Below the pieces are notes generated by a model that was not told where the DNA came from, did not search any database, and worked only from the letters and a program-made list of their open reading frames with translations. From Rhodopseudomonas boonkerdii (GTDB lineage: Bacteria > Pseudomonadota > Alphaproteobacteria > Rhizobiales > Xanthobacteraceae), in the NCBI RefSeq assembly GCF_021184025.1, contig NZ_CP036537.1, positions 3,162,001-3,226,000 on the forward strand: 64,000 nt of DNA, given 5' to 3'. Of the stretch, positions 1 through 64,000 are shown piece by piece. The position numbers were made by a program, and so were the translations under genes. Each line of letters begins with the position of its first letter. Position 1 is the stretch's first letter.

Positions 1-987
1 GCTCGCGAACATTTCCGGCTTCAACACGCCATCCGCATTGTCGATGGTGCCGCGCACCAGCAAACGGCGGCTGTTCGGATCGAATGCGGACGACACATAG
101 TCGATGCGCGCCTTGAACACCCGGTCCGGCGCCGCCAGCACCTTGAACGACACATCTTGGCCGAGCCGGACCTGCGATACGTCGGTCTCGCGCACGAAGG
201 CGACGAGCCACACCGTCTTGAGATCGCCGATCACGAAAGCCGGATCGGAAGCGCCGGCCGCGATATACTGGCCCGGGCCGAGCTTGCGCTGAACCACGGT
301 GCCGCCGATCGGCGCAACGATGGTCGTCTCCGGATTGATCTGGCGCTTCTCGGCGAATGTATCGATGGCCTCGTCGCTGAGTCCGAGAATGCGCAACTTG
401 TTGCGCACGGCCTCGATGGCGGTTTCGCTCGAACGCGCGTCGTTCTGGGCCGCCGCCAGGTCGGCTTGCGCCTGCTGCCAGTCCTTGAGCGGCACGGCCT
501 TGCCGGCATAAAGATCGTTGGCGCGTTTCTCGACCGTCTCGGCAAGCTTCAGTTTGGTGCGGGCGGTCGCCAGTGTGCTGGCCGCGGCGACATAGTCGTT
601 GAGGTTCTGCACGGTGTCGGCAGCCTCCACCACGAACAGCGGCTGCCCCTTGCGGATCGCATCCCCCGGCTTGGCGAAAATCCTGTTGGCGCGGCCGGCA
701 TAGGGCGAGAATACCGGCGTCGACGTCTCGTCATTGACGGCAATCTTGCCCTCGGTGGTGAATTCCGAGCGGAACGGATAGCCCTCGGATACCGCCAGCT
801 CCAGCGTGCCCCATTGCGCTTCCGTCGGCCGGAAGACGCCGGGTTCCGGCGCTGCAACGGTGCCACCGCCGACGGCGGCGTTCACGTCGATGATCCACCA
901 ATAGGCAGTCGGCAGAACCAGGCCGAATGTCGCCAGTACTGCAACCGCGGCAAGGATCCGGGGGCGCTTCAGAACGGTTGGCAGCAT
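1..987 (-). CDS. HlyD/CusB-type efflux periplasmic adaptor subunit (partial)
   Basis: Membrane-fusion (adaptor) protein of an RND-type or related tripartite efflux pump; it bridges an inner-membrane pump and an outer-membrane channel. The reading frame is open for 329 codons from an ATG at 987 to the window edge, so the C-terminus is missing. An N-terminal membrane anchor (about residues 10-30) is followed by a biotinyl/lipoyl-like half (FSPYAGRANRIFAKPGD, then GQPLFVVE), a helical hairpin region rich in Ala/Gln/Asp, the second lipoyl half (TTIVAPIGGTVVQR) and a beta-barrel part ending in LKPEMFAS, a typical CusB/CzcB-family stretch. It is divergent from the two-component system starting at 1149, which is therefore its likely regulator. 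The pump genes should lie to the left of the window. The substrate (metal or organic) cannot be read from this fragment. Confidence 0.88.
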   Translation of the reverse strand, partial: MLPTVLKRPRILAAVAVLATFGLVLPTAYWWIIDVNAAVGGGTVAAPEPGVFRPTEAQWGTLELAVSEGYPFRSEFTTEGKIAVNDETSTPVFSPYAGRANRIFAKPGDAIRKGQPLFVVEAADTVQNLNDYVAAASTLATARTKLKLAETVEKRANDLYAGKAVPLKDWQQAQADLAAAQNDARSSETAIEAVRNKLRILGLSDEAIDTFAEKRQINPETTIVAPIGGTVVQRKLGPGQYIAAGASDPAFVIGDLKTVWLVAFVRETDVSQVRLGQDVSFKVLAAPDRVFKARIDYVSSAFDPNSRRLLVRGTIDNADGVLKPEMFAS

Positions 988-1055
988 CGCAGTCTCGCAG
1001 GAAAGCGGCCACCCGGACGGGGCAGCAACAAGAGCGACGCCGATAGCCGGCCCAG

Positions 1056-1073
1056 CTTACAACAACCTTACAA
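1056..1073. promoter_or_regulatory. tandem CTTACAA repeat, candidate OmpR-type operator
   Basis: Two exact CTTACAA copies start 11 bases apart (1056-1062 and 1067-1073) in the intergenic stretch between the divergent adaptor gene and the response regulator. Direct half-sites with an 11-base period are the usual arrangement for dimeric OmpR/PhoB-family regulators, so this is a good candidate site for the regulator encoded at 1149. The match to that architecture is seen directly; the binding is inferred. Confidence 0.5.
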
Positions 1074-1148
1074 GAGCCGGCCACTTGCCAAGGCTTGGCG
1101 CTTGCCCCGGTGGCTCCGGACCGCCAAGTTCGGCGCTGGAGAATCGCG

Positions 1149-1823
1149 ATGCGACTGCTGGTGATCGAAGACAATGACGACCTGGCCGGCCTGCTTGCGC
1201 AGGGACTGCGGGCAGCAGGCTACGAATCCGATCGCTTTGCCTCGGTGGAAGATGCGCGGATCGCCTTGTCGACCGTGTCCTATGCCGCCCTTATCCTCGA
1301 CCTCGGCCTGCCCGATGGCGACGGGCTCGACGTGCTGCGCGAGCTGCGGCGGCGGCACGATCCCATTCCCGTCATCCTGCTCACCGCGCGCGCCGGCCTC
1401 GAGGACCGCGTGTCCGGACTGAAGCTCGGCGCCGACGACTATCTCGTCAAGCCCTTCGCGCTCGAAGAACTGCTGGCGCGGATCGAGGCCCAGTTGCGCC
1501 GGCCCGGCCAATTGCTTGGTGCGGAATTGAAAGTCGCCAATCTCATCTTTGATACCCGCGAACGCCGCTGCATGATCGACGGCAAGCTGCAGCCGCTCTC
1601 GGTGCGCGAGACCACCGTGCTCGAGCATCTGATGCGCAGCAAGGGCCGCGTCGTGTCGAAGCGCCAGCTGGAGGACAGCATCTTCGGCCTCTCGGAAGAC
1701 GTCGGATCGAACGCCGTCGAGGTCTATGTGCACCGGCTGCGCAAACAGCTCCAGGAGCGCGGCTCGAAGGCCCAGATCCATACGATCCGCGGCGTCGGCT
1801 ATCTCCTGTCCGAGGAGCGATAG
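1149..1823 (+). CDS. OmpR/PhoB-family response regulator
   Basis: Two-component transcription regulator of 224 residues. The receiver domain (about 1-115) has the acidic pocket (IEDND), the phospho-acceptor Asp51 (LILDLGLPDGDG), Thr (ILLTAR) and Lys (DDYLVKPFA). The C-terminal winged helix (about 125-224) ends with the family's VYVHRLRKQL recognition helix and GVGYLL wing. I chose the ATG at 1149 because the receiver domain begins immediately there; an upstream in-frame start would add an unsupported leader. The stop codon abuts the ATG of the histidine kinase, so the two are translationally coupled. It probably controls the divergent efflux adaptor gene; the tandem repeat at 1056-1073 fits an autoregulated shared promoter. 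Confidence 0.93.
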   Translation: MRLLVIEDNDDLAGLLAQGLRAAGYESDRFASVEDARIALSTVSYAALILDLGLPDGDGLDVLRELRRRHDPIPVILLTARAGLEDRVSGLKLGADDYLVKPFALEELLARIEAQLRRPGQLLGAELKVANLIFDTRERRCMIDGKLQPLSVRETTVLEHLMRSKGRVVSKRQLEDSIFGLSEDVGSNAVEVYVHRLRKQLQERGSKAQIHTIRGVGYLLSEER

Positions 1824-3173
1824 ATGCGCCCGCTTCGCTCGATCCTGTCGCGCATCGTGGTCCTGCACATCGTCGCTGTCGCGATCACCACACTTACCAT
1901 ATCCCTGGCCCTGACCTGGTTGCTCGATCGCGCCATCGACAACATTCACGATGAAGCCATGCGCAAGCAGGCAACATCGATCGCCGCCCATCTTCGGGTC
2001 GGTCCGGACAACAAGCCGATCCTGCAGCTGCCGCCCGAGATCGAGGGAATCTACTCGCAGCCGTACAATCGCTACGTCTATGCGGTGGTTGACCGTGACG
2101 GCGCGGTCCTGTTCTCGTCGCAAACCAGTCAGCGGCCGGTGTTCGCCGACTGGGACAGAACCGAGCTGTCGTCGGAAGAGGAGCGGCACGGCGATGCGAC
2201 GATCTCCGGCGTCAGCCTTCGCAAGACGCTGAATGGCACGGATTACTGGATCCAGACCGGTGAGAACCTGTCGAACCGGGACGCCTTGACCGATGACATC
2301 ACCAGCGGTTTCTTCCGCGAAGTGGGCTGGATCACCGTCCCCATTCTCCTCGTTCTGCTGGTCATCGACATTGCCATCTTCCGCCGCGCGCTATGGCCGC
2401 TGAAGCAGGCTTCGGCGATCGCCCAGGAGATCGGTCCGTCCCGCACCGACATTCGTCTGCCGGCCGATGACGTCCCGCTTGAAGTCAAACCGCTGATGAC
2501 CGCTGTGAATCGGGCACTCGACCGCCTCGACGAGGGTTTTCGCGTGCAGCGCGAATTCGCCGCCGACGCGGCGCACGAATTGCGAACACCGCTCACCGTC
2601 GTTCGCACCCGCCTCGAACTGATGGAAGACAAGGAACTGGTCGCGGGCTTGCGAAAAGATCTCGACGGCATCAGCCATCTGGTCAATCAATTGCTCGAAT
2701 TCGCCGAAATCGAGAACGCGGAAGTGGCAGACGACGAAGTCGCCGATCTGCGTAGCATCTGCGAAGAGGTCGCAGCGTTTGTCGCCCCCATCGCCATCGC
2801 TCAAAAGAAGACGGTGGCTCTCACCGGCAGCGAACTGCCCGTTCGCGTTCACGGCAATGCCGAGATGATCCGCCGCGCCGTGCTCAATCTTGCGAGAAAC
2901 GCCGTGGAACACACGGCGGAAAACACGATCGTTGAATTCGACCTCGCCGCTGACGGCACGATTTCCATCAGGGATTTCGGACCGGGTATCGCCGCGGACG
3001 AAAAGGAAGCCATCTTCCGGCGCTTCTGGCGGCGCGACCGCAATCGCTCGGGCAGCACCGGGCTGGGCCTCTCGATCGTTCGCCGGATCGCCGAAATCCA
3101 CAATGCGACGCTGCGCGTGGACAGCCCGCCGACCGGCGGTGCTATTTTCACCTTAGCCTTTAGGCGGTCATGA
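1824..3173 (+). CDS. sensor histidine kinase, partner of the 1149 regulator
   Basis: Inner-membrane sensor kinase of 449 residues. Membrane segments at about 10-32 and 168-186 enclose a periplasmic sensor region of some 130 residues, followed by a HAMP-like linker, a HisKA domain with phospho-acceptor His251 (DAAHELRTPL) and an HATPase domain with the N box (NLARNAVEHT), G1 (RDFGPGIA) and G2 (STGLGLSIV) motifs. It starts at the base after the regulator's stop codon. All catalytic motifs are intact. The periplasmic sensor is not one I recognise, so the signal is unknown. A metal or envelope stress is possible given the neighbouring efflux adaptor, but this is inference from context. Confidence 0.92.
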   Translation: MRPLRSILSRIVVLHIVAVAITTLTISLALTWLLDRAIDNIHDEAMRKQATSIAAHLRVGPDNKPILQLPPEIEGIYSQPYNRYVYAVVDRDGAVLFSSQTSQRPVFADWDRTELSSEEERHGDATISGVSLRKTLNGTDYWIQTGENLSNRDALTDDITSGFFREVGWITVPILLVLLVIDIAIFRRALWPLKQASAIAQEIGPSRTDIRLPADDVPLEVKPLMTAVNRALDRLDEGFRVQREFAADAAHELRTPLTVVRTRLELMEDKELVAGLRKDLDGISHLVNQLLEFAEIENAEVADDEVADLRSICEEVAAFVAPIAIAQKKTVALTGSELPVRVHGNAEMIRRAVLNLARNAVEHTAENTIVEFDLAADGTISIRDFGPGIAADEKEAIFRRFWRRDRNRSGSTGLGLSIVRRIAEIHNATLRVDSPPTGGAIFTLAFRRS

Positions 3174-3372
3174 GGCCCCTTCTCAAGTCCCACCATCCGC
3201 GCTAGGTCCTCCTCGCTGGCCGATCCGATCGGCTGTGCGACGACGTTTCCGGTCGATGTCATATCCAGCCGATGTTATGGCGGCGAACATCCCGTTCGCA
3301 GCCGGTTGCCTGACATGACGGTCGGTTCCGCCTCGCATCGTCTTCAAGAACGTTAGGAAGGATTCGCTCCCC

Positions 3373-4350
3373 ATGGCTCACCTGAGTCGCCGCGCCATTC
3401 TGGCAGCCCCGCTCCTGCTGCCTCTGGCCGCCCAGGCCCAAACGGCCTATCCGTCGCGCCCCGTGCGCGTCATCGTCCCCTATCCTGCCGGCGGCGGCAC
3501 CGACACCTGGGGGCGGCTTGCGGTCGAAGGCATGCAGCCAGAGCTTGGCGGCACGATGATCATCGACAATCGCGGCGGGGGCAATGGCATCATCGGTACC
3601 GAAGCCGCAGCCAAGGCAGAGCCTGATGGTCATCAGCTTCTGTTCACGATCACCTCGCATATTCAGGTGCCGGTGGTGATGCGTCGCTTCACCTATGAGC
3701 CGGTCAAGGATTTCGCACCGATCGGCCGCCTCAGCTACACCGCGCTTGCTTTCTGCGTCGGCCCGAAGGTCCCCGCCGAAGTTACGACGATGCAGCAATT
3801 CGTCGAATGGGCGAAGGGCAAGGATCTGTCGCTGGGCAACTACGCCGCCGGTTCGCATGGTCATGCCTTTGCGGTGCTGCTGGCACGTGAGGCGAAATTG
3901 AAGGCGGTCAACATCGCCTATCGTGGCGAAAGCCCGATGCTGCAGGACATGCTGGGCGGCTCCATCGATGGCGGCTTCCACTCCATGGCGGCCGCGGGCG
4001 CGATGGTGCGCGATGGCAAGATCCGCGCCCTCTCCGTCGCCGGCAGCAGGGAACGCATTGTAAGTCTGCCCAACGCGCCAACCATGATCGAGCTCGGCTA
4101 TTCCGATTACTTCGGCTTCACCGGTTTCTCCGGCCTTTTCGCGCCAGCCAAGACGCCACAGCCGATTGTCGACAAGCTCGCCGCAGCCTTCCAGGTCGCA
4201 GCCAACAAGCCGTTGGTCAAAGAACGTCTGGTCGGAATGGACACCGTTCCGGCCTATTTGCCGCCAGCCGAATTCAAGGCCGAAATCGAGCGTTCGCTGA
4301 AGCAGTGGACCGAGATCGTCGAGGCCCTCGACCTCCGCATGGACGGCTGA
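3373..4350 (+). CDS. Bug-family (TctC-like) tripartite tricarboxylate binding protein
   Basis: Periplasmic solute-binding protein of 325 residues. A signal peptide with paired arginines (SRRAILAAPLLLPLAAQAQ, so possibly Tat) is followed by the family opening YPSRPVRVIVPYPAGGGTDT, which forms the ligand-carboxylate loop. Length and fold signature (IDNRGGGNGIIG, then a PDGH step) fit the Bug family, whose members bind small carboxylates or amides and either feed TctAB transporters or act as sensors. No tctA or tctB membrane partner is visible nearby, which is common for this family. The gene stands alone downstream of the two-component system, separated by about 200 bases. Confidence 0.9.
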   Translation: MAHLSRRAILAAPLLLPLAAQAQTAYPSRPVRVIVPYPAGGGTDTWGRLAVEGMQPELGGTMIIDNRGGGNGIIGTEAAAKAEPDGHQLLFTITSHIQVPVVMRRFTYEPVKDFAPIGRLSYTALAFCVGPKVPAEVTTMQQFVEWAKGKDLSLGNYAAGSHGHAFAVLLAREAKLKAVNIAYRGESPMLQDMLGGSIDGGFHSMAAAGAMVRDGKIRALSVAGSRERIVSLPNAPTMIELGYSDYFGFTGFSGLFAPAKTPQPIVDKLAAAFQVAANKPLVKERLVGMDTVPAYLPPAEFKAEIERSLKQWTEIVEALDLRMDG

Positions 4351-4600
4351 TCCGTCCTGCAATCCCTCACGTTTCGGCGCGGCGGCGAACCAGACCCGCT
4401 GCCGCGTCACCGTCCCGGCCCCTACGACATGCCTCTGGGGCGTGAGTTCCCGGTTCCGTCACCTGCGCTGCCGATCCTGACCTCGACTGGCCCCGGATCG
4501 AACAGCCAGTGGTCCTGCTTACCGTTTTCCGTTCGCAGCTGTCGTAAATCCGTCGCTTTGCCTCTAGCATCGGCCACAATCCTGGTCTATTCGACCGATC

Positions 4601-4933
4601 ATGATCAAAGCGCGCACCGCCAAATTTCAGATCGGACAGATTGTCCGTCACCGGATCTATTCGTTCCGAGGCGTGGTGTTCGATATTGATCCCGTGTTCA
4701 ACAACACCGAGGAATGGTGGTTGTCGATCCCGGAAGAAGTCCGGCCACACAAGGATCAGCCATTCTATCACCTGCTCGCTGAGAACTCGGACTCCGAATA
4801 CATCGCCTATGTGTCCGAACAGAATCTTGTTCCGGACGAGACCGGCGAACCGGTCCGCCATTCACAGGTCACCGAAATCTTCATCCGCGACAAGACCGGC
4901 GGCTATCGCCAGCGCAATCAGTCGCTGAACTGA
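4601..4933 (+). CDS. hspQ: heat shock protein HspQ (YccV-like)
   Basis: Small cytosolic protein of 110 residues of the HspQ/YccV family, known for binding hemimethylated DNA and for modulating Lon protease specificity in enterobacteria. The family core is clear: KFQIGQIVRH, RGVVFDIDP, EEWW, then DQPFYHLLAEN and YVSEQNLVPD. Full length compared with the family. It is monocistronic here; the 250 bases upstream contain no gene I can support. The function in alphaproteobacteria is inferred from homology. Confidence 0.92.
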   Translation: MIKARTAKFQIGQIVRHRIYSFRGVVFDIDPVFNNTEEWWLSIPEEVRPHKDQPFYHLLAENSDSEYIAYVSEQNLVPDETGEPVRHSQVTEIFIRDKTGGYRQRNQSLN

Positions 4934-4962
4934 TCTCTTGCGCCATTTCCCTCCCTCTCGAT

Positions 4963-5060
4963 CCCTCATGGTGAGGAGGCGCATCGCGCCGTCTCGAACC
5001 ATGAGCTGGTTAGGCGGAATGTGCTACCATCCTTCGAGACGCCGCTACGCGGCTCCTGAG
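4963..5060 (-). repeat. dispersed intergenic repeat, copy A (inverted relative to copy B)
   Basis: About 98 bases opening CCCTCATGGTGAGGAGGC and ending in CGGCTCCTGAG. Read on the minus strand it matches the copy at 5149-5257 almost throughout (shared blocks GGAGCCGCGTAG, GCGTCTCGAAGGATGG, TCATGGTTCGAGACGGCGC, CCTCCTCACCATGAGGG). Elements with these palindromic ends are, to my knowledge, scattered between genes in Bradyrhizobium relatives. It is non-coding and would fold into long hairpins when transcribed. Confidence 0.75.
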
Positions 5061-5148
5061 AGTCTGACTCATAAAGCGGTCTGAGGCGCTTTTCGACAGC
5101 TTTTGCTCGGGACAATGCCGCGTTCAACTCAGTATCTCACTTCTCCGT

Positions 5149-5257
5149 CCCTCATCCTGAGGAGCCGCGTAGGGGCGTCTCGAAGGATGGCCGAAGAGCG
5201 TCGAGCCAAGCCATCTCATGGTTCGAGACGGCGCTGCGCGCCTCCTCACCATGAGGG
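5149..5257 (+). repeat. dispersed intergenic repeat, copy B
   Basis: About 109 bases from CCCTCATCCTGAGGAGC to CACCATGAGGG, an inverted copy of the element at 4963-5060. The outer ends are themselves near-palindromes (CCTCATCCTGAGG and CCTCACCATGAGG). Together the two copies fill the 480-base gap between hspQ and the terminator of the next gene; no coding gene is supported in the gap. Confidence 0.75.
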
Positions 5258-5360
5258 GCGGTGTGTCGCGTTCCGCCTGGGCGACCAGCAGCGCCAAACT
5301 ACGGACTGCATTTCCAGTCAGACTCTCAGGATGAGGGCGGAGCTTGGCATTTCATCGATC

Positions 5361-5399
5361 GAAACAAAAAAGGCGCCCACCGGGCGCCTTTTCGTTTCT
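5361..5399 (-). terminator. rho-independent terminator of the IalB-family gene
   Basis: Long near-perfect inverted repeat: AAAAGGCGCCC, loop ACC, GGGCGCCTTTT, flanked by GAAAC on one side and GTTTC on the other. Read on the minus strand the stem is followed by TTTTTTG. It lies 13 bases beyond the stop codon of the minus-strand gene at 5413, so it ends that transcript. Confidence 0.85.
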
Positions 5400-5412
5400 C
5401 GCTCCGACCCGC

Positions 5413-6228
5413 TTACTTGGCGGCCGGATTGGCCGGGGCCGGCGTTGCCGGAGCCGCACCGCCCGCGGGCTGCTGCGCTTCGAGCTTGGCGCGGGCTTCC
5501 GCAGCGCGCTTCTGCAGCTCTTCCTGCAGCTTCTTCTGGGTTTCCTCGAACACCTTCGGATCGGTCGGCGGGCCGTCATAGGCCTTGGCGAATTCGGCCA
5601 GCGGCAGCGGCAGCGTCAGCGGCGCACCATTGGAATTGATGGCCTGCACGATCAGATTCTGGCCCTTCTTCAGGTTGGCCAGCAGCTCCGGGGTAACTTC
5701 GTAGTCCGACATACAGCCGTTCTGGAAGCAGATCACATACGGGCTCTGCGCCGGTGCGTTGTTGTCCACGATCACGCGGGTGCCGTGCACCAGCTGCATG
5801 CCGAGCGGCAGCGTCACGCGCAGGATCTTCTTCGGCTCGCCTTCCGGCTCGATGATCACGGCGGCGATCACGGGCTGCCCCGACTCGATGCGGCCGTCCT
5901 TGCCGGTGAAGCAGACCTGCTTGGCATTGGCATCCTGGCCCTTGAGGCAGAACTTGGTCCAGGGAGCGTAGATCAGCTGAACCTGCTGCTGCTCACCCTG
6001 CGGCTGCTGCGGGGCGGCCTGCTGTTGGGCCGGAGCGGCGGGGGCAGCCTTGGGAGCGGCCTTCGGGGCCGCCTTGGGGGCCGGGGCGGCCTTCTGCGGC
6101 GCACCCGGGGCCGGGGCCTGGGCAAATGCGTCCGAACCAATCACGCCTGCGGTCAGGGCCGTCGCCGCCAGAAGCGCGAAGCCTCGCCCGCGCGGCAACA
6201 CCGACGCAGCCAAGAGACGGAAATTCAT
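5413..6228 (-). CDS. invasion-associated locus B (IalB) family secreted protein
   Basis: Exported protein of 271 residues. The ATG at 6228 is preceded by a GAAAGGG ribosome binding site; an upstream in-frame start would add an unlikely leader. A signal peptide (about 1-35, cleavage near AFAQAP) is followed by a low-complexity Ala/Pro/Lys/Gln linker (about 35-75). Then comes the IalB domain: APWTKFCLK, CFTGKDGR, a central AAVIIEPEGEPKKILRVTLP strand pair, and paired cysteines in VICFQNGCMSDYEV. The C-terminus is charged, probably coiled, then Ala/Pro-rich. The family is named from Bartonella, but in free-living relatives the role is unknown, presumably periplasmic or envelope. Single gene with its own terminator. 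Confidence 0.88.
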   Translation of the reverse strand: MNFRLLAASVLPRGRGFALLAATALTAGVIGSDAFAQAPAPGAPQKAAPAPKAAPKAAPKAAPAAPAQQQAAPQQPQGEQQQVQLIYAPWTKFCLKGQDANAKQVCFTGKDGRIESGQPVIAAVIIEPEGEPKKILRVTLPLGMQLVHGTRVIVDNNAPAQSPYVICFQNGCMSDYEVTPELLANLKKGQNLIVQAINSNGAPLTLPLPLAEFAKAYDGPPTDPKVFEETQKKLQEELQKRAAEARAKLEAQQPAGGAAPATPAPANPAAK

Positions 6229-6476
6229 TGCGGAAAACCCTTTCTGAACGGAGGCGCTCAAATCCCGGAGGCGGCGCTGACATTCACCCTGAACAGTCAC
6301 CCGTTGGCGGGTGTCTCGCTGCCGAATACGGCCGTTACGTGACAGGCCGCGCCGCCCTCGTCAATTGCCCGCTCTCAATACAGCGGCGGGCGAAAAGATC
6401 AATGGCAACAGGCAGATTTGATGCATGGCACACATGACTACACTTGGCGGAGACACAGCCGTGCTAGGTTTCCGGG

Positions 6477-8336
6477 GTGACTTTGACCGAATCAAATCTC
6501 GCCAATCGGCTGCGGGTTGGGCTGGTAAGCGGTCTACTGGCGGGCGTCGTTGCGCTTGCCGCCATCACCGGCGGCGCGGCCGCCGACGGCGTTCCGCGCC
6601 ATGCCATCGCCATGCATGGCCAGCCCGCCTTGCCCGCCGATTTCCGCCACATGCCTTACGTCAATCCGGATGCCCCCAAAGGCGGCCGCATGGCATGGGG
6701 CATGCTCGGCACATTCGATAGTCTGAACCCGTTTATCGTGCGCGGCATCGCCGTGCAGCAGATGCGCGGCTATGTGATGGAGAGCCTGCTCGCCCGCGGC
6801 CAGGACGAGCCCTTCACGCTTTATGGCCTTCTCGCCGAAAGCGTCGAGACCGACGACGATCGCACCTATGTCACCTTTCGCGTCAATCCGAAGGCCCGCT
6901 TCTCCGATGGAAAATCCGTCACCGCCGAAGACGTCCTGTTTTCATGGCAGCTGCTGAAAGAGCGCGGCCGCCCGCACTTCCGCCAGTACTTTGGCAAGGT
7001 CACCAAGGCCGAATTGCAGGGTCCCCTGACCATCCGCTTCGACATCAAGGAGGCCGACGACCGTGAATTGCCGCTGATCCTCGGCCTGATGCCGATCCTG
7101 CCCAAGCATGCGGTCAATCCCGACACCTTCGAGGACACCACCATGGCGCCGCCGCTCGGTTCGGGGCCGTATACGGTGACCCATGTTCGGCCCGGCGCCA
7201 GCGTCACGATGACCCGCAATCCCGATTACTGGGGCCGCGATCTGCCGGTCAATCGCGGCATGTGGAATTTCGATGAGGTCCGCATCGACTACTACCGCGA
7301 GGCCAACGGCATGTATGAGGCCTTCACCCGCGGCCTCTATGATTTCCGGGTCGAGAACGAACCGCTGCGCTGGCATGAGGGCTATGATTTTGCTGCCGTG
7401 AAATCCGGCGATGTCGTCCGCGACAGCGTCACCACCGGCCTGCCGAAACCATCGGAGTTTCTGGTCTTCAACACTCGCCGGCTCGTGTTCTCCGACATCC
7501 GCGTCCGTCGCGCGCTGACGCTGCTGTTCGATTTCGAATGGATCAATCGCAACTACTTCTTCGATCTCTATGCGCGCTCGGGTGGCATCTTTGCGGGGTC
7601 CGAACTCTCCGCCTATGGCCGCCCGGCCGATGACCGCGAGCGCGAGCTGCTGAAACCGTATGCCGCACAGATTCCCGCCGACATCATGGATGGCAGCTAC
7701 CGCCTTCCCCTCAGCGACGGCTCCGGCCGCGACCGCCCGGCCCTCCGCACAGCTCTCGCGCTGCTGAAAGACGCGGGCTACCAGCTCGACAAGAACGTAC
7801 TCCGCAAAGCATCCGACAGAACGCCGCTCAGCTTCGAAATCCTGGTCACCACCCGCGACCAGGAGCGCATCGCCCTGACCTATGCCCGCGATCTCAAACG
7901 CGCCGGCATCACGGCGAACATCCGCGCCGTCGACGGCGTGCAGTTCGACCAGCGCCGCATCAACTACGAATTCGACATGCTGCCGAACCGCTGGGACAAC
8001 TCTCTGTCACCTGGCAACGAACAGGCGTTCTACTGGGGCTCCGAAGCCGCTGACGTTCCCGGCACGCGCAACTACATGGGCGCGAAGAATTCGGCCATCG
8101 ACGCCATGATTGCCGCCATGCTGCAAGCCCGCGAGCGGCCCGCATTCGTCGCCGCCGTTCACGCGCTCGACCGCGCATGGATGTCCGGAGCTTACGCGAT
8201 CCCTCTGTACAATGTGCGCGAACAATGGCTCGCGCGATGGAATCGGATAGAACGACCCAAAGCCACTTCGCTCGTCGGCATCCTGCCGGAAACCTGGTGG
8301 GCCAGACCGTCGCCTGCTCCGCCCGACCGGAAATGA
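6477..8336 (+). CDS. family-5 extracellular solute-binding protein (peptide/oligosaccharide ABC type), orphan
   Basis: Periplasmic binding protein of 619 residues, of the long subgroup (like YejA). It starts at GTG 6477, giving a signal peptide (hydrophobic LVSGLLAGVVALAAITGG, cleavage near AAA-DG). The body shows the family features: KGGRMAWGMLGTFDSLNPF, FRVNPKARFSDGKSVTAEDV, LGSGPYTV, and NPDYWGRDLPVNRG. No permease or ATPase gene accompanies it; the next gene, four bases downstream, encodes a degenerate adenylate-forming-fold protein. The transporter partners must be elsewhere. Peptide, opine or glycoside ligands are all possible. Confidence 0.88.
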   Translation: MTLTESNLANRLRVGLVSGLLAGVVALAAITGGAAADGVPRHAIAMHGQPALPADFRHMPYVNPDAPKGGRMAWGMLGTFDSLNPFIVRGIAVQQMRGYVMESLLARGQDEPFTLYGLLAESVETDDDRTYVTFRVNPKARFSDGKSVTAEDVLFSWQLLKERGRPHFRQYFGKVTKAELQGPLTIRFDIKEADDRELPLILGLMPILPKHAVNPDTFEDTTMAPPLGSGPYTVTHVRPGASVTMTRNPDYWGRDLPVNRGMWNFDEVRIDYYREANGMYEAFTRGLYDFRVENEPLRWHEGYDFAAVKSGDVVRDSVTTGLPKPSEFLVFNTRRLVFSDIRVRRALTLLFDFEWINRNYFFDLYARSGGIFAGSELSAYGRPADDRERELLKPYAAQIPADIMDGSYRLPLSDGSGRDRPALRTALALLKDAGYQLDKNVLRKASDRTPLSFEILVTTRDQERIALTYARDLKRAGITANIRAVDGVQFDQRRINYEFDMLPNRWDNSLSPGNEQAFYWGSEAADVPGTRNYMGAKNSAIDAMIAAMLQARERPAFVAAVHALDRAWMSGAYAIPLYNVREQWLARWNRIERPKATSLVGILPETWWARPSPAPPDRK

Positions 8337-8340
8337 CCCC

Positions 8341-9840
8341 GTGACCTCAGCCAGCACCTCGCCGACCCTCGATGGATTGTTCCGCCGCTCGCTGCTCCGG
8401 CAGCCCGAGGCGCTGGCTCTGGTCGATCCTGCCGACAAAATGCGTGTCACACAGACGCCGCAACAGCGCCTCACCTTCGCCGCAGCAGATCGTGAGATAA
8501 ACGCCCTCACAGCGCATTTTATCGACATGGGCCTGCCGCCGGGCTCGGTCATCGCCTTACAGCTTCCAAACACTGTGGAATTCGTCCTGACGGTGCTCGC
8601 CGCGCACCGCGCGGGCTTGGTTGCCGCACTGTTGCCGCAACTCTGGCGGCAGCACGATCTCACCACTGCATTGAACCGCACCGGCGCCCGCGCCATCGTC
8701 ACATCGAGCAAGATCGACGGCGTCAGCCATGCCGACCTCGCGATGAATGCAGCAGCTGAAGCCTTTTCGATCCGCTATGTCGGCGGCTTCGGCAACGATC
8801 TGCCGGAAGGCATGATCCCGCTCGACCACGTGCTGGCCGGCCCTTTCATCGAACCGCTGCCGCCGACACCGGACGCGCGCAGCGCCGCCATCATCACCTT
8901 CGACACCGCCGCCGACGGTTTTCGTGCCGTGCCGCGAACCCATCTTAATCTGATTTCCGGCGGGCTCGCGGTCTTCCTCGAAAGCGGCATACCGCAAGGT
9001 GCCAGCACGATGTCGGCGCTGGTGCCGACATCGTTCGGCCATCTCGCATCATCGCTCGTTACCTGGCTGCTGTCCGGCGGCGTCCTGGCGCTGCATCATC
9101 CGTTGGACAGCGCGGTGCTGGAGCGCGAGATCATCGATGGCGGCTGCGATGTGCTGGTCGCTCCCGCGCCCTTCGCCCATCGCCTCGCCGAGGATGGCCT
9201 GCTCGACCGCGCACCGATGCTCAGGCATGTGGTGGGCCTCTGGCGTATGCCGGAACAGGTGGAAAGCTCCCCGGCCTGGCCGGCATCACAGGCCGATTTC
9301 ACTGACGTGTATCTGTTCGGTGAGGCCGGCTTGTTCGGGGCCATCCGCGGCGACGATGGCTCGCCCGCGGCCATTCTTCCGGGCCCGCACGGCGCTCCCC
9401 GCGCCGCCGCGGGCACTGCCGTCGCTGGCGAAACGCTGCTGTCGCCGCGCGGCACGCTTGGCCTTCGCGGCCCGATGGTGCCCGTCCTCGCCTATACGGC
9501 GCAGCCCGATGCCAGCAACGGGCTGATCCCGGCCAAACCGCTCGACTATGTGGACACAGGCTATCAGGCCCGCCTCGACCGCGCGACCGGCGCATTGCAC
9601 ATCACCGCACCGCCCTCCGGTGTGACTTCTGTCGGCGGTTATCGTTTCCTCGCCCAGGATCTCAGCGAATGGGCCAAGCGGCTTGGCGACAATGCCATGC
9701 TGACGGCACTCCCGGACCGCCTTGGCGGCTACCGCCTCGCCGGTCGCGCCAGCGACAACGGCCGCGCCCGCGAAGCCCTGACGGAACTCGGCCTCAATCC
9801 TCTGATGGTCGAGGCGTTCCGGGATCGGGCAGCGGAGTAA
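8341..9840 (+). CDS. adenylate-forming superfamily (AMP-binding) protein lacking catalytic motifs
   Basis: Protein of 499 residues with an acyl-CoA-synthetase-like fold: an N-terminal stretch like those ligases (DPADKMRV, LTFAAADREINALTAHFIDMG, VIALQLPNTVEFVLTVLAAHRAGL), then a position where the Ser/Thr/Gly-rich phosphate loop should stand. There the sequence is ITFDTAADGFRAVPRTH, without the usual Gly-rich TSGTTGxPKG pattern or its Lys. The adenine motif is replaced by YLFGEAGLFG, the ribose motif by DTGYQARLD, and the C-terminal catalytic Lys region is absent from RLGGYRLAGRA. It is likely a pseudoenzyme or a very divergent enzyme. It starts with GTG four bases after the binding-protein gene, so the two are probably co-transcribed. 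A hairpin at 9871 ends the unit. Confidence 0.75.
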   Translation: MTSASTSPTLDGLFRRSLLRQPEALALVDPADKMRVTQTPQQRLTFAAADREINALTAHFIDMGLPPGSVIALQLPNTVEFVLTVLAAHRAGLVAALLPQLWRQHDLTTALNRTGARAIVTSSKIDGVSHADLAMNAAAEAFSIRYVGGFGNDLPEGMIPLDHVLAGPFIEPLPPTPDARSAAIITFDTAADGFRAVPRTHLNLISGGLAVFLESGIPQGASTMSALVPTSFGHLASSLVTWLLSGGVLALHHPLDSAVLEREIIDGGCDVLVAPAPFAHRLAEDGLLDRAPMLRHVVGLWRMPEQVESSPAWPASQADFTDVYLFGEAGLFGAIRGDDGSPAAILPGPHGAPRAAAGTAVAGETLLSPRGTLGLRGPMVPVLAYTAQPDASNGLIPAKPLDYVDTGYQARLDRATGALHITAPPSGVTSVGGYRFLAQDLSEWAKRLGDNAMLTALPDRLGGYRLAGRASDNGRAREALTELGLNPLMVEAFRDRAAE

Positions 9841-9870
9841 TCCGCCTGGCAAAGGGCACTGTTACATATC

Positions 9871-9899
9871 GAAAACGCCAGCAATCTCATGGCGTTTTC
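9871..9899 (+). terminator. hairpin after the AMP-binding-fold gene
   Basis: Perfect ten-base inverted repeat GAAAACGCCA / TGGCGTTTTC with a nine-base loop, 30 bases after the stop codon at 9840. The 3' arm ends in TTTT but the T-run is short, so efficiency as an intrinsic terminator is uncertain. Confidence 0.55.
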
Positions 9900-9975
9900 C
9901 GGCTTTCTCATTGACCCAGCATTAACGACATCGCGCTAGCGTGACCCTACTTATATCCTCCGGGGTCTCGTGCGC

Positions 9976-11214
9976 ATGTCCGATCAGGCGACCATCGTTG
10001 CCATTTCCAGTCAGCAACCTGCGCCCTTCGCGACCGCCCTCGCCGACAGCAACATCTTCCCGGTGATCGATGCAACCTGGAGCACTGCGCTCGAAGCGAT
10101 CGCGCAGGTGCAGCCGGCAGCTGTCGTAGCAACCGCATCTACTGCCGAGATGCCGGCCTTCAGCAAACTGGCCGCCAAACTTGCTGCCCGTCAGCCCTAT
10201 ATCCCGCTGATCGCCATTGATCCCGTATCCGAACTGCCGGGCCAGGCCATTCCGCTGATCGGAGATCATGGACGGTTCACAAGGCTCGGCGCGCGGCTGC
10301 GCAACGCACTGCGTATTCGGACGCTACATGCCACGGTGCTCCGTCGCCTTACTGCCGAAAATCTCCACCACTTCACCACCAACGCGCCCAATCCGCTCGA
10401 GGACGCGACCGTGATGCTCGTTGGCCGTGGCGGCAGTCATCCTGCCCTGTCGGTGGCGTTCGGCGAGCGCGTCAGCCTGGTCGGTGCGCTCAGCATCGAG
10501 GCTGCCGCAAAGCACCTCAATGCCCGGGACCTCGACGGAATTGTCATTGGAGACGGCTTCACGCCACGCGTCGTCGATGCGTTCCTGACAGTGCTTGCCG
10601 AAGACCCGCGCTTTCGCGGCCTGCCGGTGATCGTCACCTCGTCCGGCTTCGCACAGGAGTACGACCTCGCCAATCTCGAAACCATCACAGGTGATGCCGA
10701 CCACATCACGATGTTGGCTCTGCCGCTGGTACGCCAGCGGGCCCTCGAGGCAAGGCTAAATCGGACCCTACGCTCGATCGATTCCGACGGCCTTATCGAT
10801 GCGGCGACGGGATTGCTCACACCCGAGGCGTTCGACCGCGATCTCGCCACGGCGGTCTATCACACCCAGACGCGCGGCGGCGGCCTTTCCGCCGCCCGTT
10901 TCACATTCAAGAACGTCTCGTTACGCGCCCAGCGCGATTTGGCGCGGATTATCAGCCGGCTGATGCGCAAGATCGATTTCGGCACGCTCTGCGCCGACGG
11001 CTCGATCATCGTAGTATTCGCCGAGACCGATCCGCGCAACGCACACATGATCGCGCGGCGCCTCTCGGCTGTCATGAAATACACCATGCACGGACCGAAG
11101 CGGGATGCCCGCAACGACCCGCGCGTGAAGGTGGCCGGCATGACTGCGAACGATTCCGCGAAATCGCTGCTGGCAAGATTGCAAGACGCCGCTGCTCAAC
11201 GCGTGGCGTCGTAG
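9976..11214 (+). CDS. receiver-like plus degenerate GGDEF-like domain protein
   Basis: Cytosolic protein of 412 residues. I prefer ATG 9976 to the in-frame GTG six bases earlier; a GGGG at 9962-9965 could serve either. Two receiver-like alpha/beta halves can be traced (an N-terminal one with AAVVATASTAEMPAF; a second with LDGIVIGDGFTP, DPRFRGLPVIVTSSG, then LALPLVRQRALEARL). The C-terminal part starts with the GGDEF-domain entry DAATGLLTPEAFDRDL, but at the active site it reads CADGSIIVVFAETD, with no GGDEF/GGEEF. Diguanylate cyclase activity is therefore unlikely; it may bind nucleotide or partner proteins. The gene is convergent with mfd, whose stop lies two bases away. Confidence 0.75.
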   Translation: MSDQATIVAISSQQPAPFATALADSNIFPVIDATWSTALEAIAQVQPAAVVATASTAEMPAFSKLAAKLAARQPYIPLIAIDPVSELPGQAIPLIGDHGRFTRLGARLRNALRIRTLHATVLRRLTAENLHHFTTNAPNPLEDATVMLVGRGGSHPALSVAFGERVSLVGALSIEAAAKHLNARDLDGIVIGDGFTPRVVDAFLTVLAEDPRFRGLPVIVTSSGFAQEYDLANLETITGDADHITMLALPLVRQRALEARLNRTLRSIDSDGLIDAATGLLTPEAFDRDLATAVYHTQTRGGGLSAARFTFKNVSLRAQRDLARIISRLMRKIDFGTLCADGSIIVVFAETDPRNAHMIARRLSAVMKYTMHGPKRDARNDPRVKVAGMTANDSAKSLLARLQDAAAQRVAS

Positions 11215-11216
11215 AG

Positions 11217-14200
11217 CTAAGCCGCCTTCCTGTTCTCGGCAAGGTTCGCAAGATCTCGCAAAATATCCGTCGCGCCTTCGAGCCGATCTTCAGGCGTGTC
11301 CCAATCCTGCAGAAACACCACCTTCATATCCGGGCGTACCTTTGCGGCGTTGCCGTAACGGCGGATGAACGCCACCAGCTTCTCCGGCTCCGCAAAACTG
11401 TTGTCACGAAACACCAGCGACATGCCCTTCGGACCGGCATCGACTTTCTCGATATTGGCGCGGCGGCAATAGGCCTTGATGGCGGCGATCTTGAACAGAT
11501 AGCGCACCTCGTCCGGCAACACACCAAAACGGTCGCGCAGTTCGGCGGCAAAGCTCTCGATCTCGTCGTCGGTGTCGAGATCGGCAAGACGGCGATACAG
11601 CGACAGCCGCACGGACAGGTCGGCCACGAAATCGTCGGGGATCAGTACCGGCATGCCGATGGTGATGGTCGGCGACCAACGATCGGCGATCGGCTCAGAG
11701 ATGCCGGATTTCAGCGCAAGGATCGCCTCTTCCAGCATCGACTGGTACAGCTCGAAGCCGACCTCCTTGATATGACCCGACTGCTCCTCGCCGAGCAGAT
11801 TGCCAGCGCCGCGAATGTCGAGGTCGTGGGAGGCGAGTTGGAAGCCGGCGCCAAGGTTTTCCAGTGACTGCAGCACCTTCAGGCGGCGCTCCGCCTGGGC
11901 GGTAATCTTCTGCTTCTCCGGTAGCGTGAACAGCGCATAAGCGCGCAGCTTCGAGCGGCCGACGCGGCCACGCAGCTGATAGAGCTGTGCGAGGCCGAAC
12001 ATATCCGCGCGGTGGATGATCAGCGTATTCGCATTCGGAATGTCGAGGCCGGATTCGACGATCGTGGTGGAGAGCAGGATGTCATACTTGCCGTCATAGA
12101 AGGCCGACATGATGTCCTCGATGACGGTCGGCGCCATCTGGCCATGGGCCACGGCGACCTTCATCTCCGGAACATGTTTATCGAGGAACGCCTTCACTTC
12201 GGCGAGATCGTCAATACGCGGCACGACATAAAATGCCTGACCACCGCGATAGCGCTCGCGCAGCAGCGCTTCGCGTATCATCAGCGGATCGTGCGGCGCG
12301 ACGAAGGTGCGCACAGCGAGACGATCGACCGGCGCCGAGGCGATGATTGAGAGATCGCGCACGCCGGTGAGCGCAAGCTGCAGCGTGCGCGGGATCGGTG
12401 TCGCCGACAGCGTCAGCACGTGGACATTGGCGCGGAGCTGCTTCAGGCGTTCCTTATGCGTCACGCCAAAATGTTGCTCCTCGTCCACCACCACAAGACC
12501 GAGTTCCTTGAACTTGATGGACTTGCCGAGCAGCGCGTGGGTGCCGACGACGATATCGACCGAGCCGTCGGCGAGGCCCTTCTTCGTCGCGCTCAGTTCC
12601 TTCGGCGTGACGAGGCGCGAGGCCTGCGCCACATTCACAGGGAAACCACGAAAACGCTCAGCAAAGTTCTTGGCGTGCTGGCGCGCGAGCAGTGTGGTCG
12701 GAACGACCACAGCGACCTGCTTGCCTTCCATGGCGACACCAAAGGTCGCACGCATGGCGACTTCCGTCTTACCGAAGCCGACATCGCCGCAGACCAGACG
12801 GTCCATTGGCTTGCCGCTTTCGAGATCGTGCAGCGCCGCGTCGATGGCGTTCTGCTGATCCTCGGTTTCCTCATAGGGGAAACGTGCGCAGAATTCGTCA
12901 TACTGTTCGCGTGGGATCGAGATTTTCTCGGTCTCGCGCAGATGGCGTTCGGCAGCGATCTTGATGAGCTCGCCGGCAATCTCCTGAATGCGGTTCTTGA
13001 GCTTGGCCTTGCGGGCCTGCCAGCCGGAGCCGCCGAGCTTGTCGAGTTCCACACTGGTCTGGTCGGAACCGTAGCGCGACAACAGCTCGATATTCTCAAC
13101 CGGCAGATAGAGTTTGGTCTCGTTGGCATAGCGCAGTTCGAGACAGTCATGCGGCGCGCCGCCGACCTCGAGGGTCTGCAGACCGACGAAGCGGCCTATA
13201 CCGTGCTCGACATGAACGACAATGTCGCCAGCCGAGAGCGACGTGACTTCCGAAATGAAGTTATCGAGTTTGCGGCTGGCCTTGCGCGGGCGCACGAGGC
13301 GATCACCGAGAATGTCCTGCTCGCTGATGACGGCGACATGGTCGGTCTCAAAACCGCTCTCCATGCCGACCACGGCGAGCGAGGCCTCGTTGCGCGGCAC
13401 CGCATTCACAGCGCGCCAGGAATTCACCATCTGCAAATTAAGCAGCTTGTGATCCCTGAGCATGCTCGCCATGCGGTCGCGCGAACCTTCGCTCCACAAC
13501 GCGACGACCACCTTCTTGCGCGACGACTGCAGCGACTGGATATGCGCGACGACCCGCTCGAACACATTGACCGAGGTATCGGCGCGTTCGGGTGCGAAGT
13601 TGCGCCCCTGCTTGGCGCCGACGTCGACAGTGTCGGCGGTGCCTTCGGGCACAGCAAATGGCGACAGCCGCGCTACTGAAGTCTCATGCAGCCGCTTCTT
13701 CCACTCGTCCTCGGTGAGATACAGCCGGTCAGGCGGCAGTGGCTTGTAGATGGCGCCGCCGCCCGCCATGCCCGTAGCGTCCTTGCGGGCCTCGTAATAG
13801 TCCTGGATCTGCTTGAAGCGCTCGCCAGCGGCGTCCTCTGCCAAGGGCTGCATCACGATGGGAGTGCGATCGAAATAGTCGAACAGCGTATCCATCTTCT
13901 CCTGGAATAGCGGCAGCCAGTGCTCCATGCCTGGATGGCGGCGGCCTTCGCTCACCGCTTCATAGAGCTGGTCGTCGCGCTCCGGCGCACCGAATTCGGC
14001 GACGTAGCCCATGCGGAAACGACGGATGGTTTCGGTAACGAGCTGGAATTCCGACACCGGCACGAGATCGAGACCACGCATGGTGAGATGCGTACGCTGG
14101 GTCTCGGCATCGAAGGTACGGATGGATTCCAGGCTGTCGCCGAAGAAATCGAAGCGCACGGGCATCTCGAGCCCGGCAGGAAACAGATCGAGAATACCGC

Positions 14201-14735
14201 CGCGCACCGCATATTCGCCGGGCTCACGCACGGTCGAGGAGCGGCTGTAGCCGTTATGCTCCAGCCAGGCGACGATGTTGTCCATCGGGACCACATTGCC
14301 CGGCGCGACCGAGAGCGCCTGTGCGGCGACGAGATCGCGAGTCGGCACCCGTTGCACCATGGCGTTCACCGTGGTCAGCACGATCATCGGCTTGTCGCTG
14401 CCGGTCAGGCGCGACAGCTGCGCCAGCGCCGTCATGCGCTGGGCGAGAATACCGGCAAAGGGCGAAACCCGGTCGTAAGGTTGGCAATCCCAGGCCGGGA
14501 ATTGCAGCACCGGCAGGTCAGGCGCAAAGAATTCCAGTGCACGCGCGAGCTGCTGCATACGCGGGCCGTCGCGGCAGACCACCGCTAGACTCACCGCGGG
14601 CGGCTTCGGTCTGGCGGCGACGGCACGCGCGAGATCGGCAACGATGAGTCCTTCGGCGCCCTCGCTCGCGTTGGCGAAGGTCAGCACCTTGCCAGGCAAT
14701 AGCTGCGAGGCCGGCGAAGCGACGGGAGATTTCAT
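11217..14735 (-). CDS. mfd: transcription-repair coupling factor Mfd
   Basis: DNA translocase of 1172 residues that removes stalled RNA polymerase and recruits UvrA. The N-terminal UvrB-like region is followed by the RNA polymerase-interacting Tudor-like domain (about 480-550, GDIVVHVEHGIGRFVGL), then the RecG-like helicase module with Walker A (GDVGFGKTEVAMRA), DEEQHFG in motif II, the SATPIPRTL motif, and motif VI-type LRGRVGRS. The C-terminal TRCF domain ends at residue 1172. Length matches the family. Its ATG overlaps the sdhE stop codon (ATGA), so it is translated downstream of sdhE. Confidence 0.97.
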   Translation of the reverse strand: MKSPVASPASQLLPGKVLTFANASEGAEGLIVADLARAVAARPKPPAVSLAVVCRDGPRMQQLARALEFFAPDLPVLQFPAWDCQPYDRVSPFAGILAQRMTALAQLSRLTGSDKPMIVLTTVNAMVQRVPTRDLVAAQALSVAPGNVVPMDNIVAWLEHNGYSRSSTVREPGEYAVRGGILDLFPAGLEMPVRFDFFGDSLESIRTFDAETQRTHLTMRGLDLVPVSEFQLVTETIRRFRMGYVAEFGAPERDDQLYEAVSEGRRHPGMEHWLPLFQEKMDTLFDYFDRTPIVMQPLAEDAAGERFKQIQDYYEARKDATGMAGGGAIYKPLPPDRLYLTEDEWKKRLHETSVARLSPFAVPEGTADTVDVGAKQGRNFAPERADTSVNVFERVVAHIQSLQSSRKKVVVALWSEGSRDRMASMLRDHKLLNLQMVNSWRAVNAVPRNEASLAVVGMESGFETDHVAVISEQDILGDRLVRPRKASRKLDNFISEVTSLSAGDIVVHVEHGIGRFVGLQTLEVGGAPHDCLELRYANETKLYLPVENIELLSRYGSDQTSVELDKLGGSGWQARKAKLKNRIQEIAGELIKIAAERHLRETEKISIPREQYDEFCARFPYEETEDQQNAIDAALHDLESGKPMDRLVCGDVGFGKTEVAMRATFGVAMEGKQVAVVVPTTLLARQHAKNFAERFRGFPVNVAQASRLVTPKELSATKKGLADGSVDIVVGTHALLGKSIKFKELGLVVVDEEQHFGVTHKERLKQLRANVHVLTLSATPIPRTLQLALTGVRDLSIIASAPVDRLAVRTFVAPHDPLMIREALLRERYRGGQAFYVVPRIDDLAEVKAFLDKHVPEMKVAVAHGQMAPTVIEDIMSAFYDGKYDILLSTTIVESGLDIPNANTLIIHRADMFGLAQLYQLRGRVGRSKLRAYALFTLPEKQKITAQAERRLKVLQSLENLGAGFQLASHDLDIRGAGNLLGEEQSGHIKEVGFELYQSMLEEAILALKSGISEPIADRWSPTITIGMPVLIPDDFVADLSVRLSLYRRLADLDTDDEIESFAAELRDRFGVLPDEVRYLFKIAAIKAYCRRANIEKVDAGPKGMSLVFRDNSFAEPEKLVAFIRRYGNAAKVRPDMKVVFLQDWDTPEDRLEGATDILRDLANLAENRKAA

Positions 14736-15022
14736 CAGACCTTGTCCAGATTGCGGAACTCTTTGATCCGCTCGAACAGCGGGGTACGGTATTCCGGGGC
14801 GAGATCGGTGTCGCCAACGAAGGCTGGATAGAGCTCGGGATCCTCGAGCGCAATCAATGCTTCCAGCTGGGTCAGTTCGAGGTCGGCGAGAATGCCGATC
14901 TCGGCATCGGCGAAGCGTCCGAGAATGAGGTCCATCTCCCGGGTACCGCGATGCCAGCAGCGATACAGCAGCCGCTTGCGGCGATCATCCAGACCGTTGC
15001 TCGATCGTGTCGTTCCCGTCAT
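14735..15022 (-). CDS. sdhE: succinate dehydrogenase assembly factor SdhE (YgfY family)
   Basis: Small cytosolic protein of 95 residues that promotes FAD attachment to the succinate dehydrogenase flavoprotein. The family motif region is intact: RRKRLLYRCWHRGTREMDLILGRF contains the conserved RGxxE, here written as HRGTREMD. It is followed by an acidic helix bundle (LTQLEALIALEDPELY). First gene of a two-gene unit with mfd (four-base overlap), an arrangement known in related genera. Confidence 0.93.
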   Translation of the reverse strand: MTGTTRSSNGLDDRRKRLLYRCWHRGTREMDLILGRFADAEIGILADLELTQLEALIALEDPELYPAFVGDTDLAPEYRTPLFERIKEFRNLDKV

Positions 15023-15049
15023 CCGTTCGTTCCCAAGCCGTTAAAGTCA

Positions 15050-15094
15050 GAGCATGATCCCGAAAACCGGCATCCACTTTTCAGGATCATGCTC
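15050..15094. repeat. palindromic extragenic repeat (GAGCATGATCC element)
   Basis: Eleven-base arms GAGCATGATCC (15050-15060) and GGATCATGCTC (15084-15094), with CGAAAACCGG and CACTTTTC inside. This is a very common palindrome between genes of Rhizobiales, from general knowledge. It lies in the promoter gap between the divergent sdhE and recG. A further GC-rich stem, GCCCGG/CCGGGC at 15113-15129, stands next to it. Confidence 0.75.
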
Positions 15095-15265
15095 CAAAGC
15101 CAAACGCCAAAAGCCCGGACATGCCGGGCCGGGTGCATATAGCGACCATGGGGGGCGTTGTCAGCACCTCAAGCATGCAAAGGGGGGCTGCGCGGATTGC
15201 TTTCCCTCCAAAATGGTTTCAAGTCTGGCGATATCGGCCTCCGAGGCTGTTCCGCGAGTCGAGCG

Positions 15266-17371
15266 ATGCGCCCTGACGTTCTCAATCCTCTGTTTGCGCC
15301 GATCACGACCATGACCGGGATCGGCCCAAAGCAGGACAAGCTGTTCCGCTTCCTGCTCGGCCGCGAAGAGCCTCCGCGCATCGTCGATCTGCTGCTGCAC
15401 CTGCCCGCCAGCGTCATCGATCGCCGCCATCGCCCCAAGATCAACGAGGCCGAGATCGGGACCATGGTGACGCTCGAGGTGATCGTGGAGCGGCACCGGC
15501 CGCCGCCGCCCGGCCGCTCCCGCGCGCCGCATCTCGTCTATTGCACCGACGATACCGGGACGGTCATCCTGACCTATTTCCGGACTTTTCCGGGACAGAT
15601 CGAAAAACTGCTGCCGCTCGGCGCGAAGCGTTACGTCTCCGGCACAACGCAGCTGTTCGACGGCATGCTGCAGATCACGCATCCCGATCGCGTGGTGGAT
15701 GAGGAAGGATTCGCAAAACTCTCAGGGATCGATGCGGTCTATCCGCTGACCCAAGGTCTGGCCATCACGGCGTTGCGCAAAGCGATCGCGCAGGCACTCA
15801 CCAAGCTGCCGGAGTTGCCCGAATGGATCGGCGCCGACGTCATTCGCCGCTGTAAGTTTCCGTCATTCAGCCAAGCCCTGCAGCGCGTCCACGTTCCGGA
15901 GGAAACCACCGACATCCTGCCGGACGGCCCGTTCTGGTCACGCCTCGCTTATGACGAACTGCTCGCCGGCCAGCTCGCATTGGCACTGGTACGCGCGCAA
16001 TTGCGCCGCCCGGCGGGAGATCGCAATGCCGGCGACGGCGGGTTGCGGCGAAAGGTCATCGATGCCCTGCCCTATGCGCTGACGCCATCGCAGCAGCAGG
16101 CATCGGCCGCCATTGCCGACGACCTCACCCTGCCCGTCCGGATGCTGCGGCTACTGCAGGGCGACGTCGGCTCGGGCAAAACGGTGGTGGCGTTGCTGGC
16201 CGCCGCGGCCGTGGCAGAAGTCGGGAAGCAGGCCGCCTTGATGGCCCCGACGGAAATCCTTGCGCGCCAGCACGTCAAGACCATCGCGCCGCTCGCCGAA
16301 CGTGCCGGGCTGCGCGTCGCCATCCTCACCGGCCGTGAAAAAGGACGCGAGCGCAAGGACATTCTCACGCGGCTGGAAGCTGGCGAGATCGACTTCCTCG
16401 TCGGCACCCACGCGCTGATCCAGGACGACGTGATCTTCAAATCGCTGGCGCTTGCCGTCGTCGATGAGCAGCATCGTTTCGGCGTGCGCGAACGCCTTGC
16501 GCTCACCAATAAGGGCACAGCCGTGGATGTATTGGTGCTGTCCGCGACACCGATCCCGCGCACGCTGGTGCTGACCTATTTCGGCGACATGGATATCTCG
16601 GAGCTGCGGGAGAAACCGGCCGGCCGCCAGCCGATCGAGACCCGCACTCTTTCAGCGAGCCGTCTTGCCGAAATCGTCGATGGCATCGGCCGTGCCGTGG
16701 ACGCGGGCAAGCTGATCTACTGGATCGTGCCGCTGGTGGAAGAGTCCGAGATGGACGGACCGAAACTAACCAATGCGGAGGAGCGGTTCGAGTATCTGCA
16801 GCAACGCTTCGGCGACAAGGTCGGCCTCGTCCATGGCCGTATGCGCGGGCTGGAGAAAGACGCCGCAATGGCGCGCTTCGCAAGTGGCGCAACGCAGGTT
16901 CTCGTCGCGACCACGGTTGTGGAAGTCGGCGTCGATGTGCCCGCTGCGACCATCATGGTGATCGAGAACGCCGAGCGTTTCGGCCTCGCACAGCTGCATC
17001 AGCTCCGCGGTCGTATCGGCCGCGGCTCGGAAGCATCGACCTGCCTTCTGCTTTATCGCGAGCCGCTCGGCGAGATCGCCCGGAAGCGCCTGACCGTGAT
17101 CAAGGACAGCACCGATGGTTTCCGGATCGCCGAAGAGGACCTCAAGTTGCGTGGCGAGGGCGACGTCCTTGGAACGCGGCAGAGCGGCCTGCCCGGCTAT
17201 CGCATTGCGCGCTCCGAAGTCCATGCACAGTTCATCACGCAGGCGCGTGATGAAGCACTACGGATTCTGCAGGAAAATCCGAAACTCATCGGCCAGCGTG
17301 GCGAGGCACTGCGGTGTCTTCTCTACTTGTATGAGCGCGACGAGGCGATATCGCTGCTCGGAGCGGGATAG
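15266..17371 (+). CDS. recG: ATP-dependent DNA helicase RecG
   Basis: Branch-migration helicase of 701 residues acting on stalled forks and Holliday junctions. I start at ATG 15266 (MRPDVLNPLFAPIT), which gives the usual RecG length; the frame is open further upstream but the added 36 residues look unlike the family. The wedge domain (about 40-170) is followed by helicase motifs: Walker A GDVGSGKTVVALLAA, APTEILARQH, DEQHRFGVRERL, SATPIPRTL, and LHQLRGRIGRG. The C-terminal segment with DLKLRGEGDVLGTRQSG is typical. It is divergent from sdhE-mfd and has no obvious downstream partner. Confidence 0.96.
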   Translation: MRPDVLNPLFAPITTMTGIGPKQDKLFRFLLGREEPPRIVDLLLHLPASVIDRRHRPKINEAEIGTMVTLEVIVERHRPPPPGRSRAPHLVYCTDDTGTVILTYFRTFPGQIEKLLPLGAKRYVSGTTQLFDGMLQITHPDRVVDEEGFAKLSGIDAVYPLTQGLAITALRKAIAQALTKLPELPEWIGADVIRRCKFPSFSQALQRVHVPEETTDILPDGPFWSRLAYDELLAGQLALALVRAQLRRPAGDRNAGDGGLRRKVIDALPYALTPSQQQASAAIADDLTLPVRMLRLLQGDVGSGKTVVALLAAAAVAEVGKQAALMAPTEILARQHVKTIAPLAERAGLRVAILTGREKGRERKDILTRLEAGEIDFLVGTHALIQDDVIFKSLALAVVDEQHRFGVRERLALTNKGTAVDVLVLSATPIPRTLVLTYFGDMDISELREKPAGRQPIETRTLSASRLAEIVDGIGRAVDAGKLIYWIVPLVEESEMDGPKLTNAEERFEYLQQRFGDKVGLVHGRMRGLEKDAAMARFASGATQVLVATTVVEVGVDVPAATIMVIENAERFGLAQLHQLRGRIGRGSEASTCLLLYREPLGEIARKRLTVIKDSTDGFRIAEEDLKLRGEGDVLGTRQSGLPGYRIARSEVHAQFITQARDEALRILQENPKLIGQRGEALRCLLYLYERDEAISLLGAG

Positions 17372-17454
17372 GCCGTTCAATGACGCGTAATGTTGTGGCA
17401 ATGTTCCCGGACCATTTTCTGGCCTTGGCATGATGAAGCGAACAGGATGATTGC

Positions 17455-18129
17455 GTGCGCGTGCTCCTTGTCGAGGACGAACCGGAAATGGCTTCAGCGC
17501 TGTCAACCGCGCTCAAGGGGCACGATATGGTGGTCGATCGCGTTGCGACGGTCGGCATGGCCAGGGAGGCCATCCTCACGAACAGCTATGGAGCCATATT
17601 GCTCGATCGCCAGTTGCCTGACGGCGATGGACTCGCGCTGATCCCCAATTTGAGAGCCCACGGCATACAAACTCCGATTATTGTCCTGACGGCACGGGGC
17701 GACCTCGCCGACCGCATCGCTGGATTGGATACCGGCGCCGATGACTATCTCGGCAAGCCATTTGCGATCGAGGAACTGCTCGCGCGGCTCCGCGCCGTAT
17801 TGCGCCGGCGGAGCGACATGCCGACCGAAACACTGCAGCTTGGCCGCCTCACCTACAATGCCGATCACCGCGAAGCGAGTATTGGCGGTATCGTGCTCGC
17901 GCTCCCCCGTCGCGAGCTGTTGGTGCTCGAGACATTGATGCGACGTTCCGGTCGCACGGTCGCACGGTCCACACTTGAGGAAGCTGTCTACGGCTTTGAT
18001 GACGAAATTCAGTCCAACGCGCTGGATACCCATGTTTCACGTTTGCGGCGCAAACTCGCAGAAAACGACGCAGGCGTCGAGATACACGCCATTCGTGGGC
18101 TCGGCTATCTGATCAAGCGCACGTCATGA
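17455..18129 (+). CDS. OmpR-family response regulator (QseB/PmrA-like)
   Basis: Two-component regulator of 224 residues starting at GTG 17455, where the receiver domain begins (MRVLLVEDEP). Phospho-acceptor Asp51 lies in ILLDRQLPDGDG; the Lys is in DDYLGKPFA. The C-terminal winged helix ends HVSRLRRKL and GLGYLI. The stop overlaps the start of the kinase at 18126 (ATGA), so the pair is co-translated. Downstream genes for a lipid methyltransferase and a DedA protein suggest a role in membrane adaptation, which is inference from order only. Confidence 0.92.
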   Translation: MRVLLVEDEPEMASALSTALKGHDMVVDRVATVGMAREAILTNSYGAILLDRQLPDGDGLALIPNLRAHGIQTPIIVLTARGDLADRIAGLDTGADDYLGKPFAIEELLARLRAVLRRRSDMPTETLQLGRLTYNADHREASIGGIVLALPRRELLVLETLMRRSGRTVARSTLEEAVYGFDDEIQSNALDTHVSRLRRKLAENDAGVEIHAIRGLGYLIKRTS

Positions 18130-19493
18130 GCGCGCTTCGCCGTACGTCGTTGCGTTGGGTTTTGGTCAATCGGCTCGTCAGCCTTCAGGCAATGATGCTC
18201 ACCGGCTTGGTCCTGGCCGTGGTGGGCGGGTTATGGGCGGGCGGCTATCTCGTCGCGCTTGAGCCCGAGGACGAGACCATCAGCGTAATCGAGGGTGCCC
18301 TCGACCGCGATCCTGCGGGCACTCTGGTCGTTCGCGAGACCGTCGCGCTTGCACAGCAGCGCGCCACGATGCCGGAACTGTGGTTCGTGATTCGGGACGG
18401 CAAAGGTGCCCGCATTTCACAAGGCAATGTGCCTCCCGAATTCGCGCATATAGGCGATGCGCTCGACGATATCGGGCAGGCCCGGCTTGGCTGGAACGTC
18501 GGCGACACACCGCGCGCCACCGCGAGAATGCGTTGGGTCGACAGCGCCGCAGGACGTGTACAGATCCTCGCCGGCGCTGGCGGCACAGTGCCATGGCATC
18601 GCCTCGCCCTCGCTATCCTTACGTTGTTCATCAGCGTGGTGTTGCCGATCCTTGCCGTGATGACTTTGACGACATTGATCGCCACCCCCGTCGTGGTCCG
18701 ACGCGCACTGCTCGGTCTTAACGATACGGCGGCACAAACAGAACGGATCGACATCGACAGACGCGGGGCACGCGTTTCGCTGGATCGTGTCCCCGAGGAA
18801 ATTGTCCCGTTGGTGGCCGCGATAAACGGCGCGCTGCGCCGCCTCGACGATGGCTACGAGCGTCGCCAAAGATTCCTTGTCGATGCCGCCCATGAACTGC
18901 GAACCCCGATTGCCATCCTGCAAATTCGCATCGAGTCGATCGAACCGGGACCATACAAAGCCCGCCTGCTCGAAGATGTCCGGCGCCTGGCGATTCTGGC
19001 CGAACAGTTGCTCGACAGCGAGCGGTTGAGGCAATCGGTTGTACCACGGTCCGATATCGATCTCGTCGATGTGACGCAGCATGTGACCTCGGACCTTGCT
19101 CCTCTCGCCATCGCGGCCGGCTACGAAATCGCATACGAAAACAGCGTAGAGCGAGCCCCGATGTCGGGAGATCAAGGAGCTCTGGAGCGTGCACTCGCGA
19201 ATCTGATCCACAATGCCATCGAACATGGCGGGCGCCACGGCAAGATCGTCGTCAGCGTCACCTCGACCTCGATCTCGGTGACCGACCAGGGTCCCGGCAT
19301 CGCGCCTGAAGACCGGGAACACGTGTTCGAACCTTTCTACCGAATCAACGGTGGATCGCGCGGAGCAGGCCTCGGCCTCAATCTGGTTCGCGAGATCGTC
19401 CAGCTCCATGATGGAACGGTTGAAATTCATGAAGGATCGAACGGCGGCACGCGTGTCACAATGACGTTCGGCAAACGACGTTCGCTCCGTTAA
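18126..19493 (+). CDS. sensor histidine kinase, partner of the 17455 regulator
   Basis: Inner-membrane kinase of 455 residues. Two membrane segments (about 22-44 and 160-188) enclose a periplasmic region of about 115 residues containing VIEGALDRDPAGTL, DGKGARISQG and GRVQILAG, PAS-like in pattern. HisKA has His256 (DAAHELRTPI); the ATPase has NLIHNAIEHG, TDQGPGIAPED and GAGLGLNLV. All catalytic motifs are intact. The four-base overlap with the regulator places both in one operon. The stimulus is unknown. Confidence 0.92.
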   Translation: MSALRRTSLRWVLVNRLVSLQAMMLTGLVLAVVGGLWAGGYLVALEPEDETISVIEGALDRDPAGTLVVRETVALAQQRATMPELWFVIRDGKGARISQGNVPPEFAHIGDALDDIGQARLGWNVGDTPRATARMRWVDSAAGRVQILAGAGGTVPWHRLALAILTLFISVVLPILAVMTLTTLIATPVVVRRALLGLNDTAAQTERIDIDRRGARVSLDRVPEEIVPLVAAINGALRRLDDGYERRQRFLVDAAHELRTPIAILQIRIESIEPGPYKARLLEDVRRLAILAEQLLDSERLRQSVVPRSDIDLVDVTQHVTSDLAPLAIAAGYEIAYENSVERAPMSGDQGALERALANLIHNAIEHGGRHGKIVVSVTSTSISVTDQGPGIAPEDREHVFEPFYRINGGSRGAGLGLNLVREIVQLHDGTVEIHEGSNGGTRVTMTFGKRRSLR

Positions 19494-19638
19494 CGCTGAC
19501 GCTCCAGAGGTCCGCATTTATCGAGGCGCCTTATTTCAGCTTGAGCCGCATGACGTCATGTTCGCTCAATCTCCATTCCGCATATCGCAGCTTCGCCGAC
19601 CATGATGCTCGGCACTGCGTGCGAAATGGACACTCTTC

Positions 19639-20226
19639 ATGACAGCAAATGGCTTGCTCCTATTCCTCCGATCTCTCGCGGCTGAACCTCGCATGGTCGG
19701 AGCGGTTGTACCGTCTGGCTCCGCACTCGCCAACCTGATTACGCAGGATATCAACGGTGCTACAGGCAAGGTTCTCGAACTCGGCCCGGGCACCGGCGTC
19801 CTTACGGCGGCACTGTTGCAGCGAGGCGTAAGGGAGTCGGATTTGACGCTGATCGAATACGGCTCCGACTTCATGCGCTTGCTGCAGCAGCGATTTCCAC
19901 ATGCGCGAGTATTGTGGATGGACGCCGCCTGGATCTCGCCGCAGAAACTCTTCGCTCCCGAGACATTCGGTGCCGTCGTGAGCGGACTTCCCTTGCTCAA
20001 CATCGCGGAGCAGAAGGTCGACGCGATCCTTTCCGGAGTCTTTGCCAGCCTCAAGCCGGGCGGTGCGATGTATCAGTTCACTTATGGCGTTCGCTGCCCG
20101 ATCAGCCATTCACAACTGGAGCGCCATGGTCTTCAAGCGTCATGTGCCGGCCGCGTGCTAATGAATGTGCCGCCTGCTTCGGTCTATCGAATCTCTCGTC
20201 GTCCGGCTCGTCAAGCATCGGAATAA
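19639..20226 (+). CDS. class I SAM-dependent methyltransferase, phospholipid N-methyltransferase (PmtA)-like
   Basis: Protein of 195 residues. It opens with FLRSLAAEPRMVGAVVPSGSALA, the membrane-facing start typical of PmtA enzymes, which methylate phosphatidylethanolamine stepwise to phosphatidylcholine. The SAM loop LELGPGTGV, the acidic strand end LIEYGSDF and the motif post-IV region SGLPLLN follow. Length fits the rhizobial Sinorhizobium-type enzymes. Substrate assignment is by resemblance; related enzymes act on other amines. It lies 145 bases downstream of a two-component system and six bases upstream of a DedA-family gene. Confidence 0.78.
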   Translation: MTANGLLLFLRSLAAEPRMVGAVVPSGSALANLITQDINGATGKVLELGPGTGVLTAALLQRGVRESDLTLIEYGSDFMRLLQQRFPHARVLWMDAAWISPQKLFAPETFGAVVSGLPLLNIAEQKVDAILSGVFASLKPGGAMYQFTYGVRCPISHSQLERHGLQASCAGRVLMNVPPASVYRISRRPARQASE

Positions 20227-20232
20227 AGGCCC

Positions 20233-20979
20233 ATGGAGACAGCCCTATCCGATGCTATCGCTCGCTGCATTCAGGCTGGCCCGATTGGAATTGTCGGACT
20301 CGGCATGGCGGAGAAGCTGTTTCCGTTCGTGCCGTCTTACGCTGCATTTGTCGCGCTCGGTATCGCGATTGCAGCCCAACAGAGCGACCTCGCAACAGCT
20401 ATTCCGGCGCTTGCATTCGGCTCAACGCTCGGTTCGCTGGGCTGGTATGCCATTGGCCTAGCGCTGGGGAAACAACGTAGTGAAATATTAGTCAAGCGCT
20501 TCGGCCGCTATATGGGATTGACGCCTTCCCTCTATCTGCGCGCCACGACAGCATTCCAGCGACATCTGTTCTTGATCATTGCCGGCAGCCAGACGATCCC
20601 CGTCGTCAGAGTTTACATAGCGATCCCTGCTGGCGTCCTCAGCGTATCGCTCATGCAGTTTCTGCCAGGAACCTTCGTTGGCAGTTTGGCATGGAGCGGG
20701 CTCCTGCTCGCTTTGGGGTTCTGGATTGGAGATACAAGTGCGAACCCAGCAGTCGCAGGCGTAGCTGCCGTAACGGCATTGATCGCACTTGAATCCGTAA
20801 TCCTATATGGTTGCCGTCGTTTCAGGAGACGGCAGCCCCAAACATGCCCACCAGACTCTATTCTACCTTCGCAGGCTGTTTCACAGCCTGTACCGCCCGC
20901 GACTTCTTCGCCATCTCAGCCAGCGCAGCGATCTTCTTCTGTGGATCGGAACCTGGCTGCACAACGCCCGCCGACATGA
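20233..20979 (+). CDS. DedA-family membrane protein
   Basis: Inner-membrane protein of 248 residues with the DedA/VTT layout: an amphipathic first segment (GLGMAEKLFPFVPSYAAFV), a gated pair of helices, the re-entrant region IIAGSQTIPVVRVYIAIPAG and a final hydrophobic pair. DedA proteins are thought to move lipids across the inner membrane. The usual Arg before IPVVR is replaced here (GSQT). Residues after about 203 become a Pro/Ser/Gln-rich tail because the frame runs 122 bases into the opposite-strand DUF502 gene. Six bases after the methyltransferase gene; both may act on membrane lipids. Confidence 0.82.
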   Translation: METALSDAIARCIQAGPIGIVGLGMAEKLFPFVPSYAAFVALGIAIAAQQSDLATAIPALAFGSTLGSLGWYAIGLALGKQRSEILVKRFGRYMGLTPSLYLRATTAFQRHLFLIIAGSQTIPVVRVYIAIPAGVLSVSLMQFLPGTFVGSLAWSGLLLALGFWIGDTSANPAVAGVAAVTALIALESVILYGCRRFRRRQPQTCPPDSILPSQAVSQPVPPATSSPSQPAQRSSSVDRNLAAQRPPT

Positions 20980-21688
20980 TCAGTGTCGCCGCCGCTTCGG
21001 CCGACATATCGATTTCGATCAGTTTACTCTTCGGCACATAAAAGAAAAAGCCGGTGGTCGGATTCGGCGCACAAGGCAGGAACACAGAGATGTGCTCCTC
21101 CTCACTCGGAAGCTTACTCGAAACCTCGGCACTCGGCGGCTGCGAGATCAGCACGATCGACCACATACCTGGTGATGGAAACTCCACCATGCCGACTTTG
21201 CGGAAACTCGATCCATTACCCGAAAACAGCGTTTCGAATACCTGCTTAAGGCCACGATAGATCGCACGCACCACCGGCATGCGGCCGAGCAGATTCTCGC
21301 CGAGATCAACCAGCGAACGACCGATCAGATTGGCGGTCAAGAAGCCAAGCAGCGTCAACGCGACGAAGGCAACCACGAGCCCGGAGCCGGGAATCCCGTA
21401 AGGTAGCCATTGTTCAGGCCGATAGGCCTCCGGCACCAGCGGACGGACGATCGCATCGACCCAGGTGACGAACCACCAGGTCAGATAGAACGTAATGGCA
21501 ATGGGGCCGGCCACGATCAGGCCGGTGAGAAAATAATTGCGAATGCGCGCCATGAAGCCCCGCGGAGCATCATGCGGCAGTTCGCCCGGAGGCGGGGTCG
21601 GCGGCAGTTCGGAGGGCTGCATCAAACTCTCGGCGTCAACATCTGCGGAGGCGGCGAACATCGGCTCGCCGCTCCCCTTGCCGGGCAT
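20858..21688 (-). CDS. DUF502 family membrane protein
   Basis: Protein of 276 residues. The N-terminus is Pro-rich and probably cytosolic; the first in-frame ATG is used, but shorter starts at 21661 or 21622 are possible. Two membrane segments follow (YFLTGLIVAGPIAITFYLTW and LVVAFVALTLLGFLTANLIG). Then comes the conserved DUF502 core: RSLVDLGENLLGRMPVVRAIY, LKQVFETLF, FPSPGMWSIVLI and PTTGFFFYVPKSKL. The function of the family is unknown. It converges on the DedA gene with a 122-base tail-to-tail overlap. Confidence 0.9.
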   Translation of the reverse strand: MPGKGSGEPMFAASADVDAESLMQPSELPPTPPPGELPHDAPRGFMARIRNYFLTGLIVAGPIAITFYLTWWFVTWVDAIVRPLVPEAYRPEQWLPYGIPGSGLVVAFVALTLLGFLTANLIGRSLVDLGENLLGRMPVVRAIYRGLKQVFETLFSGNGSSFRKVGMVEFPSPGMWSIVLISQPPSAEVSSKLPSEEEHISVFLPCAPNPTTGFFFYVPKSKLIEIDMSAEAAATLIMSAGVVQPGSDPQKKIAALAEMAKKSRAVQAVKQPAKVE

Positions 21689-21814
21689 CCTAGCAGGATT
21701 TTGCCAGTACGGGGAAAGTCACCTTTTTGAAGATCGCCATCGGATCGTCCAAAAGTAGAATACAACCTGTTGAACCTCCACGGTCCGGGCCGCTGGAGCC
21801 TGCGACAATCCGGC

Positions 21815-23641
21815 CTACTCCACCGTCACCGATTTGGCGAGATTGCGCGGCTGGTCCACGTCGGTGCCCATGACAACGGCTGTGTGATAGGCGAGCAATT
21901 GCACCGGAACGGCATAGACCAACGGGGTAAAAGCTGCGGGCATGTCCGGCATCACGATGGTCACCATTGAGTCCACGGTGGCTTCCTCCGCGCCCTTGGC
22001 ATCCGTCATCAGAATGATGCGGCCTCCCCGGGCAGCGACTTCCTGCATATTCGAGACTGTTTTGTCGAACACCTTGTCATAGGGCGCGATCACGACCACC
22101 GGCATGCTTTCATCGATCAGCGCAATTGGCCCGTGCTTGAGCTCGCCGGCGGCATAACCTTCCGCGTGGATGTAGGAGATTTCCTTCAGCTTCAGCGCGC
22201 CTTCCAGTGCCAACGGATAACTGGTGCCCCGGCCGAGATAGAGCACGTCCTGCGATTTGGAGAGGTCGCGGGCGAGCTTCTCGATCTCATGTTCATGCGT
22301 CAGCGCTTCAGTCATCAAGCGCGGAATCTCCACAAGACCATGTACGAGCTTGGCCTCGTCGGCATCGGACAGCTCGCCCCTTGCCTTGCCGGCAGCAACA
22401 GCGAGCGCAGCCAAGGTCATCAGCTGGCAGGTAAAGGCCTTGGTGGAGGCGACACCGATCTCAGGACCTGCCAGGGTCGGCATCACCGTCTCGCTTTCGC
22501 GCGCAATCGTCGATGTCGGCACATTGACGACGGCGAGAGTGTGCATGCCCTCGGCCTTGGCATAACGCAGCGCAGCCAGTGTGTCAGCCGTTTCGCCGGA
22601 CTGCGAAATGAAGATCGCCAGATCGCCCTTACGGACCGGCGCCTCACGATAGCGGAATTCGGAGGCGACATCGACCTCGACCGGCAGGCGCGCAAAGCGC
22701 TCGAACCAGTATTTTGCAACAAATCCGGCCAGACTCGCAGTGCCGCAAGCGGCGATCGAAATGCGCTGAACGTTCCTGAAGTCGAAGGGCAGTTCGGTCG
22801 GCAACGAAATGCGTTCGTTCGCCATATCCACATAGCGCGCCAGCGTATGACCGATGACTTCCGGCTGCTCGTGAATCTCCTTCGCCATGAAGTGGCGATA
22901 ATTGGCCTTGTCGACCATGAAGGCCGACGCGCCCGACTTCAGCAGTTCACGCTTCGCAGGCCTGTTGCTCCCGTCGAAAATCTCGCAGCCCTTGCGGTTC
23001 AGCACCACCCAGTCGCCGTCCTCGAGATAGCAAATGTCATCCGTAAAGGGCGCCAGGGCGATGGCATCGGAGCCCAGATACATCTCGCCATCACCAAAAC
23101 CGACTGCGAGCGGCGATCCCTTGCGGGCGCCGATCATCAGGTCGTCTTGTTGCTTGAACACGAAGGCCAGTGCGAAAGCCCCCTTCAGGCGCGGCAACGC
23201 CTGTTTCACGGCCTCGACGGGCGTTGCCCCCTTCTTGACGAAGGAATTGACGAGGTGTGCGACAACTTCAGTATCGGTCTCGCTCGAGAAGACCGCGCCC
23301 TGCCTCTCAAGTTCGACGCGCAACTCACGAAAATTCTCGATGATGCCGTTGTGAACGACAGCGACCCCATCGGCGGCATGCGGATGCGCATTGGCTTCGG
23401 TCGGCTTGCCGTGGGTGGCCCAGCGCGTATGCCCGATCCCGACATGGCCCTTAAGCGGCGCCTTGCCGAGCTTGGCTTCCAGATTCCTGAGCTTGCCTTC
23501 GGCGCGGCGACGCGTCAGCGCGCCGTCTTCCAATGTCGCGACACCTGCAGAATCGTAGCCGCGATATTCGAGCCGCTTCAGCGAATCCACAATCTGCTCA
23601 GCGACCGGGCCGCGCCCCAGAATTCCGACGATGCCGCACAT
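21815..23641 (-). CDS. glmS: glutamine--fructose-6-phosphate aminotransferase GlmS
   Basis: Enzyme of 608 residues making glucosamine-6-phosphate, the entry to UDP-GlcNAc. I start at the ATG followed directly by the catalytic cysteine (M-CGIVGILG); an earlier in-frame start would bury it. The glutaminase domain shows GHTRWATHG, HNGIIENF and SSETDTEVV. The two SIS isomerase domains include AACGTASLAG, SQSGETADT, GRGTSYPLALEGALKLKEISY and the C-terminal PRNLAKSVTVE. glmU, on the same strand 440 bases upstream, encodes the later step of the pathway. Confidence 0.97.
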   Translation of the reverse strand: MCGIVGILGRGPVAEQIVDSLKRLEYRGYDSAGVATLEDGALTRRRAEGKLRNLEAKLGKAPLKGHVGIGHTRWATHGKPTEANAHPHAADGVAVVHNGIIENFRELRVELERQGAVFSSETDTEVVAHLVNSFVKKGATPVEAVKQALPRLKGAFALAFVFKQQDDLMIGARKGSPLAVGFGDGEMYLGSDAIALAPFTDDICYLEDGDWVVLNRKGCEIFDGSNRPAKRELLKSGASAFMVDKANYRHFMAKEIHEQPEVIGHTLARYVDMANERISLPTELPFDFRNVQRISIAACGTASLAGFVAKYWFERFARLPVEVDVASEFRYREAPVRKGDLAIFISQSGETADTLAALRYAKAEGMHTLAVVNVPTSTIARESETVMPTLAGPEIGVASTKAFTCQLMTLAALAVAAGKARGELSDADEAKLVHGLVEIPRLMTEALTHEHEIEKLARDLSKSQDVLYLGRGTSYPLALEGALKLKEISYIHAEGYAAGELKHGPIALIDESMPVVVIAPYDKVFDKTVSNMQEVAARGGRIILMTDAKGAEEATVDSMVTIVMPDMPAAFTPLVYAVPVQLLAYHTAVVMGTDVDQPRNLAKSVTVE

Positions 23642-23853
23642 GGGTGAATTGATCTCCAATGGAAACGAATTGGGCGCGAACGGCCCGACGCAGGTGTCTG
23701 GCCCCTCTTAGCGACAATCGCAAAATCATTGATACTCAAGAATTATTGCCGATTGAGACAAGTCGACGGATGTATGCGACGATTTCGCTGCACGCATTTA
23801 ACAAAGCCTCAACGTATTCGCACGACCCTTTCCACTGAAGTGGAGTGCATGCC

Positions 23854-24072
23854 ATGTGGGAGCCGCGCGATCCGAGAGAGCCTCGATCCATCGCCGTAAC
23901 GCGGCTGCGTCATATCGAGATGCACACCAGTCGCCTTGCCCGCTGGCCGCCGCCAATGCGCGACGCCGTCGCACCGCCACCGCACGAACCGCCACCGAAC
24001 ACCTTACCGGAGGAGTCGATCAAGCCACCGCCGCGCCGAAACTGGTTCCTCAAACGGAAGGAAGGCGCCTGA
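23854..24072 (+). CDS. small proline- and arginine-rich hypothetical protein
   Basis: Frame of 72 residues from ATG 23854, preceded by GGAG eight bases upstream. The product is basic and Pro-rich (PPPMRD, PPPHEPPPN, IKPPPRRNWFLKRKEG). It sits on the strand opposite glmS and glmU, in the gap between them, ten bases before the glmU stop. No family recognised. Pro-rich content can arise by chance in GC-rich DNA, so the call rests mostly on the ribosome binding site and on position. Confidence 0.35.
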   Translation: MWEPRDPREPRSIAVTRLRHIEMHTSRLARWPPPMRDAVAPPPHEPPPNTLPEESIKPPPRRNWFLKRKEGA

Positions 24073-24081
24073 CGGATGCCC

Positions 24082-25434
24082 TCACTTGGGCTTCTTCGAT
24101 CCCGTATACTTGTCGCGGAAGCGCCTACCCCAGCCTTCCCTAGTGGAGACCTCGTTGCGCTCTACGGCCAACGCATCGTCCGGCACGTCGCGAGTAATCA
24201 CCGAGCCTGAGCCGATATAGGCTCCACTACCGATCTTTACCGGTGCAACCAATGAGGAGTTCGAACCAACGAAGGCACCGGCACCAATGATCGTCTTGCT
24301 CTTGTTGAATCCGTCATAGTTGCAAGTGATCGTCCCGGCCCCGATATTCGCCCCTGCGCCGATCTCGCTGTCCCCGATATAGGTCAGGTGGTTGACCTTT
24401 ACTCCGGCCGCCAGCTTGGCCGCTTTGGTCTCCACGAAATTACCGATCCGAGCTCCCTCGCCCAACGAGGTACCCGGCCGGAGCCGTGCATAGGGGCCGA
24501 CCGAGACCGCCTTGCCAATCTCAGCCTGCACGATGTGCGAGAAGGCGTGGATCACGGCTCCATCGGCGATACTGACGCCCGATCCGATGACCACATATTG
24601 CTCGATCGTCACGTCCTTGCCGAAGGTTGTATCGGCAGACAGATGCACCGTCTCCGGCGCAACGAGGGTGACGCCCGCATCGAGCGCCGCCCTGCGCAGC
24701 CTTGTCTGCATGATAGCCTCTGCCTCGGCGAGCTGTGTCTTGGTGTTGATGCCGCGCACTTCGTCCTCATCGGTCTCGATAACAATTGCCTTGAGGCTCA
24801 TGCTGCGGACGATCTCGACAGCGTCCGTCAAATAATATTCGCCCTTGCTATTGGCGTTCCCGATCTTCTCGATCACCTCAAGCGCGGTCGTGCCGGCAAA
24901 AGCCATCACGCCGGCATTGCAGAGATCGATTCTCCGCTCGGCCTCGCTCGCATCCGCCTCTTCACGAATGGCCACCAATTGTCCGTCCGCAACCAGCAAG
25001 CGCCCGTAACCGCCCGGCGCCTTTGCACGAAAACCGAGCACCGCCAGGGCGGCACCGTCCTTGAGCGGTGCCCGCAGCCGCTCGAAAGTCTCCGACGAGA
25101 TCAACGGCGTATCGCCGAACGCAATCAGTAGATCGTCTGCGCCCCTCGCGATGGCGTCCTTCGCAGCCAGCACCGCATGAGCCGTGCCGAGCCGTTCGTT
25201 CTGGACGAATGTCGTGGCATCGGCACGGATACGTGTCGCTTCGGCAGCGACATCCTCGCGATCCGGTCCGACCACGACCGCAAGCGCGGACCCCGCCCCT
25301 TGGGGCGCCGCCATGACGACATGGGCGAGCAGCGACTGGTTCGCCACCTGATGCAACACCTTCGGCAGTGACGATCGCATGCGCGTCCCCTCGCCGGCTG
25401 CGAGTACAATCGTAAGGCTGGTCCTGCCGGTCAT
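24082..25434 (-). CDS. glmU: bifunctional UDP-GlcNAc pyrophosphorylase / GlcN-1-P N-acetyltransferase GlmU
   Basis: Enzyme of 450 residues making UDP-GlcNAc for peptidoglycan and lipopolysaccharide. The N-terminal nucleotidyltransferase domain has [20 protein letters not shown], and the downstream [11 protein letters not shown] and GDTPLI. The C-terminal half is a left-handed beta-helix of hexapeptide repeats (ending [11 protein letters not shown] and [13 protein letters not shown]), which houses the acetyltransferase site. Full length. It lies upstream of glmS on the same strand. Confidence 0.97.
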
Positions 25435-25593
25435 CGCAAAGTCCTCGTTTCCGCTTCGCGGACGTCATAGCGGCTTTTCGCCGTCGCCGGAAATCGCTTT
25501 CCGCTGCGTCCGGCTTTCACGACGACCGGCTGGCGACGGTTTCCTGATAATGTTGGATTGTGATTCGGGGCGATGGGACGACGCAGACGTCGG

Positions 25594-26862
25594 ATGGCTG
25601 ACAAGCGCGACCAGTGGGCGGAGTCCTTTTCAGCCGAGCCGCAAGGCGGCTGGATGACGGGATTTCTCGCAGATGAAGAAAAAGGTGTCCGGCGTCTGAT
25701 GTGGCGATTGGGATCTTGGGGCGTGGCTGCCGTTTGCGCGGTCGCGGTCGCTGTCCTTGCCGGCCGGTACGAGATTCAGTTGCGCAGTGATCAGTTCGCC
25801 ATCGCCGATGCACAGAGCCGCCAGGAGCAGCAGCTCCACCGACTGACACGGGAAGCGCAGGTGGAGAACCGGCGGCTCTCCCAGGCCATCGACACCCTGA
25901 ATAGCGACCGCGATCGCCTGTTCGCGCGCATGGCGTCGGTGGAACAAGGCCTGGAATCGGCCACCGGGTCGATCCTTGCCCGACCCGCCCTACCACCCCC
26001 GCCCCCGCGAGAGCCGCCGCCACAGGTCGCAGCGCCTGCGTCCCAGCCGTCACCGCCTCCATCCATATTGACGGAGCCGAAGACTGCTGCGACGCCGGCA
26101 GACCTTCCGACTCTGCCGATCAAGCCGCCCGAGAACTCACCACCCGACGCCACTGCAAAGGTGGTGATTGAGCCACCGTCCACACCGCGCACGGCGACGC
26201 CTGCCGCTTCCACGACGCCAAAATCCGACGACACAACTGGTTCGGAACCAGCCGCCGCAACAGCCGAGCCTCGATCCGTCGCACCGAAAGCGCTTGAACC
26301 GGCTCCTCCCGTGCAAACGGCTGCGATCGCCCTGGCGCCGGCCGAGGTGGCGACACCGGTCGCGCGGACCGACTTCGGAGTGGATATCGGCGGTGCCAAC
26401 TCCGTCGATGGTCTGCGCGCAATCTGGCACGGCCTGTCGAAAACGCCGGCCCTGAACGGGCTGCACCCAATCATCGTGGTGCGCGAACGCAGGAATGGCC
26501 TCGGTATGCAGCTCCGTCTGGTGGTCGGGCCGCTCACCGACGCCGCCGCGGCCGCGCGCATTTGTGCGACCCTGGCAGAGAGCAAGCGCGCCTGCGAGAC
26601 TTCGGTATTCGACGGTCAGCGCCTGGCTCTGAAGAACGAGGCCGCTTCGGTGGAGTCACCAGCGGCTTCGCCTCCGGCCGTCCCCAAACCGCCCCGGCCA
26701 CCGCATCAGCGCCGAGTGGCACCGAAACCGGAACCGGCTCCCGCGCCGAAACCGGAACAGCGATCGGAGCACCCCCAGCCCAAGCCCGTCGAGGAAGCAC
26801 AGATACAAGCGCCCAAACCGACGCCCTCGCTATCCACGATCCTCGGCTTTAGCCGAGAGTAA
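25594..26862 (+). CDS. membrane-anchored proline-rich protein with SPOR-like domain
   Basis: Protein of 422 residues from ATG 25594 (an in-frame ATG at 25573 would add seven). A cytosolic N-terminus is followed by one membrane segment (WGVAAVCAVAVAVLAGRY), a coiled-coil stretch (QEQQLHRLTREAQVENRRL to DRDRLFARM), and a long Pro/Ala/Thr-rich linker (about 140-275). A compact domain of about 85 residues follows (DFGVDIGGANSVDGLRAI, RNGLGMQLRLVVGPLTDA, ARICATL, CETSVFDG), resembling a SPOR peptidoglycan-binding fold in its GPL and CxxTxFDG-type elements. The tail is again Pro-rich. A periplasmic role at the cell wall is likely, but the exact function is unknown. Confidence 0.7.
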   Translation: MADKRDQWAESFSAEPQGGWMTGFLADEEKGVRRLMWRLGSWGVAAVCAVAVAVLAGRYEIQLRSDQFAIADAQSRQEQQLHRLTREAQVENRRLSQAIDTLNSDRDRLFARMASVEQGLESATGSILARPALPPPPPREPPPQVAAPASQPSPPPSILTEPKTAATPADLPTLPIKPPENSPPDATAKVVIEPPSTPRTATPAASTTPKSDDTTGSEPAAATAEPRSVAPKALEPAPPVQTAAIALAPAEVATPVARTDFGVDIGGANSVDGLRAIWHGLSKTPALNGLHPIIVVRERRNGLGMQLRLVVGPLTDAAAAARICATLAESKRACETSVFDGQRLALKNEAASVESPAASPPAVPKPPRPPHQRRVAPKPEPAPAPKPEQRSEHPQPKPVEEAQIQAPKPTPSLSTILGFSRE

Positions 26863-26978
26863 GATTGCTTGCACCGGGAACTGGTTGAAGAGAGAAGCTC
26901 AAGCAAATCCTCACGAGCATGAGTACGCGACTGCTTGCCGGCTTGTCCGCAGGCCCTAACCGCAGCATAGTCAGGACC

Positions 26979-27359
26979 ATGAAAAAAGATCCCTTCCGCC
27001 TCAGCCCCTACGAAGTCCAGTGGTTACTCGTCGTCGGTTTCGCCACCGTCGGCTACGCGATCTACCTGCGTTACATGGCCATCGAAATGTCCACGGTAGC
27101 GCTGGCCTGCGATGCGGGGTCCCAGACCTTGCTGTGCAAGAGCAGGCTGGTAGCGACCTATCTGTTCAAGAATTCGGTGCTTGGCATCGCCGCGATCGTG
27201 ATCGCGGCGCTCAATCTGCTCAGGCCCTCGATCGTGCTGATCACCGGCGCTGTCGTCGCCGCCGGTCTCGGCATCGTGCTCTACAACATCGCCCTGTCAG
27301 GTATCGCGATCGGCCTGCTCATCCTTGGATTTGCGCGGCCCGCGCCCGCCACAGCGTAA
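26979..27359 (+). CDS. small membrane protein, function unknown
   Basis: Protein of 126 residues from ATG 26979, preceded by AGGA. Three to four hydrophobic segments (VQWLLVVGFATVGYAIYLRY, FKNSVLGIAAIVIAALNLL, IVLITGAVVAAGLGIVLY, GIAIGLLILGFA) and a short loop with two cysteines (ALACDAGSQTLLCKS). The 3' end overlaps the stop side of ndvC, on the opposite strand, by 41 bases. No family name is offered. The pattern of conserved-looking codons and the good ribosome binding site support it as a real gene. Confidence 0.7.
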   Translation: MKKDPFRLSPYEVQWLLVVGFATVGYAIYLRYMAIEMSTVALACDAGSQTLLCKSRLVATYLFKNSVLGIAAIVIAALNLLRPSIVLITGAVVAAGLGIVLYNIALSGIAIGLLILGFARPAPATA

Positions 27360-28938
27360 TGGCGAAAAGTAGATAAACTGCACAAGTCCACAATGACTGC
27401 CAGTTATCCGGCCCCTCGTTGAACCCGATATAGACCAGCGAAGCCACCAGCAGACCGGCAAAGGTGGCTTCGGCGATCGGACGCGTCCCTTCAGCGCGCC
27501 GGTTCACCGTCATCAGACCGGCGAACGGCACCACCGCCATGGTCAGAGCGGCGAACGGGAAATCGCGATAGCGCGGATCGAACACGAAGCCGAGCGCGGT
27601 CTGTGCCGCGATCAGCGCGGTCACGATCAGGGTCAAGCCCAGCAGAACCGTGATGACATTCCGGTTCTGGTAGGGGCGCGGCCCCAGCAGTTCCAGGAAT
27701 GTCGGCAGCGAACGCCCCGACATGGTCGCATAGGTGCAGAGCAGCGGCGACAGCACGCCGGCAGCCAGCAGAGCCCCCCACTGAATCCAGCGGCCGGTGC
27801 CATAACTTTCATAAAGCAGCTTGTCGACGGCAACGCCGAGCAAAGCGCCGGCGACAGTCGCCGAGACCGCCACCGTCAGCCACGCCGAGAATCGCGGCGA
27901 CCAGGGTTTGCGGCGCAAGGTCAGCATTCCGGTCAAAAACACCAATACGCTCAGACCGAGGCCCAGGCCCATATGCAGCTTCCAGGCGGGATAGTTGCTG
28001 ATCGGCACGCCCGCCGGATATTTCAGCGCACGCGCGTCGGCGTCATAGAGTCCCCAATATCCCCCCACGGTGCCCTCGAGATCGCGCTTCCATGGCTGAT
28101 CATAGGCCTCGATCAGATTGACCCGAAAACCCTCGCGCTTGGCGAGATCGAGGATTTCCGACACCACCTGCGCCTGGTTGTCTCGGGACGGGAGGGCACC
28201 CTCACGCATGCGGCCGGCGCTCGGCCAGCCGGTCTCGCCAATCAGAATTTCTTTGCCCGGAAACGCCACAGCGACGCGCTTACGGATCGAATCCACGTGC
28301 GCTGCAGCATTCTTGGCGCGAATCGGGAGGTCTTCCCAGTAGGGCAGGATGTGGATGGTGACGAAGTCGATGGCGTCGTAGAGCTCGCGATTCTTCAGCC
28401 AGAACTCCCAGACATCGGCATAGGTCACCGGCAGCTTGCCGACCTGAGCCTTCATCGAGCGGATATTGCCGATCAGATCGGCGGCCGTCATTTCGCCGCG
28501 CAGCAGTACCTCGTTGCCCACCACGACGCCCGTAATGACGTTCGGATACTGCTTGGTCAGCTCGACCACCCCGGCGATCTGGGCAGCGTTCTTCAGGCGG
28601 TTGCTGCCGAGCCAGACGCCCTGCAGCACCTTGAGCCCGACCTTGGCCGCCAGCTCCGGCACCTGATCCAGACCGTTGTCGATGGAATAGGTGCGCACGC
28701 ATTTCGAGATTTGCGCCAATTGCACCATGTCGGCAGCAATTTGTGCCGCGGGAATGATTGCGGTCGAGTTCAGCGGGGTCTGCTCGCCGCGAAATGGCGC
28801 ATAGGACACGCATTCCAGCTTGGCGGCAGGGTCGATCGGGGCGCGCACGAGCGAGACCGGCGTGGCGAGCCACCACCACACCGCTGCGATCGTACCGAGT
28901 GAGATAAGGAGAAGCGCCAGCGGCGTGCGGTAGGAAAT
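27319..28938 (-). CDS. ndvC: beta-(1,6)-glucan synthesis protein NdvC (GH17-like domain plus membrane domain)
   Basis: Inner-membrane protein. The N-terminal half is a GH17-like domain (CVSYAPFRG, TYSIDNGLDQVPELA, GVVVGNEVLLRGEM, HILPYWEDLP, IGETGWPSAG, EAYDQPWKRDLEGTVGGYWG) and the C-terminal half has about seven membrane helices. In Bradyrhizobium japonicum, ndvC is required for the (1,6)-links of the cyclic glucan. No ATG/GTG/TTG opens the full frame. GTG 28881 would delete half of the first helix, whereas ATT 28938, eight bases after a GGAGGA at 28947-28952, restores a complete anchor (YRTPLALLLISLGTIAAVWWW). I therefore propose an AUU start, 539 residues. The reading frame closes with TAA just upstream of this. 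Divergent from ndvD-ndvB. Confidence 0.87.
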   Translation of the reverse strand: MSYRTPLALLLISLGTIAAVWWWLATPVSLVRAPIDPAAKLECVSYAPFRGEQTPLNSTAIIPAAQIAADMVQLAQISKCVRTYSIDNGLDQVPELAAKVGLKVLQGVWLGSNRLKNAAQIAGVVELTKQYPNVITGVVVGNEVLLRGEMTAADLIGNIRSMKAQVGKLPVTYADVWEFWLKNRELYDAIDFVTIHILPYWEDLPIRAKNAAAHVDSIRKRVAVAFPGKEILIGETGWPSAGRMREGALPSRDNQAQVVSEILDLAKREGFRVNLIEAYDQPWKRDLEGTVGGYWGLYDADARALKYPAGVPISNYPAWKLHMGLGLGLSVLVFLTGMLTLRRKPWSPRFSAWLTVAVSATVAGALLGVAVDKLLYESYGTGRWIQWGALLAAGVLSPLLCTYATMSGRSLPTFLELLGPRPYQNRNVITVLLGLTLIVTALIAAQTALGFVFDPRYRDFPFAALTMAVVPFAGLMTVNRRAEGTRPIAEATFAGLLVASLVYIGFNEGPDNWQSLWTCAVYLLFAITLWRARAAQIQG

Positions 28939-28946
28939 TGGTTCCG

Positions 28947-28952
28947 TCCTCC
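28947..28952 (-). promoter_or_regulatory. strong Shine-Dalgarno (GGAGGA) that points to the ATT start of ndvC
   Basis: Minus-strand GGAGGA followed after eight bases by ATT (28938-28936). No other ribosome binding site of this quality precedes the first conventional start, GTG 28881. The site decides the start in favour of the AUU codon, or of a recently mutated ATG. Confidence 0.5.
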
Positions 28953-29188
28953 AGAAAACGTTCGTCGATTAGCTTGTCGGCGCCGATCTGCCAAGTGCGC
29001 GACAACCACGGTCGGGTGATTGCCCACTCTCTCTCGCCACGGAAATGAGACCAACTTCGGACGTTCTGGACAAAATTGAAAATGTCCGTCATGGGATTCA
29101 CCTGAGGTCTTCGCCGTATTGGAGACCCATTTGCACGTCATGCCGCGACCCTGTCGGAAGGCTGACGGCCAACTTTGTCGGGGACTTT

Positions 29189-29764
29189 ATGGGTCGACTG
29201 GTGTTCGGGTTCCAATCTGTAGTGATGCGCCGTCTGGCAACGTCGGCCTTCGCTGTCCTACTCGGTGCAAGTGCCGTGATCGCGCCGGTCACCATCGCTC
29301 TCGCCCAGGATCAAAAACCTGCGGCAAATGCGCCGACCACGCCCGCCGACGTCGCCCGCGAAGGCCAGAAGCGCGCCGACGAATTCGTCGAGGCAACTCA
29401 GGCGATCAACGGTCCCGCCGGCAATCCGGAATGCGTCTGGCTCGGCCGCCGCGTCGTTGTCCTGATGTGGCGCGACGATCTCGACACCGCCTTCCGCCAT
29501 CTCGACCTTTATGACCGCTTCGGCTGTCCCGGCGGCCATGTGCAGGCGACCTTCCGCTGCCTCGTCAAGTTCGGCCCCGCGATCGACCCCAAGGTCGCGG
29601 ACAGCCTCAACCGCCATGTCCATGCCTGCTGGATCAATCCAAACGCCACTCCGCAGCCGGCCGCATTGAGCCAGCCCGCGGCACCCGCGCCTGCTGCTCC
29701 GGCTGCCCAGTCTGCACCGACCGATGGCAAGCCGGACGCCAAACCGGCCGAGGCGCCTAAGTGA
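29189..29764 (+). CDS. ndvD: NdvD-like glucan biosynthesis accessory protein
   Basis: Exported or membrane-anchored protein of 191 residues. I chose ATG 29189, with GGGGA just upstream; ATG 29225 directly before the hydrophobic stretch and longer starts from 29045 are alternatives. The signal segment LATSAFAVLLGASAVIAPVTIALAQ is followed by a conserved-looking core with four cysteines (NPECVWLGRR, DRFGCPGGHVQATFRCLVKFG, HVHACWINP). The tail is Ala/Pro-rich. It lies between ndvC and ndvB, the place of ndvD in Bradyrhizobium japonicum, where it is needed for glucan synthesis. The name rests on position and on that knowledge; the biochemical role is unknown. Confidence 0.72.
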   Translation: MGRLVFGFQSVVMRRLATSAFAVLLGASAVIAPVTIALAQDQKPAANAPTTPADVAREGQKRADEFVEATQAINGPAGNPECVWLGRRVVVLMWRDDLDTAFRHLDLYDRFGCPGGHVQATFRCLVKFGPAIDPKVADSLNRHVHACWINPNATPQPAALSQPAAPAPAAPAAQSAPTDGKPDAKPAEAPK

Positions 29765-29963
29765 GCGCCAAGTAAGCTCGACGATACGGCGCACCGCCGC
29801 GTAAGCGCGGTGCGCATCCGAAACTGGTGCCGCCCTCAAAACGCCATGGCGGCAGTTGAGTTGTTGAATTCCGTGGCAGATGTTCTCTGCCCGTCGCCAC
29901 TGGCCGGACCTCGGGGACAGGTCCGTACCCCGGCCCGCTTCGCCCCGTTATGGTTTCGTCGCG

Positions 29964-32633
29964 ATGCGCGCTGTCGTCGCCGTTATATTGCTCGTCACTG
30001 CCCTTCATGCCGGCCTCTGGGCGCTGCTGCGCGAAAAGCAGGAGGCCCCCGACTTCAAGGGCATTGTCCCCAGCTACTCCTATGCACCGTTCGAGGGCAC
30101 GGGACATCCTGACGTCGACAACATCCCGACCGTCGAGAAAGTGCGCGCCGACCTCCGCAAGCTCGCGACCATGACGCGGGCGATCCGTCTTTATTCGTCC
30201 ACCGGCGGCGTCGAGATCGTACCGGCCATCGCCAATGAATTCGGCCTCAAGGTCACGCTCGGCGTCTGGATCGACAAGAATGTCGACCGCAACGAGCGCG
30301 AAATCGCTTCCGCCGTCGATCTTGCCAAAAAGAACCCCAACGTCATCGGGATCGTGGTCGGCAACGAAGTGCTGTATCGCGACGAACTGAAGATCGACGA
30401 ACTGGTCGAATATATCCGGAAAGTGAAACGCCAGGTCAGCGTGCCCGTGACGACCGGTGAAATCTGGAACATCTGGCGCGACAATCCGCAGCTTGCGTCA
30501 TCGGTGGACTTCATCGCGGCGCATATCCTGCCATACTGGGAAAACTTCACCGATACGCAGGCGGTCGATCAGGCCGTCTATCTCTACGGCCTGCTTCGCG
30601 AAACCTTTCCGGGCAAGCGCATCGTGATCGCCGAATTCGGCTGGCCCAGCGAAGGCTACAATCTGCGCCGCGCCGAGCCCGGTCCGTTCAAGCAGGCGGT
30701 AGTGCTCCGGAACTTCGTCACCCGCGCCGAAGCGATCGGCATGGACTACAACATCGTCGAAGCCATCGACCAGCCCTGGAAATTCTTCGAAGGCGGCGTC
30801 GGCCCCTATTGGGGCGTGCTCAACGCCAACCGCGAACCGAAATTCTCCTGGACCGGTCCGGTCGTGAACCCGGACTACTGGAAGAATGCCAGCCTCGCTT
30901 TGCTTGTCGGTGTTCTGCTGTCGCTGCCGATTTTGCAGATCGTCGCCCCCACGGTGATGCAGGCGCTGGTCCTGTCCATTGCCGCCAACGCCGTCGGCGC
31001 CTGGGCAGCGACCATCTTCGCCTATCAGCAGACCCACTATTTCGTCTGGGGCTCGGCCTTCGCGCTCACCCTCGGCTGCATCCTGTTGATCCCGCTGATC
31101 CTGATCGCGCTTGCCCGCATCGAGGAAATTGCGGCCATCGCCTTCGGCAAGAAGCCGCTGCGCCTGCTGACGCCGGAGCGCAGCGCGGCATTGTTCGCCG
31201 CCGCGGAGGCCGAACAGAAATATCCGAAAGTCTCGATCCACATCCCGGCCTATCGCGAACAGCCGGAGATGCTGAAGCTGACGCTGGATGCGGTGGCGGC
31301 GCTCGATTACCCGAATTTCGAATGCGTGGTGATCATCAACAACACGCCTGATCCCGCCTACTGGCAGCCGATCCAGGATCACTGCCGCATGCTCGGCGAG
31401 CGCTTCATCTTCATCAATGCGGAGAAGGTCCAGGGTTTCAAGGCCGGCGCGCTGCGCATTGCCATGGACCGCACCGCGGCGGACGCCGAAGTGATCGGCG
31501 TGATCGACGCCGACTACGTGGTGACGCCGAACTGGCTGCGCGACCTCGTCCCAGCCTTCAACGATCCCCGCGTCGGCCTCGTGCAGGCGCCGCAGGATCA
31601 TCGCGACGAAGATACGTCGCTGATGCACTACATCATGAACGGCGAATATGCCGGCTTCTTCGATATCGGCATGGTCCAGCGCAACGAGGCCAATGCCATC
31701 ATCGTCCACGGCACCATGTGCCTGATCCGCCGCGAGGCGATGGACATGGCGGGCGGCTGGGCCGGCGACACCATTTGCGAGGATAGCGATCTCGGCCTCG
31801 CGATCATGCAGCATGGCTGGCTGACGCATTACACCAAGGAGCGTTACGGCTACGGCGTGCTGCCCGACACCTATGAGGCGTTCCGCAAGCAGCGCCATCG
31901 CTGGGCCTATGGCGGTTTCCAGATCATCAAGAAGCACTGGCGCCGCTTCCTGCCCGGCGCGAGCCGCATGACCCAGGATCAGAAGCGCGAATTCGGCATC
32001 GGCTGGCTGAACTGGCTCGGGGCCGAAAGCCTCGGCGTGGTGGTGGCGATCCTCAACATCGTCTGGGTGCCGATCATCGCCTTCGCCGGCATCGCCATTC
32101 CCGACAAGATCCTGACCCTGCCGATCATCGCATCCTTTGTGATCTCGCTGGCGCACTTCCTGATCCTGTATCGCCTGCGCGTGAAGATCGGCCTGTGGCA
32201 GATGCTCGGCGCCATGATCGCCGCGATGTCGGTGCAATGGACGGTGTCGCGGGCCGTCGCCGATGGCCTGATCAAGGACCACCTGCCCTTCACCGTCACC
32301 TCGAAGGGCGGCAAATCGCGGAGCTCGATCGAATTCCAGGCCTTCTGGGAAGCGGTCATCGGCGTGCTGCTGCTGATCAGTTCCGGCGTGCTGGTGTTCG
32401 CCAACAACGACAAGCAGGTCACGGAAATCTACATTTTCGCCGCCGTCCTGGTGCTGCAGAGCCTGCCGTTCCTGTCCGCCGTGGCGATCGCGATCCTGGA
32501 GAATTCCCGCGCCAACCGGTTCGAATGGTGGACAAACACAACGATCCGCACCGCTGAACTGATCGGCCTGCGTCCGGTGCAGATGCCCCAGCTCGACATG
32601 AACCGGCCTGAGGCCCAGCGCGAGGCGCGCTGA
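29964..32633 (+). CDS. ndvB: cyclic beta-(1,3)-glucan synthase NdvB (GH17-like plus GT2)
   Basis: Inner-membrane glucan synthase of 889 residues. ATG 29964 is placed directly before the first hydrophobic segment; longer in-frame starts look non-coding. A GH17-like periplasmic domain (about 25-290: YSYAPFEG, IVVGNEVLYRDEL, HILPYWENF, IAEFGWPSEG, EAIDQPWKFFEGGVGPYWG) is followed by membrane helices. A cytosolic family-2 glycosyltransferase domain follows (IHIPAYREQPEMLKL, VIDADYVV, CEDSDLGLAIM, KQRHRWAYG), then more helices. Both domains keep their catalytic-type motifs. In Bradyrhizobium this enzyme builds the osmoregulated cyclic glucan from UDP-glucose. Paralogous to NdvC in the GH17 part. 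Confidence 0.93.
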   Translation: MRAVVAVILLVTALHAGLWALLREKQEAPDFKGIVPSYSYAPFEGTGHPDVDNIPTVEKVRADLRKLATMTRAIRLYSSTGGVEIVPAIANEFGLKVTLGVWIDKNVDRNEREIASAVDLAKKNPNVIGIVVGNEVLYRDELKIDELVEYIRKVKRQVSVPVTTGEIWNIWRDNPQLASSVDFIAAHILPYWENFTDTQAVDQAVYLYGLLRETFPGKRIVIAEFGWPSEGYNLRRAEPGPFKQAVVLRNFVTRAEAIGMDYNIVEAIDQPWKFFEGGVGPYWGVLNANREPKFSWTGPVVNPDYWKNASLALLVGVLLSLPILQIVAPTVMQALVLSIAANAVGAWAATIFAYQQTHYFVWGSAFALTLGCILLIPLILIALARIEEIAAIAFGKKPLRLLTPERSAALFAAAEAEQKYPKVSIHIPAYREQPEMLKLTLDAVAALDYPNFECVVIINNTPDPAYWQPIQDHCRMLGERFIFINAEKVQGFKAGALRIAMDRTAADAEVIGVIDADYVVTPNWLRDLVPAFNDPRVGLVQAPQDHRDEDTSLMHYIMNGEYAGFFDIGMVQRNEANAIIVHGTMCLIRREAMDMAGGWAGDTICEDSDLGLAIMQHGWLTHYTKERYGYGVLPDTYEAFRKQRHRWAYGGFQIIKKHWRRFLPGASRMTQDQKREFGIGWLNWLGAESLGVVVAILNIVWVPIIAFAGIAIPDKILTLPIIASFVISLAHFLILYRLRVKIGLWQMLGAMIAAMSVQWTVSRAVADGLIKDHLPFTVTSKGGKSRSSIEFQAFWEAVIGVLLLISSGVLVFANNDKQVTEIYIFAAVLVLQSLPFLSAVAIAILENSRANRFEWWTNTTIRTAELIGLRPVQMPQLDMNRPEAQREAR

Positions 32634-32813
32634 CCGCAGGGCAGTTCATGTCCATAACCCGCAGGCTCGCCCTTGACCCCGGCGGGCCCGCCTTTTACAC
32701 AGCCGGTCAACGCGACACGCTGCATTGCGGCCAATGTCGCGGCCGTGGCCGACCGGCCTTCCGCGCTCCTTGAGGGCGGAACTTCCGGCAAGCCTCTCTT
32801 CAGCGGCATCTTC

Positions 32814-32888
32814 GGGCGGGTAGCTCAGCGGTAGAGCATTCGACTTTTAATCGACTGGTCATGGGTTCGATCCCCATCCCGCCCACCA
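32814..32888 (+). tRNA. tRNA-Lys (anticodon TTT)
   Basis: Cloverleaf of 75 bases including an encoded CCA. Acceptor GGGCGGG pairs with CCCGCCC, followed by discriminator A and CCA; the D-arm is GCTCAGCGGTAGAGC; the anticodon loop CTTTTAA gives TTT; the T-arm is ATGGG-TTCGATC-CCCAT. The anticodon stem has a mismatch at its top (T against C). The D-loop is short. Single gene between ndvB and the iron cluster. Confidence 0.96.
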
Positions 32889-32937
32889 CAACTTCATGAA
32901 TTTCCGGACGAATTCCGCTACTCTAACTGGTAAAAAC

Positions 32938-33234
32938 TTATCGGGGCCGCAGCCCTCGCCCCCGCGTTCGCCCATATCCGATCAGCGCACAGACAACGAT
33001 GCCGGCGGCTAGGCTCGTATGGCCGCTGAACATCACGAGACCGAGACCCCACCCGTGCTGAGCGACAAGGATACCCAGCGCGCCCAGTAGCGCGGCGATA
33101 CCGACGAGGCGCAACATCCGCGTCGTGGCGGATCGTAGCGTCCGGCCGAACAGATCGCGCTGCTGGCGGTTCGTGGCACCTGCCAATGCAGTGAAGCCGG
33201 CGACGCTCAGCAGGAAGGCAAAGAGATGGCTCAC
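32938..33234 (-). CDS. DUF3325 small membrane protein
   Basis: Membrane protein of 98 residues starting at GTG 33234, overlapping the stop of the PepSY gene by four bases (GTGA). Three hydrophobic segments (HLFAFLLSVAGFTALAG, LRLVGIAALLGALGILVA, GLGLVMFSGHTSLAAGIVVCALI) with NRQQRDLFGR between the first two; this matches the DUF3325 pattern. It is the last gene of a four-gene unit with DUF4198, DUF3649 and PepSY-TM genes beside a TonB-dependent receptor. Function unknown; iron-linked by context. Confidence 0.82.
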   Translation of the reverse strand: MSHLFAFLLSVAGFTALAGATNRQQRDLFGRTLRSATTRMLRLVGIAALLGALGILVAQHGWGLGLVMFSGHTSLAAGIVVCALIGYGRTRGRGLRPR

Positions 33235-34859
33235 TCCGCCGCCCCGCCCGATGCGACGGCCACCGCTGGTTGCTGGTGCGCTTTGCGCCCGGCCAGCACC
33301 TTGACTTGATGTCGTGCGGTGCGGATCGCCAATACGGCATGCAGCGCGGCCAGCACCCAGCACATCAGATCAATGCCCGCGAACACCCAGTCGCCCTGCG
33401 CAAGGCTATGCCAGAGCGGACGCTGCGTCGTCATGGCGTTGAGCAGCGGCAGCAGGAACAGCAATGCCGACGCCGCCCAGAGCTGCTCGACCCAGGCGGC
33501 CTTCACTGGACGCGCAAGCGCATGCAGCAAAGCCGCGGCCCAGACCATGAAGAACAGATCGATCTCCCAGTTGGAACGCCCTGCCAGCGTGGTCGGCAGC
33601 AGGCGGTTGCCCCACATGAAGGCGGTCATAGCGATCGACAGGCCGGCGATGCTCGCAATGTTCAGCCGCTCCACGAGGCGGAAGCCGAAATAGGGACGCT
33701 GCGGATCGGGCAGCTTCTGCCTGCGCTTCACCGTCCACATCACGAGCCCCGTGCCGACCATGGCCGTGCCCGTGAAACTGACGATGAAGTAAAGCCAGCG
33801 GGTGACGGTGTCGCTGAAGCGCCCGAGATGCAGCGCATAGAGAACGCCGCGCGTCTCCGCCGCGGCTCCCACCTGGTCGCGGACCGACAGCAGTTTGCCG
33901 GTCGTTCCGTCGAATTCCATGTATTGCGGACTCATGGAGACGCGGCCGGAATCGCCGCGTATCGCGATCACGCGGGCTGCGGCATCGCCGGGATGCGTGG
34001 CATTGACGCGGCCGACATTATCGTGCCCCCAGCGTTCCTGCGCCTGACGCACCATGTCCGTGACCGATGCCAGCGGGACCTTCTGGCCGGTGGCCTTGCC
34101 CGGCTGCGCGAATGCGCTGATCTCCGCCTGCATCTGCTGACGCTCGGCCGTCGTCTTGATCGCCACCTGCCCGCCCCATGGCATGTACATCGCCATCAGC
34201 GTCACCAGGCCGGTATAAGTGATCATCGCATGGAACGGCAGGCCGAACACCGACAGCGCATTGTGGGCGTCGAGCCATGACCGCTGTCCCTTGCCCCAGC
34301 GGAAAGTGAAGAAGTCGACGAAGATCTTCTTGTGCGTGATGACGCCGCTGATGATGGCGATCAGCATGAACATCGCGGCGACGCCAGCGAGCCACCTGCC
34401 CCACAATACGGGCATGTAGTGGAACTGGAAATGAAAGCGGTAGAAGAAATCGCCGCCCAGCGTATCGCGTGCATTCACGCGCTCGCCCGTAGCCGGATCG
34501 AAATGGCCCTCGGCGAAGCCGCGTTGTCCGGGCTCGCGGGTCGTCGTACGCCAGAACGCATAGGCGCTGTTGTTGCGGGCATCGGGCAGACGAACGCTCC
34601 ACTGCGAAGTGCCCGGCGCGATCCTGTCGAACGTATCGGCGACGCGCTGCGCCACCACGGCGGGATCGGGCAATTCGACGAGACGCGCCAGCTCCGGCCG
34701 CGCCCATTGCGACAGCTCGTCCTTGAAATAGGAGACGGTGCCGGTGAGGAACATCGCATAGAGCACCCATCCGAGCAGAAGGCCCACCCAGGTGTGCAGA
34801 TCCGACATGCTCTGCCGGATGCCGCGACCTGCAACTTGCCGATCACTCTCCACCGTCAT
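33231..34859 (-). CDS. PepSY-associated transmembrane (iron-regulated reductase-like) protein
   Basis: Inner-membrane protein of 542 residues from ATG 34859; longer in-frame starts reach into the neighbour. PepSY-TM layout: first helix region with LHTWVGLLLGWVLYAMFLTGT, then a periplasmic part, HFHFQFHYMP-type histidines (FYRFHFQFHYMPVLWGRW), SGVITHKKIFVDFF, SWLDAHNALSVFGLPFHAMITYTG, a second PepSY-type periplasmic region, LYALHLGRFSDTVTRWLYFIVSFTG and a C-terminal helix bundle. The repeated His pairs in helices suggest haem binding and a ferric-siderophore-reductase role (PiuB-like), which is inferred. Middle of the iron-type operon. Confidence 0.88.
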   Translation of the reverse strand: MTVESDRQVAGRGIRQSMSDLHTWVGLLLGWVLYAMFLTGTVSYFKDELSQWARPELARLVELPDPAVVAQRVADTFDRIAPGTSQWSVRLPDARNNSAYAFWRTTTREPGQRGFAEGHFDPATGERVNARDTLGGDFFYRFHFQFHYMPVLWGRWLAGVAAMFMLIAIISGVITHKKIFVDFFTFRWGKGQRSWLDAHNALSVFGLPFHAMITYTGLVTLMAMYMPWGGQVAIKTTAERQQMQAEISAFAQPGKATGQKVPLASVTDMVRQAQERWGHDNVGRVNATHPGDAAARVIAIRGDSGRVSMSPQYMEFDGTTGKLLSVRDQVGAAAETRGVLYALHLGRFSDTVTRWLYFIVSFTGTAMVGTGLVMWTVKRRQKLPDPQRPYFGFRLVERLNIASIAGLSIAMTAFMWGNRLLPTTLAGRSNWEIDLFFMVWAAALLHALARPVKAAWVEQLWAASALLFLLPLLNAMTTQRPLWHSLAQGDWVFAGIDLMCWVLAALHAVLAIRTARHQVKVLAGRKAHQQPAVAVASGGAAE

Positions 34860-34872
34860 GCCGCGGACCTCG

Positions 34873-35154
34873 TCAGGAAACGGACCACGCCGCGAGCCCC
34901 AGCGGCACCGCGACAACGATCAGGCCGGTCCAGGCCTTCAACGCACTGCGGACCGCAAATACCCAGATCACGGCGACGGCATAGACAAGAAAACTCGCCA
35001 GCGTGCCGGCGATCACCGCCTGGACCTTGTCCATCGGCAATGCGAGCACGGCGATACTGCTCAGCGCAGCCAGTGCATAGCCACCGAACAGCGCAGCGAC
35101 GATGCGCGAGATCAGCGGGCCGGTGGCAAGAAGGCGATGAACAAGGATGCTCAT
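34873..35154 (-). CDS. DUF3649 small membrane protein
   Basis: Membrane protein of 93 residues. Core pattern ISRIVAALFGGYALAALSSIAVLALP, AVIAGTLASFLVYAVAVIWVF and AWTGLIVVAVP fits DUF3649, a family regularly found next to PepSY-TM and DUF3325 genes by TonB-dependent receptors. Its ATG overlaps the DUF4198 stop by four bases; the PepSY gene follows after 13 bases. Function unknown. Confidence 0.85.
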   Translation of the reverse strand: MSILVHRLLATGPLISRIVAALFGGYALAALSSIAVLALPMDKVQAVIAGTLASFLVYAVAVIWVFAVRSALKAWTGLIVVAVPLGLAAWSVS

Positions 35155-35885
35155 CTCGCCGGCGATGGCTTGGCTGCCGGGCCAGCAGGAATCGGAGCGA
35201 GACCGTTGGCGTTCAGATAGGTCACCGTGGTGGCGTAGCTCACCGCATCGTATTTCTCAGCGCCATTCGTCCCCGTACGTTCGCCTGCCGTGCGATCATT
35301 GAAACTGACCTCAGCCACGTAGGTGCCTTTCCAAGGCATGTCGAACTTCACCACGCCCTGCTCGTCAGTATGCGCTTCCTTCGACCATCCGGACTGCGTC
35401 ACCAGCGTGACCTTGGTCTTGGCTTTGGGCTGCTCCTTGAAGAACAGTTTGAACTCGCCGTCCTGACCGGTCGGCACGAGGTCGAGAACGAGCTTCGGCC
35501 TCTGCGCGGCAAAGCCGGTGATGTAACGCGCAGCCGGATAGTACCAGCCAGTGATCTGCTTATCCTGCTGCTTGGTCGTATAGAGCGGATAGCTCGCATC
35601 CTCTGCCACGATGCTGTCGCCGGACGCTGCCTTGAACGGCAGCGTGAAGCCGCTTGCAGTCTTGGTCGCCTCCGCCTTCTGCTCACCTTTGGCAGACACG
35701 AGCGCCCCGGCCACCTTTACAAATTTGTCGAGCAGGCCCGGCGATGCCTCGCGTAGATTCTCGCCGAATTCGCCGAACCGCACGACAGCGTTCTGATCAT
35801 CGGCTTGTTCGATCCAGATCTGGTGCGCCTGCGCGGAAGTCATAGCGCCAAGCATGGCGACAATGGCGATGGAGAACTTCTTCAT
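35151..35885 (-). CDS. DUF4198-domain periplasmic protein
   Basis: Secreted protein of 244 residues with a clear signal peptide (MKKFSIAIVAMLGAMTSAQA, mature start HQIWIEQ). The mature protein begins with His, then has a DUF4198 body of beta strands (VRFGEFGENLREASPG, GWYYPAARYITGF, LVLDLVPTGQDGEFKLFF, PWKGTYVAEVSF). Members with an N-terminal His after the signal peptide are metal-associated (NikM-like); whether it binds metal here is unknown. First gene of the four-gene unit, 106 bases downstream of the TonB-dependent receptor. Confidence 0.85.
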   Translation of the reverse strand: MKKFSIAIVAMLGAMTSAQAHQIWIEQADDQNAVVRFGEFGENLREASPGLLDKFVKVAGALVSAKGEQKAEATKTASGFTLPFKAASGDSIVAEDASYPLYTTKQQDKQITGWYYPAARYITGFAAQRPKLVLDLVPTGQDGEFKLFFKEQPKAKTKVTLVTQSGWSKEAHTDEQGVVKFDMPWKGTYVAEVSFNDRTAGERTGTNGAEKYDAVSYATTVTYLNANGLAPIPAGPAAKPSPAR

Positions 35886-35917
35886 AACGAACCTCGATTA
35901 AGCCTGACGAACACGCG

Positions 35918-35962
35918 GTCCGGCGCGGGTGACATCGCAATACGACATCATACGCGCCGGAC
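35918..35962. repeat. ten-base inverted repeat between receptor and DUF4198 genes
   Basis: GTCCGGCGCG (35918-35927) and CGCGCCGGAC (35953-35962) are perfectly complementary with a 25-base loop. It could attenuate or stabilise the transcript between the receptor gene and the downstream unit. There is no T-run, so it is not a canonical terminator on either strand. Confidence 0.45.
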
Positions 35963-35991
35963 GATCTTGCTTCCCGTATCGTTAAGACCGA

Positions 35992-38331
35992 TCAGAAATC
36001 GAACGCAGCAGACAGGATATAAGTGCGCGGCGAACCGACCGTGACGAAGGTGCCAGTGGAGAGCCAATAATTTGCGCCGCCGACATTCTCGATATTCGCG
36101 CGGAAAGTAACCGGCTTGCCCGTGAGTGCCGTGGTCGTATAGCGCGCACCGATATCGACACGGGTCCAGTCGTCATAGCGCAGTAGATTGGCACTAGTGA
36201 GATAGGCGCCGGACGTGTAGATCACGCGGCCATTGAAGGCGAGCCCGGAGACCCACGGCGCATCCCAGTCAAGGCCAGCAGAGAACGTCTTGTCCGGCAC
36301 GCCCGCGGCATCCTTACCGATTTCGGAAGCCGTCGAGGACTTCGTGATTTCCGGACGCAGGAACATCGCGCTGACCATGCCGCGCAAGCCAGGCGCTAAC
36401 AAACCGTAAGCATTCAATTCCAAACCGCGGTTTCGTTGCTCACCATCATAGGCGCGAACGAAGGCGGGCGTCGTCACAAGATTCGGACGCATGATCTGGA
36501 ACACCGCCGCGGTCGTGGTGATGGTACCCCAATCAACCTTCACGCCAGCTTCCTGTTGCTTCGACTTATAGGGCGCAAGTACTTCGCCCTGGTTCACGAA
36601 GCCCTGCCCAATTGGGACAACAGTTCCCTGACTCAATCCTTCAGCATAGTTCACATACAGTGAGACATTTTCCAAAGGCTTCACAACGAGGCCAGCAAGT
36701 GGCGTCGTCGCTGCAGCATCATAGGTTCCGGTCTGCGCGCCAGTGAGGTAGTTATACGAATCCTGCCTCACCATCTGGTGCCGCGCACCAATGGTTAGAA
36801 GAACACGTTCGTTGAGGACAGACAGCCTATCTGACACCGCAACGCTACTAAGCGTGATGTCAGAGCTTCGTCCTTGCGGCGGACGTCCCGCTGCAATGGT
36901 TGGCAGTGGCGACGGGTTGTAGATGTTAGACAGCACATAGGCCGGCGTTGGATTTTGCAGCGAGGTGACGTAGCCGTAGCCGGACTCCTGATTGAATCCG
37001 GTATAGGCGACGTTCACAGCATGACTGATGGGCCCGGTATTGAAGCGCGACCGGAGCCCCACATTGCCGCTGACTGCCTTGCTGTAAAAATCATAATAGG
37101 CGTTGTAGGCGGCGAACCGTCCGAACTGGTCCAAACCGGAGCTCACGCCGGCCACGCGCGAGTCAGCAAGATTTTGTGCGCCGTTGCCGTCGCGATAGCC
37201 AACACCGGCATAGGCGGTGAGCCAATCGGTGACATCGTATTCGAGCCCAGATGCGATGGTGTTGTCCCGCTGCACCAGATTGATGTTCGGATACCAGGTG
37301 CTACGCGAATCGGGCGGCGCAGGAATGAACGGCACTGTGGTCTGAATTGTCATCTGCGGACGAGAATTTTTGGTGTCGTCATTCTGCGAGATGGCATCAA
37401 AGGTCCAACGCAGCCGATCGCCGCGGTAGTCAAGCGACAGGGCAGCGAGACCCGACCGCCAGTTCCCCCCGTCGATGGACGCCTCGCCATTGCGACCGAC
37501 GCCGTTGAAGCGAACGCCCCATTCGTTGTTATCGCCATAGCGCCGGCTGGCTTCGAGATGCACGCCGTAATTGCCAGCACTCATGAAGAAAGGCGTGATC
37601 CGCGCGAACGGCACATCGGTGGCGCGCTTGGTGACGATGTTGATGCTGCCACCAACACTGCCCCCTGGCGGCATACCGTTGACGAACGCGCCCGGCCCCT
37701 TGAGCAACTCGATGCGTTCAGTGATCTGAGCGGGGACGTGATTAGGAGCCGCTAGTCCATAGAGACCGTTGAGGCCGACGTCGCCGGGGCCGACCTGAAA
37801 TCCACGGATCTGAAACGTATCGTCAAAACCGTTCGCCCCTTGGGTCACGCGAACTGACGCATCGTTGATCAGCGTATCGGCTGCGGTGCGCGCCTGCTGA
37901 TTCTCGATCAGCTGGGAAGTGTAGTTCACCGTGCTGAAGGGCACATTCATCGCGCTCTGGCTGCCGAGCAGGCCGAGCGTGCCGCCGGTGGCAACCTGAC
38001 CACCTGCATAGGCCGGCGCCGGCGCGCCGATGGTGCGGGTCGATCCGACCGTGGAGATCGGTATCATCGGCTGCTGCTCGACAGGCTGACGCCGCGCGAC
38101 ACGGGTCGCACGCTGAGGCGCTGTACGTGTGCGGACAGTGGCCGCAGGACGCGCGCGCTGCTGGGGCGCATCAATGGCAACCGGCGGCAGCACATTCGGC
38201 TGCGCGCTTTGCGCGTTCACTCGCGACGTTCCCGCGCCATTCAAACACAGCGCAACGACGCTCGTCGCTGCGCCGACAAACAGACGATTCTTATAGTTCT
38301 GATAGATGGTCACAAACGCCCCCAGTGACAT
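35992..38331 (-). CDS. TonB-dependent siderophore receptor
   Basis: Outer-membrane receptor of 779 residues. A hydrophobic N-terminus (FVGAATSVVALCLNGAG) acts as signal peptide, followed by an unusual Arg/Pro/Gln-rich stretch (about 45-90). The plug domain follows (LINDASVRVTQGANGFDDTFQIRGFQ, TERIELLKGPGAFVNGMPPGGSVGGSINIVTKRA), then the 22-strand barrel ending in the Phe-terminated YILSAAFDF. The plug signature with GPGAFVNGM is of the FhuA/FpvA hydroxamate-type siderophore group. No STN signalling domain. Its neighbours form an iron-uptake-type unit on the same strand. Confidence 0.92.
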   Translation of the reverse strand: MSLGAFVTIYQNYKNRLFVGAATSVVALCLNGAGTSRVNAQSAQPNVLPPVAIDAPQQRARPAATVRTRTAPQRATRVARRQPVEQQPMIPISTVGSTRTIGAPAPAYAGGQVATGGTLGLLGSQSAMNVPFSTVNYTSQLIENQQARTAADTLINDASVRVTQGANGFDDTFQIRGFQVGPGDVGLNGLYGLAAPNHVPAQITERIELLKGPGAFVNGMPPGGSVGGSINIVTKRATDVPFARITPFFMSAGNYGVHLEASRRYGDNNEWGVRFNGVGRNGEASIDGGNWRSGLAALSLDYRGDRLRWTFDAISQNDDTKNSRPQMTIQTTVPFIPAPPDSRSTWYPNINLVQRDNTIASGLEYDVTDWLTAYAGVGYRDGNGAQNLADSRVAGVSSGLDQFGRFAAYNAYYDFYSKAVSGNVGLRSRFNTGPISHAVNVAYTGFNQESGYGYVTSLQNPTPAYVLSNIYNPSPLPTIAAGRPPQGRSSDITLSSVAVSDRLSVLNERVLLTIGARHQMVRQDSYNYLTGAQTGTYDAAATTPLAGLVVKPLENVSLYVNYAEGLSQGTVVPIGQGFVNQGEVLAPYKSKQQEAGVKVDWGTITTTAAVFQIMRPNLVTTPAFVRAYDGEQRNRGLELNAYGLLAPGLRGMVSAMFLRPEITKSSTASEIGKDAAGVPDKTFSAGLDWDAPWVSGLAFNGRVIYTSGAYLTSANLLRYDDWTRVDIGARYTTTALTGKPVTFRANIENVGGANYWLSTGTFVTVGSPRTYILSAAFDF

Positions 38332-38684
38332 GACTGGGGTGGGTGACTAGGTAATCGTCGGCACCGAGGCAACGAAACCGATTTAGAATCTATTGACGTA
38401 CGGGAATAAGCACATCGCCGCTTGGCGCTGGAATCGCGTCTATTCCGAATGAATCACGAGAGGACACCGAACGAATTGCGACGCTTTGACACGCCTTGGT
38501 TTCGACTTTGCCTCGACCATCTCGGCAAGCTGGTGTTGTGACAACGACGACCTGCAAGTATCGCGTCAACCTGTGTCCAGCTGGAAAAGCCGCTTGCTTG
38601 CCAAGATATTGATCTTGCGTTGATGACAGAAACCCTGCCAAGACCGTCATCGACATACCCGCCTCTGACCACCGGACCACATCC
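38332..38684. other. 353-base non-coding gap with a possible Irr-type half-site
   Basis: Promoter gap between the receptor gene (minus strand) and the formyltransferase-fold gene (plus strand). It contains TTTAGAATCTATTGA at 38383-38397, whose first half equals the TTTAGAA arm of the iron control element bound by Irr in Rhizobiales; the second arm (TTCTAAA) is not present. Frames in the gap are short and look non-coding. Iron control of the receptor is therefore plausible but weakly supported here. Confidence 0.3.
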
Positions 38685-39272
38685 ATGCGAATTACTCTCG
38701 TCGGCTCCCGCCACTTTGGCGTCACCACGCTCGACATGCTCAAGAGCCACAAGGTGGAGATCGTCAGCGTCGTCGTCGCCGATGCCGAGGATCGTCTGGC
38801 TGCCGCGGCGAAGGCCGCAGGCATTCCGGTCACCGTTCAGGCGAATCCCAAGCTCGTTGTCGCCTCCGAAATTCCCGACGGCACCGACCTGATCATCACG
38901 GCTCACAGCCATGCCCGTATCGGCCAGGATGCGCTGGACAAGGCCAAACTCGGCGGCATCGGCTACCATCCCTCGTTGCTGCCCCGTCACCGGGGAATCG
39001 CAGCGGTGGAATGGACGATCAAGGAGGGCGATCCCATCGCCGGCGGTACCGTGTACCACCTGGCCGACGTCATGGATGGCGGCGCCATCGCCGCCCAGGA
39101 ATTCTGTTTCGTGAGAAAAGGCGAAACCGCCCGTGAACTGTGGGAGCGCGCCCTCGCCCCGCTCGGCTACAAGCTGCTCGGTGAAGTCGTCGATTATGCT
39201 ATTGCGAACAATAGCTTACCTGCCACCTATCAAGATGAGCAGTTCGCCACCAAGGCACCCAAGCTTCACTGA
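38685..39272 (+). CDS. formyltransferase-fold protein (Met-tRNA formyltransferase N-domain type)
   Basis: Cytosolic protein of 195 residues containing only the N-terminal catalytic domain of the formyl-transfer family: MRITLVGSRHFGV at the start, TAHSHARIG, then the signature IGYHPSLLPRHRGIAAVEWTI, and HLADVMDGGAIAAQE. The conserved His (in YHPSLLP) and Asp (in VMDGGAI) needed for formyl transfer are present; the usual Asn of the triad appears replaced in TAHSHAR. It lacks the C-terminal tRNA-binding or sugar-binding domain, so the acceptor is unknown. Monocistronic. Confidence 0.8.
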   Translation: MRITLVGSRHFGVTTLDMLKSHKVEIVSVVVADAEDRLAAAAKAAGIPVTVQANPKLVVASEIPDGTDLIITAHSHARIGQDALDKAKLGGIGYHPSLLPRHRGIAAVEWTIKEGDPIAGGTVYHLADVMDGGAIAAQEFCFVRKGETARELWERALAPLGYKLLGEVVDYAIANNSLPATYQDEQFATKAPKLH

Positions 39273-39435
39273 TTTGTCGGACTGAACGAAAATATTACCT
39301 TCGGCCGGGAACGACCGCGGGGGAAGGTACGTTGCATCGACATAGGTGCTATGGCTTCATTGCGCGCCGCACAAACTTTGGACACATTAGGCTCCAATAA
39401 CGCGGGTTATCACAATATCTCAAGGATTTGATTCA

Positions 39436-39795
39436 ATGCGTTTCGACCGCATGCGCGTGTTCCTGTCCGCCTCCGTGCTGGCCGGTGCCACGTTTGCCGC
39501 CATTGCCCCCGCATCCGCCCAGCACCCTTATGATGGTCTTTGGAACGTCACCATTTTCACGCAGTCCGGCAGCTGCGACCGCACGGCCAGCTATCCGCTG
39601 ACGGTGACCGATGGGCGGGTGTCCGCTCCCGGCGCCGAAGTCTCCGGCAAGATTGCAACCTCGGGCGTCGTCCGGGTTTCGATCGGCCCGGCATTCGCCA
39701 ATGGCCAGCTCACCGGCAATGCCGGTTCCGGCAAATGGAATGGCGCTTCGAACGGCGTCCCCTGCAGCGGGCGTTGGGAAGCTTCTCGTCAATAA
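39436..39795 (+). CDS. small secreted protein, function unknown
   Basis: Protein of 119 residues with a signal peptide (FLSASVLAGATFAAIAPASA, mature start QHPYDGLWNV). The mature part reads like a small beta-barrel (GLWNVTIFTQSGSCDRTASY, GKIATSGVVRVSI, GNAGSGKWNG, GVPCSGRWEA) with two cysteines. It is followed after 22 bases by a second small secreted protein with a similar W-G-x pattern, so the two may be related and co-transcribed; the shared terminator lies at 40340. Confidence 0.72.
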   Translation: MRFDRMRVFLSASVLAGATFAAIAPASAQHPYDGLWNVTIFTQSGSCDRTASYPLTVTDGRVSAPGAEVSGKIATSGVVRVSIGPAFANGQLTGNAGSGKWNGASNGVPCSGRWEASRQ

Positions 39796-39817
39796 ACCGC
39801 AGCCAGGAAACGCTCCT

Positions 39818-40315
39818 ATGAAAGTCGCCTCGATCTTCCCGCGCGGTCTCGGCCGGACCGCTGTCGTTGCCGCCGCCCTCGCGGTGCCGCCGATCGCGGC
39901 TTTAGCACAGTCTGCGCCGTTTGCCGGCATGGCAGGCGTGTGGTCCGGTCAGGGCAACATCTCGCTCGACGGCGGCGCCAAGGAGCGGATCCGCTGCAAG
40001 GCCACCTATGCCGTCTCAAACGACGGCAACGGCCTGAACCAGTCCCTGCTCTGCGCCAGCGACAGCTACAAGTTCGAGCTGAAGAGCAATGTGCAGGCCA
40101 AGGGCCACCAGCTCACCGGTCAGTGGTCCGAGACCACCCGCAATGTCAGCGGCGAGCTGTCGGGCACCTCCAGCGCCGGCAAATTCAATGTCAATGTCTC
40201 GGCGCCTGGTTTCGACGCCAAGCTGACCCTGACCACCACAGGCAACAAACAGGCCGTCTCGATCTCGTCCGACGGCCAGTTCAAAGGTGTGAACATCACG
40301 CTGAATCGCAGCTGA
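39818..40315 (+). CDS. small secreted protein, function unknown (second of pair)
   Basis: Protein of 165 residues from ATG 39818, preceded by CAGGAAA. A longer in-frame start at 39611 runs through the previous gene and looks like a shadow. Signal peptide with cleavage after ALA (IAALA-QSAPF). The mature protein is beta-rich: MAGVWSGQGNISLDGGAKER, RCKATYAV, LLCASDSYKFEL, GQWSETTRNVSGELSGT, and a Thr-rich last strand pair. Two cysteines. Likely periplasmic or surface; no family recognised. Confidence 0.75.
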   Translation: MKVASIFPRGLGRTAVVAAALAVPPIAALAQSAPFAGMAGVWSGQGNISLDGGAKERIRCKATYAVSNDGNGLNQSLLCASDSYKFELKSNVQAKGHQLTGQWSETTRNVSGELSGTSSAGKFNVNVSAPGFDAKLTLTTTGNKQAVSISSDGQFKGVNITLNRS

Positions 40316-40339
40316 GTTCACGCGTATACGAATTCGGGG

Positions 40340-40374
40340 CCCCGGCCGCGCGTGCGCTGCCGGGGTTTTGTTTT
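40340..40374 (+). terminator. rho-independent terminator
   Basis: Stem CCCCGGC (40340-40346) / GCCGGGG (40359-40365), twelve-base loop, followed by TTTTGTTTT. It stands 25 bases after the stop of the 39818 gene. Confidence 0.8.
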
Positions 40375-40488
40375 GCGCGCATCGCTGATGCGCCGTTTCC
40401 GTACGTTGCAAAGGGATAGCCTCGACGATACTGCATCCAAGGCGAACGCCGGACATAGCGGCGGGCCAAGCAGGAAACGTTCGCGTCC

Positions 40489-41370
40489 ATGACTTCATAC
40501 CCTCCGTCGATCTTTCGCGCCGCGCTATGGATGTCCGGCTGGCTGCTGCTGATGCTGTTCGTCGCCATCGGCGGACGCGAGACGCTGCGCGATCTCAACG
40601 TCTTTCAGGTCATGGAAATCCGCTCGCTGTTCGGCTTCGTCTTCCTGATCCCGATCATCCTGATGAACGACGGGTTCGGCACGATGCAGACGGCCCGCCC
40701 GCTCGCCCATGTCACACGCAACCTCGTACATTATGGAGCACAGCTCGGCTGGTTCTACGCACTGACGCTGATCCCGCTCAGCCAGCTTGTCTCCATCGAA
40801 TTCACCATGCCGATCTGGATCGCCATCATGGCTGCGATCTTTCTCGGCGAACGTATCACGCCGTGGAAGGTGGTTGCCATCGTACTCGGCCTGATCGGCG
40901 TGATCGTCATCGTGCGCCCCGCCACCGGTGAGCTGAACGTCGGGCAATTGATCTCTCTCGCCTCGGCCTTCGGGTTCGGCATCTCCGTGACCTTGATCAA
41001 GTCGCTGACCCGCACCGACAGCGCGCTCAAGATCATCTTCTGGATGATCGTCGTACAATCCGTGGCCGGCCTCGTTCCCGCGATATCGGTCTGGCAGTGG
41101 CCATCCGCCTATGTGTGGTTCTGGCTGGTCGTGGTCGGATTCTGCGGTACGTTCTCTCATTTCTGCATGGCGCGCGCGATGCTCTATGCGGATGCGACAG
41201 TGGTGGTCCCGATGGACTTTCTGCGCGTACCGCTCAGCGCCACCATCGGATGGTTACTCTATTCCGAACAACTCGATATGCTCACGCTGCTCGGCGCCGC
41301 CCTCATTCTCGCCGGCAATGCTTTGAACCTGCGCGCTCCCGCGCCTGTTCCCCTGCGCACAAGCGCCTGA
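40489..41370 (+). CDS. DMT-superfamily EamA transporter
   Basis: Inner-membrane protein of 293 residues with two EamA repeats and about ten helices (for example WMSGWLLLMLFVAIGGRET, LFGFVFLIPIILMN, LIPLSQLVSIEFTMPIWIA, then a second set from GELNVGQLISLASAFGFG to LGAALILAGNALNL). The EamA signature EFTMPIWIAIMAAIFLGERIT is clear. The family exports metabolites or imports them in some cases; no substrate can be read. Monocistronic. Confidence 0.88.
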   Translation: MTSYPPSIFRAALWMSGWLLLMLFVAIGGRETLRDLNVFQVMEIRSLFGFVFLIPIILMNDGFGTMQTARPLAHVTRNLVHYGAQLGWFYALTLIPLSQLVSIEFTMPIWIAIMAAIFLGERITPWKVVAIVLGLIGVIVIVRPATGELNVGQLISLASAFGFGISVTLIKSLTRTDSALKIIFWMIVVQSVAGLVPAISVWQWPSAYVWFWLVVVGFCGTFSHFCMARAMLYADATVVVPMDFLRVPLSATIGWLLYSEQLDMLTLLGAALILAGNALNLRAPAPVPLRTSA

Positions 41371-41488
41371 GTTCCATCTTCGATTTTATTCGCACAATGC
41401 GCGTACCGACATTTTAGCCGTTGCGCGTAGTTGGTAATTTGTCCCGAGCCAATCGGTCGCCGACCGGATTCGATGGGGGAGATTTGCC

Positions 41489-42913
41489 GTGCGCCAGCTC
41501 GTATTCGCTTTGTCCGCGCTGTCCGTCGTTTTTAGCGCCGATGCAGCGCTTGCCGATAAACGTGTCGCGTTCGTCGTCGGCAACGGCGCTTACAAGAACG
41601 TCGATCCGTTGCCGAACCCACCCATCGACGCCAAGGCGATGGCGAGCACGCTGCGCAATGTCGGCTTCGAGGTGATCGAGGGCTCCAACCTCACCCGCGA
41701 CGGCATGACCGAGCGCCTGCTGGAATTCGGCCGCAAGGCGCAGGGCGCGGATGTCGCACTTTTCTTCTATGCCGGCCATGGCATCTCGGTGAACAACATC
41801 AACTACCTGCTGCCCATCGACGCCAATCTGAAATCGGAGATGGACGTCAAGCTCGGCGCAGCCATCAATGTCGAGACGACGCTCGAGCAGACCATGGGCG
41901 ACGCCAAGGTCAAGTTGGTGTTCCTCGATGCCTGCCGCGACAATCCGTTCGCCGCCAAGATCCGCTCGAGCGGATCAGCCACGCGCAGCGTCGCGGTGTC
42001 GTCCGGCCTTGCCGAGATGAAGTCGGGCGAAGGCACGCTGATCGCCTTCGCCACCAGTCCCGGCCAGACCGCGCTCGACGGCAAGAGCGGCGGCAACAGC
42101 CCGTTCACGCGTGCGCTGCTGAACAACATCACCGCCCCCGGCGCCGAGATCCAGCAGGCCATGACCAAGGTCCGCGCGCAGGTGCAGGACGAGACCAACA
42201 AGGGCCAGCTGCCCTGGGGGCACACCAATCTGATCGGCGCCGTCTACCTCAATCCCGACATCCAGACGCAGGTTCAGGTTGCGGCCGCCAGCCCGACGGC
42301 GACCATGCCGGCGGCCGGCTCCGACGTCGAGCTCGAGTTCTGGCGCTCCATCAAGGATTCCAATCGTCCCGAAGAGCTCAACGCCTATATCACCATGTAT
42401 CCGAACGGTCAGTTCAAGCCGCTTGCCCTCGCGCGCATCGCCGCGCTGCAGGAGGCCGGAACTGCGCCGCGCAACGCAGCGCCGGGCACCGACAAAGCCG
42501 TCTTCACCGAACAGTCCAACCAGCTCACCGAGGACAAGATTGGCCTCAATCAGGCCAAACGCCGCGATGTCCAGCGCCGCCTCAACGCCCTCGGCTTCGA
42601 CACCAAGGCCACCGGCAGCTTCGATGCGGGCACGCGCGGCGTGATCACGCGCTGGCAGGCCGCACGCGGCTATCCGACCTCGGGTTATCTCAACAAGGCG
42701 CAGCACGTGGCCCTGCTTGCCGAACCCGTCACGCTGGCAGAGGAACCGGTCGTTGCCCCCGCTCCGAAGCCCGTGCGCCGTCAAGTGCAGCAGGCTTACG
42801 AAGAGGCACCGCCGGTCGCCCGGCGTCAGCCGGCTCCTGCTGCACCCGCGGTGGACCCCGCACTGCCCGGCCGCTTCATCGGCGGCGTCGTCGGCGGCTT
42901 CCTCAACCGCTAG
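41489..42913 (+). CDS. secreted caspase-like (peptidase C14) protein with peptidoglycan-binding-type C-domain
   Basis: Protein of 474 residues starting at GTG 41489, behind a GGGGGAG ribosome binding site. A signal peptide (about 1-22) precedes the caspase-fold domain (about 23-265): RVAFVVGNGAYKN, AMASTLRNVGFEVI, catalytic His97 in FYAGHGI and Cys149 in LDACRDNP. Both catalytic residues are intact. After a linker and a short LEFWRSIKDSN segment, a PG_binding_1-like domain (AKRRDVQRRLNALGFDTKATGSFDAGTRGVITRWQ) follows, then a Pro/Ala/Gln tail. Substrate and role unknown; the family (metacaspase-like) is frequent in rhizobia. Its own terminator follows. Confidence 0.9.
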   Translation: MRQLVFALSALSVVFSADAALADKRVAFVVGNGAYKNVDPLPNPPIDAKAMASTLRNVGFEVIEGSNLTRDGMTERLLEFGRKAQGADVALFFYAGHGISVNNINYLLPIDANLKSEMDVKLGAAINVETTLEQTMGDAKVKLVFLDACRDNPFAAKIRSSGSATRSVAVSSGLAEMKSGEGTLIAFATSPGQTALDGKSGGNSPFTRALLNNITAPGAEIQQAMTKVRAQVQDETNKGQLPWGHTNLIGAVYLNPDIQTQVQVAAASPTATMPAAGSDVELEFWRSIKDSNRPEELNAYITMYPNGQFKPLALARIAALQEAGTAPRNAAPGTDKAVFTEQSNQLTEDKIGLNQAKRRDVQRRLNALGFDTKATGSFDAGTRGVITRWQAARGYPTSGYLNKAQHVALLAEPVTLAEEPVVAPAPKPVRRQVQQAYEEAPPVARRQPAPAAPAVDPALPGRFIGGVVGGFLNR

Positions 42914-42921
42914 GGCCGTCC

Positions 42922-42968
42922 ACGCCGGCGTCCGGCCTGTCGAGAAGACCGGCGCTGGCGTTTTTCTT
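42922..42968 (+). terminator. rho-independent terminator of the caspase-like gene
   Basis: Stem ACGCC.GCG.CGG pairing with CCG.CGC.GGCGT, followed by TTTTTCTTT, nine bases after the stop codon at 42913. The loop is long (about 15 bases). It also lies just downstream of the opposite-strand antitoxin gene end. Confidence 0.75.
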
Positions 42969-42982
42969 TGATCGGCCTCGTA

Positions 42983-43213
42983 TTACTTGCCTGCGGCTTT
43001 GCGCAGCGCATCGTTAATGCGGTCCTGCCAACCGGGGCCGGATTCCTGAAAATATTCCAGAACATCCTGATCGATCCGCAGCGACACCAGTTCGCGGACA
43101 CCGGGAACGGCTGCTTTCTTGACTGGTGCCTCGACCACGGGCGCGGTGGCCTTCTTGAAGGCCGCCTCGGCCTCGCTACGAGCATCCTTGGGGCGGCGTG
43201 GTGACTGGGCCAT
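42983..43213 (-). CDS. BrnA-type antitoxin-like protein, no toxin partner seen
   Basis: Protein of 76 residues from ATG 43213, with an AAGGA site upstream. After a basic, disordered N-terminus (ARSEAEAAFKKATAPV), the C-terminal BrnA pattern appears: VSLRIDQDVLEYFQESGPGWQDRINDALRKAA, a ribbon-helix-helix dimer domain. BrnA normally follows a BrnT toxin gene on the same strand. No BrnT-like frame is present in the 346 bases upstream, so it is an orphan or a stand-alone repressor. Confidence 0.8.
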   Translation of the reverse strand: MAQSPRRPKDARSEAEAAFKKATAPVVEAPVKKAAVPGVRELVSLRIDQDVLEYFQESGPGWQDRINDALRKAAGK

Positions 43214-43559
43214 GACGGGCAATCCTTACACGGTGTGCTGTATTTTAAGAACTAAGACCAGGCTCAGATAATTACCAGCCGATAAGACGCATCGAGGCCG
43301 CTGCCGGACTGCCGCAATGAACGTATCGTCGTGCGTGATCCGGTCGGTAACAGAACCTGCAGATTTGAATGCTACATGATGAAGCCGTGGCACTGCGTCG
43401 CAACGGCCCGTCTCGGCTCACCGCTGCATCGCAAAAACGCGATTGGAATATCACCAGATCAACGCATTTGTGTTGCGACAAGGTCAAACAAATCGGTTCT
43501 GGTCGGGCAGATCAGGATAATCTCATCACGGATCAACTCAGATGGTGAAGGAGGTCTCG
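43214..43559. other. 346-base non-coding gap
   Basis: Divergent promoter region between the antitoxin-like gene and the zinc-ribbon gene. Frames in it are short and unlike proteins of this organism group. No clear terminator or repeat seen. Confidence 0.4.
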
Positions 43560-43793
43560 ATGTCAGCATCCGCTGAAATCCGTACGACCAAGACGTCCCA
43601 TCAGAAATCGCCGGGCTCGCCGCCGCGCGGGGTTGATCTCCCGACCTGCCCGGTCTGCGCGGACAGCATGATTGCCGCGGAGTCGTCGGCGTTCCTCGCC
43701 GACAACGTGGTCAGCTATCTGTGGACCTGCGACACCTGCGGCTACGGCTTCGTCACCAATCATACTGTGAAAAAGAAGGCCTCTGGTTGTTGA
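43560..43793 (+). CDS. small zinc-ribbon-type hypothetical protein
   Basis: Protein of 77 residues. ATG 43560 is preceded by GGAGG at the right distance; an in-frame ATG 18 bases upstream lacks one. Two CxxC pairs in the pattern of a zinc ribbon: LPTCPVCADSM and WTCDTCGYGFVT. The middle segment SSAFLADNVVSYL resembles small conserved proteins of Bradyrhizobium relatives. The function is unknown. Its stop codon lies inside the left copy of a direct repeat (43786-43811). Confidence 0.72.
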   Translation: MSASAEIRTTKTSHQKSPGSPPRGVDLPTCPVCADSMIAAESSAFLADNVVSYLWTCDTCGYGFVTNHTVKKKASGC

Positions 43794-43854
43794 TGCCGGC
43801 TAGTGTGTCCACCGCGGTTTTTCTTTGTCCACAAAATCACCTCTGGGATGTCCA
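43786..43854 (+). repeat. left copy of an imperfect direct repeat flanking an accessory patch
   Basis: The 26 bases GTTGTTGATGCC-GGCTAGTGTGTCCA (43786-43811) recur at 45720-45746 with one difference and one extra base. The following 40 bases are more loosely alike (TTTGTCCACAAAATC... against TTTGTGTCCAAAAATTC..., both reaching CTGG). Repeated TGTCCA motifs inside suggest degraded insertion-sequence ends. Confidence 0.6.
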
Positions 43855-43919
43855 TTCGCTTGCCATCGACTACTTCACAGAAGCTAGTGCGGAATGCGCA
43901 GCGGGTACGTCAGAAAGTC

Positions 43920-43942
43920 AAACCCGCCGAAGCGGCGGGTTT
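43920..43942 (+). terminator. hairpin AAACCCGCCG / CGGCGGGTTT
   Basis: Perfect ten-base stem with an AAG loop, about 125 bases after the zinc-ribbon gene. Only TTTA follows the stem, so it would be a weak terminator. The stretch 43943-44351 beyond it holds no gene I can support; a frame from 44078 looks coding at first (EARALYKTLESEFNRRDG) but then loses character. Confidence 0.45.
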
Positions 43943-44351
43943 ACGAGCTCTATGAGTTCATTGTGAACGCGGATGTTCGTCCGATTTTTGCCGCCCGTCC
44001 TCGACACCTCTCTCCAATGCGCCGCGAGAATGTCGTCGGTGGGCGATAGCTGATCGATTCAGCGTTGGTCGCTGCACATGACCGTCCAGAACCAGGTGCG
44101 GCCCGACGAGGCACGTGCGCTCTACAAAACGCTTGAGAGCGAATTCAACCGCCGTGATGGCTCCGCAACCGGTTTCCTAGTTTGGGCATACATCGGGGTC
44201 CGTGGAAGCTCAGACGTCGCTTGCCGTTTTCTAACGACGACTAGGTTCACTGAATTAAAGCGCACCGAGAGGTGTACGGAATTGGACAGACACGCGTTCG
44301 TCAGTGGTTCAAAGCGTTCACCAAAACGGGCTATAGTAACGAGCGGAGTAT

Positions 44352-44624
44352 GTGAGGGCTGGTAGCACGCTGGACTTCCGCGGCCTAATGGCGTTCGCAC
44401 GGTATGACGAGTGCGAATTCGTGATGCGTACGATCCTGATCGACGATCAGGCGGAGAACCTGGCCTTCACACATTGCTCGTTCGAGGACTGCAACATTTC
44501 CGAGCTCCGGCCCGACGAGAACAGGGCATTCATAGCCGAAGACAATATCTTCAAACTCCCGATCGAGGACCGCAAGGCTGATTTCGACAAGCACCTCACG
44601 GAGGCTCTGTCGAGCCGACTTTGA
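44352..44624 (+). CDS. hypothetical protein with pentapeptide-like stretch
   Basis: Frame of 90 residues opening at GTG 44352; the ATG at 44388 is an alternative. The sequence RYDECEFVMRTILIDDQAENLAFTHCSFEDCNI alternates as in pentapeptide-repeat or related right-handed beta-helix proteins, and is followed by an acidic helix (DRKADFDKHLTEALSSRL). It may be the C-terminal piece of a longer ancestral gene, because the preceding frame (from 44078) has some coding flavour and ends where this one begins. No function can be given. Confidence 0.5.
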   Translation: MRAGSTLDFRGLMAFARYDECEFVMRTILIDDQAENLAFTHCSFEDCNISELRPDENRAFIAEDNIFKLPIEDRKADFDKHLTEALSSRL

Positions 44625-44651
44625 TTAACTCACCGGGGGCTACATCGCGTT

Positions 44652-45143
44652 TCAATCGATGTTCAATTCAGCAATGATAGCGACCTTCCGCATCTTCTTC
44701 TCGAGAGCGGAAATTCCATCTGCAAGTTCGGCGATCAATACCTCTCCGAGTTCGGCATGAACCAAAGCCTGCAGCCGATCTCGTTGCTTTGACGCTTGCT
44801 TCATCCGTTCGCGACAATCGTCCGTCAACGACAGTATCACGATCCGTCGGTCATCCCGCGACTGTTTCCTCTTAATCAGTCCCTCTGCCTGCAAGGTTCT
44901 AGTCTGAGACGAGACAAACGACGGATCGACGCACATCTTACTGGCAACGTCCTTGACCGAAATCCCGCAACCTCCGTTCATCGTTTCCAGTATTGTCAAA
45001 ATCGCCCATTGCGGCCCGGATACGCCGACTTTCTGACCGAGCAGATCGCCGATCCTTGAGATCGATGCGTTGATCGATATGAGATTGAAAATCTCGTCAA
45101 ATCCGTGGCTCACTGGCTCATTGTCTGGACTGGTTATTTGCAT
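44652..45143 (-). CDS. MarR-family transcriptional regulator
   Basis: Winged-helix dimeric repressor of 163 residues. Core features: dimerisation helix (ISINASISRIGDLLGQKVG), GPQWAILTILE, ISVKDVASKMCVDPSFVSSQTRTLQAEGLIKRKQS (the recognition region), then DDRRIVILSLTDD (wing) and a C-terminal helix pair. It is transcribed towards the hypothetical gene at 44352, convergently. The gene it controls is not obvious: upstream on the plus strand is only a gene fragment. Base composition here looks lower in GC than the neighbours by eye. Confidence 0.9.
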   Translation of the reverse strand: MQITSPDNEPVSHGFDEIFNLISINASISRIGDLLGQKVGVSGPQWAILTILETMNGGCGISVKDVASKMCVDPSFVSSQTRTLQAEGLIKRKQSRDDRRIVILSLTDDCRERMKQASKQRDRLQALVHAELGEVLIAELADGISALEKKMRKVAIIAELNID

Positions 45144-45368
45144 CTTGATAACGGTTGTCCTTCAGCAACTTGTTTCATGAACTCCGTGATAGGGGCGATC
45201 TATGACGGAGATGACGCCCTCGCCACGCCGCGTCCACCGACGAACGGGAATGTGCACCCGACCGGAGTAATGACTGCCGCGACCAGATACGCCATCGAAT
45301 AATTCCCGAAGTATTGGCGTAGGTGGCCAATCAATGCTGGTCGTAGCGACGTTGAGAGTTGGATCACG

Positions 45369-45545
45369 GTGGCAGCCGTTCCGAAGACGGCCGCTATCTC
45401 GCTCTTCAACCTCGGTCTCACCATGGGACAAAAGACTGCTCGAGTGCGGAAGGACCTTGATGCTCGCGGCGTGAAACCAGCACAAGAACTGCTAGGATTC
45501 GATGCAATCCTCTACCGTAGGTCGGACATCAAATCCCTAGCATAG
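45369..45545 (+). pseudogene. truncated HTH-like gene fragment
   Basis: Open frame extends upstream from 45545 to a stop near 45305 without a good start; GTG 45369 or ATG 45423 are the only usable ones. The translation reads ITVAAVPKTAAISLFNLGL, MGQKTARVRKDLDARGVKP, AQELLGFDAILYRRSDIKSLA: a pattern like helix-turn-helix or excisionase-type proteins, with the N-terminal part apparently lost. It ends 16 bases before a strong terminator, so it probably was the last part of a transcribed gene. Tentative. Confidence 0.4.
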
Positions 45546-45561
45546 GGAGCATTGCAAACGT

Positions 45562-45587
45562 AAAGCTCCCTAATCAGGGAGCTTTTT
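45562..45587 (+). terminator. rho-independent terminator
   Basis: AAAGCTCCCT, loop AATC, AGGGAGCTTTTT: a perfect stem followed by a T-run, just downstream of the truncated HTH-like frame. The A-run on the other side makes it usable on the minus strand as well. Confidence 0.85.
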
Positions 45588-45606
45588 AGGCCTCGCGTCG
45601 TCAAAA

Positions 45607-45618
45607 TGGACACACTAG
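45607..45618 (-). repeat. inverted copy of the CTAGTGTGTCCA motif
   Basis: The reverse complement of CTAGTGTGTCCA, the core shared by the direct repeats at 43800-43811 and 45735-45746. Three copies, one inverted, within 2 kb suggest remnants of mobile-element ends. Confidence 0.5.
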
Positions 45619-45719
45619 GCGTGTATCCACGGACAAATGGTCGGAATCCCGAAATGAAAAGTGCGGAAAATCAAGGTTTTGAGGTGTCCAGTGCACACAC
45701 CTCGGTTTTCTCGACACCA

Positions 45720-45780
45720 GTTGTTGATCCTGGGCTAGTGTGTCCATCCCGCACTTTTGTGTCCAAAAATTCGTGATCTG
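45720..45780 (+). repeat. right copy of the imperfect direct repeat
   Basis: GTTGTTGATCCTGGGCTAGTGTGTCCA (45720-45746), nearly identical to 43786-43811, then loosely similar bases up to CTGG at 45780. It lies 17 bases beyond the stop of the SDR gene and marks the right edge of the accessory patch. The rest of the gap, 45144-45368 and 45588-45719, contains no supported gene; a GAGGTGT/ACACCTC stem stands at about 45681-45703. Confidence 0.6.
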
Positions 45781-45796
45781 GTTGACCATTGCTGTC

Positions 45797-46546
45797 TCAG
45801 TAAGTCGCCCGACCTCCCGAGAGATCGAAGACCGCTCCTGTACTGAAGGAACACTCCTCGCTGGTGAGCCAACACACCATGGACGCAACCTCCTCCAAGG
45901 TGCCGAACCGCCCTTGGGGAATCTTCGACAGCATGAAGTCGATATGTTGCTGGGTCATCTGATCAAACAGCGGGGTCTTGATCGCCGCCGGTGTCACGCA
46001 ATTGACCCTGATGCCACTCTTGGCGGTTTCCTTGCCAAGTGACTTCGTCAAGCCGATCACGGCAGCCTTTGAAGCGCTATAGGCGGACGCATTCGGGTTG
46101 CCCTCCTTACCAGCGATCGATGCGATGTTGACGATACGCCCGTAGTCGTTCTTCTCCATCGCGCGAACCGCGGCACGATTGACGAAAAACGTGCCGTTGA
46201 CATTGATGTCGAACACTCGCCGCCAGTCTTCCGCCGGATAGTCGCGCAGGGGCGTGTTCGGCCCCGTGATGCCCGCGCTGGACACGACGATATCAAGCTT
46301 CGCGCCCAAGGCGGCGATCGACCGCTTCATACCGACTTCGACATCCCGTTCAGACGAGATGTCGATCTTTTCTATATGTGCTCCGTCGAGTTCTGCTGCA
46401 GCCCGCTCAATGGCGTCACTGACATCCCACATCGCGACTTTTGCGCCTTCGGCAACGAGACGCCGCGCGACCTCCTTGCCAATTCCGGACGCCGCTCCGG
46501 TCACGATGGCGGTGCGGCCCGCGAACCTACGTTGCGCGAAATTCAT
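45797..46546 (-). CDS. short-chain dehydrogenase/reductase (SDR)
   Basis: NAD(P)-dependent oxidoreductase of 249 residues from ATG 46546, which overlaps the FAH-family gene's stop by four bases. The Rossmann motif TGAASGIG, VSSAGITG (NAG-like), the catalytic Ser region NIASIAGKEG and YSASK are all present, and the C-terminus ends FDLSGGRATY like the classical beta-ketoacyl-reductase subgroup. Asp39-type acid (MWDVSD) suggests NAD preference. Last gene of the meta-cleavage operon, so it probably oxidises or reduces a late intermediate; the exact substrate is unknown. Confidence 0.9.
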   Translation of the reverse strand: MNFAQRRFAGRTAIVTGAASGIGKEVARRLVAEGAKVAMWDVSDAIERAAAELDGAHIEKIDISSERDVEVGMKRSIAALGAKLDIVVSSAGITGPNTPLRDYPAEDWRRVFDINVNGTFFVNRAAVRAMEKNDYGRIVNIASIAGKEGNPNASAYSASKAAVIGLTKSLGKETAKSGIRVNCVTPAAIKTPLFDQMTQQHIDFMLSKIPQGRFGTLEEVASMVCWLTSEECSFSTGAVFDLSGGRATY

Positions 46547-47412
46547 CGAACCCCGGCTCCGTCCTTGGACCACGCGACCACCTTTTGACGCTGAACTCCG
46601 AGCTTCTCGATGCCAACGGTCATCGTGTCGCCGGGCTTCAGGTAGATCGGGGTGGGCTTGATGCCCATTCCGACACCCGGCGGGGTGCCGGTCGCAATCA
46701 CATCGCCGGGCAAGAGCGTCATAAAGCGGCTGACATAGCTGACGATCTCGGCGCAATTGAAGATCATCGTGCGCGTATTGCCCATCTGCATACGGCGGTC
46801 ATTCACGTCGAGCCACAGATCGAGCGCCTGTACGTCTCCTACCTCATCCTTGGTGACCAGCCATGGACCGACGGGACCGAAGGTGTCGCAACCCTTGCCT
46901 TTGTCCCAAGTGCCGCCGCGCTCCATCTGGTATTCGCGCTCACTGACATCGTTCACGACGCAGTATCCTGCCACGTAGGAGAGCGCATTCTCCGGCGGGA
47001 CATAGGTCGCCTTGGTGCCAATGACGATGCCAAGCTCGACCTCCCAGTCGGATTTCTGCGAAGCTTGGGGGAGCATCACGTCGTCATTCGGTCCGGATAG
47101 TGAGGTAATTGCCTTCTGAAAGACGATGGGCTCCGACGGGACCGGAAGACCAGCCTCGGCCGCATGGTCGGAATAGTTGAGGCCGATCGCGACGAATTTG
47201 CCAATTCCGGAAATGGGAACGCCAAAGCGTTGAGGGCCTGTCACCTGCGGCAGGGCCGATATCGAGACTTCCGCGATCGCCTTCAAAGACGCCGGAGACA
47301 ATGTCGCCGGACCAATATCCGGCACTACCGATGACAGGTCGCGCAGCACGCCGTCGTTGCCAACCAAGCCGGGCTTTTCCGCGCCCGGCTGTCCAAATCT
47401 CACAAGTTTCAT
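46543..47412 (-). CDS. fumarylacetoacetate hydrolase (FAH) family protein
   Basis: Enzyme of 289 residues of the large FAH family (hydrolases, decarboxylases and isomerases acting on 2-oxo acids). N-terminal small domain, then the catalytic core: FVAIGLNYSDHAAEAG, VELGIVIG (metal-binding Glu), GYCVVNDVSEREYQ, DTFGPVGPWL and PGDVIATGTPPGVGMG. All metal-site elements appear intact. Within the operon it may act on the ring-cleavage product branch, a role that mhpE/F-type enzymes fill elsewhere. Between hydratase gene (22 bases) and SDR gene (overlap). Confidence 0.9.
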   Translation of the reverse strand: MKLVRFGQPGAEKPGLVGNDGVLRDLSSVVPDIGPATLSPASLKAIAEVSISALPQVTGPQRFGVPISGIGKFVAIGLNYSDHAAEAGLPVPSEPIVFQKAITSLSGPNDDVMLPQASQKSDWEVELGIVIGTKATYVPPENALSYVAGYCVVNDVSEREYQMERGGTWDKGKGCDTFGPVGPWLVTKDEVGDVQALDLWLDVNDRRMQMGNTRTMIFNCAEIVSYVSRFMTLLPGDVIATGTPPGVGMGIKPTPIYLKPGDTMTVGIEKLGVQRQKVVAWSKDGAGVR

Positions 47413-47434
47413 GTGGCTCTCTTCTATTTTTCGA

Positions 47435-48220
47435 TCAGGCGAAACGGGCGCTCACCGAGCCTAATCCCTCGATACTCGCCTGGAATACGTCGCCGGAATT
47501 CGCCGGAACCATTGGGCCAAGCGCTCCGGACAGAACGATGTCTCCTGCACGCAGCGGACGGCCTCGCTTTCCCAGTTCAGCAGCGAGCCATGCCACCGCA
47601 TTAAGAGGGTTATCGAGACAGGCCGCGCCCTTGCCTTCCGACGCAACGTCGCCATTGCGCGTCATCTTCATCGTGACTTCGCGAAGGTTGAGGTCACCCA
47701 ATGGGCGTTTGTCCTGTCCGAGAACGAACAGAGCCGACGAAGCATTGTCCGCGATCGTATCGTAAATCGAGATTTCCCAGTTGCGGATGCGGCTGCCGAC
47801 GATCTCGAGTGCAGGCATCACGAATGCCGTTGCATCAAAAATCTCCTTTGCCGTCGGATTGGCACTGACGATGTCCCGTGCCATTTCGAACGCGACCTCT
47901 GCCTCGATCTTGGGCTGGAGCACCCGCCCCTTTGCGACCGGTTCGTCCTCCTGGACCTGCATATCCGCAAAGAGGATGCCAAAGTCAGGCCGATCGACGC
48001 CCAACTGCTTTTGCACGGCAGGCGAGGTCAGGCCGATCTTGCACCCGACGATACGGCGTCCTTCGGCCAGCCAATGCGACGTGTTGGCCTCCTGGATGGC
48101 GTATGCCGTGTCGATTTCCTGGAAGATCAGTTGCGTCCTGATCGGCGGGATCGGTTCTCCGGAATAGGCCTCCCGGATCGCTTTCGCGATGCCGTCGATG
48201 TTCTCTGCAACATTTGCCAT
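47435..48220 (-). CDS. mhpD: 2-keto-4-pentenoate hydratase (MhpD-like)
   Basis: Enzyme of 261 residues that hydrates 2-hydroxypenta-2,4-dienoate to 4-hydroxy-2-oxovalerate. Typical elements: IPPIRTQLIFQEIDTAYAIQ, RIVGCKIGLTSPAVQKQLGVDRPDFG, EAEVAFEMARDI, PALEIVGSRIRNW, LRAGDIVLSGALGPMVPANSGD. Length matches MhpD. It lies seven bases after the C-C hydrolase gene, whose product it would use. The name is by family; other FAH-fold hydratases or decarboxylases (4-oxalocrotonate type) have the same fold. Confidence 0.83.
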   Translation of the reverse strand: MANVAENIDGIAKAIREAYSGEPIPPIRTQLIFQEIDTAYAIQEANTSHWLAEGRRIVGCKIGLTSPAVQKQLGVDRPDFGILFADMQVQEDEPVAKGRVLQPKIEAEVAFEMARDIVSANPTAKEIFDATAFVMPALEIVGSRIRNWEISIYDTIADNASSALFVLGQDKRPLGDLNLREVTMKMTRNGDVASEGKGAACLDNPLNAVAWLAAELGKRGRPLRAGDIVLSGALGPMVPANSGDVFQASIEGLGSVSARFA

Positions 48221-48227
48221 ATCAGCC

Positions 48228-49106
48228 TTACCCCTTCAGGAATTCGATGTGGATGCGATTGAACAGTTCGGCGTCCTCAAACTGGGGCCAGTGGCCGCAT
48301 TCGTTCATGACGACATACTTGGCGCCCGGGATCATGTCCGCGATCTGCTTGCCCTCTTCCGGCGTTGCCGTGGGATCATGCGAGGTCCAGACCACCAGAG
48401 TCGGAGCCTTGATAGACTTGTACTGCTCGGCGGTGATCATGTTGGGGCGGCGGATTTCCATCTCCTGAAGGCACATGATGCGCTTCATGGTCTCGGAGAA
48501 GCCGGACTGGGAATAGATCGCCCGGCGTGTCTCGATGAGATCGTCCGAGACCATGCTCTTGTCGCACATCAAGAACTCAAGACGGGTCTTGATGCGCTCC
48601 CAGGTCGGGTCCGAGGCGGCCTCGTTTGACAGGGTCTTCAATCGCTCCATGACGTGCGGATGCGCGGTCCAGCCGCCCGCCGTGTTGAGTACGAGCTTTT
48701 CGACGACCTGTGGATGGTGAACCGCGAGATAGGTCGAGACCCAGCCGCCAAGAGACTCGCCGGTCAGCATCGCGCGATCCCGACCGAGGGTCTTCAGGAC
48801 CGCTAGAATGTGTTCGGCGTAATCCTTGACCTGATAATTGATCGGCGGCTGATTGGTCCAACCATGACCGAGCATATCGATGGCGACAAACCAAAAATCC
48901 GCGTTGGCGTGCGGACCAAAATTACGCGAATACGCCTCGGCATGCCCGCCGACGCCGTGAAGCGCGAGAACTAGCGGCTTGGACGGATCGCCGGACTCGA
49001 TGCATCGGGTCCGGATCCCGCCAGCGTCGATGAAGTGCTGCTTGAAGGAAACGCCCTTCAGATCGGCCCAGACGCTCGAGAAATTGTTCGGTCGTGTATT
49101 GCTCAT
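48228..49106 (-). CDS. alpha/beta hydrolase, meta-cleavage product C-C hydrolase type
   Basis: Cytosolic enzyme of 292 residues, MhpC/BphD-like. Nucleophile elbow GESLGGW (Ser), oxyanion stretch ALHGVGGHAEAYSRNFG, acid region VVWTSHDPTATPEEG and catalytic His in NECGHWPQFED. The triad is complete. In aromatic meta-pathways it splits the ring-cleaved dienoate into 2-hydroxypentadienoate and a carboxylic acid. It follows the FAD hydroxylase gene after 26 bases. Confidence 0.88.
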   Translation of the reverse strand: MSNTRPNNFSSVWADLKGVSFKQHFIDAGGIRTRCIESGDPSKPLVLALHGVGGHAEAYSRNFGPHANADFWFVAIDMLGHGWTNQPPINYQVKDYAEHILAVLKTLGRDRAMLTGESLGGWVSTYLAVHHPQVVEKLVLNTAGGWTAHPHVMERLKTLSNEAASDPTWERIKTRLEFLMCDKSMVSDDLIETRRAIYSQSGFSETMKRIMCLQEMEIRRPNMITAEQYKSIKAPTLVVWTSHDPTATPEEGKQIADMIPGAKYVVMNECGHWPQFEDAELFNRIHIEFLKG

Positions 49107-49132
49107 AGGATTATCCGGTTGTCTTCGATTGG

Positions 49133-50950
49133 TTATGCGAACAGCGGGGCCTCCGTCTGCTCGCGGTATGGAGGCGCTGCATCGGCTTCGACATTGTTGA
49201 AGTCGTTGCGGGCGAGGATTTTCTGAAGTGCGTTGGCTAGCTTGTCGTACGCATCGCTGTCATCGCTCGCGGCGGCCGATTGACGCCAAGCAACGACGCC
49301 GTCCGGCCGCACAAGCACGGCGCCCGCTTCGTCGATCTCGCGGATCCGCTGCCATTCGCAGTAGAGATCCTGCTGGTCGGGCGTCCCGATAACCACCACT
49401 CGGAGGAAAGGCAGGTTCATCTGCTCGACGGCCTTCTTCCAGTTCTCGCCCGCGAGACCGGTCACGACCGCGAAAGAGCCCTTCCCCGTGACGTCCAACG
49501 TCGATTTACGTTTGCCGTCGACTCCAACGATCCATGCATGTGGGATTTTCGCACCGGGTCGCGTCGTAGCCTGATTGTAGAGACCTTGATCCCTGCGCCA
49601 TACCTCGGGCTCGGCATTCGCATCGGCAAGGACAGCGCCGCTTTCGTAGCGCTGGTTCATCTCGGTGCCCTGCGCGTTGAATTCCGTCTGCTTGAGATCG
49701 AGTGCGTCCTGGACCGCTCGGCGGGCCGCAACACCCTCCGGGCCGGGATCCTGGAAGCGCGCGATGCCTGCGGCCACAGGGTTCGCAGCTTCCGGAACGC
49801 GGAAACACGCATTCAGCGGCGCATAGTCCATGCGAGACTGGTTGGCGCGCTTCACGATCTGCTCGCCAACAGGAGCGCGTTCTGCCGAATAGCTTTCGAG
49901 CAATGCAGGCCCCGCATATCCCTTGATGACGTATGCGAGCTTCCAAGCGAGGTTATGGCCGTCTTGAACGCAAGTGTTCATGCCGAGACCGCTCGATGGC
50001 GGATGGCGATGTACCGCATCACCGCCGCACAGAACCCTGCCCTTCGTGTATTCAGTCGCGTAAGCTTGGTTAACGTACCAAAGCGACGTCCGAACGATAT
50101 CGATGTTGATCTTCGGGTCACCAATCAGGATTCGGATTTTCGAGATGATCGTGTCCGATGAAAGATCCGGCTCGCCCTTGTTGATGTCGAAGCCCCATCC
50201 TGCGATCCAACGTGTCCAGGGACGAACGGCTCGCAGGAGGCCCATTCCAATCTCACCGAAACTGGCATCCGGCGTCACGATCCAGTTGAGGATGCTCGGT
50301 CGATGGGCGCTGTACTTCGAGAGGTCGGCATCGAAGATCGTATAGACAGTGCCGGCACGCGCCATTTGCCCAATAATCGGCAGTCCAAGGTGTTCGACCA
50401 CCGATGAACGAGCGCCATCGGCTCCGACCATGTATTTCGCCCGGATCGTGTATTCACGCCCGTCAAGGCGATCTCGCATCCGGGCCGTGACGCCGTTTTC
50501 GTCCTGCTCATGGCCGAGATATTCGGTGTTGAACGTAAACGTCGCACCTCGCTCGGCCGCCTTCTGCAGCAGGATCGGCTCAAGCAAGGGCTGAATGATA
50601 TCGACCATGCCGCAAGGGCTGGCCTTCAGATAATCGCCCTTGCGGTCGTCGCCGGTGCCCCAGGTGCGCATCCGGATCAGTTCCGGACCCGCCAAGCTGG
50701 TCGCGAAGGTGGTGTCTCCCATCACGTCCCAGTGGCTCGCAAAGCGAGCGATCTCGTCATCGATGCCGAGATCGCGGAAGACTTCGTTCGCCCGCTGGTT
50801 GGTGATGTGGGCCCGCGGACTATCCGCGAGCCATGCAGAACGCGACACCATGTGCGCGCGCACGCCGTAAGTGGCGAGCCCGAGCGCCGTGGTGGCACCC
50901 ATAGGACCAGAACCTATGATCAACACGTCCGTGTTGAAATCCGCACTCAT
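49133..50950 (-). CDS. FAD-dependent aromatic hydroxylase (TfdB/MhpA type)
   Basis: Flavoprotein monooxygenase of 605 residues that hydroxylates a phenolic substrate to a catechol. FAD-binding motifs: IIGSGPMGATTALGL at the N-terminus, VGADGARSSV, and GRVLCGGDAVHRHPPSSGLGMN. The C-terminal domain is thioredoxin-like without redox cysteines. It resembles the 2,4-dichlorophenol and phenol hydroxylase branch (RAHITNQRANEVFRDLG) more than classical MhpA. It lies 41 bases after the extradiol dioxygenase gene. Substrate not readable. Confidence 0.9.
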   Translation of the reverse strand: MSADFNTDVLIIGSGPMGATTALGLATYGVRAHMVSRSAWLADSPRAHITNQRANEVFRDLGIDDEIARFASHWDVMGDTTFATSLAGPELIRMRTWGTGDDRKGDYLKASPCGMVDIIQPLLEPILLQKAAERGATFTFNTEYLGHEQDENGVTARMRDRLDGREYTIRAKYMVGADGARSSVVEHLGLPIIGQMARAGTVYTIFDADLSKYSAHRPSILNWIVTPDASFGEIGMGLLRAVRPWTRWIAGWGFDINKGEPDLSSDTIISKIRILIGDPKINIDIVRTSLWYVNQAYATEYTKGRVLCGGDAVHRHPPSSGLGMNTCVQDGHNLAWKLAYVIKGYAGPALLESYSAERAPVGEQIVKRANQSRMDYAPLNACFRVPEAANPVAAGIARFQDPGPEGVAARRAVQDALDLKQTEFNAQGTEMNQRYESGAVLADANAEPEVWRRDQGLYNQATTRPGAKIPHAWIVGVDGKRKSTLDVTGKGSFAVVTGLAGENWKKAVEQMNLPFLRVVVIGTPDQQDLYCEWQRIREIDEAGAVLVRPDGVVAWRQSAAASDDSDAYDKLANALQKILARNDFNNVEADAAPPYREQTEAPLFA

Positions 50951-50991
50951 TGGAGACCTCCTTCGATTTTATTGATTTGCGGAGACGCCCG

Positions 50992-51945
50992 TCAGCGGGC
51001 GGCCGTCTCCGATCCACGTGCGGCGATCATCGCCATGCCCGCGATCCAACCCGGGATCGCTTCGTAGAACTCGCGTTCAACCTTGTATTCGCCGGCGGCG
51101 GACAAGGCGCCGAATGCTGCGATCCAGGAAAGCACTTCGTTGGCTCCGCGTCCGGCGGCCTTACGGACTTCATCCGTGTCCAGCTTGTCGGCGGATACGA
51201 AATCACCCGAGCGAAGGATACGCATGAACTCTGCGTCCCATTCAGGATTGAGTGGCGCGCATGGGCCTTTCCCTGCCTCGGCGAGTACGCCCGCTTCGAG
51301 GACTTTCTCCTCGCGAGCTTTCTGAGCCTCAGGCGATTGATGCCGATTGTTGATCAGGCGCTCGCGCACCTCTGGCGTCGCAGTGCGGATGTCCGGAAGC
51401 GGCGGATCGTGCGACAGGCCGCCGGACGCCGCGAACAGCACACGTTTGCCGGATTTGGCGGCGAAACGGCCGACCGCCTCGCCGAGCATGCGGGTGCGGC
51501 GATAGGTCGGGAGCGGAGGGGCAGCACCGTTCACGAAAATCGGCAGAAGAGGGATCGAGCGGAAATTGCCGAACATCGCTTCCCACATCTGGACGAAGCC
51601 GTGATCGACGGGCATTCGATATGAGAGCGCGACGTCGAAATCAGCGGCACGGAGATAGTCGGTGAGTTCGAGAGCGGTATCTTCCGGAACGGGAAGCGGC
51701 CCGAGGCCGCCTCCCCAATCTCCAAGTGACTCCGCTCCCGCGCCAACACAGAATGCGGGCATCAAGTCGTAGAAGAATCCGTTGAAGTGGTCCGGCGCGA
51801 ATTGAATGATGTAATCGGGATTGTAATCGCGGAGCCACGCTCCAAGATCCGAGAAGGCGTCCTTGACGCGCTGCTCGGTCTCTGTGGTCGCCGGACCGCG
51901 ATACATCAACGGTGTGTGCGAAGCGCAAACAACAGCAAAAGACAT
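50992..51945 (-). CDS. mhpB: class III extradiol dioxygenase, MhpB type (3-carboxyethylcatechol 2,3-dioxygenase family)
   Basis: Ring-cleaving dioxygenase of 317 residues, closely patterned on E. coli MhpB: CASHTPLMYRG, FAPDHFNGFFYDLMPAFCVG, YRMPVDHGFVQ, LLPIFVNGAAPPLPTYRRTRMLGEAVGRF, SGGLSHDPPLPDI, then the C-terminal PGWIAGMAMIAARG. Conserved His in DHGF and GLSH are the catalytic and metal-site residues of the family. Likely substrate: a catechol with an acidic side chain, such as 2,3-dihydroxyphenylpropionate, inferred from family. Confidence 0.92.
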   Translation of the reverse strand: MSFAVVCASHTPLMYRGPATTETEQRVKDAFSDLGAWLRDYNPDYIIQFAPDHFNGFFYDLMPAFCVGAGAESLGDWGGGLGPLPVPEDTALELTDYLRAADFDVALSYRMPVDHGFVQMWEAMFGNFRSIPLLPIFVNGAAPPLPTYRRTRMLGEAVGRFAAKSGKRVLFAASGGLSHDPPLPDIRTATPEVRERLINNRHQSPEAQKAREEKVLEAGVLAEAGKGPCAPLNPEWDAEFMRILRSGDFVSADKLDTDEVRKAAGRGANEVLSWIAAFGALSAAGEYKVEREFYEAIPGWIAGMAMIAARGSETAAR

Positions 51946-51985
51946 CAGTTATCTCCTTGCATTGAATTTCTCATCAGCCGCTCGC

Positions 51986-53209
51986 TTACTTTTGGACGAG
52001 CGAGCACTCGCTCTCGGCAAGCGGCCGCGCCAGGGATTCTCCCGGCAAGGTCTGAAGCACGTTGTAAAGATCCCACTCGCCCTTCGGTTCGCCGGGCTTC
52101 TTGACCTGCAGGAGGTACATGTCGTGGATCATCTTGCGATCGGCGCGGATGTATCCGTCCTTGGCGAAGAAGTCGTTCACCTTCTGGGATTCCATCTGCT
52201 TCATGACAGTGTTGGCATCGTCCGTCCCCGTTGCCTTCACGGCCTTCAGGTAGTGAACGACCGAGGAATAGACGCCCGCATGAAATCCGCTCGGCATGAT
52301 CTTCGCCTTTTCGAAGAACCGCTTCGCCCATGCGCGCGTCTCCTCGTTGCGATCCCAGTAAAACGGCGCAACCTCGTACGCGCCCTGAGCCGTCTTCACG
52401 CCGATGCCCTTCATGTCCTGCACGGTGGACTGCAGCGGCACGATCTTGGCGGTCGAATTGAGCCCGAATTCCTCGGCCTGCTTCATCGCCGTTTCGGTAT
52501 CGCCGCTCGCGGATGCGATGGCGATGACATCCGCCTTCGTGCTTTGAGCGCGCAGCAGAACGGAAGAGAAATCGGAATTGCGCGATGGGAACACCGAGTT
52601 ACCGAGGACCTCCCCACCGTTCTTCTTCACCTGCTCGATCGTGTCGCGCGTCAGTGCGTGCCCGTAGGCCTGATCAACAGTGAGGAAATACCACTTCTTG
52701 CCACCTGCGGCGGAGATTGCCTTGGCGGCGCCCTGCGCGAGACCATAGGTATCGACGGTCCATTGTACCGACAGCGGTGAGCAGGCCTTTCCAGAGAAGT
52801 CAGACGACGTGGATCCCGAAAGCAGCATGATCTTGCTCTTCTGCTTCGACAGGTTCTGCACGGCAAAGCCGATTGGCGAACCTTGCATATCCGCAACGGC
52901 ATCGACGCCTTCCACGTCGAACCAGCGGCCGGCGATCGCCATTCCGGCGTCGGGCTTACCCTGATGGTCGGCCGACACGACCTCGACCTTGAGACCATTC
53001 GCGGCATCCTCGGCCGCCATCTGCGCGGCGATGACGGATCCCATGCCGTTGGAGCTCGATGCCGGACCGCTGAGGTCGGTAAGGACGCCGATCTTGACGG
53101 TCCCATTGCTAATGCCGCCAGCCGTCTCCGCTGACTGCGCCCACGTCATGGTCGTCAGAGCCGTGGAAACGAGAAGGGTGGATGCGAGCGCGACGCTACG
53201 AATGAACAT
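51986..53209 (-). CDS. LivK/type-1 periplasmic binding protein for an aromatic or carboxylate ligand
   Basis: Periplasmic binding protein of 407 residues from ATG 53209 (an in-frame start four codons earlier is less likely). Signal peptide FIRSVALASTLLVSTALTTMTWA. Leu/Ile/Val-BP pattern: VKIGVLTDLSGPASSSNGMGSVIAAQMAAEDA, then NLSKQKSKIMLLSGSTSSDF, KWYFLTVDQAYGHAL, and AYEVAPFYWDRNEETRAWAKRF. Such subgroup members bind aromatic acids in Rhodopseudomonas and Bradyrhizobium. It is the first gene of the meta-cleavage operon, without its own permease or ATPase genes, so the liv-type transporter genes further right are candidate partners. Confidence 0.88.
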   Translation of the reverse strand: MFIRSVALASTLLVSTALTTMTWAQSAETAGGISNGTVKIGVLTDLSGPASSSNGMGSVIAAQMAAEDAANGLKVEVVSADHQGKPDAGMAIAGRWFDVEGVDAVADMQGSPIGFAVQNLSKQKSKIMLLSGSTSSDFSGKACSPLSVQWTVDTYGLAQGAAKAISAAGGKKWYFLTVDQAYGHALTRDTIEQVKKNGGEVLGNSVFPSRNSDFSSVLLRAQSTKADVIAIASASGDTETAMKQAEEFGLNSTAKIVPLQSTVQDMKGIGVKTAQGAYEVAPFYWDRNEETRAWAKRFFEKAKIMPSGFHAGVYSSVVHYLKAVKATGTDDANTVMKQMESQKVNDFFAKDGYIRADRKMIHDMYLLQVKKPGEPKGEWDLYNVLQTLPGESLARPLAESECSLVQK

Positions 53210-53284
53210 GGTCTCCTCCATTGATTTTTATATGTCCGTTCGCATTGACGGATGACGCGGAGGACTGCCATCTCTATTGTGGAA

Positions 53285-53303
53285 ATGTTCATGTGGTGAA
53301 CAT
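53285..53303. promoter_or_regulatory. perfect palindrome, candidate IclR/MhpR-type operator
   Basis: ATGTTCA-TGTGG-TGAACAT: seven-base arms, five-base spacer, perfect. It lies in the 104-base gap between the divergent binding-protein gene and the regulator gene, 11 bases before the preferred start of the latter. IclR-family regulators bind short palindromes near their own promoters; the match is to that pattern, not to a named consensus. Confidence 0.55.
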
Positions 53304-53313
53304 GGAGCAGACG

Positions 53314-54084
53314 ATGCACCCCAATGTCCGCGCCCTCTCGCGGGGTCTGGCAATCCTGGCCGAACTGAATGTCGGAGGTCCGAGTTCGGCCCAAACGCTC
53401 GCTCGCAAGACTGGGATCAATAGGACGACGGCGTATCGTCTGCTTCACACGATGATCGAAGACGGCTTCGTGACTTTCGACGAGCCCAGTGGAGAGTTCA
53501 GTTCGACGCCACAAGTCCGGCAACTGAGCGACGGTCTTTCGGCACGAGACGCCATGAGCCAGGCGGCACTTCCCGCTATGTTTGCTCTGATGAAAGAGGT
53601 TTCTTGGCCGAGTGATTTGGCAGTTTTTGACTCCGGCTCCGTAATCATCCGCGAGACCACGCATCCTTACAGTCCCTTTTCCGTACACCGCGCCATGATC
53701 GGACGTCGCCGCCCGTTCCTGAGGAGCTCGCTCGGCCGCGCCATCCTCGCGGCCGCGCGTCCAAAGGTGCGCAGGACCATGCTGGAAATCACTGCGGCTT
53801 CCGGAAATGCCGACGCCGCGCTTGCCGAGGATCAAGCGGTCATCAATGGACTCCTTGAGCAGTTCAATCGCGACGGCTTTGCGTGGTCCGTTGGCGAAAC
53901 CGAAAAGAACATCAGCGCCATCGCACTGCCGATCGTTGGCGCGAGCGGCGTCATCGGCAGCATGAACATCATTTTCTTCAGCACCACGATGACGCCTCAG
54001 AAGGCAGCGGGACGCTATCTGCGAAATCTGCAAAAGGCTGTCGCGTCAGTTGAGACCGAACTCAGACGCTCGATCAGACGGTGA
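53314..54084 (+). CDS. IclR-family transcriptional regulator, MhpR-like
   Basis: DNA-binding regulator of 256 residues. ATG 53314 has a GGAG site six bases upstream; ATG 53302 sits inside the palindrome and would leave it without one. N-terminal winged helix: VRALSRGLAILAEL, PSSAQTLARKTGINRTTAYRLLHTMIEDGFV. The effector domain shows DSGSVIIRETTHPYSPFSVHRAMIGRRRPFL and ALPIVGASGVIGSMNIIF, in the order seen in MhpR, the activator of the mhp operon. Divergent from the operon it presumably controls. Its effector would be the aromatic substrate. Confidence 0.9.
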   Translation: MHPNVRALSRGLAILAELNVGGPSSAQTLARKTGINRTTAYRLLHTMIEDGFVTFDEPSGEFSSTPQVRQLSDGLSARDAMSQAALPAMFALMKEVSWPSDLAVFDSGSVIIRETTHPYSPFSVHRAMIGRRRPFLRSSLGRAILAAARPKVRRTMLEITAASGNADAALAEDQAVINGLLEQFNRDGFAWSVGETEKNISAIALPIVGASGVIGSMNIIFFSTTMTPQKAAGRYLRNLQKAVASVETELRRSIRR

Positions 54085-54298
54085 AACCGAGCAGCAGACC
54101 TTTTGCGGAGTATTCACGACAGGTCGACGAACTCGAATACGTCCGTCGCTGGTTGGGCACGGGTTCTTGAAATCGACAGCTGAAGCAGAGCGCCGTGGGA
54201 TCAGCGTCAACAACAACCCTAGCTGCTTCCCTTCCCGGCGATGACCCAAACGAGCGTCAGGACAGTATCGAACAGCCCTATAGGTCGCGCCTCAAGCT

Positions 54299-54562
54299 TT
54301 ATAGGTACTTAGTCATAAGCTTCAGGTTTCGGGTAACGGCCTGCACCTTTGCGTTCGTTCCCGCAGCGGCGTCGAGGCTGTGAGCGATATGGTCATGGAT
54401 CAACAGTTGCTTCGCGCTGTCGATAGCGTTTTCGACAGCCTGCAGCTGTTGGGCAACTTTCGCGCATGGCTGGCCTTGCTCGATCATCTCAATGATCTTC
54501 TCCAGATGACCATTGGCGCGCTTGAGGCGGCGGCTTACGGCATCGCTCGCTCGATCAGACAT
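54299..54562 (-). CDS. CsoR/RcnR-family metal-sensing repressor (DUF156)
   Basis: All-helical DNA-binding protein of 87 residues: RLKRANGHLEKIIEMIEQGQPCAKVAQQLQAVENAIDSAKQLLIHDHIAHSL. The conserved Cys (QPC) and the HDHIAH stretch are metal or formaldehyde-sensing positions (RcnR and FrmR type); the N-terminal His of RcnR is not visible at position 3. A nested palindrome lies just upstream (54572-54614). Ligand unknown: nickel/cobalt, copper or an aldehyde are all possible. It lies divergent from the region with the hairpin-controlled small gene and ABC importer. Confidence 0.9.
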   Translation of the reverse strand: MSDRASDAVSRRLKRANGHLEKIIEMIEQGQPCAKVAQQLQAVENAIDSAKQLLIHDHIAHSLDAAAGTNAKVQAVTRNLKLMTKYL

Positions 54563-54571
54563 TGGCTATCC

Positions 54572-54614
54572 ATATCCTCCCTACCAGGATCGACGATCCA
54601 CGGGGGGAGGATAT
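54572..54614. promoter_or_regulatory. nested palindrome, candidate CsoR/RcnR-type operator
   Basis: Outer arms ATATCCTCCC (54572-54581) and GGGAGGATAT (54605-54614), perfect over ten bases, with inner GGATCG-A-CGATCC (54587-54599), also perfect. The G/C runs flanked by AT pairs resemble the operators of this repressor family. The block begins ten bases upstream of the repressor gene's ATG, so autoregulation is likely. A TTGACA follows at 54625-54630. Confidence 0.55.
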
Positions 54615-54837
54615 ATCAAATCTGTTGACAGCCAAGCGAAATCGGGACATGACGCCTGTATGCACCGGTCGCTTGCGGATCGGAATGCATTTCAACCTGA
54701 TGAAAGAGCCATGGGTAGTACCCTCTCAGGCTGCGCGTTTCCGGGCATCCGTCTCGGTGGCGCACTGCCTCAACATAGTGAAACCGTTCGCGACGGCAGC
54801 CGCCGCGTGACGATGGGCATGCGCGACTAAGCTGCCG
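54615..54837. other. no supported gene (223 bases)
   Basis: Between the operator and the hairpin of the small gene at 54880. A plus-strand frame to 54810 (MHFNLMKEPW and so on) has no recognisable family and no ribosome binding site; opposite-strand frames look random. It begins with a good -35-like TTGACA at 54625, so it may be the leader of the downstream genes. Confidence 0.35.
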
Positions 54838-54881
54838 ATCGCTCACCGTTCGCCGCTGAAGCGGCGCTGGAGGTGAGCGAT
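54838..54881 (+). promoter_or_regulatory. ribosome-binding-site-sequestering hairpin
   Basis: ATCGCTCACC (54838-54847) pairs perfectly with GGTGAGCGAT (54872-54881); inside it CGCCGC (54851-54856) pairs with GCGGCG (54861-54866) closed by a TGAA loop. The outer arm contains part of the GGAGG site and the AT of the start codon. If transcribed, this would hide the start of the small gene until unfolded, as in translational switches or thermometers. Structure is seen; function is inferred. Confidence 0.5.
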
Positions 54882-55170
54882 GTTCGAAACAATCGCCAAA
54901 ATTCGTCTACGCGTCTTCAGATACTTCGTGTCTGTCCCGACGGCGGCTGGTCCTGCCAACGATGACGTCGCGCGGCCTCACCGACACATCCGTACGAATC
55001 GAGATGTCCTGATTTGCCGCTGGATGTCCTCGCACGGAGGAAAATCCGTCGCCTGCTACTGGACCGTCGTCCCGGCCAATCCTCCTCCCAAGCATTCCCG
55101 CCTCGCCGACGAGGCCGATGCCCCCGTCGCCCGGCTCCAGCTCGGTGCTCGTGTGCCGGGATGCACATGA
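54880..55170 (+). CDS. small hypothetical protein with RW/CYW pattern
   Basis: Frame of 96 residues from ATG 54880, with GGAGG six bases before. A basic N-terminus (MFETIAKIRLRVFRYFVSV) is followed by RDVLICRWMSSHGGKSVACYW and an acidic DEADAP stretch, a pattern seen in small proteins of unknown role in Bradyrhizobium relatives. Its start region lies in a strong hairpin. About 280 bases before the ABC permease gene; a small frame at 55261-55446 lies between. Confidence 0.5.
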   Translation: MFETIAKIRLRVFRYFVSVPTAAGPANDDVARPHRHIRTNRDVLICRWMSSHGGKSVACYWTVVPANPPPKHSRLADEADAPVARLQLGARVPGCT

Positions 55171-55260
55171 TGACCGTCGCTCCTCATGGCGTGCGACAGT
55201 GGCTCGGATTGGCAATCTTGCATTCGTCTCGGTGGACGCTCCGGATCTGCATGTGGCTGT

Positions 55261-55446
55261 ATGTCCAGCGTATTGCGTCACACGGCCTTCTCCAAGCCCT
55301 CCTATCAACCGCAGGATATCTGGAGCGGGTTGGCACCGCCGTCGCTCTACGGCGCCCTCTTCGACGACCTAGAGCCGGAACGAGACTGCGCCGCTAATCC
55401 TCGATACCACGGTGCCTGCACCACGAACTCTAGCTGGACGTACTGA
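55261..55446 (+). CDS. possible small leader protein before the ABC importer
   Basis: Frame of 61 residues (start MSSVLRHTAFSKPSYQPQD, then IWSGLAPPSLYGALFDDLEP) whose stop codon is two bases from the permease ATG, suggesting translational coupling. Longer starts in the same frame exist (55186). No family or strong ribosome binding site seen. Included because of its position and its plausible composition; it may be non-coding. Confidence 0.3.
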   Translation: MSSVLRHTAFSKPSYQPQDIWSGLAPPSLYGALFDDLEPERDCAANPRYHGACTTNSSWTY

Positions 55447-55448
55447 CG

Positions 55449-57185
55449 ATGAAGAACTCTGAGTTCCGAATTGGCTTCATCCGGTCCGCAGACTGGCGGC
55501 CAAATATCTGGGATGTCGTTGCACTCGTATTGTTGATCGGAGCGCTCGTTCTGATCGCTTACGGGAGCGAACAGGCAGCCGTTCCTCTCTCCGATCTCGA
55601 ACATACCCCGCTGTCCTTGGGCCCCGAAAATCTGCCCATCTATGCCTTGCGCACGATGCTCCGGATGCTGCTGGCGATGGCCTGTTCGATCGTATTTACG
55701 TTCGCCTATGCGACGCTCGCCGCAAAAAGCAGGCGCGCGGAGATGGTCCTCATCCCCTTACTGGACATTCTTCAATCAGTCCCGATCCTCGGCTTTCTGA
55801 CCTTCACCGTCGTATTCTTCATGAACCTGTTTCCGGGACAGGTCCTCGGCGCCGAGATGGCCTGTGTTTTCGCGATCTTCACGAGCCAGGCCTGGAATAT
55901 GACCTTCAGCATGTACCAGTCCTTGCGCAGTGTGCCCAAGGACCTGGACGAAGCATCTCGCAGCTTTCGCCTGTCGGGCTGGCAAAGGTTCTGGCGACTG
56001 GACGCGCCCTTCGCGGTTCCAAGCCTGATCTGGAATGCGATGATGTCGATGTCCGGTGGCTGGTTTTTCGTCGTCGCGTCCGAGGCGATCACCGTTGGCA
56101 ACGTGACCGTCACGCTTCCTGGTATCGGATCGTATGTCGCACTTGCGATCCAGCAGAAGAACCTTTCGGCAATTGGCTACGCGCTAGCTGCCATGATCAT
56201 CGTTATCCTGATGTACGATCAGCTTCTTTTCCGACCGGCGGTCGCATGGGCAGACAAATTCCGCTTCGAACAGACGGCATCCGGCGTCTCTCCCACCTCA
56301 TGGGTTCTGGATGTATTTCGACGCACACGCGCTCTGCGAATCCTGCTGAAGCCATTCTACCTTGCTTCCGACACGATCTATCGACTGCGTGTGAATCTAC
56401 CCGTTCATCGTCGCAAAGCCTCAACGGACGTCGCGCGTAGCCGCATCGGCGATGCCGCGTGGATTGGACTTGTTGCCCTGCTCACCATCTATTGCGCCTG
56501 GCAGGTCTACACCTATTTGTCGTCAGCTCTCGGCTGGACCGACGTCGGCATCGCGTTGACCTATGGTCTGATCACATTGGCACGCGTGCTGGTTCTCATT
56601 CTTCTGGCAACCCTGATCTGGGTGCCGATCGGCGTGTGGATCGGCTTGCGGCCGCGTATCGCGGAACGTGTTCAGCCGATCGTTCAATTCCTCGCTGCCT
56701 TTCCCGCAAACATTGCTTTCCCGATTTTCGTGCTCGCAATTGTTCGCCTGGATCTGAACGCTAACGTCTGGCTGAGCCCTCTGATGATTCTGGGGACGCA
56801 ATGGTACATTCTCTTCAACGTGATTGCCGGAGCCTCTGCTTTCCCCACCGATTTGCGCGAAGCCGCCGGCTCCTTCCATCTGAAAGGATGGCGGTGGTGG
56901 TTCAAGGTCATATTACCGGGGATCTTCCCATACTACGTCACCGGCGCGATCACCGCTTCAGGAGGATCGTGGAACGCCTCGATCGTCGCAGAAGTCGCGA
57001 GTTGGGGCGACACCCACCTGACCGCCATTGGGCTCGGTGCCTACATCGCACAAGCAACTGAGGCTGGTGACTTTCACAGGGTTGTGCTTGGCATCACTGT
57101 CATGTGCGTGATGGTCACGCTGTTCAATCGCCTGCTCTGGCGCCCTCTCTATGCCATCGGCGAACGACGCCTTCGTTTCGGCTAA
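55449..57185 (+). CDS. double-domain ABC permease (NitT/TauT-like superfamily)
   Basis: Inner-membrane protein of 578 residues formed by two BPD-type permease halves in one chain. Each half has a coupling-helix (EAA-like) region: YQSLRSVPKDLDEASRSFRLSGWQRFWRLDAPFAVPSL in the first, FPTDLREAAGSFHLKGWRWWFKVILPGIFPYY in the second. About 12 helices in all. With the ATPase gene 12 bases downstream it forms a complete membrane part of an importer. No binding protein is adjacent. Substrate unknown (nitrate, sulfonate or metal-type relatives). Confidence 0.9.
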   Translation: MKNSEFRIGFIRSADWRPNIWDVVALVLLIGALVLIAYGSEQAAVPLSDLEHTPLSLGPENLPIYALRTMLRMLLAMACSIVFTFAYATLAAKSRRAEMVLIPLLDILQSVPILGFLTFTVVFFMNLFPGQVLGAEMACVFAIFTSQAWNMTFSMYQSLRSVPKDLDEASRSFRLSGWQRFWRLDAPFAVPSLIWNAMMSMSGGWFFVVASEAITVGNVTVTLPGIGSYVALAIQQKNLSAIGYALAAMIIVILMYDQLLFRPAVAWADKFRFEQTASGVSPTSWVLDVFRRTRALRILLKPFYLASDTIYRLRVNLPVHRRKASTDVARSRIGDAAWIGLVALLTIYCAWQVYTYLSSALGWTDVGIALTYGLITLARVLVLILLATLIWVPIGVWIGLRPRIAERVQPIVQFLAAFPANIAFPIFVLAIVRLDLNANVWLSPLMILGTQWYILFNVIAGASAFPTDLREAAGSFHLKGWRWWFKVILPGIFPYYVTGAITASGGSWNASIVAEVASWGDTHLTAIGLGAYIAQATEAGDFHRVVLGITVMCVMVTLFNRLLWRPLYAIGERRLRFG

Positions 57186-57197
57186 CAGGAGATTGTC

Positions 57198-58508
57198 ATG
57201 CTCGAAGGTGCTGCACAGATGAATCTCATCGAACTCTCCAAAGTCGGCCGATCGTTTCCCAAGGGAAGCGGCGACAGCCTGCTCGTCCTCGAAAACGTTG
57301 ACCTCACCATCAAGAGTGGAGAAATTGTCGGCCTTCTCGGACGCTCCGGTTCCGGAAAATCCACGTTGCTACGGATCATCGCTGGCCTCATCGCACCTTC
57401 CGAAGGCGATGCGAGATACCGCGGCGATCCGATCGAAGGGCCACCGCGCGGTCTGGCCATGGTCTTTCAGTCGTTCGCGCTATTCCCATGGTTGACGGTG
57501 CTGCAGAACGTGGAACTGGGCTTGGAAGCCCTCGGGTTGGACGCTGGCGAGTGCCGCAACCGTGCCTTGGCCGCCATCGACCTGATCGGCCTCGACGGGT
57601 TCGAATCCGCATATCCGAAGGAATTGTCGGGCGGAATGCGGCAACGCGTAGGATTTGCTCGCGCACTCGTCGTGCATCCCGATCTTCTTTTAATGGACGA
57701 GCCTTTCTCCGCGCTCGATGTCCTCACCGCCGAGACGTTGAGGACGGACCTGATCGATCTTTGGAGCGAAGGTCGTCTTCCCATCAAGTCCGTTCTGATG
57801 GTCACGCACAACATCGAGGAAGCGGTGCTGTTGTGCGATCGTATTCTGGTGTTTTCGTCAAATCCGGGACGTGTGGCGACTGAGATCAAGGTGGATTTTC
57901 CCCATCCTCGCAACCGTCTCGACCCTGCATTTCGCCAGCTCGTGGATAGCATCTACGCGCGAATGACCCTTCGGGATGATGTCGCCATCGTGGCGACGCC
58001 CGGATCATACGGCGCCGGAATAGACCTAGCCCTCAACCACGCATCGTCAAACGAACTGTCCGGCTTGATCGAGACGCTCGCGGCATCCCCCTATCACGGC
58101 CGGGCCGATCTTCCCGTCCTGGCGGGACAATTTCAGTTTGAAGCCGATGACATGTTTCAGCTTTGCGAAGCTCTGCAGGTACTGCGGTTCGCTCGTCTGA
58201 ACGATGGCGATATCGTGCTTACCGAGGCGGGCAAGCGATTTGCCAATCTGGGTACCGATGATCGCAAGAAGCTGTTCGCTGATCACCTTCTGAGCTTCGT
58301 CCCGGTGGTCGGATTGATTCGTCGCGTGCTGGATGAACGGCCAACGCACACGGCACCGATCGCACGGTTTCGGAACGAATTGGAAGATTACATGTCGGAA
58401 GGCTACGCGCAGGAAACATTACGCACCGCAATATCCTGGGGACGATATGCCGAACTGTTCGCCTACGATGAGGCGTCTGACACTTTCAGCCTTGAGGATC
58501 CGAGCTGA
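57198..58508 (+). CDS. ABC transporter ATP-binding protein with C-terminal AAA-associated domain
   Basis: ATPase subunit of 436 residues; ATG 57198 has an AGGAG site. The N-terminal ABC domain (about 1-230) has Walker A GRSGSGKST, the Q-loop AMVFQSFALFPWLTV, the signature LSGGMRQRV, Walker B LLLMDEPFSALD and the switch His in VTHNIEE. The C-terminal part (about 285-436) resembles the AAA-associated regulatory domain of nitrate/sulfonate-type ATPases (ADDMFQLCEALQVL, FADHLLSFVPVVGLIRRVL). Pairs with the upstream double permease. Intact catalytic residues. Confidence 0.93.
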   Translation: MLEGAAQMNLIELSKVGRSFPKGSGDSLLVLENVDLTIKSGEIVGLLGRSGSGKSTLLRIIAGLIAPSEGDARYRGDPIEGPPRGLAMVFQSFALFPWLTVLQNVELGLEALGLDAGECRNRALAAIDLIGLDGFESAYPKELSGGMRQRVGFARALVVHPDLLLMDEPFSALDVLTAETLRTDLIDLWSEGRLPIKSVLMVTHNIEEAVLLCDRILVFSSNPGRVATEIKVDFPHPRNRLDPAFRQLVDSIYARMTLRDDVAIVATPGSYGAGIDLALNHASSNELSGLIETLAASPYHGRADLPVLAGQFQFEADDMFQLCEALQVLRFARLNDGDIVLTEAGKRFANLGTDDRKKLFADHLLSFVPVVGLIRRVLDERPTHTAPIARFRNELEDYMSEGYAQETLRTAISWGRYAELFAYDEASDTFSLEDPS

Positions 58509-58616
58509 ATCCATGTCTGCATTTTCGTTAAAGATAGACCGCGCCGGTCATACCAGCGCGGCCAGTGGATGACTTCCAGCTTGGCTGCGGCCGCAAAGGA
58601 CAGCCGCACTGGACTG

Positions 58617-59021
58617 TTATTTGACCTGCCCCATTTCCTTGAGAACCTCGTTCGCCACTTTGAAGGCGTCTAGGCCGGCCGGAATGCCACAATAGACTGT
58701 CGCGTGCAGAAGCACTTCCTTGATCTCCTCGACGGTGACACCGTTATTGATCGCGCCCCGGGTGTGCAGCTTAATCTCGGGCGAGCGATTGAGCGCGGTC
58801 AGCATCGCGAGATTCAGCATGCTACGCGTTTTCTTGTCGAGACCCGGACGATTCCAGGCATAGCCCCAGCACCATTCGGTGGTGATGTGCTGGAACGCCA
58901 TCATGAAATCATTGGCGGCGTCGATCGACTTGTCCACATAAGCGGCGCCGAGCACTTCGCGGCGTGTCTTCAGACCTTCGTCAAACAGGCCGCCAAGGGT
59001 GATCGTCTGGTTGTAGCTCAT
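58617..59021 (-). CDS. carboxymuconolactone decarboxylase family protein
   Basis: Cytosolic protein of 134 residues: YNQTITLGGLFDEGLKTRREVLGAAYVDKS, WCWGYAWNRPGLDKKTRSMLNLAML, RSPEIKLHTRGAINNGVTVEEIKEVLLHATVYCGIPAGLDAF. The PcaC-type decarboxylase acts in protocatechuate catabolism, but the wider family includes peroxidase-like AhpD proteins. The CxxC of AhpD is absent, which favours the PcaC branch. Last gene of the liv-type operon on the same strand, 51 bases after livF. Confidence 0.88.
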   Translation of the reverse strand: MSYNQTITLGGLFDEGLKTRREVLGAAYVDKSIDAANDFMMAFQHITTEWCWGYAWNRPGLDKKTRSMLNLAMLTALNRSPEIKLHTRGAINNGVTVEEIKEVLLHATVYCGIPAGLDAFKVANEVLKEMGQVK

Positions 59022-59072
59022 GTCGCGGATCCTTCTTGCTGTAATAGTAGATTGCCCTCGCCTGCCCCTCGG

Positions 59073-59795
59073 TCAGATACCGAGATAGGCAGCACGAACG
59101 GCCGGATTCTCATTCAATTCGGCTGATGTACCTTGCAGCGTGACACGCCCACTTTCCAGAACATAACCGCGTGCGGCGACGTCAAGAGCGAGGCTGACAT
59201 TCTGTTCGACGAGGAGAATCGAGGTTCCACCGCGATGGATCTTCACGAATGCCTCGTGCATCTCCTCGACGACCTTCGGCGCGAGACCGTGGCTGGGCTC
59301 ATCGAGCAACAGCAGCTTGGGCTGCAGCATCAGCGCGCGACCGACCGCCACCATCTGCTGCTCTCCGCCAGACAGCGTGCCTGCAAGCTGGGCCCGCCGC
59401 TCACGCGTTCGCGGAAAAAGCTCAAAGATTCGTTCCATTCGCTGCTGCAGGTCGGTCGCCTTGCGTGCGGTGAATGCGCCAAGCATCAGGTTTTCCTCGA
59501 CACTCATGTCCGGGAAGACATGGCGCCCTTCCGGGACATGCGCGATGCCGAGCGACGGAATGTCGTGCGCTGTGCGTGTGGCGAGATCGGTGCCATTGAA
59601 GCGCAACGTGCCGCGAACATTGGGGACAAGACGCGAGATCGTGCGCAGGATCGTACTCTTGCCCGCAGTATTGGCGCCGATGATGCAAACGAATTCGCCG
59701 TCATGCATCTGAATATCGATATCGTGCAACACATCGATGCCGCCGTAGCCGGCATTGAGGCCCTTGATTTCAAGGAGAGGCTGGGAGGTGTTCAT
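59073..59795 (-). CDS. livF: branched-chain amino-acid-type ABC ATPase LivF
   Basis: ATP-binding subunit of 240 residues: Walker A GANTAGKST (Ala-Gly-Lys instead of the common Gly-Ala-Gly-Lys), signature TLSGGEQQMVAVG, Walker B LLLLDEPSHGL, then GYVLESGRVTLQG near the end. The start overlaps the livG stop by four bases. Energises uptake through LivHM. Confidence 0.93.
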   Translation of the reverse strand: MNTSQPLLEIKGLNAGYGGIDVLHDIDIQMHDGEFVCIIGANTAGKSTILRTISRLVPNVRGTLRFNGTDLATRTAHDIPSLGIAHVPEGRHVFPDMSVEENLMLGAFTARKATDLQQRMERIFELFPRTRERRAQLAGTLSGGEQQMVAVGRALMLQPKLLLLDEPSHGLAPKVVEEMHEAFVKIHRGGTSILLVEQNVSLALDVAARGYVLESGRVTLQGTSAELNENPAVRAAYLGI

Positions 59796-60517
59796 GCATG
59801 GCCCTCCGCCGACCGCCCGAGATAGGCTTCGACCACCACGGGATCGTTGGCAACCTCGTGCGGCGTGCCGTCAGCGAGCAGACGGCCGAAATTGAGCACT
59901 AGGATGCGATCGCAGATCGTCATGATAGCACGCATGTGATGTTCGACGACGAGCAGCGTAATGCCGTCATCGCGTAGCTGGCGGATCAGATCCATGATCT
60001 CCTGCATTTCGACGGGATTCAACGCCGCCATGACCTCGTCGAGCAGCAGAACCTTGGGATCGGTACACAAAGCGCGCGCGAGCTCGACTCGCGCACGTTC
60101 CGGAAATGAAAGATTGCCAGCCATCTTGTGCGCAACAGATTTGAGGCCGACGCGATCCAGGCAAACCAGCGCCCGCTCTCGCGCGGTTTCCACATCGTGG
60201 CGTAGCAAGCCAGCCGTCAGCACATTGTCGAGCACCGAGCTCTCGGCGAACAGCGCCACGTTCTGGAACGTCTTGGTCATGCCAAGGCGGGCGACCTTAT
60301 GCGGTTTCTGGCCGACGATACTGGTACCATCAAGCGTGATGGCGCCGGAATCCGGCTTGATGAGCCCGCAAAGCGTGCTGAAGAAGGTCGTCTTGCCTGC
60401 CCCATTGGGACCGATGAGTCCGACGATCTGCCCTTTCGGAACGGAGAACGTCACGTCCGATAGCGCCTGCAAACCGCCGAAGCGCCGCGAGATGCCACGC
60501 ACATCAAGGATCGTCAT
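59792..60517 (-). CDS. livG: branched-chain amino-acid-type ABC ATPase LivG
   Basis: ATP-binding subunit of 241 residues from ATG 60517, four bases into the livM stop. Walker A GPNGAGKTT, Q-loop TKTFQNVALF. The ABC signature LSFPERARVELA is unusual: the normal LSGG is replaced by LSFP, which is known in some LivG relatives. Walker B LLLDEVMAAL and VVEHHM (switch His) follow, then GTPHEVANDPVVVEAYLG. A longer frame reading through livM is a shadow. Confidence 0.9.
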   Translation of the reverse strand: MTILDVRGISRRFGGLQALSDVTFSVPKGQIVGLIGPNGAGKTTFFSTLCGLIKPDSGAITLDGTSIVGQKPHKVARLGMTKTFQNVALFAESSVLDNVLTAGLLRHDVETARERALVCLDRVGLKSVAHKMAGNLSFPERARVELARALCTDPKVLLLDEVMAALNPVEMQEIMDLIRQLRDDGITLLVVEHHMRAIMTICDRILVLNFGRLLADGTPHEVANDPVVVEAYLGRSAEGHA

Positions 60518-61488
60518 GATTGCGCTCCCTTGCCCTGAAGTCGAGCGCGCAGCGTCTCGAAGATGGTTACAAGTCCGCGTGGACGCCAGAGGATGACGAC
60601 GATCAGGATCACGCCGAAGATCAGCTGCGACAGGCCTGCCGCGCCTGACGAGAACAGATCGTTCATCAGCTCCTCGATCGGCACGATGAAGAACGCGCCA
60701 AGGATGGGACCGACAGCCGTACCGACACCGCCAATGATGGCGATCAAGGCGACGCGAATGGAAATCGACGCCGCGCTGAACACGGTATCGGGATCGAAGA
60801 ACACCGCGACCTGGGCGAACAGCGTGCCCAGCATGGCTGTCAGGACACCGGAGATCACGGCGGTCTGCAGCTTGACCTTGGTCGTATCGATGCCGATGAC
60901 TTCCGCAGCCGCCGCGTTTTCGCGGATGGCGCGCAGACGATAGCCCATCGCTCCGCGTCGGATCACTTCGAAGATGACAGTGACGATGACGAGCGCCGCC
61001 AGGGCTATATAGGCGTGCGGAAGCAATTGCTTGAACGAATAGGCGGCAAAGCTTGGCGGCACGAACGGCACCGATAGACCGCCCGGACCGCCAGTCAGCG
61101 AGGTCCAGACATTGGCGATGACACGTGCCACTTCGCCGAAGGCCAGCGTCGCCAACGCGAAATAATGGCCCTGCAGACGCATCGTCGGAATCGCGATGAT
61201 GAGCGCGGCAAGACCGCCGAGCGCACCAGCCGCGAACATGCCGATCCAGGGACTGATGCCGAATTTCAGCAACAGGATCGTGGATGTGTAGGCGCCGATG
61301 CCGAAAAAGGCAGCGTGCCCCAGCGACAACTGATTGGCGAGGCCGCCGATCAGATTCCACGCCTGCGCCATCGCGGCAAACAGCAGCGTGAAGGTGAAGA
61401 CGCGGATCCAATATCCGGTCGGGCTCAGGAACTGGGGTACCGCCGCCGCAATCAGAACAACGAGTGCAATCGCAATCCAGCGTTTCAT
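60514..61488 (-). CDS. livM: branched-chain amino-acid-type ABC permease LivM
   Basis: Inner-membrane permease of 324 residues from ATG 61488 (MKRWIAIALVV). About nine helices with the typical LivM stretches AQAWNLIGGLANQLSLGHAAFFGIGAYTST and MGYRLRAIRENAAAAEVIGIDTTKVK, and IGGVGTAVGPILGAFF. Overlaps the livH stop by four bases. Forms the channel with LivH. Confidence 0.94.
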   Translation of the reverse strand: MKRWIAIALVVLIAAAVPQFLSPTGYWIRVFTFTLLFAAMAQAWNLIGGLANQLSLGHAAFFGIGAYTSTILLLKFGISPWIGMFAAGALGGLAALIIAIPTMRLQGHYFALATLAFGEVARVIANVWTSLTGGPGGLSVPFVPPSFAAYSFKQLLPHAYIALAALVIVTVIFEVIRRGAMGYRLRAIRENAAAAEVIGIDTTKVKLQTAVISGVLTAMLGTLFAQVAVFFDPDTVFSAASISIRVALIAIIGGVGTAVGPILGAFFIVPIEELMNDLFSSGAAGLSQLIFGVILIVVILWRPRGLVTIFETLRARLQGKGAQS

Positions 61489-62345
61489 CGGCTTGCTCCC
61501 ACGAGACCCTGCGGCCGGACGGCGAGCACGAGAATGAAGACCAGGAAGAGAACGAGATTCTGCAGCTGGATCGGGAAGAACAGCGCAGACAGCGCCTGGA
61601 TGACGCCAACCGCAAGACCGCCGACCACCGCACCAGCGACGCTGCCCAGGCCGCCAAGCACGACGACCGTAAACATGAGGACGACGAACTGCCCGCCGAC
61701 TTGCGGAAACACCGTGACATAGGGAAGAATGACGGCGCCGCCGAAGGCGGTAAGACCGACGCCGAGCGCAAAAGCCATCTTGTACATCAGGGCCGTATCG
61801 ATCCCCATGAGTTGCGCCGCCATGGGGTTTTGTGCAGTCGCGCGCATGGCGCGACCGAACCAGCTGGTGCGCATGAACCACCACAAAGCAACGCCGCAAG
61901 CCAGCGACATCGAGAATGCGATGAGATACGGCACACTGATGAACAGCGATCCGAGTGACAGCGACATCGTCTGATATGATGTCGTGACCGAACGGAACTG
62001 CGATCCGAAGGAAAGAAGCGCGCCGTTTTCGAGCACAATCAAAAGACCGACCGTTAGAAAGATCTGGGCCACGGACGGCGCTTTCAGCACGCGCGAGATC
62101 AGCTGCCCCTGCACCAGCCATCCCAGCGCAAACGCCACCGCAAATGACAGTGGCGCCGCCAGAACGGGATCGAGGCCGAGATAGGCCCAGGCAAACCATG
62201 ATACGAACATGCCGATCATCAGGAATTCTGCTTGCGCGAAATTCACAATGCCCATCACGCCGTAGACGAGTGTCAGGCCAATCGAGATGACGGCGTAAAC
62301 GCCGCCAACCAGGAGGCCGTCCAATATCGCTTGAATGAACGACAC
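61485..62345 (-). CDS. livH: branched-chain amino-acid-type ABC permease LivH
   Basis: Inner-membrane permease of 286 residues: ILDGLLVGGVYAVISIGLTLVYGVMGIVNFAQAEF, GRAMRATAQNPMAAQLMGID, VLGGLGSVAGAVVGGLAVGV, ending LAVRPQGLVG. Starts 20 bases after livK and overlaps livM by four bases. Substrate specificity depends on the binding proteins. Confidence 0.94.
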   Translation of the reverse strand: MSFIQAILDGLLVGGVYAVISIGLTLVYGVMGIVNFAQAEFLMIGMFVSWFAWAYLGLDPVLAAPLSFAVAFALGWLVQGQLISRVLKAPSVAQIFLTVGLLIVLENGALLSFGSQFRSVTTSYQTMSLSLGSLFISVPYLIAFSMSLACGVALWWFMRTSWFGRAMRATAQNPMAAQLMGIDTALMYKMAFALGVGLTAFGGAVILPYVTVFPQVGGQFVVLMFTVVVLGGLGSVAGAVVGGLAVGVIQALSALFFPIQLQNLVLFLVFILVLAVRPQGLVGASR

Positions 62346-62365
62346 GATCTTCTTTCGCTAAATGA

Positions 62366-63589
62366 TCAGGAATTCCACTCGGCCGTGCCTTTGGCCACTT
62401 CCTTCGGCCAGACGGTCACGAGCTCTTTCTTGCGCCACTGCACCATCACCGGGATCGACGCGGTGTTGAGGCCTGTGCTGTCGAACTGCACGGCACCGCC
62501 GGTCATCGCATTGGTCCAGCCGCCAGTGAATTTCCCACCGCGCAGTGCCATTGTGACGTCCTCGGCCTTGGCCGACTTCGCTTTCTCGATGGCCTGCACC
62601 AGCACATCCAGCGCGACGGCATGCTCGAGCGCCTCGTGCACCATGAAGTAACCGAAGCGCTTGCGGAAACGATCGGTGAGACTCGTGTCGAGGTCATAAT
62701 TGGCTGGGGCGATCGACAACACGCCTTCCGCGAATTCACCAAGCCCTTTCTCGAAATCCGGGATCACATAACCGGCGGCACCGCCGATGGCCGGAATAGT
62801 GATGCGCTGCTGGCGCATGGTACGGATGAGCAGCAAGCTGTCATTCAGATAGGAGACCGGAAAAACCGCCTGAGCACCCGACGCGCGCAGCTTGTTGATC
62901 AGCGGCGTCGTATCGGTGATTCCCAGCGGATAGGCATCGTCCATCACCAGTTCGATATTCGCCGCCTTGGCAGCCGCGCGAAGACCGCCAGCCTGGGCGG
63001 TGCCATAGGCCGTGTCCTCATACATGATCGCGATCTTGTCGATCTTGGTGCCCGCCGCTTGCGCGATCGCGACGGTGTAATCGAGCTGGGCCTTGCCGAG
63101 CGCCGATGCCTTGGCAACGACCTGGAAGATGTTCTTGAAACCGCGCCCGGTAATCTGGTCCGCGAATGACATCGTCAGCAGCGGGATATCGCGCCGCTCG
63201 GTGACTTCGGAGATCGCAATGGTCAGCGACGACGCGAAGGCGCCGAGAATGGCCGTCACTTCGTTCTGGCTGATCATGCGCTGGGCGACGGTGCCGGCCG
63301 TGGTCGGCGTCGACGTCGCGTCGGCGACGATCAGATTGATCTTCGCACCGCCGAGCGCCTTGATGCCGCCGGCCGCGTTAATCTCATCCGCGACCAGCTC
63401 GATGCCGTTGCGAGAATTGATGCCGAACTGCGCATTGGCGCCCGACAGCGGCATGATCACGCCGATATTCACCTGCTTGGCCTGGGCGCGCGCCGGGGAA
63501 ACAACCCAGGGCGCCGCGATCAGCGCGGCCGACCCGGCCAGAACGGTACGGCGATCGATGCCCCCGCGCGTAGATGACGTCTTCGACAT
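62366..63589 (-). CDS. livK: LivK-type substrate-binding protein (likely Tat-exported)
   Basis: Periplasmic binding protein of 407 residues. N-terminus GGIDRRTVLAGSAALIAAPWVV has a twin-arginine motif, so Tat export is possible; mature start near AQAKQVNIGV. Family body: GVIMPLSGANAQFGINSRNGIEL, GAFASSLTIAISEV, IAIMYEDTAYGTAQAGGLR, DVTMALRGGKFTGGW. First gene of the livKHMGF-CMD operon. Ligand may be an aromatic or a dicarboxylate rather than leucine, in view of the decarboxylase-family gene in the operon. Confidence 0.92.
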   Translation of the reverse strand: MSKTSSTRGGIDRRTVLAGSAALIAAPWVVSPARAQAKQVNIGVIMPLSGANAQFGINSRNGIELVADEINAAGGIKALGGAKINLIVADATSTPTTAGTVAQRMISQNEVTAILGAFASSLTIAISEVTERRDIPLLTMSFADQITGRGFKNIFQVVAKASALGKAQLDYTVAIAQAAGTKIDKIAIMYEDTAYGTAQAGGLRAAAKAANIELVMDDAYPLGITDTTPLINKLRASGAQAVFPVSYLNDSLLLIRTMRQQRITIPAIGGAAGYVIPDFEKGLGEFAEGVLSIAPANYDLDTSLTDRFRKRFGYFMVHEALEHAVALDVLVQAIEKAKSAKAEDVTMALRGGKFTGGWTNAMTGGAVQFDSTGLNTASIPVMVQWRKKELVTVWPKEVAKGTAEWNS

Positions 63590-63651
63590 GGCAGTTTCCT
63601 CCGATGGGCGCCTTAAGGCTTACCTCATGGGGAACACAAATCAGACAGGCG

Positions 63652-63680
63652 GTCAAGCTGCTTGACAGATTGTCTGACAA
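63652..63680. promoter_or_regulatory. two adjacent perfect palindromes, candidate GntR operator
   Basis: GTCAAGC-T-GCTTGAC (63652-63666) and TTGTC-T-GACAA (63670-63680) lie side by side in the 106-base gap between livK and the regulator gene. The second fits TNGTNNNACNA, the operator pattern of FadR-subfamily GntR regulators. Together they may control both divergent transcripts. Confidence 0.6.
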
Positions 63681-63695
63681 GAGGTCAATTGACGC

Positions 63696-64000
63696 ATGGC
63701 AGAAAACGACTCGGACCTGAACGTCACGCGCGAAACGACGAGCCTGCGCCAGCTGGTGGAAAATCGGCTGCGATCAGCGATTGGCAGCGGCCGCTTCAAA
63801 CCGGGCCAGCGGCTGATCGAGCGCGAACTCTGCGAACAGACCGGTGTGGGCCGCACGTCGATCCGCGAGGCCCTGCGGCAGCTCGAAGCCGAAGGCCTCG
63901 TCACAACGATCCCGCATCGGGGCCCCGTCGTCAGCACGATCACCGTCGAAGAAGCGGCACAGCTTTACGATCTGCGCGGATTGCTGGAAGGTTATGCGGG
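63696..64000 (+). CDS. GntR-family regulator, FadR/FCD type (partial)
   Basis: ATG 63696; the frame runs off the window after 101 residues. N-terminal winged helix: LRQLVENRLRSAIGSGRFKPGQRLIERELCEQTGVGRTSIREALRQLEAEGLVTTIPHRGPVV, then the first helix of the FCD effector domain (EEAAQLYDLRGLLEGY). Divergent from livKHMGF, with two palindromes between. Probably responds to the imported compound or a catabolite. Confidence 0.93.
   Translation, partial: MAENDSDLNVTRETTSLRQLVENRLRSAIGSGRFKPGQRLIERELCEQTGVGRTSIREALRQLEAEGLVTTIPHRGPVVSTITVEEAAQLYDLRGLLEGYA

Follow-up and report, generated by a model that had tools for sequence, protein, structure and literature searches.

Described systems and the composition of the operon

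The E. coli-type mhp pathway consists of MhpABCDEF and is governed by a regulator of the IclR family. To our knowledge, the accepted ending of meta-cleavage pathways that run via 2-hydroxypenta-2,4-dienoate is an aldolase/acylating acetaldehyde dehydrogenase pair. A second described system is route III of L-rhamnose/pentose degradation, with an L-KDR or L-KDP 4-dehydrogenase and a 2,4-diketo-3-deoxy acid hydrolase (PMC6336799, PMC11199699).

The window analysed here is a stretch of 64,000 nucleotides from Rhodopseudomonas boonkerdii (contig NZ_CP036537.1, positions 3,162,001 to 3,226,000). Seven of its genes form one minus-strand operon, with intergenic gaps of 40, 41, 26, 7, 22 and -4 bases counted from the substrate-binding protein gene. 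Together with the divergent regulator gene the features are, in operon order:

53302..54084, plus strand: IclR-family regulator, divergent (HTH_IclR 44.9 bits, IclR_C 48.3 bits)
53222..53301, no strand: divergent intergenic region of 80 bp between the substrate-binding protein gene and the IclR gene
51986..53221, minus strand: periplasmic substrate-binding protein (Pfam Peripla_BP_6), first gene of the operon
50992..51945, minus strand: MhpB-type (LigB fold) extradiol dioxygenase (Pfam LigB domain 134.9 bits; NF009910; PDB 8k04; motifs SHTP, VDHGF and GGLSH)
49133..50950, minus strand: FAD-dependent ring hydroxylase, HbpA/TfdB-like (Pfam FAD_binding_3 335.4 bits and Rng_hyd_C 63)
48228..49106, minus strand: alpha/beta-fold C-C hydrolase of the meta-cleavage product (Pfam Abhydrolase_1 93.5 bits; motifs GESLGG, SHDP and CGHW)
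47435..48220, minus strand: MhpD-type 2-oxopent-4-enoate hydratase (Pfam FAA_hydrolase 59.0 bits; NF008461; PDB 2wqt/1sv6)
46543..47412, minus strand: FAH-family hydrolase, proposed acetylpyruvate (2,4-dioxopentanoate) hydrolase (Pfam FAA_hydrolase 232.7 bits; NF053535; PDB 8gsr)
45797..46546, minus strand: SDR, proposed NAD-dependent (4S)-4-hydroxy-2-oxopentanoate 4-dehydrogenase (Pfam adh_short_C2 201 bits; PDB 9jve/9kq1/6d9y)

The initial annotation had described a meta-cleavage operon lacking mhpE and mhpF. ORF positions and Pfam/NCBIfam profile matches confirm the named genes in this place and order, with a FAH-family gene and an SDR gene in the operon instead of the two missing ones. The mhp gene order used for comparison is that of plasmid locus L135. 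Common to the E. coli-type mhp system and the window are the MhpB-type dioxygenase, a C-C hydrolase, the MhpD-type hydratase, an IclR-family regulator and the expected product 4-hydroxy-2-oxopentanoate. The window differs by having FAH and SDR in place of MhpE/MhpF, which were not found, by a hydroxylase and a hydrolase of other subfamilies, and by an ABC-type substrate-binding protein.

Upper pathway and ring substrate

The dioxygenase passes the NCBIfam model for 3-carboxyethylcatechol 2,3-dioxygenase (NF009910, 362.6 bits, cut-off 291), which assigns it to MhpB, but stays below the cut-offs of the other MhpB-named models NF009908 and NF009907; it matches PDB 8k04 with 279.8 bits. The hydroxylase does not qualify as MhpA, as the best MhpA-named model, NF004829, gives 169.1 bits against a cut-off of 390. 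For the hydratase the best model is NF008461 (330.3 bits, cut-off 350), the match to PDB 2wqt/1sv6 reaches 274.7 bits, and its expected product by sequence is 4-hydroxy-2-oxopentanoate.

It had been suggested that the hydroxylase is closer to phenol/chlorophenol enzymes. This holds among solved structures, where 2-hydroxybiphenyl 3-monooxygenase (489.6 bits) and 2,4-dichlorophenol 6-monooxygenase (445 bits) are matched. The nearest plasmid relatives come from Burkholderia, Pseudomonas, Gordonia, Variovorax and Rhodococcus with 60-66% identity. Some of these lie near MhpB-type dioxygenases, namely on Pseudomonas pSTY (about 8 kb apart) and in the Rhodococcus locus L177, and therefore an arylpropionate such as 2-hydroxyphenylpropionate is likelier as substrate than a plain (chloro)phenol. 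L177 is presumably a Rhodococcus cluster of the ohp type, for 2-hydroxyphenylpropionate. Its hydroxylase, hydrolase and MhpB-type dioxygenase are 61%, 50% and 45% identical to those of the window; it differs in having a GntR regulator, an MFS transporter and an SDR of only 30% identity, and no hydratase or FAH match was found within its stretch. A hydroxyphenylpropionate is the probable ring substrate, with 2- or 3-hydroxyphenylpropionate as best guess.

The FAH-SDR pair resembles route III of sugar-acid degradation

The SDR gene spans 45797-46546 (249 aa), with a 4-base overlap between its ATG and the FAH stop; a longer ORF of 319 aa was rejected. Its best structures are 9jve, 9kq1 and 6d9y with 278, 271 and 262 bits, followed by the next structure at 173. 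The protein is 54-56% identical to 9kq1/9jve, which are, by their structure titles, the 2-keto-3-deoxypentonate 4-dehydrogenase of H. huttiense, taken to be C785_RS20555. This enzyme was reported to be NAD+-dependent on L-KDP/L-KDR (PMC6336799). Both sequence identity and the tree place the SDR in the clade of L-KDP/L-KDR 4-dehydrogenases, in which the window SDR and the rhmD-linked SDRs form one supported group (100/98), and Ser143, Tyr156, Lys160, Lys208 and Arg246 are invariant in 16 aligned members. Fold comparison with VIA-align gave Z scores of 34.1 at rank 1, 33.5 for 9kq1 and 31.7 at rank 50. Because many SDRs score near-equal Z, the subgroups are not separated by fold alone; they are set apart by sequence identity and Foldseek order.

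The FAH belongs to the hydrolase subfamily of route III. Its nearest structure is PDB 8gsr, an L-2,4-diketo-3-deoxyrhamnonate hydrolase (368.7 bits), and its nearest NCBIfam model is NF053535, 2,4-didehydro-3-deoxy-L-rhamnonate hydrolase, with 481.7 bits against a cut-off of 500; the copy beside the annotated rhmD of Caulobacter (L138) is likewise below this cut-off with 497.7 bits. His83, Glu86, Glu124, Glu126 and Asp155 are invariant in 15 aligned members, and the catalytic His83/Glu86 have the same residue numbers as given for C785_RS20550 (PMC6336799).

The two enzyme subfamilies of route III also stand side by side in rhmD clusters: in L138 and L157 FAH and SDR follow the L-rhamnonate dehydratase and overlap by 4 bases as in the window. 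They are adjacent as well in L146 and in L165, L166 and L168 from the host's taxonomic family, where close relatives are widespread (SDR in 204/296 and FAH in 245/296 genomes at the cut-offs used). The pairing is not universal in rhamnose clusters, since L150 has rhmD-SDR without FAH. A meta-cleavage hydratase was found at none of the 12 plasmid FAH loci (L137-L148) and none of the 10 plasmid SDR loci (L149-L158). These counts, the incomplete pairing and the wide spread of relatives weigh against the lower pathway proposed below. The operon contains no sugar-acid dehydratase; the pair in the window would be fed by a meta-cleavage hydratase instead. A role in the host's own L-rhamnose use through an RhmD-like dehydratase was rejected, as the search for such enzymes gave a best match in the genome of only 37% identity; a dehydratase of another kind could take this part.

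Proposed lower pathway

The likely explanation, in our view, is a meta-cleavage operon of the arylpropionate type whose lower pathway is oxidative-hydrolytic, SDR and FAH replacing the aldolase and the acetaldehyde dehydrogenase. The hydroxylase would make a 3-substituted catechol, the MhpB-type dioxygenase would open its ring, and the C-C hydrolase would free the side-chain acid and 2-hydroxypenta-2,4-dienoate, which the hydratase would convert to (4S)-4-hydroxy-2-oxopentanoate. The SDR with NAD+ would then oxidise C4, giving 2,4-dioxopentanoate (acetylpyruvate), and the FAH would hydrolyse this to acetate and pyruvate. We infer every reaction of this route, as well as the ring substrate. The proposed chemistry is that of route III, C4 oxidation followed by hydrolysis of a 1,3-diketone to pyruvate and an acid; the substrate in the window would have no hydroxyl at C5, with the result that acetate would appear in place of lactate/glycolate. 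MhpE and MhpF would thus be dispensable and no acetaldehyde would be made.

The product of MhpD has the (4S) configuration, and by our own CIP reasoning L-KDP or L-KDR minus the C5 hydroxyl falls into the (4S) series. One study, however, matches (4S)-4-hydroxy-2-oxopentanoate with D-KDP and L-KDF, opposite to our assignment (PMC11199699). The same study describes an enzyme of another SDR clade, L-2-keto-3-deoxyfuconate 4-dehydrogenase, which was inactive on an approximately racemic 4-hydroxy-2-oxopentanoate preparation and acts on a cyclic hemiketal that 4-hydroxy-2-oxopentanoate cannot form (PMC11199699). If the L-KDP/L-KDR clade works in the same way, the window SDR must have changed.

Alternatively, SDR and FAH could act on the side chain or another intermediate, for example as alcohol or dihydrodiol dehydrogenase and as isomerase/decarboxylase, which leaves the fate of 4-hydroxy-2-oxopentanoate unspecified. 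Both families are large, similar pairs are seen as well in small operons with no assigned substrate, which contain an MFS gene in the cases tested, and several aromatic clusters (L107, L177, L179) carry SDR genes of other clades. The window SDR, in contrast, groups with the rhmD-linked SDRs and has a 2-keto-3-deoxy acid 4-dehydrogenase as best structure, and the FAH keeps the hydrolase His/Glu pair, so we regard this explanation as unlikely.

Among the papers listed from the open-access literature searched, which mostly leaves out subscription journals, none describes the oxidative-hydrolytic route by its title or the opening of its abstract. If true, the route would make a single intermediate the meeting point of sugar-acid catabolism and aromatic catabolism, avoid acetaldehyde and give engineered degradation of aromatics an outlet that does not depend on CoA. 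It would also change the annotation of such operons, which now look incomplete and have generically named last genes.

Search for mhpE/mhpF and exchange of the slot

The initial annotation had called for a search for mhpE and mhpF elsewhere in the genome. In the whole genome no MhpE/MhpF marker domain was found above cut-off, while the same searches detected both in 5/5 positive-control genomes; these five were added as the first searches were weak, with no mhpE/mhpF match in 14 standard control genomes. PF09290 gave 0 matches, and PF07836 gave one sub-cut-off fragment of 44 aa with an internal stop (21.5 bits, G000:C1:5162723-5162842); no Pfam match resulted when this locus was translated in a single one of the six frames, X standing for stops. 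PF09290 and PF07836 were above cut-off in 0/13 genomes whose locus lacks MhpE/F, and in 5/5 controls. The suggestion that the lower pathway differs from the classical one is thus well supported, by the lack of marker domains and by the route III-kind FAH-SDR pair in the mhpE/F slot.

The order hydratase-FAH-SDR is present in the window and in L037. In other clusters hydratase-MhpF-MhpE is found downstream of a C-C hydrolase 70, 59 and 80% identical to that of the window (L179, L180 and L117, respectively) or of a hydroxylase 64% identical (L178). Among 100 hydratase neighbourhoods, for which the Fisher tests count related loci as independent, a route III-type SDR (>230 bits) lies within 3.5 kb of the hydratase in 0/55 loci with MhpE/F and 7/45 without; at >200 bits and within 9 kb the counts are 0/55 and 11/45 (6 and 10 were counted automatically, plus L035 with its split SDR match). 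Two observations count against the proposed reading. In the remaining 34/45 loci that lack MhpE/F, such an SDR is missing from the 9-kb range too, and L036, L038, L056, L057 and L095 carry the SDR behind the hydratase but no such FAH in that range, where the FAH search in L057 is limited by the contig end 0.2 kb beyond the SDR. An apparent hydratase-SDR fusion in L036 proved to be a shadow reading frame, and the two are separate genes.

FAH-SDR pairs 71/68% identical to that of the window occur in L048 and L059 in clusters with other upper genes (in L048 a VOC-superfamily protein, another FAD hydroxylase and another C-C hydrolase), and in the SDR tree the meta-linked copies are spread over at least two branches. 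We favour, with some reserve, an aldehyde-free second lower branch of meta-cleavage, for which the route III pair would have been recruited more than once and swapped as a cassette with mhpFE.

A 4-hydroxy-2-oxopentanoate-splitting HpaI-like aldolase in trans, with a generic aldehyde dehydrogenase oxidising the acetaldehyde and FAH and SDR serving otherwise, seems quite improbable. The genome encodes an HpaI-family protein, and in one study pyruvate and acetaldehyde were joined by HpaI to obtain 4-hydroxy-2-oxopentanoate (PMC11199699); the encoded protein, however, is far under the TIGR02311 cut-off (164.3 bits against 368.8), its gene lies about 0.7 Mb from the operon, and this reading does not explain why the MhpF-MhpE slot is taken by the FAH-SDR pair. 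Least probable is a trihydroxylated ring substrate, from which the C-C hydrolase would yield acetylpyruvate directly for hydrolysis by the FAH with hydratase and SDR on a side branch: for Pseudomonas mandelii 7HK4 one study suggests, with products not identified, that 3-(2,3,5-trihydroxyphenyl)propionate, after ring cleavage, is hydrolysed to succinate and 2-hydroxy-4-oxopent-2-enoate (PMC6222606), the enol of acetylpyruvate. On this reading neither hydratase nor SDR would be needed, yet both are kept in the operon and in L037, as well as, with no FAH nearby, in the five loci named above.

The hydratase scan of genome contigs gave one locus, PARB1, which is the closest relative. Its identity to the window is only 72-84% in nine 200-base segments covering 46000-47799, against 80-100% in the upstream segments over the operon, and its FAH-SDR region carries single-base indels; this too counts against the proposed lower pathway.

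Presumed promoter region, regulator and probable uptake protein

The 80-bp intergenic region is presumed to hold the promoter/operator. A sigma-70 consensus scan gave no site in it, and 2 sites against 2.7 expected in the whole scanned stretch. The regulator matches NCBIfam NF007341 with 215.6 bits (cut-off 269), and its ATG at 53302 is the preferred start over the TTG at 53221. The periplasmic substrate-binding protein extends the earlier gene list as the operon's first gene. The syntenic operon in L037 is also headed by such a protein, with 72% identity, and from its sequence the window protein probably serves in uptake of an aromatic acid.

Gene organization of the operon

The seven genes lie on the minus strand, with an IclR gene divergent from them:

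53221 to 45797, minus strand, seven-gene operon, successive gaps of 40, 41, 26, 7, 22 and -4 bases
53302-54084, divergent from the operon (80-bp gap between), IclR gene

The operon encodes, in order, a substrate-binding protein (SBP), an MhpB-type dioxygenase, a FAD hydroxylase, an alpha/beta C-C hydrolase, an MhpD-type hydratase, a FAH-family hydrolase (FAH) and a short-chain dehydrogenase (SDR). The SDR starts at 46546, within the FAH stop codon, and the frame of 319 aa assigned earlier is too long. An ordinary upper pathway is combined with an unusual lower pathway, the proposed chemistry of which is known from sugar acids. Among the papers listed in full-text searches of an open-access library, subscription journals being mostly absent from it, none describes such an FAH-SDR-type ending for meta-cleavage in its title or the start of its abstract.

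At 55449-58508, on the strand opposite to the operon, lie genes for an ABC permease, in which two stretches match BPD_transp_1, and for an ATPase carrying an AAA_assoc_C domain. A PcaC-like carboxymuconolactone decarboxylase family gene is located at 58617-59021 (TIGR02425, 144.6 vs 155.7). The minus-strand gene beside it (59073-59795) resembles an ABC ATPase by eye and might be a partner of the operon's SBP.

MhpE and MhpF in the source genome

The source genome is a single contig of 5.63 Mb and 99.97% complete. In the whole genome PF09290 (acetaldehyde dehydrogenase) had zero matches and PF07836 (aldolase, communication domain) none over the cut-off; the sole PF07836 match (G000:C1:5162723-5162842, locus L001) is a fragment of 21.5 bits interrupted by a stop codon; it lies ~5 kb away from the genome's second FAH copy and is either a remnant or a chance match. 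As the standard control genomes gave no match for either domain, 18 further genomes were searched: 13 in which the stretch around a related hydratase shows no MhpE/F match, and five in which it does. Both domains were over their cut-offs in 0/13 (two of which are <95% complete) and 5/5, respectively. The initial annotation had proposed FAH and SDR genes instead of mhpE and mhpF and a search for the latter elsewhere; its proposal holds, given the gene order read in the window, marker domains below cut-off genome-wide and both domains in all five positive controls.

FAH and SDR resemble enzymes of sugar-acid route III

The best NCBIfam model for FAH, 2,4-didehydro-3-deoxy-L-rhamnonate hydrolase, gives 481.7 bits against a cut-off of 500. 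A Caulobacter copy adjoining an annotated L-rhamnonate dehydratase gene (rhmD) scores 497.7, so the cut-off excludes that copy too. The best structure match is 8gsr, L-2,4-diketo-3-deoxyrhamnonate hydrolase. FAH carries His83, Glu86, Glu124, Glu126 and Asp155, and PMC6336799 names His83 and Glu86 as catalytic residues in C785_RS20550.

The top three structures for the SDR, 9jve, 9kq1 and 6d9y, score 278, 271 and 262 bits, and the fourth falls to 173. By title, 9jve and 9kq1 are 2-keto-3-deoxypentonate (KDP) 4-dehydrogenase; we take them to be C785_RS20555, which is strict for L-KDP/L-KDR (2-keto-3-deoxyrhamnonate) and NAD+ (PMC6336799). 6d9y is a putative L-KDR dehydrogenase (PMC11199699). Across 16 aligned members Ser143, Tyr156 and Lys160 do not vary, nor does the basic pair Lys208/Arg246, which by alignment and numbering offset corresponds to Lys209/Arg247 of PMC11199699. 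The AlphaFold2 model (10 rows) has a mean pLDDT of 85.9 and is weak at 1-3, 145-148 and 244-249.

Route III, as described in PMC6336799 and PMC11199699, starts from a 2-keto-3-deoxy acid: its C4 is oxidised by an SDR, and the 2,4-diketo acid is then split by a FAH hydrolase. In the window the hydratase would form 4-hydroxy-2-oxopentanoate, which differs from KDP in lacking the C5 hydroxyl. The MhpD product has the (4S) configuration. By our own CIP reasoning L-KDP and L-KDR without the C5 hydroxyl would also be (4S); contrary to this, PMC11199699 pairs (4S)-4-hydroxy-2-oxopentanoate with D-KDP and L-KDF (2-keto-3-deoxyfuconate).

The FAH-SDR pair has the appearance of a module acquired from route III. 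On plasmids, a meta-cleavage hydratase was present in 0/12 FAH loci (L137-L148) and 0/10 SDR loci (L149-L158). In L138 and L157 FAH and SDR are adjacent downstream of L-rhamnonate dehydratase with a 4-base overlap as in the window, and they also follow this gene adjacently in L146 and in L165, L166 and L168, the last three from the same family. The pairing is not fixed: L150 has rhmD-SDR without FAH, and in L143 FAH lies 5 kb from rhmD with no close SDR. FAH relatives stand beside genes annotated L-fuconate dehydratase in L145, L147 and L148.

In six loci (L159-L163, L167) a reading frame of 441-500 aa comes after the pair; in L163, the one tested, it encodes an MFS protein. An IclR match lies beside the module in 4/6, and these modules are stand-alone units. 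In plasmid locus L141 a VOC family gene (2220-2654) is labelled VIM-73 beta-lactamase at 100% identity by the plasmid database, which looks like an odd automatic call.

Apparent exchange of the lower-pathway genes

The tally comprised 100 hydratase-anchored stretches: the best 29 family matches among those listed, 53/55 from the class (own excluded) and 18/21 of the matches newly added from the phylum. Weaker family matches, 34-43% identical among the matches listed, lie outside it. MhpE/F-type genes occur within 6 kb of the hydratase in 55/100. A 4-dehydrogenase-type SDR (>230 bits) within 3.5 kb was found in 0/55 stretches with MhpE/F and 6/45 without, and at >200 bits within 9 kb in 0/55 and 10/45 (Fisher p 0.0068 and 0.00018, guides only, the loci being related). 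Adding L035, the SDR match of which is split by a frame change, gives 7/45 and 11/45 (p 0.0028 and 0.00007, with the same reservation). Restricting the tally to the 84 stretches that extend 3 kb or more to either side, L035 not added, gives 0/46 vs 5/38 (p 0.016) and 0/46 vs 9/38 (p 0.00044), again for related loci. Neither MhpE/F nor such an SDR is present in 34/45.

The complete operon recurs in identical gene order in L037, which comes from another genus, with identities over matched stretches of 60% (IclR), 72% (SBP), 74% (dioxygenase), 75% (hydroxylase), 87% (hydrolase), 67% (hydratase), 77% (FAH) and 72% (SDR). Judged by gene order and identity, the classical MhpF-MhpE ending also stands with upper genes related to those of the window, an apparent slot exchange. 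L117 has dioxygenase (56%), hydrolase (80%), flavin reductase, hydratase, MhpF, MhpE and hydroxylase (69%); L180 hydrolase (59%), flavin reductase, hydratase, MhpF and MhpE; L179 hydrolase (70%), then hydratase, MhpF and MhpE; and L178 hydroxylase (64%), dioxygenase, hydratase, MhpF and MhpE.

In L107 (257-1856), L108 (7220-8813) and L110 (~8000-9400) an SDR from a different clade (32-35%) comes immediately after a hydratase (45-46%), with no MhpE/F nearby; DUF1329 and DUF1302 genes come next in L107. These are possibly a second, independent dehydrogenase-type ending.

The trees suggest that FAH-SDR was recruited into meta loci more than once. In the 40-row SDR tree, rows near a meta-cleavage hydratase (meta-linked; L048 and L059 labelled by hand) are scattered among rhmD-linked and unlinked pairs, with four label changes, at least three forced by starred branches. 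In the 32-row FAH tree the window and L037 are apart from L048 and L059, all inside a 10-row clade (96/95) together with one rhm copy and five unlinked pairs. Clustering of the meta label in the FAH tree does not exceed chance (64/500 shuffles as low), and two of six meta-labelled rows (L051, L083) are labelled only via hydratase nearness and their loci keep MhpE/F. The loci L048 and L059 are related to each other. In L048 the FAH-SDR pair, 71/68% identical, is accompanied by a VOC-superfamily protein, by a FAD hydroxylase and a C-C hydrolase different from those of the window, and by a hydratase that exceeds the MhpD cut-off (395.1 vs 350).

Several findings count against the FAH-SDR ending. 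An L-KDF dehydrogenase of another SDR clade is inactive on 4-hydroxy-2-oxopentanoate (PMC11199699). SDR relatives occur in 204/296 and FAH relatives in 245/296 family genomes, and the source genome itself encodes an extra SDR (56-57%, L171, near an IlvD/Edd dehydratase), an extra FAH (62%, L172) and an HpaI-like aldolase. Five hydratase-SDR loci, one at a contig end, have no such FAH within 9 kb. In the closest relative, PARB1 (L034), nucleotide identity is 97-100% in three windows at 47800-48399 and 72-84% from 47799 to 46000, where single-base indels occur; the last window has 64%, and the remaining windows over the operon 80-99%. The drop falls at 47600-47800, within the hydratase gene towards its 3' end, and identity stays low over FAH-SDR; it fits a block exchange, with a possible recombination boundary there, but also decay or assembly error.

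Ring substrate

The closest structure to the hydroxylase is 2-hydroxybiphenyl 3-monooxygenase, and among the matches listed it is 60-66% identical to at least 15 plasmid enzymes. One of these, in Pseudomonas pSTY, lies at a distance of ~8 kb from an MhpB-type gene; another, in Rhodococcus, is two genes away from such a gene. According to PMC6222606, OhpB from Rhodococcus V49 oxidises cinnamic acids as well as 2- and 3-hydroxyphenylpropionate. From these neighbours and the OhpB substrate range, 2- or 3-hydroxyphenylpropionate is our tentative guess for the ring substrate. The Rhodococcus MhpB-type cluster L177, which we take to be an ohp-type operon, likewise ends in an SDR gene (10851-11615), 30% identical to the SDR of the window.
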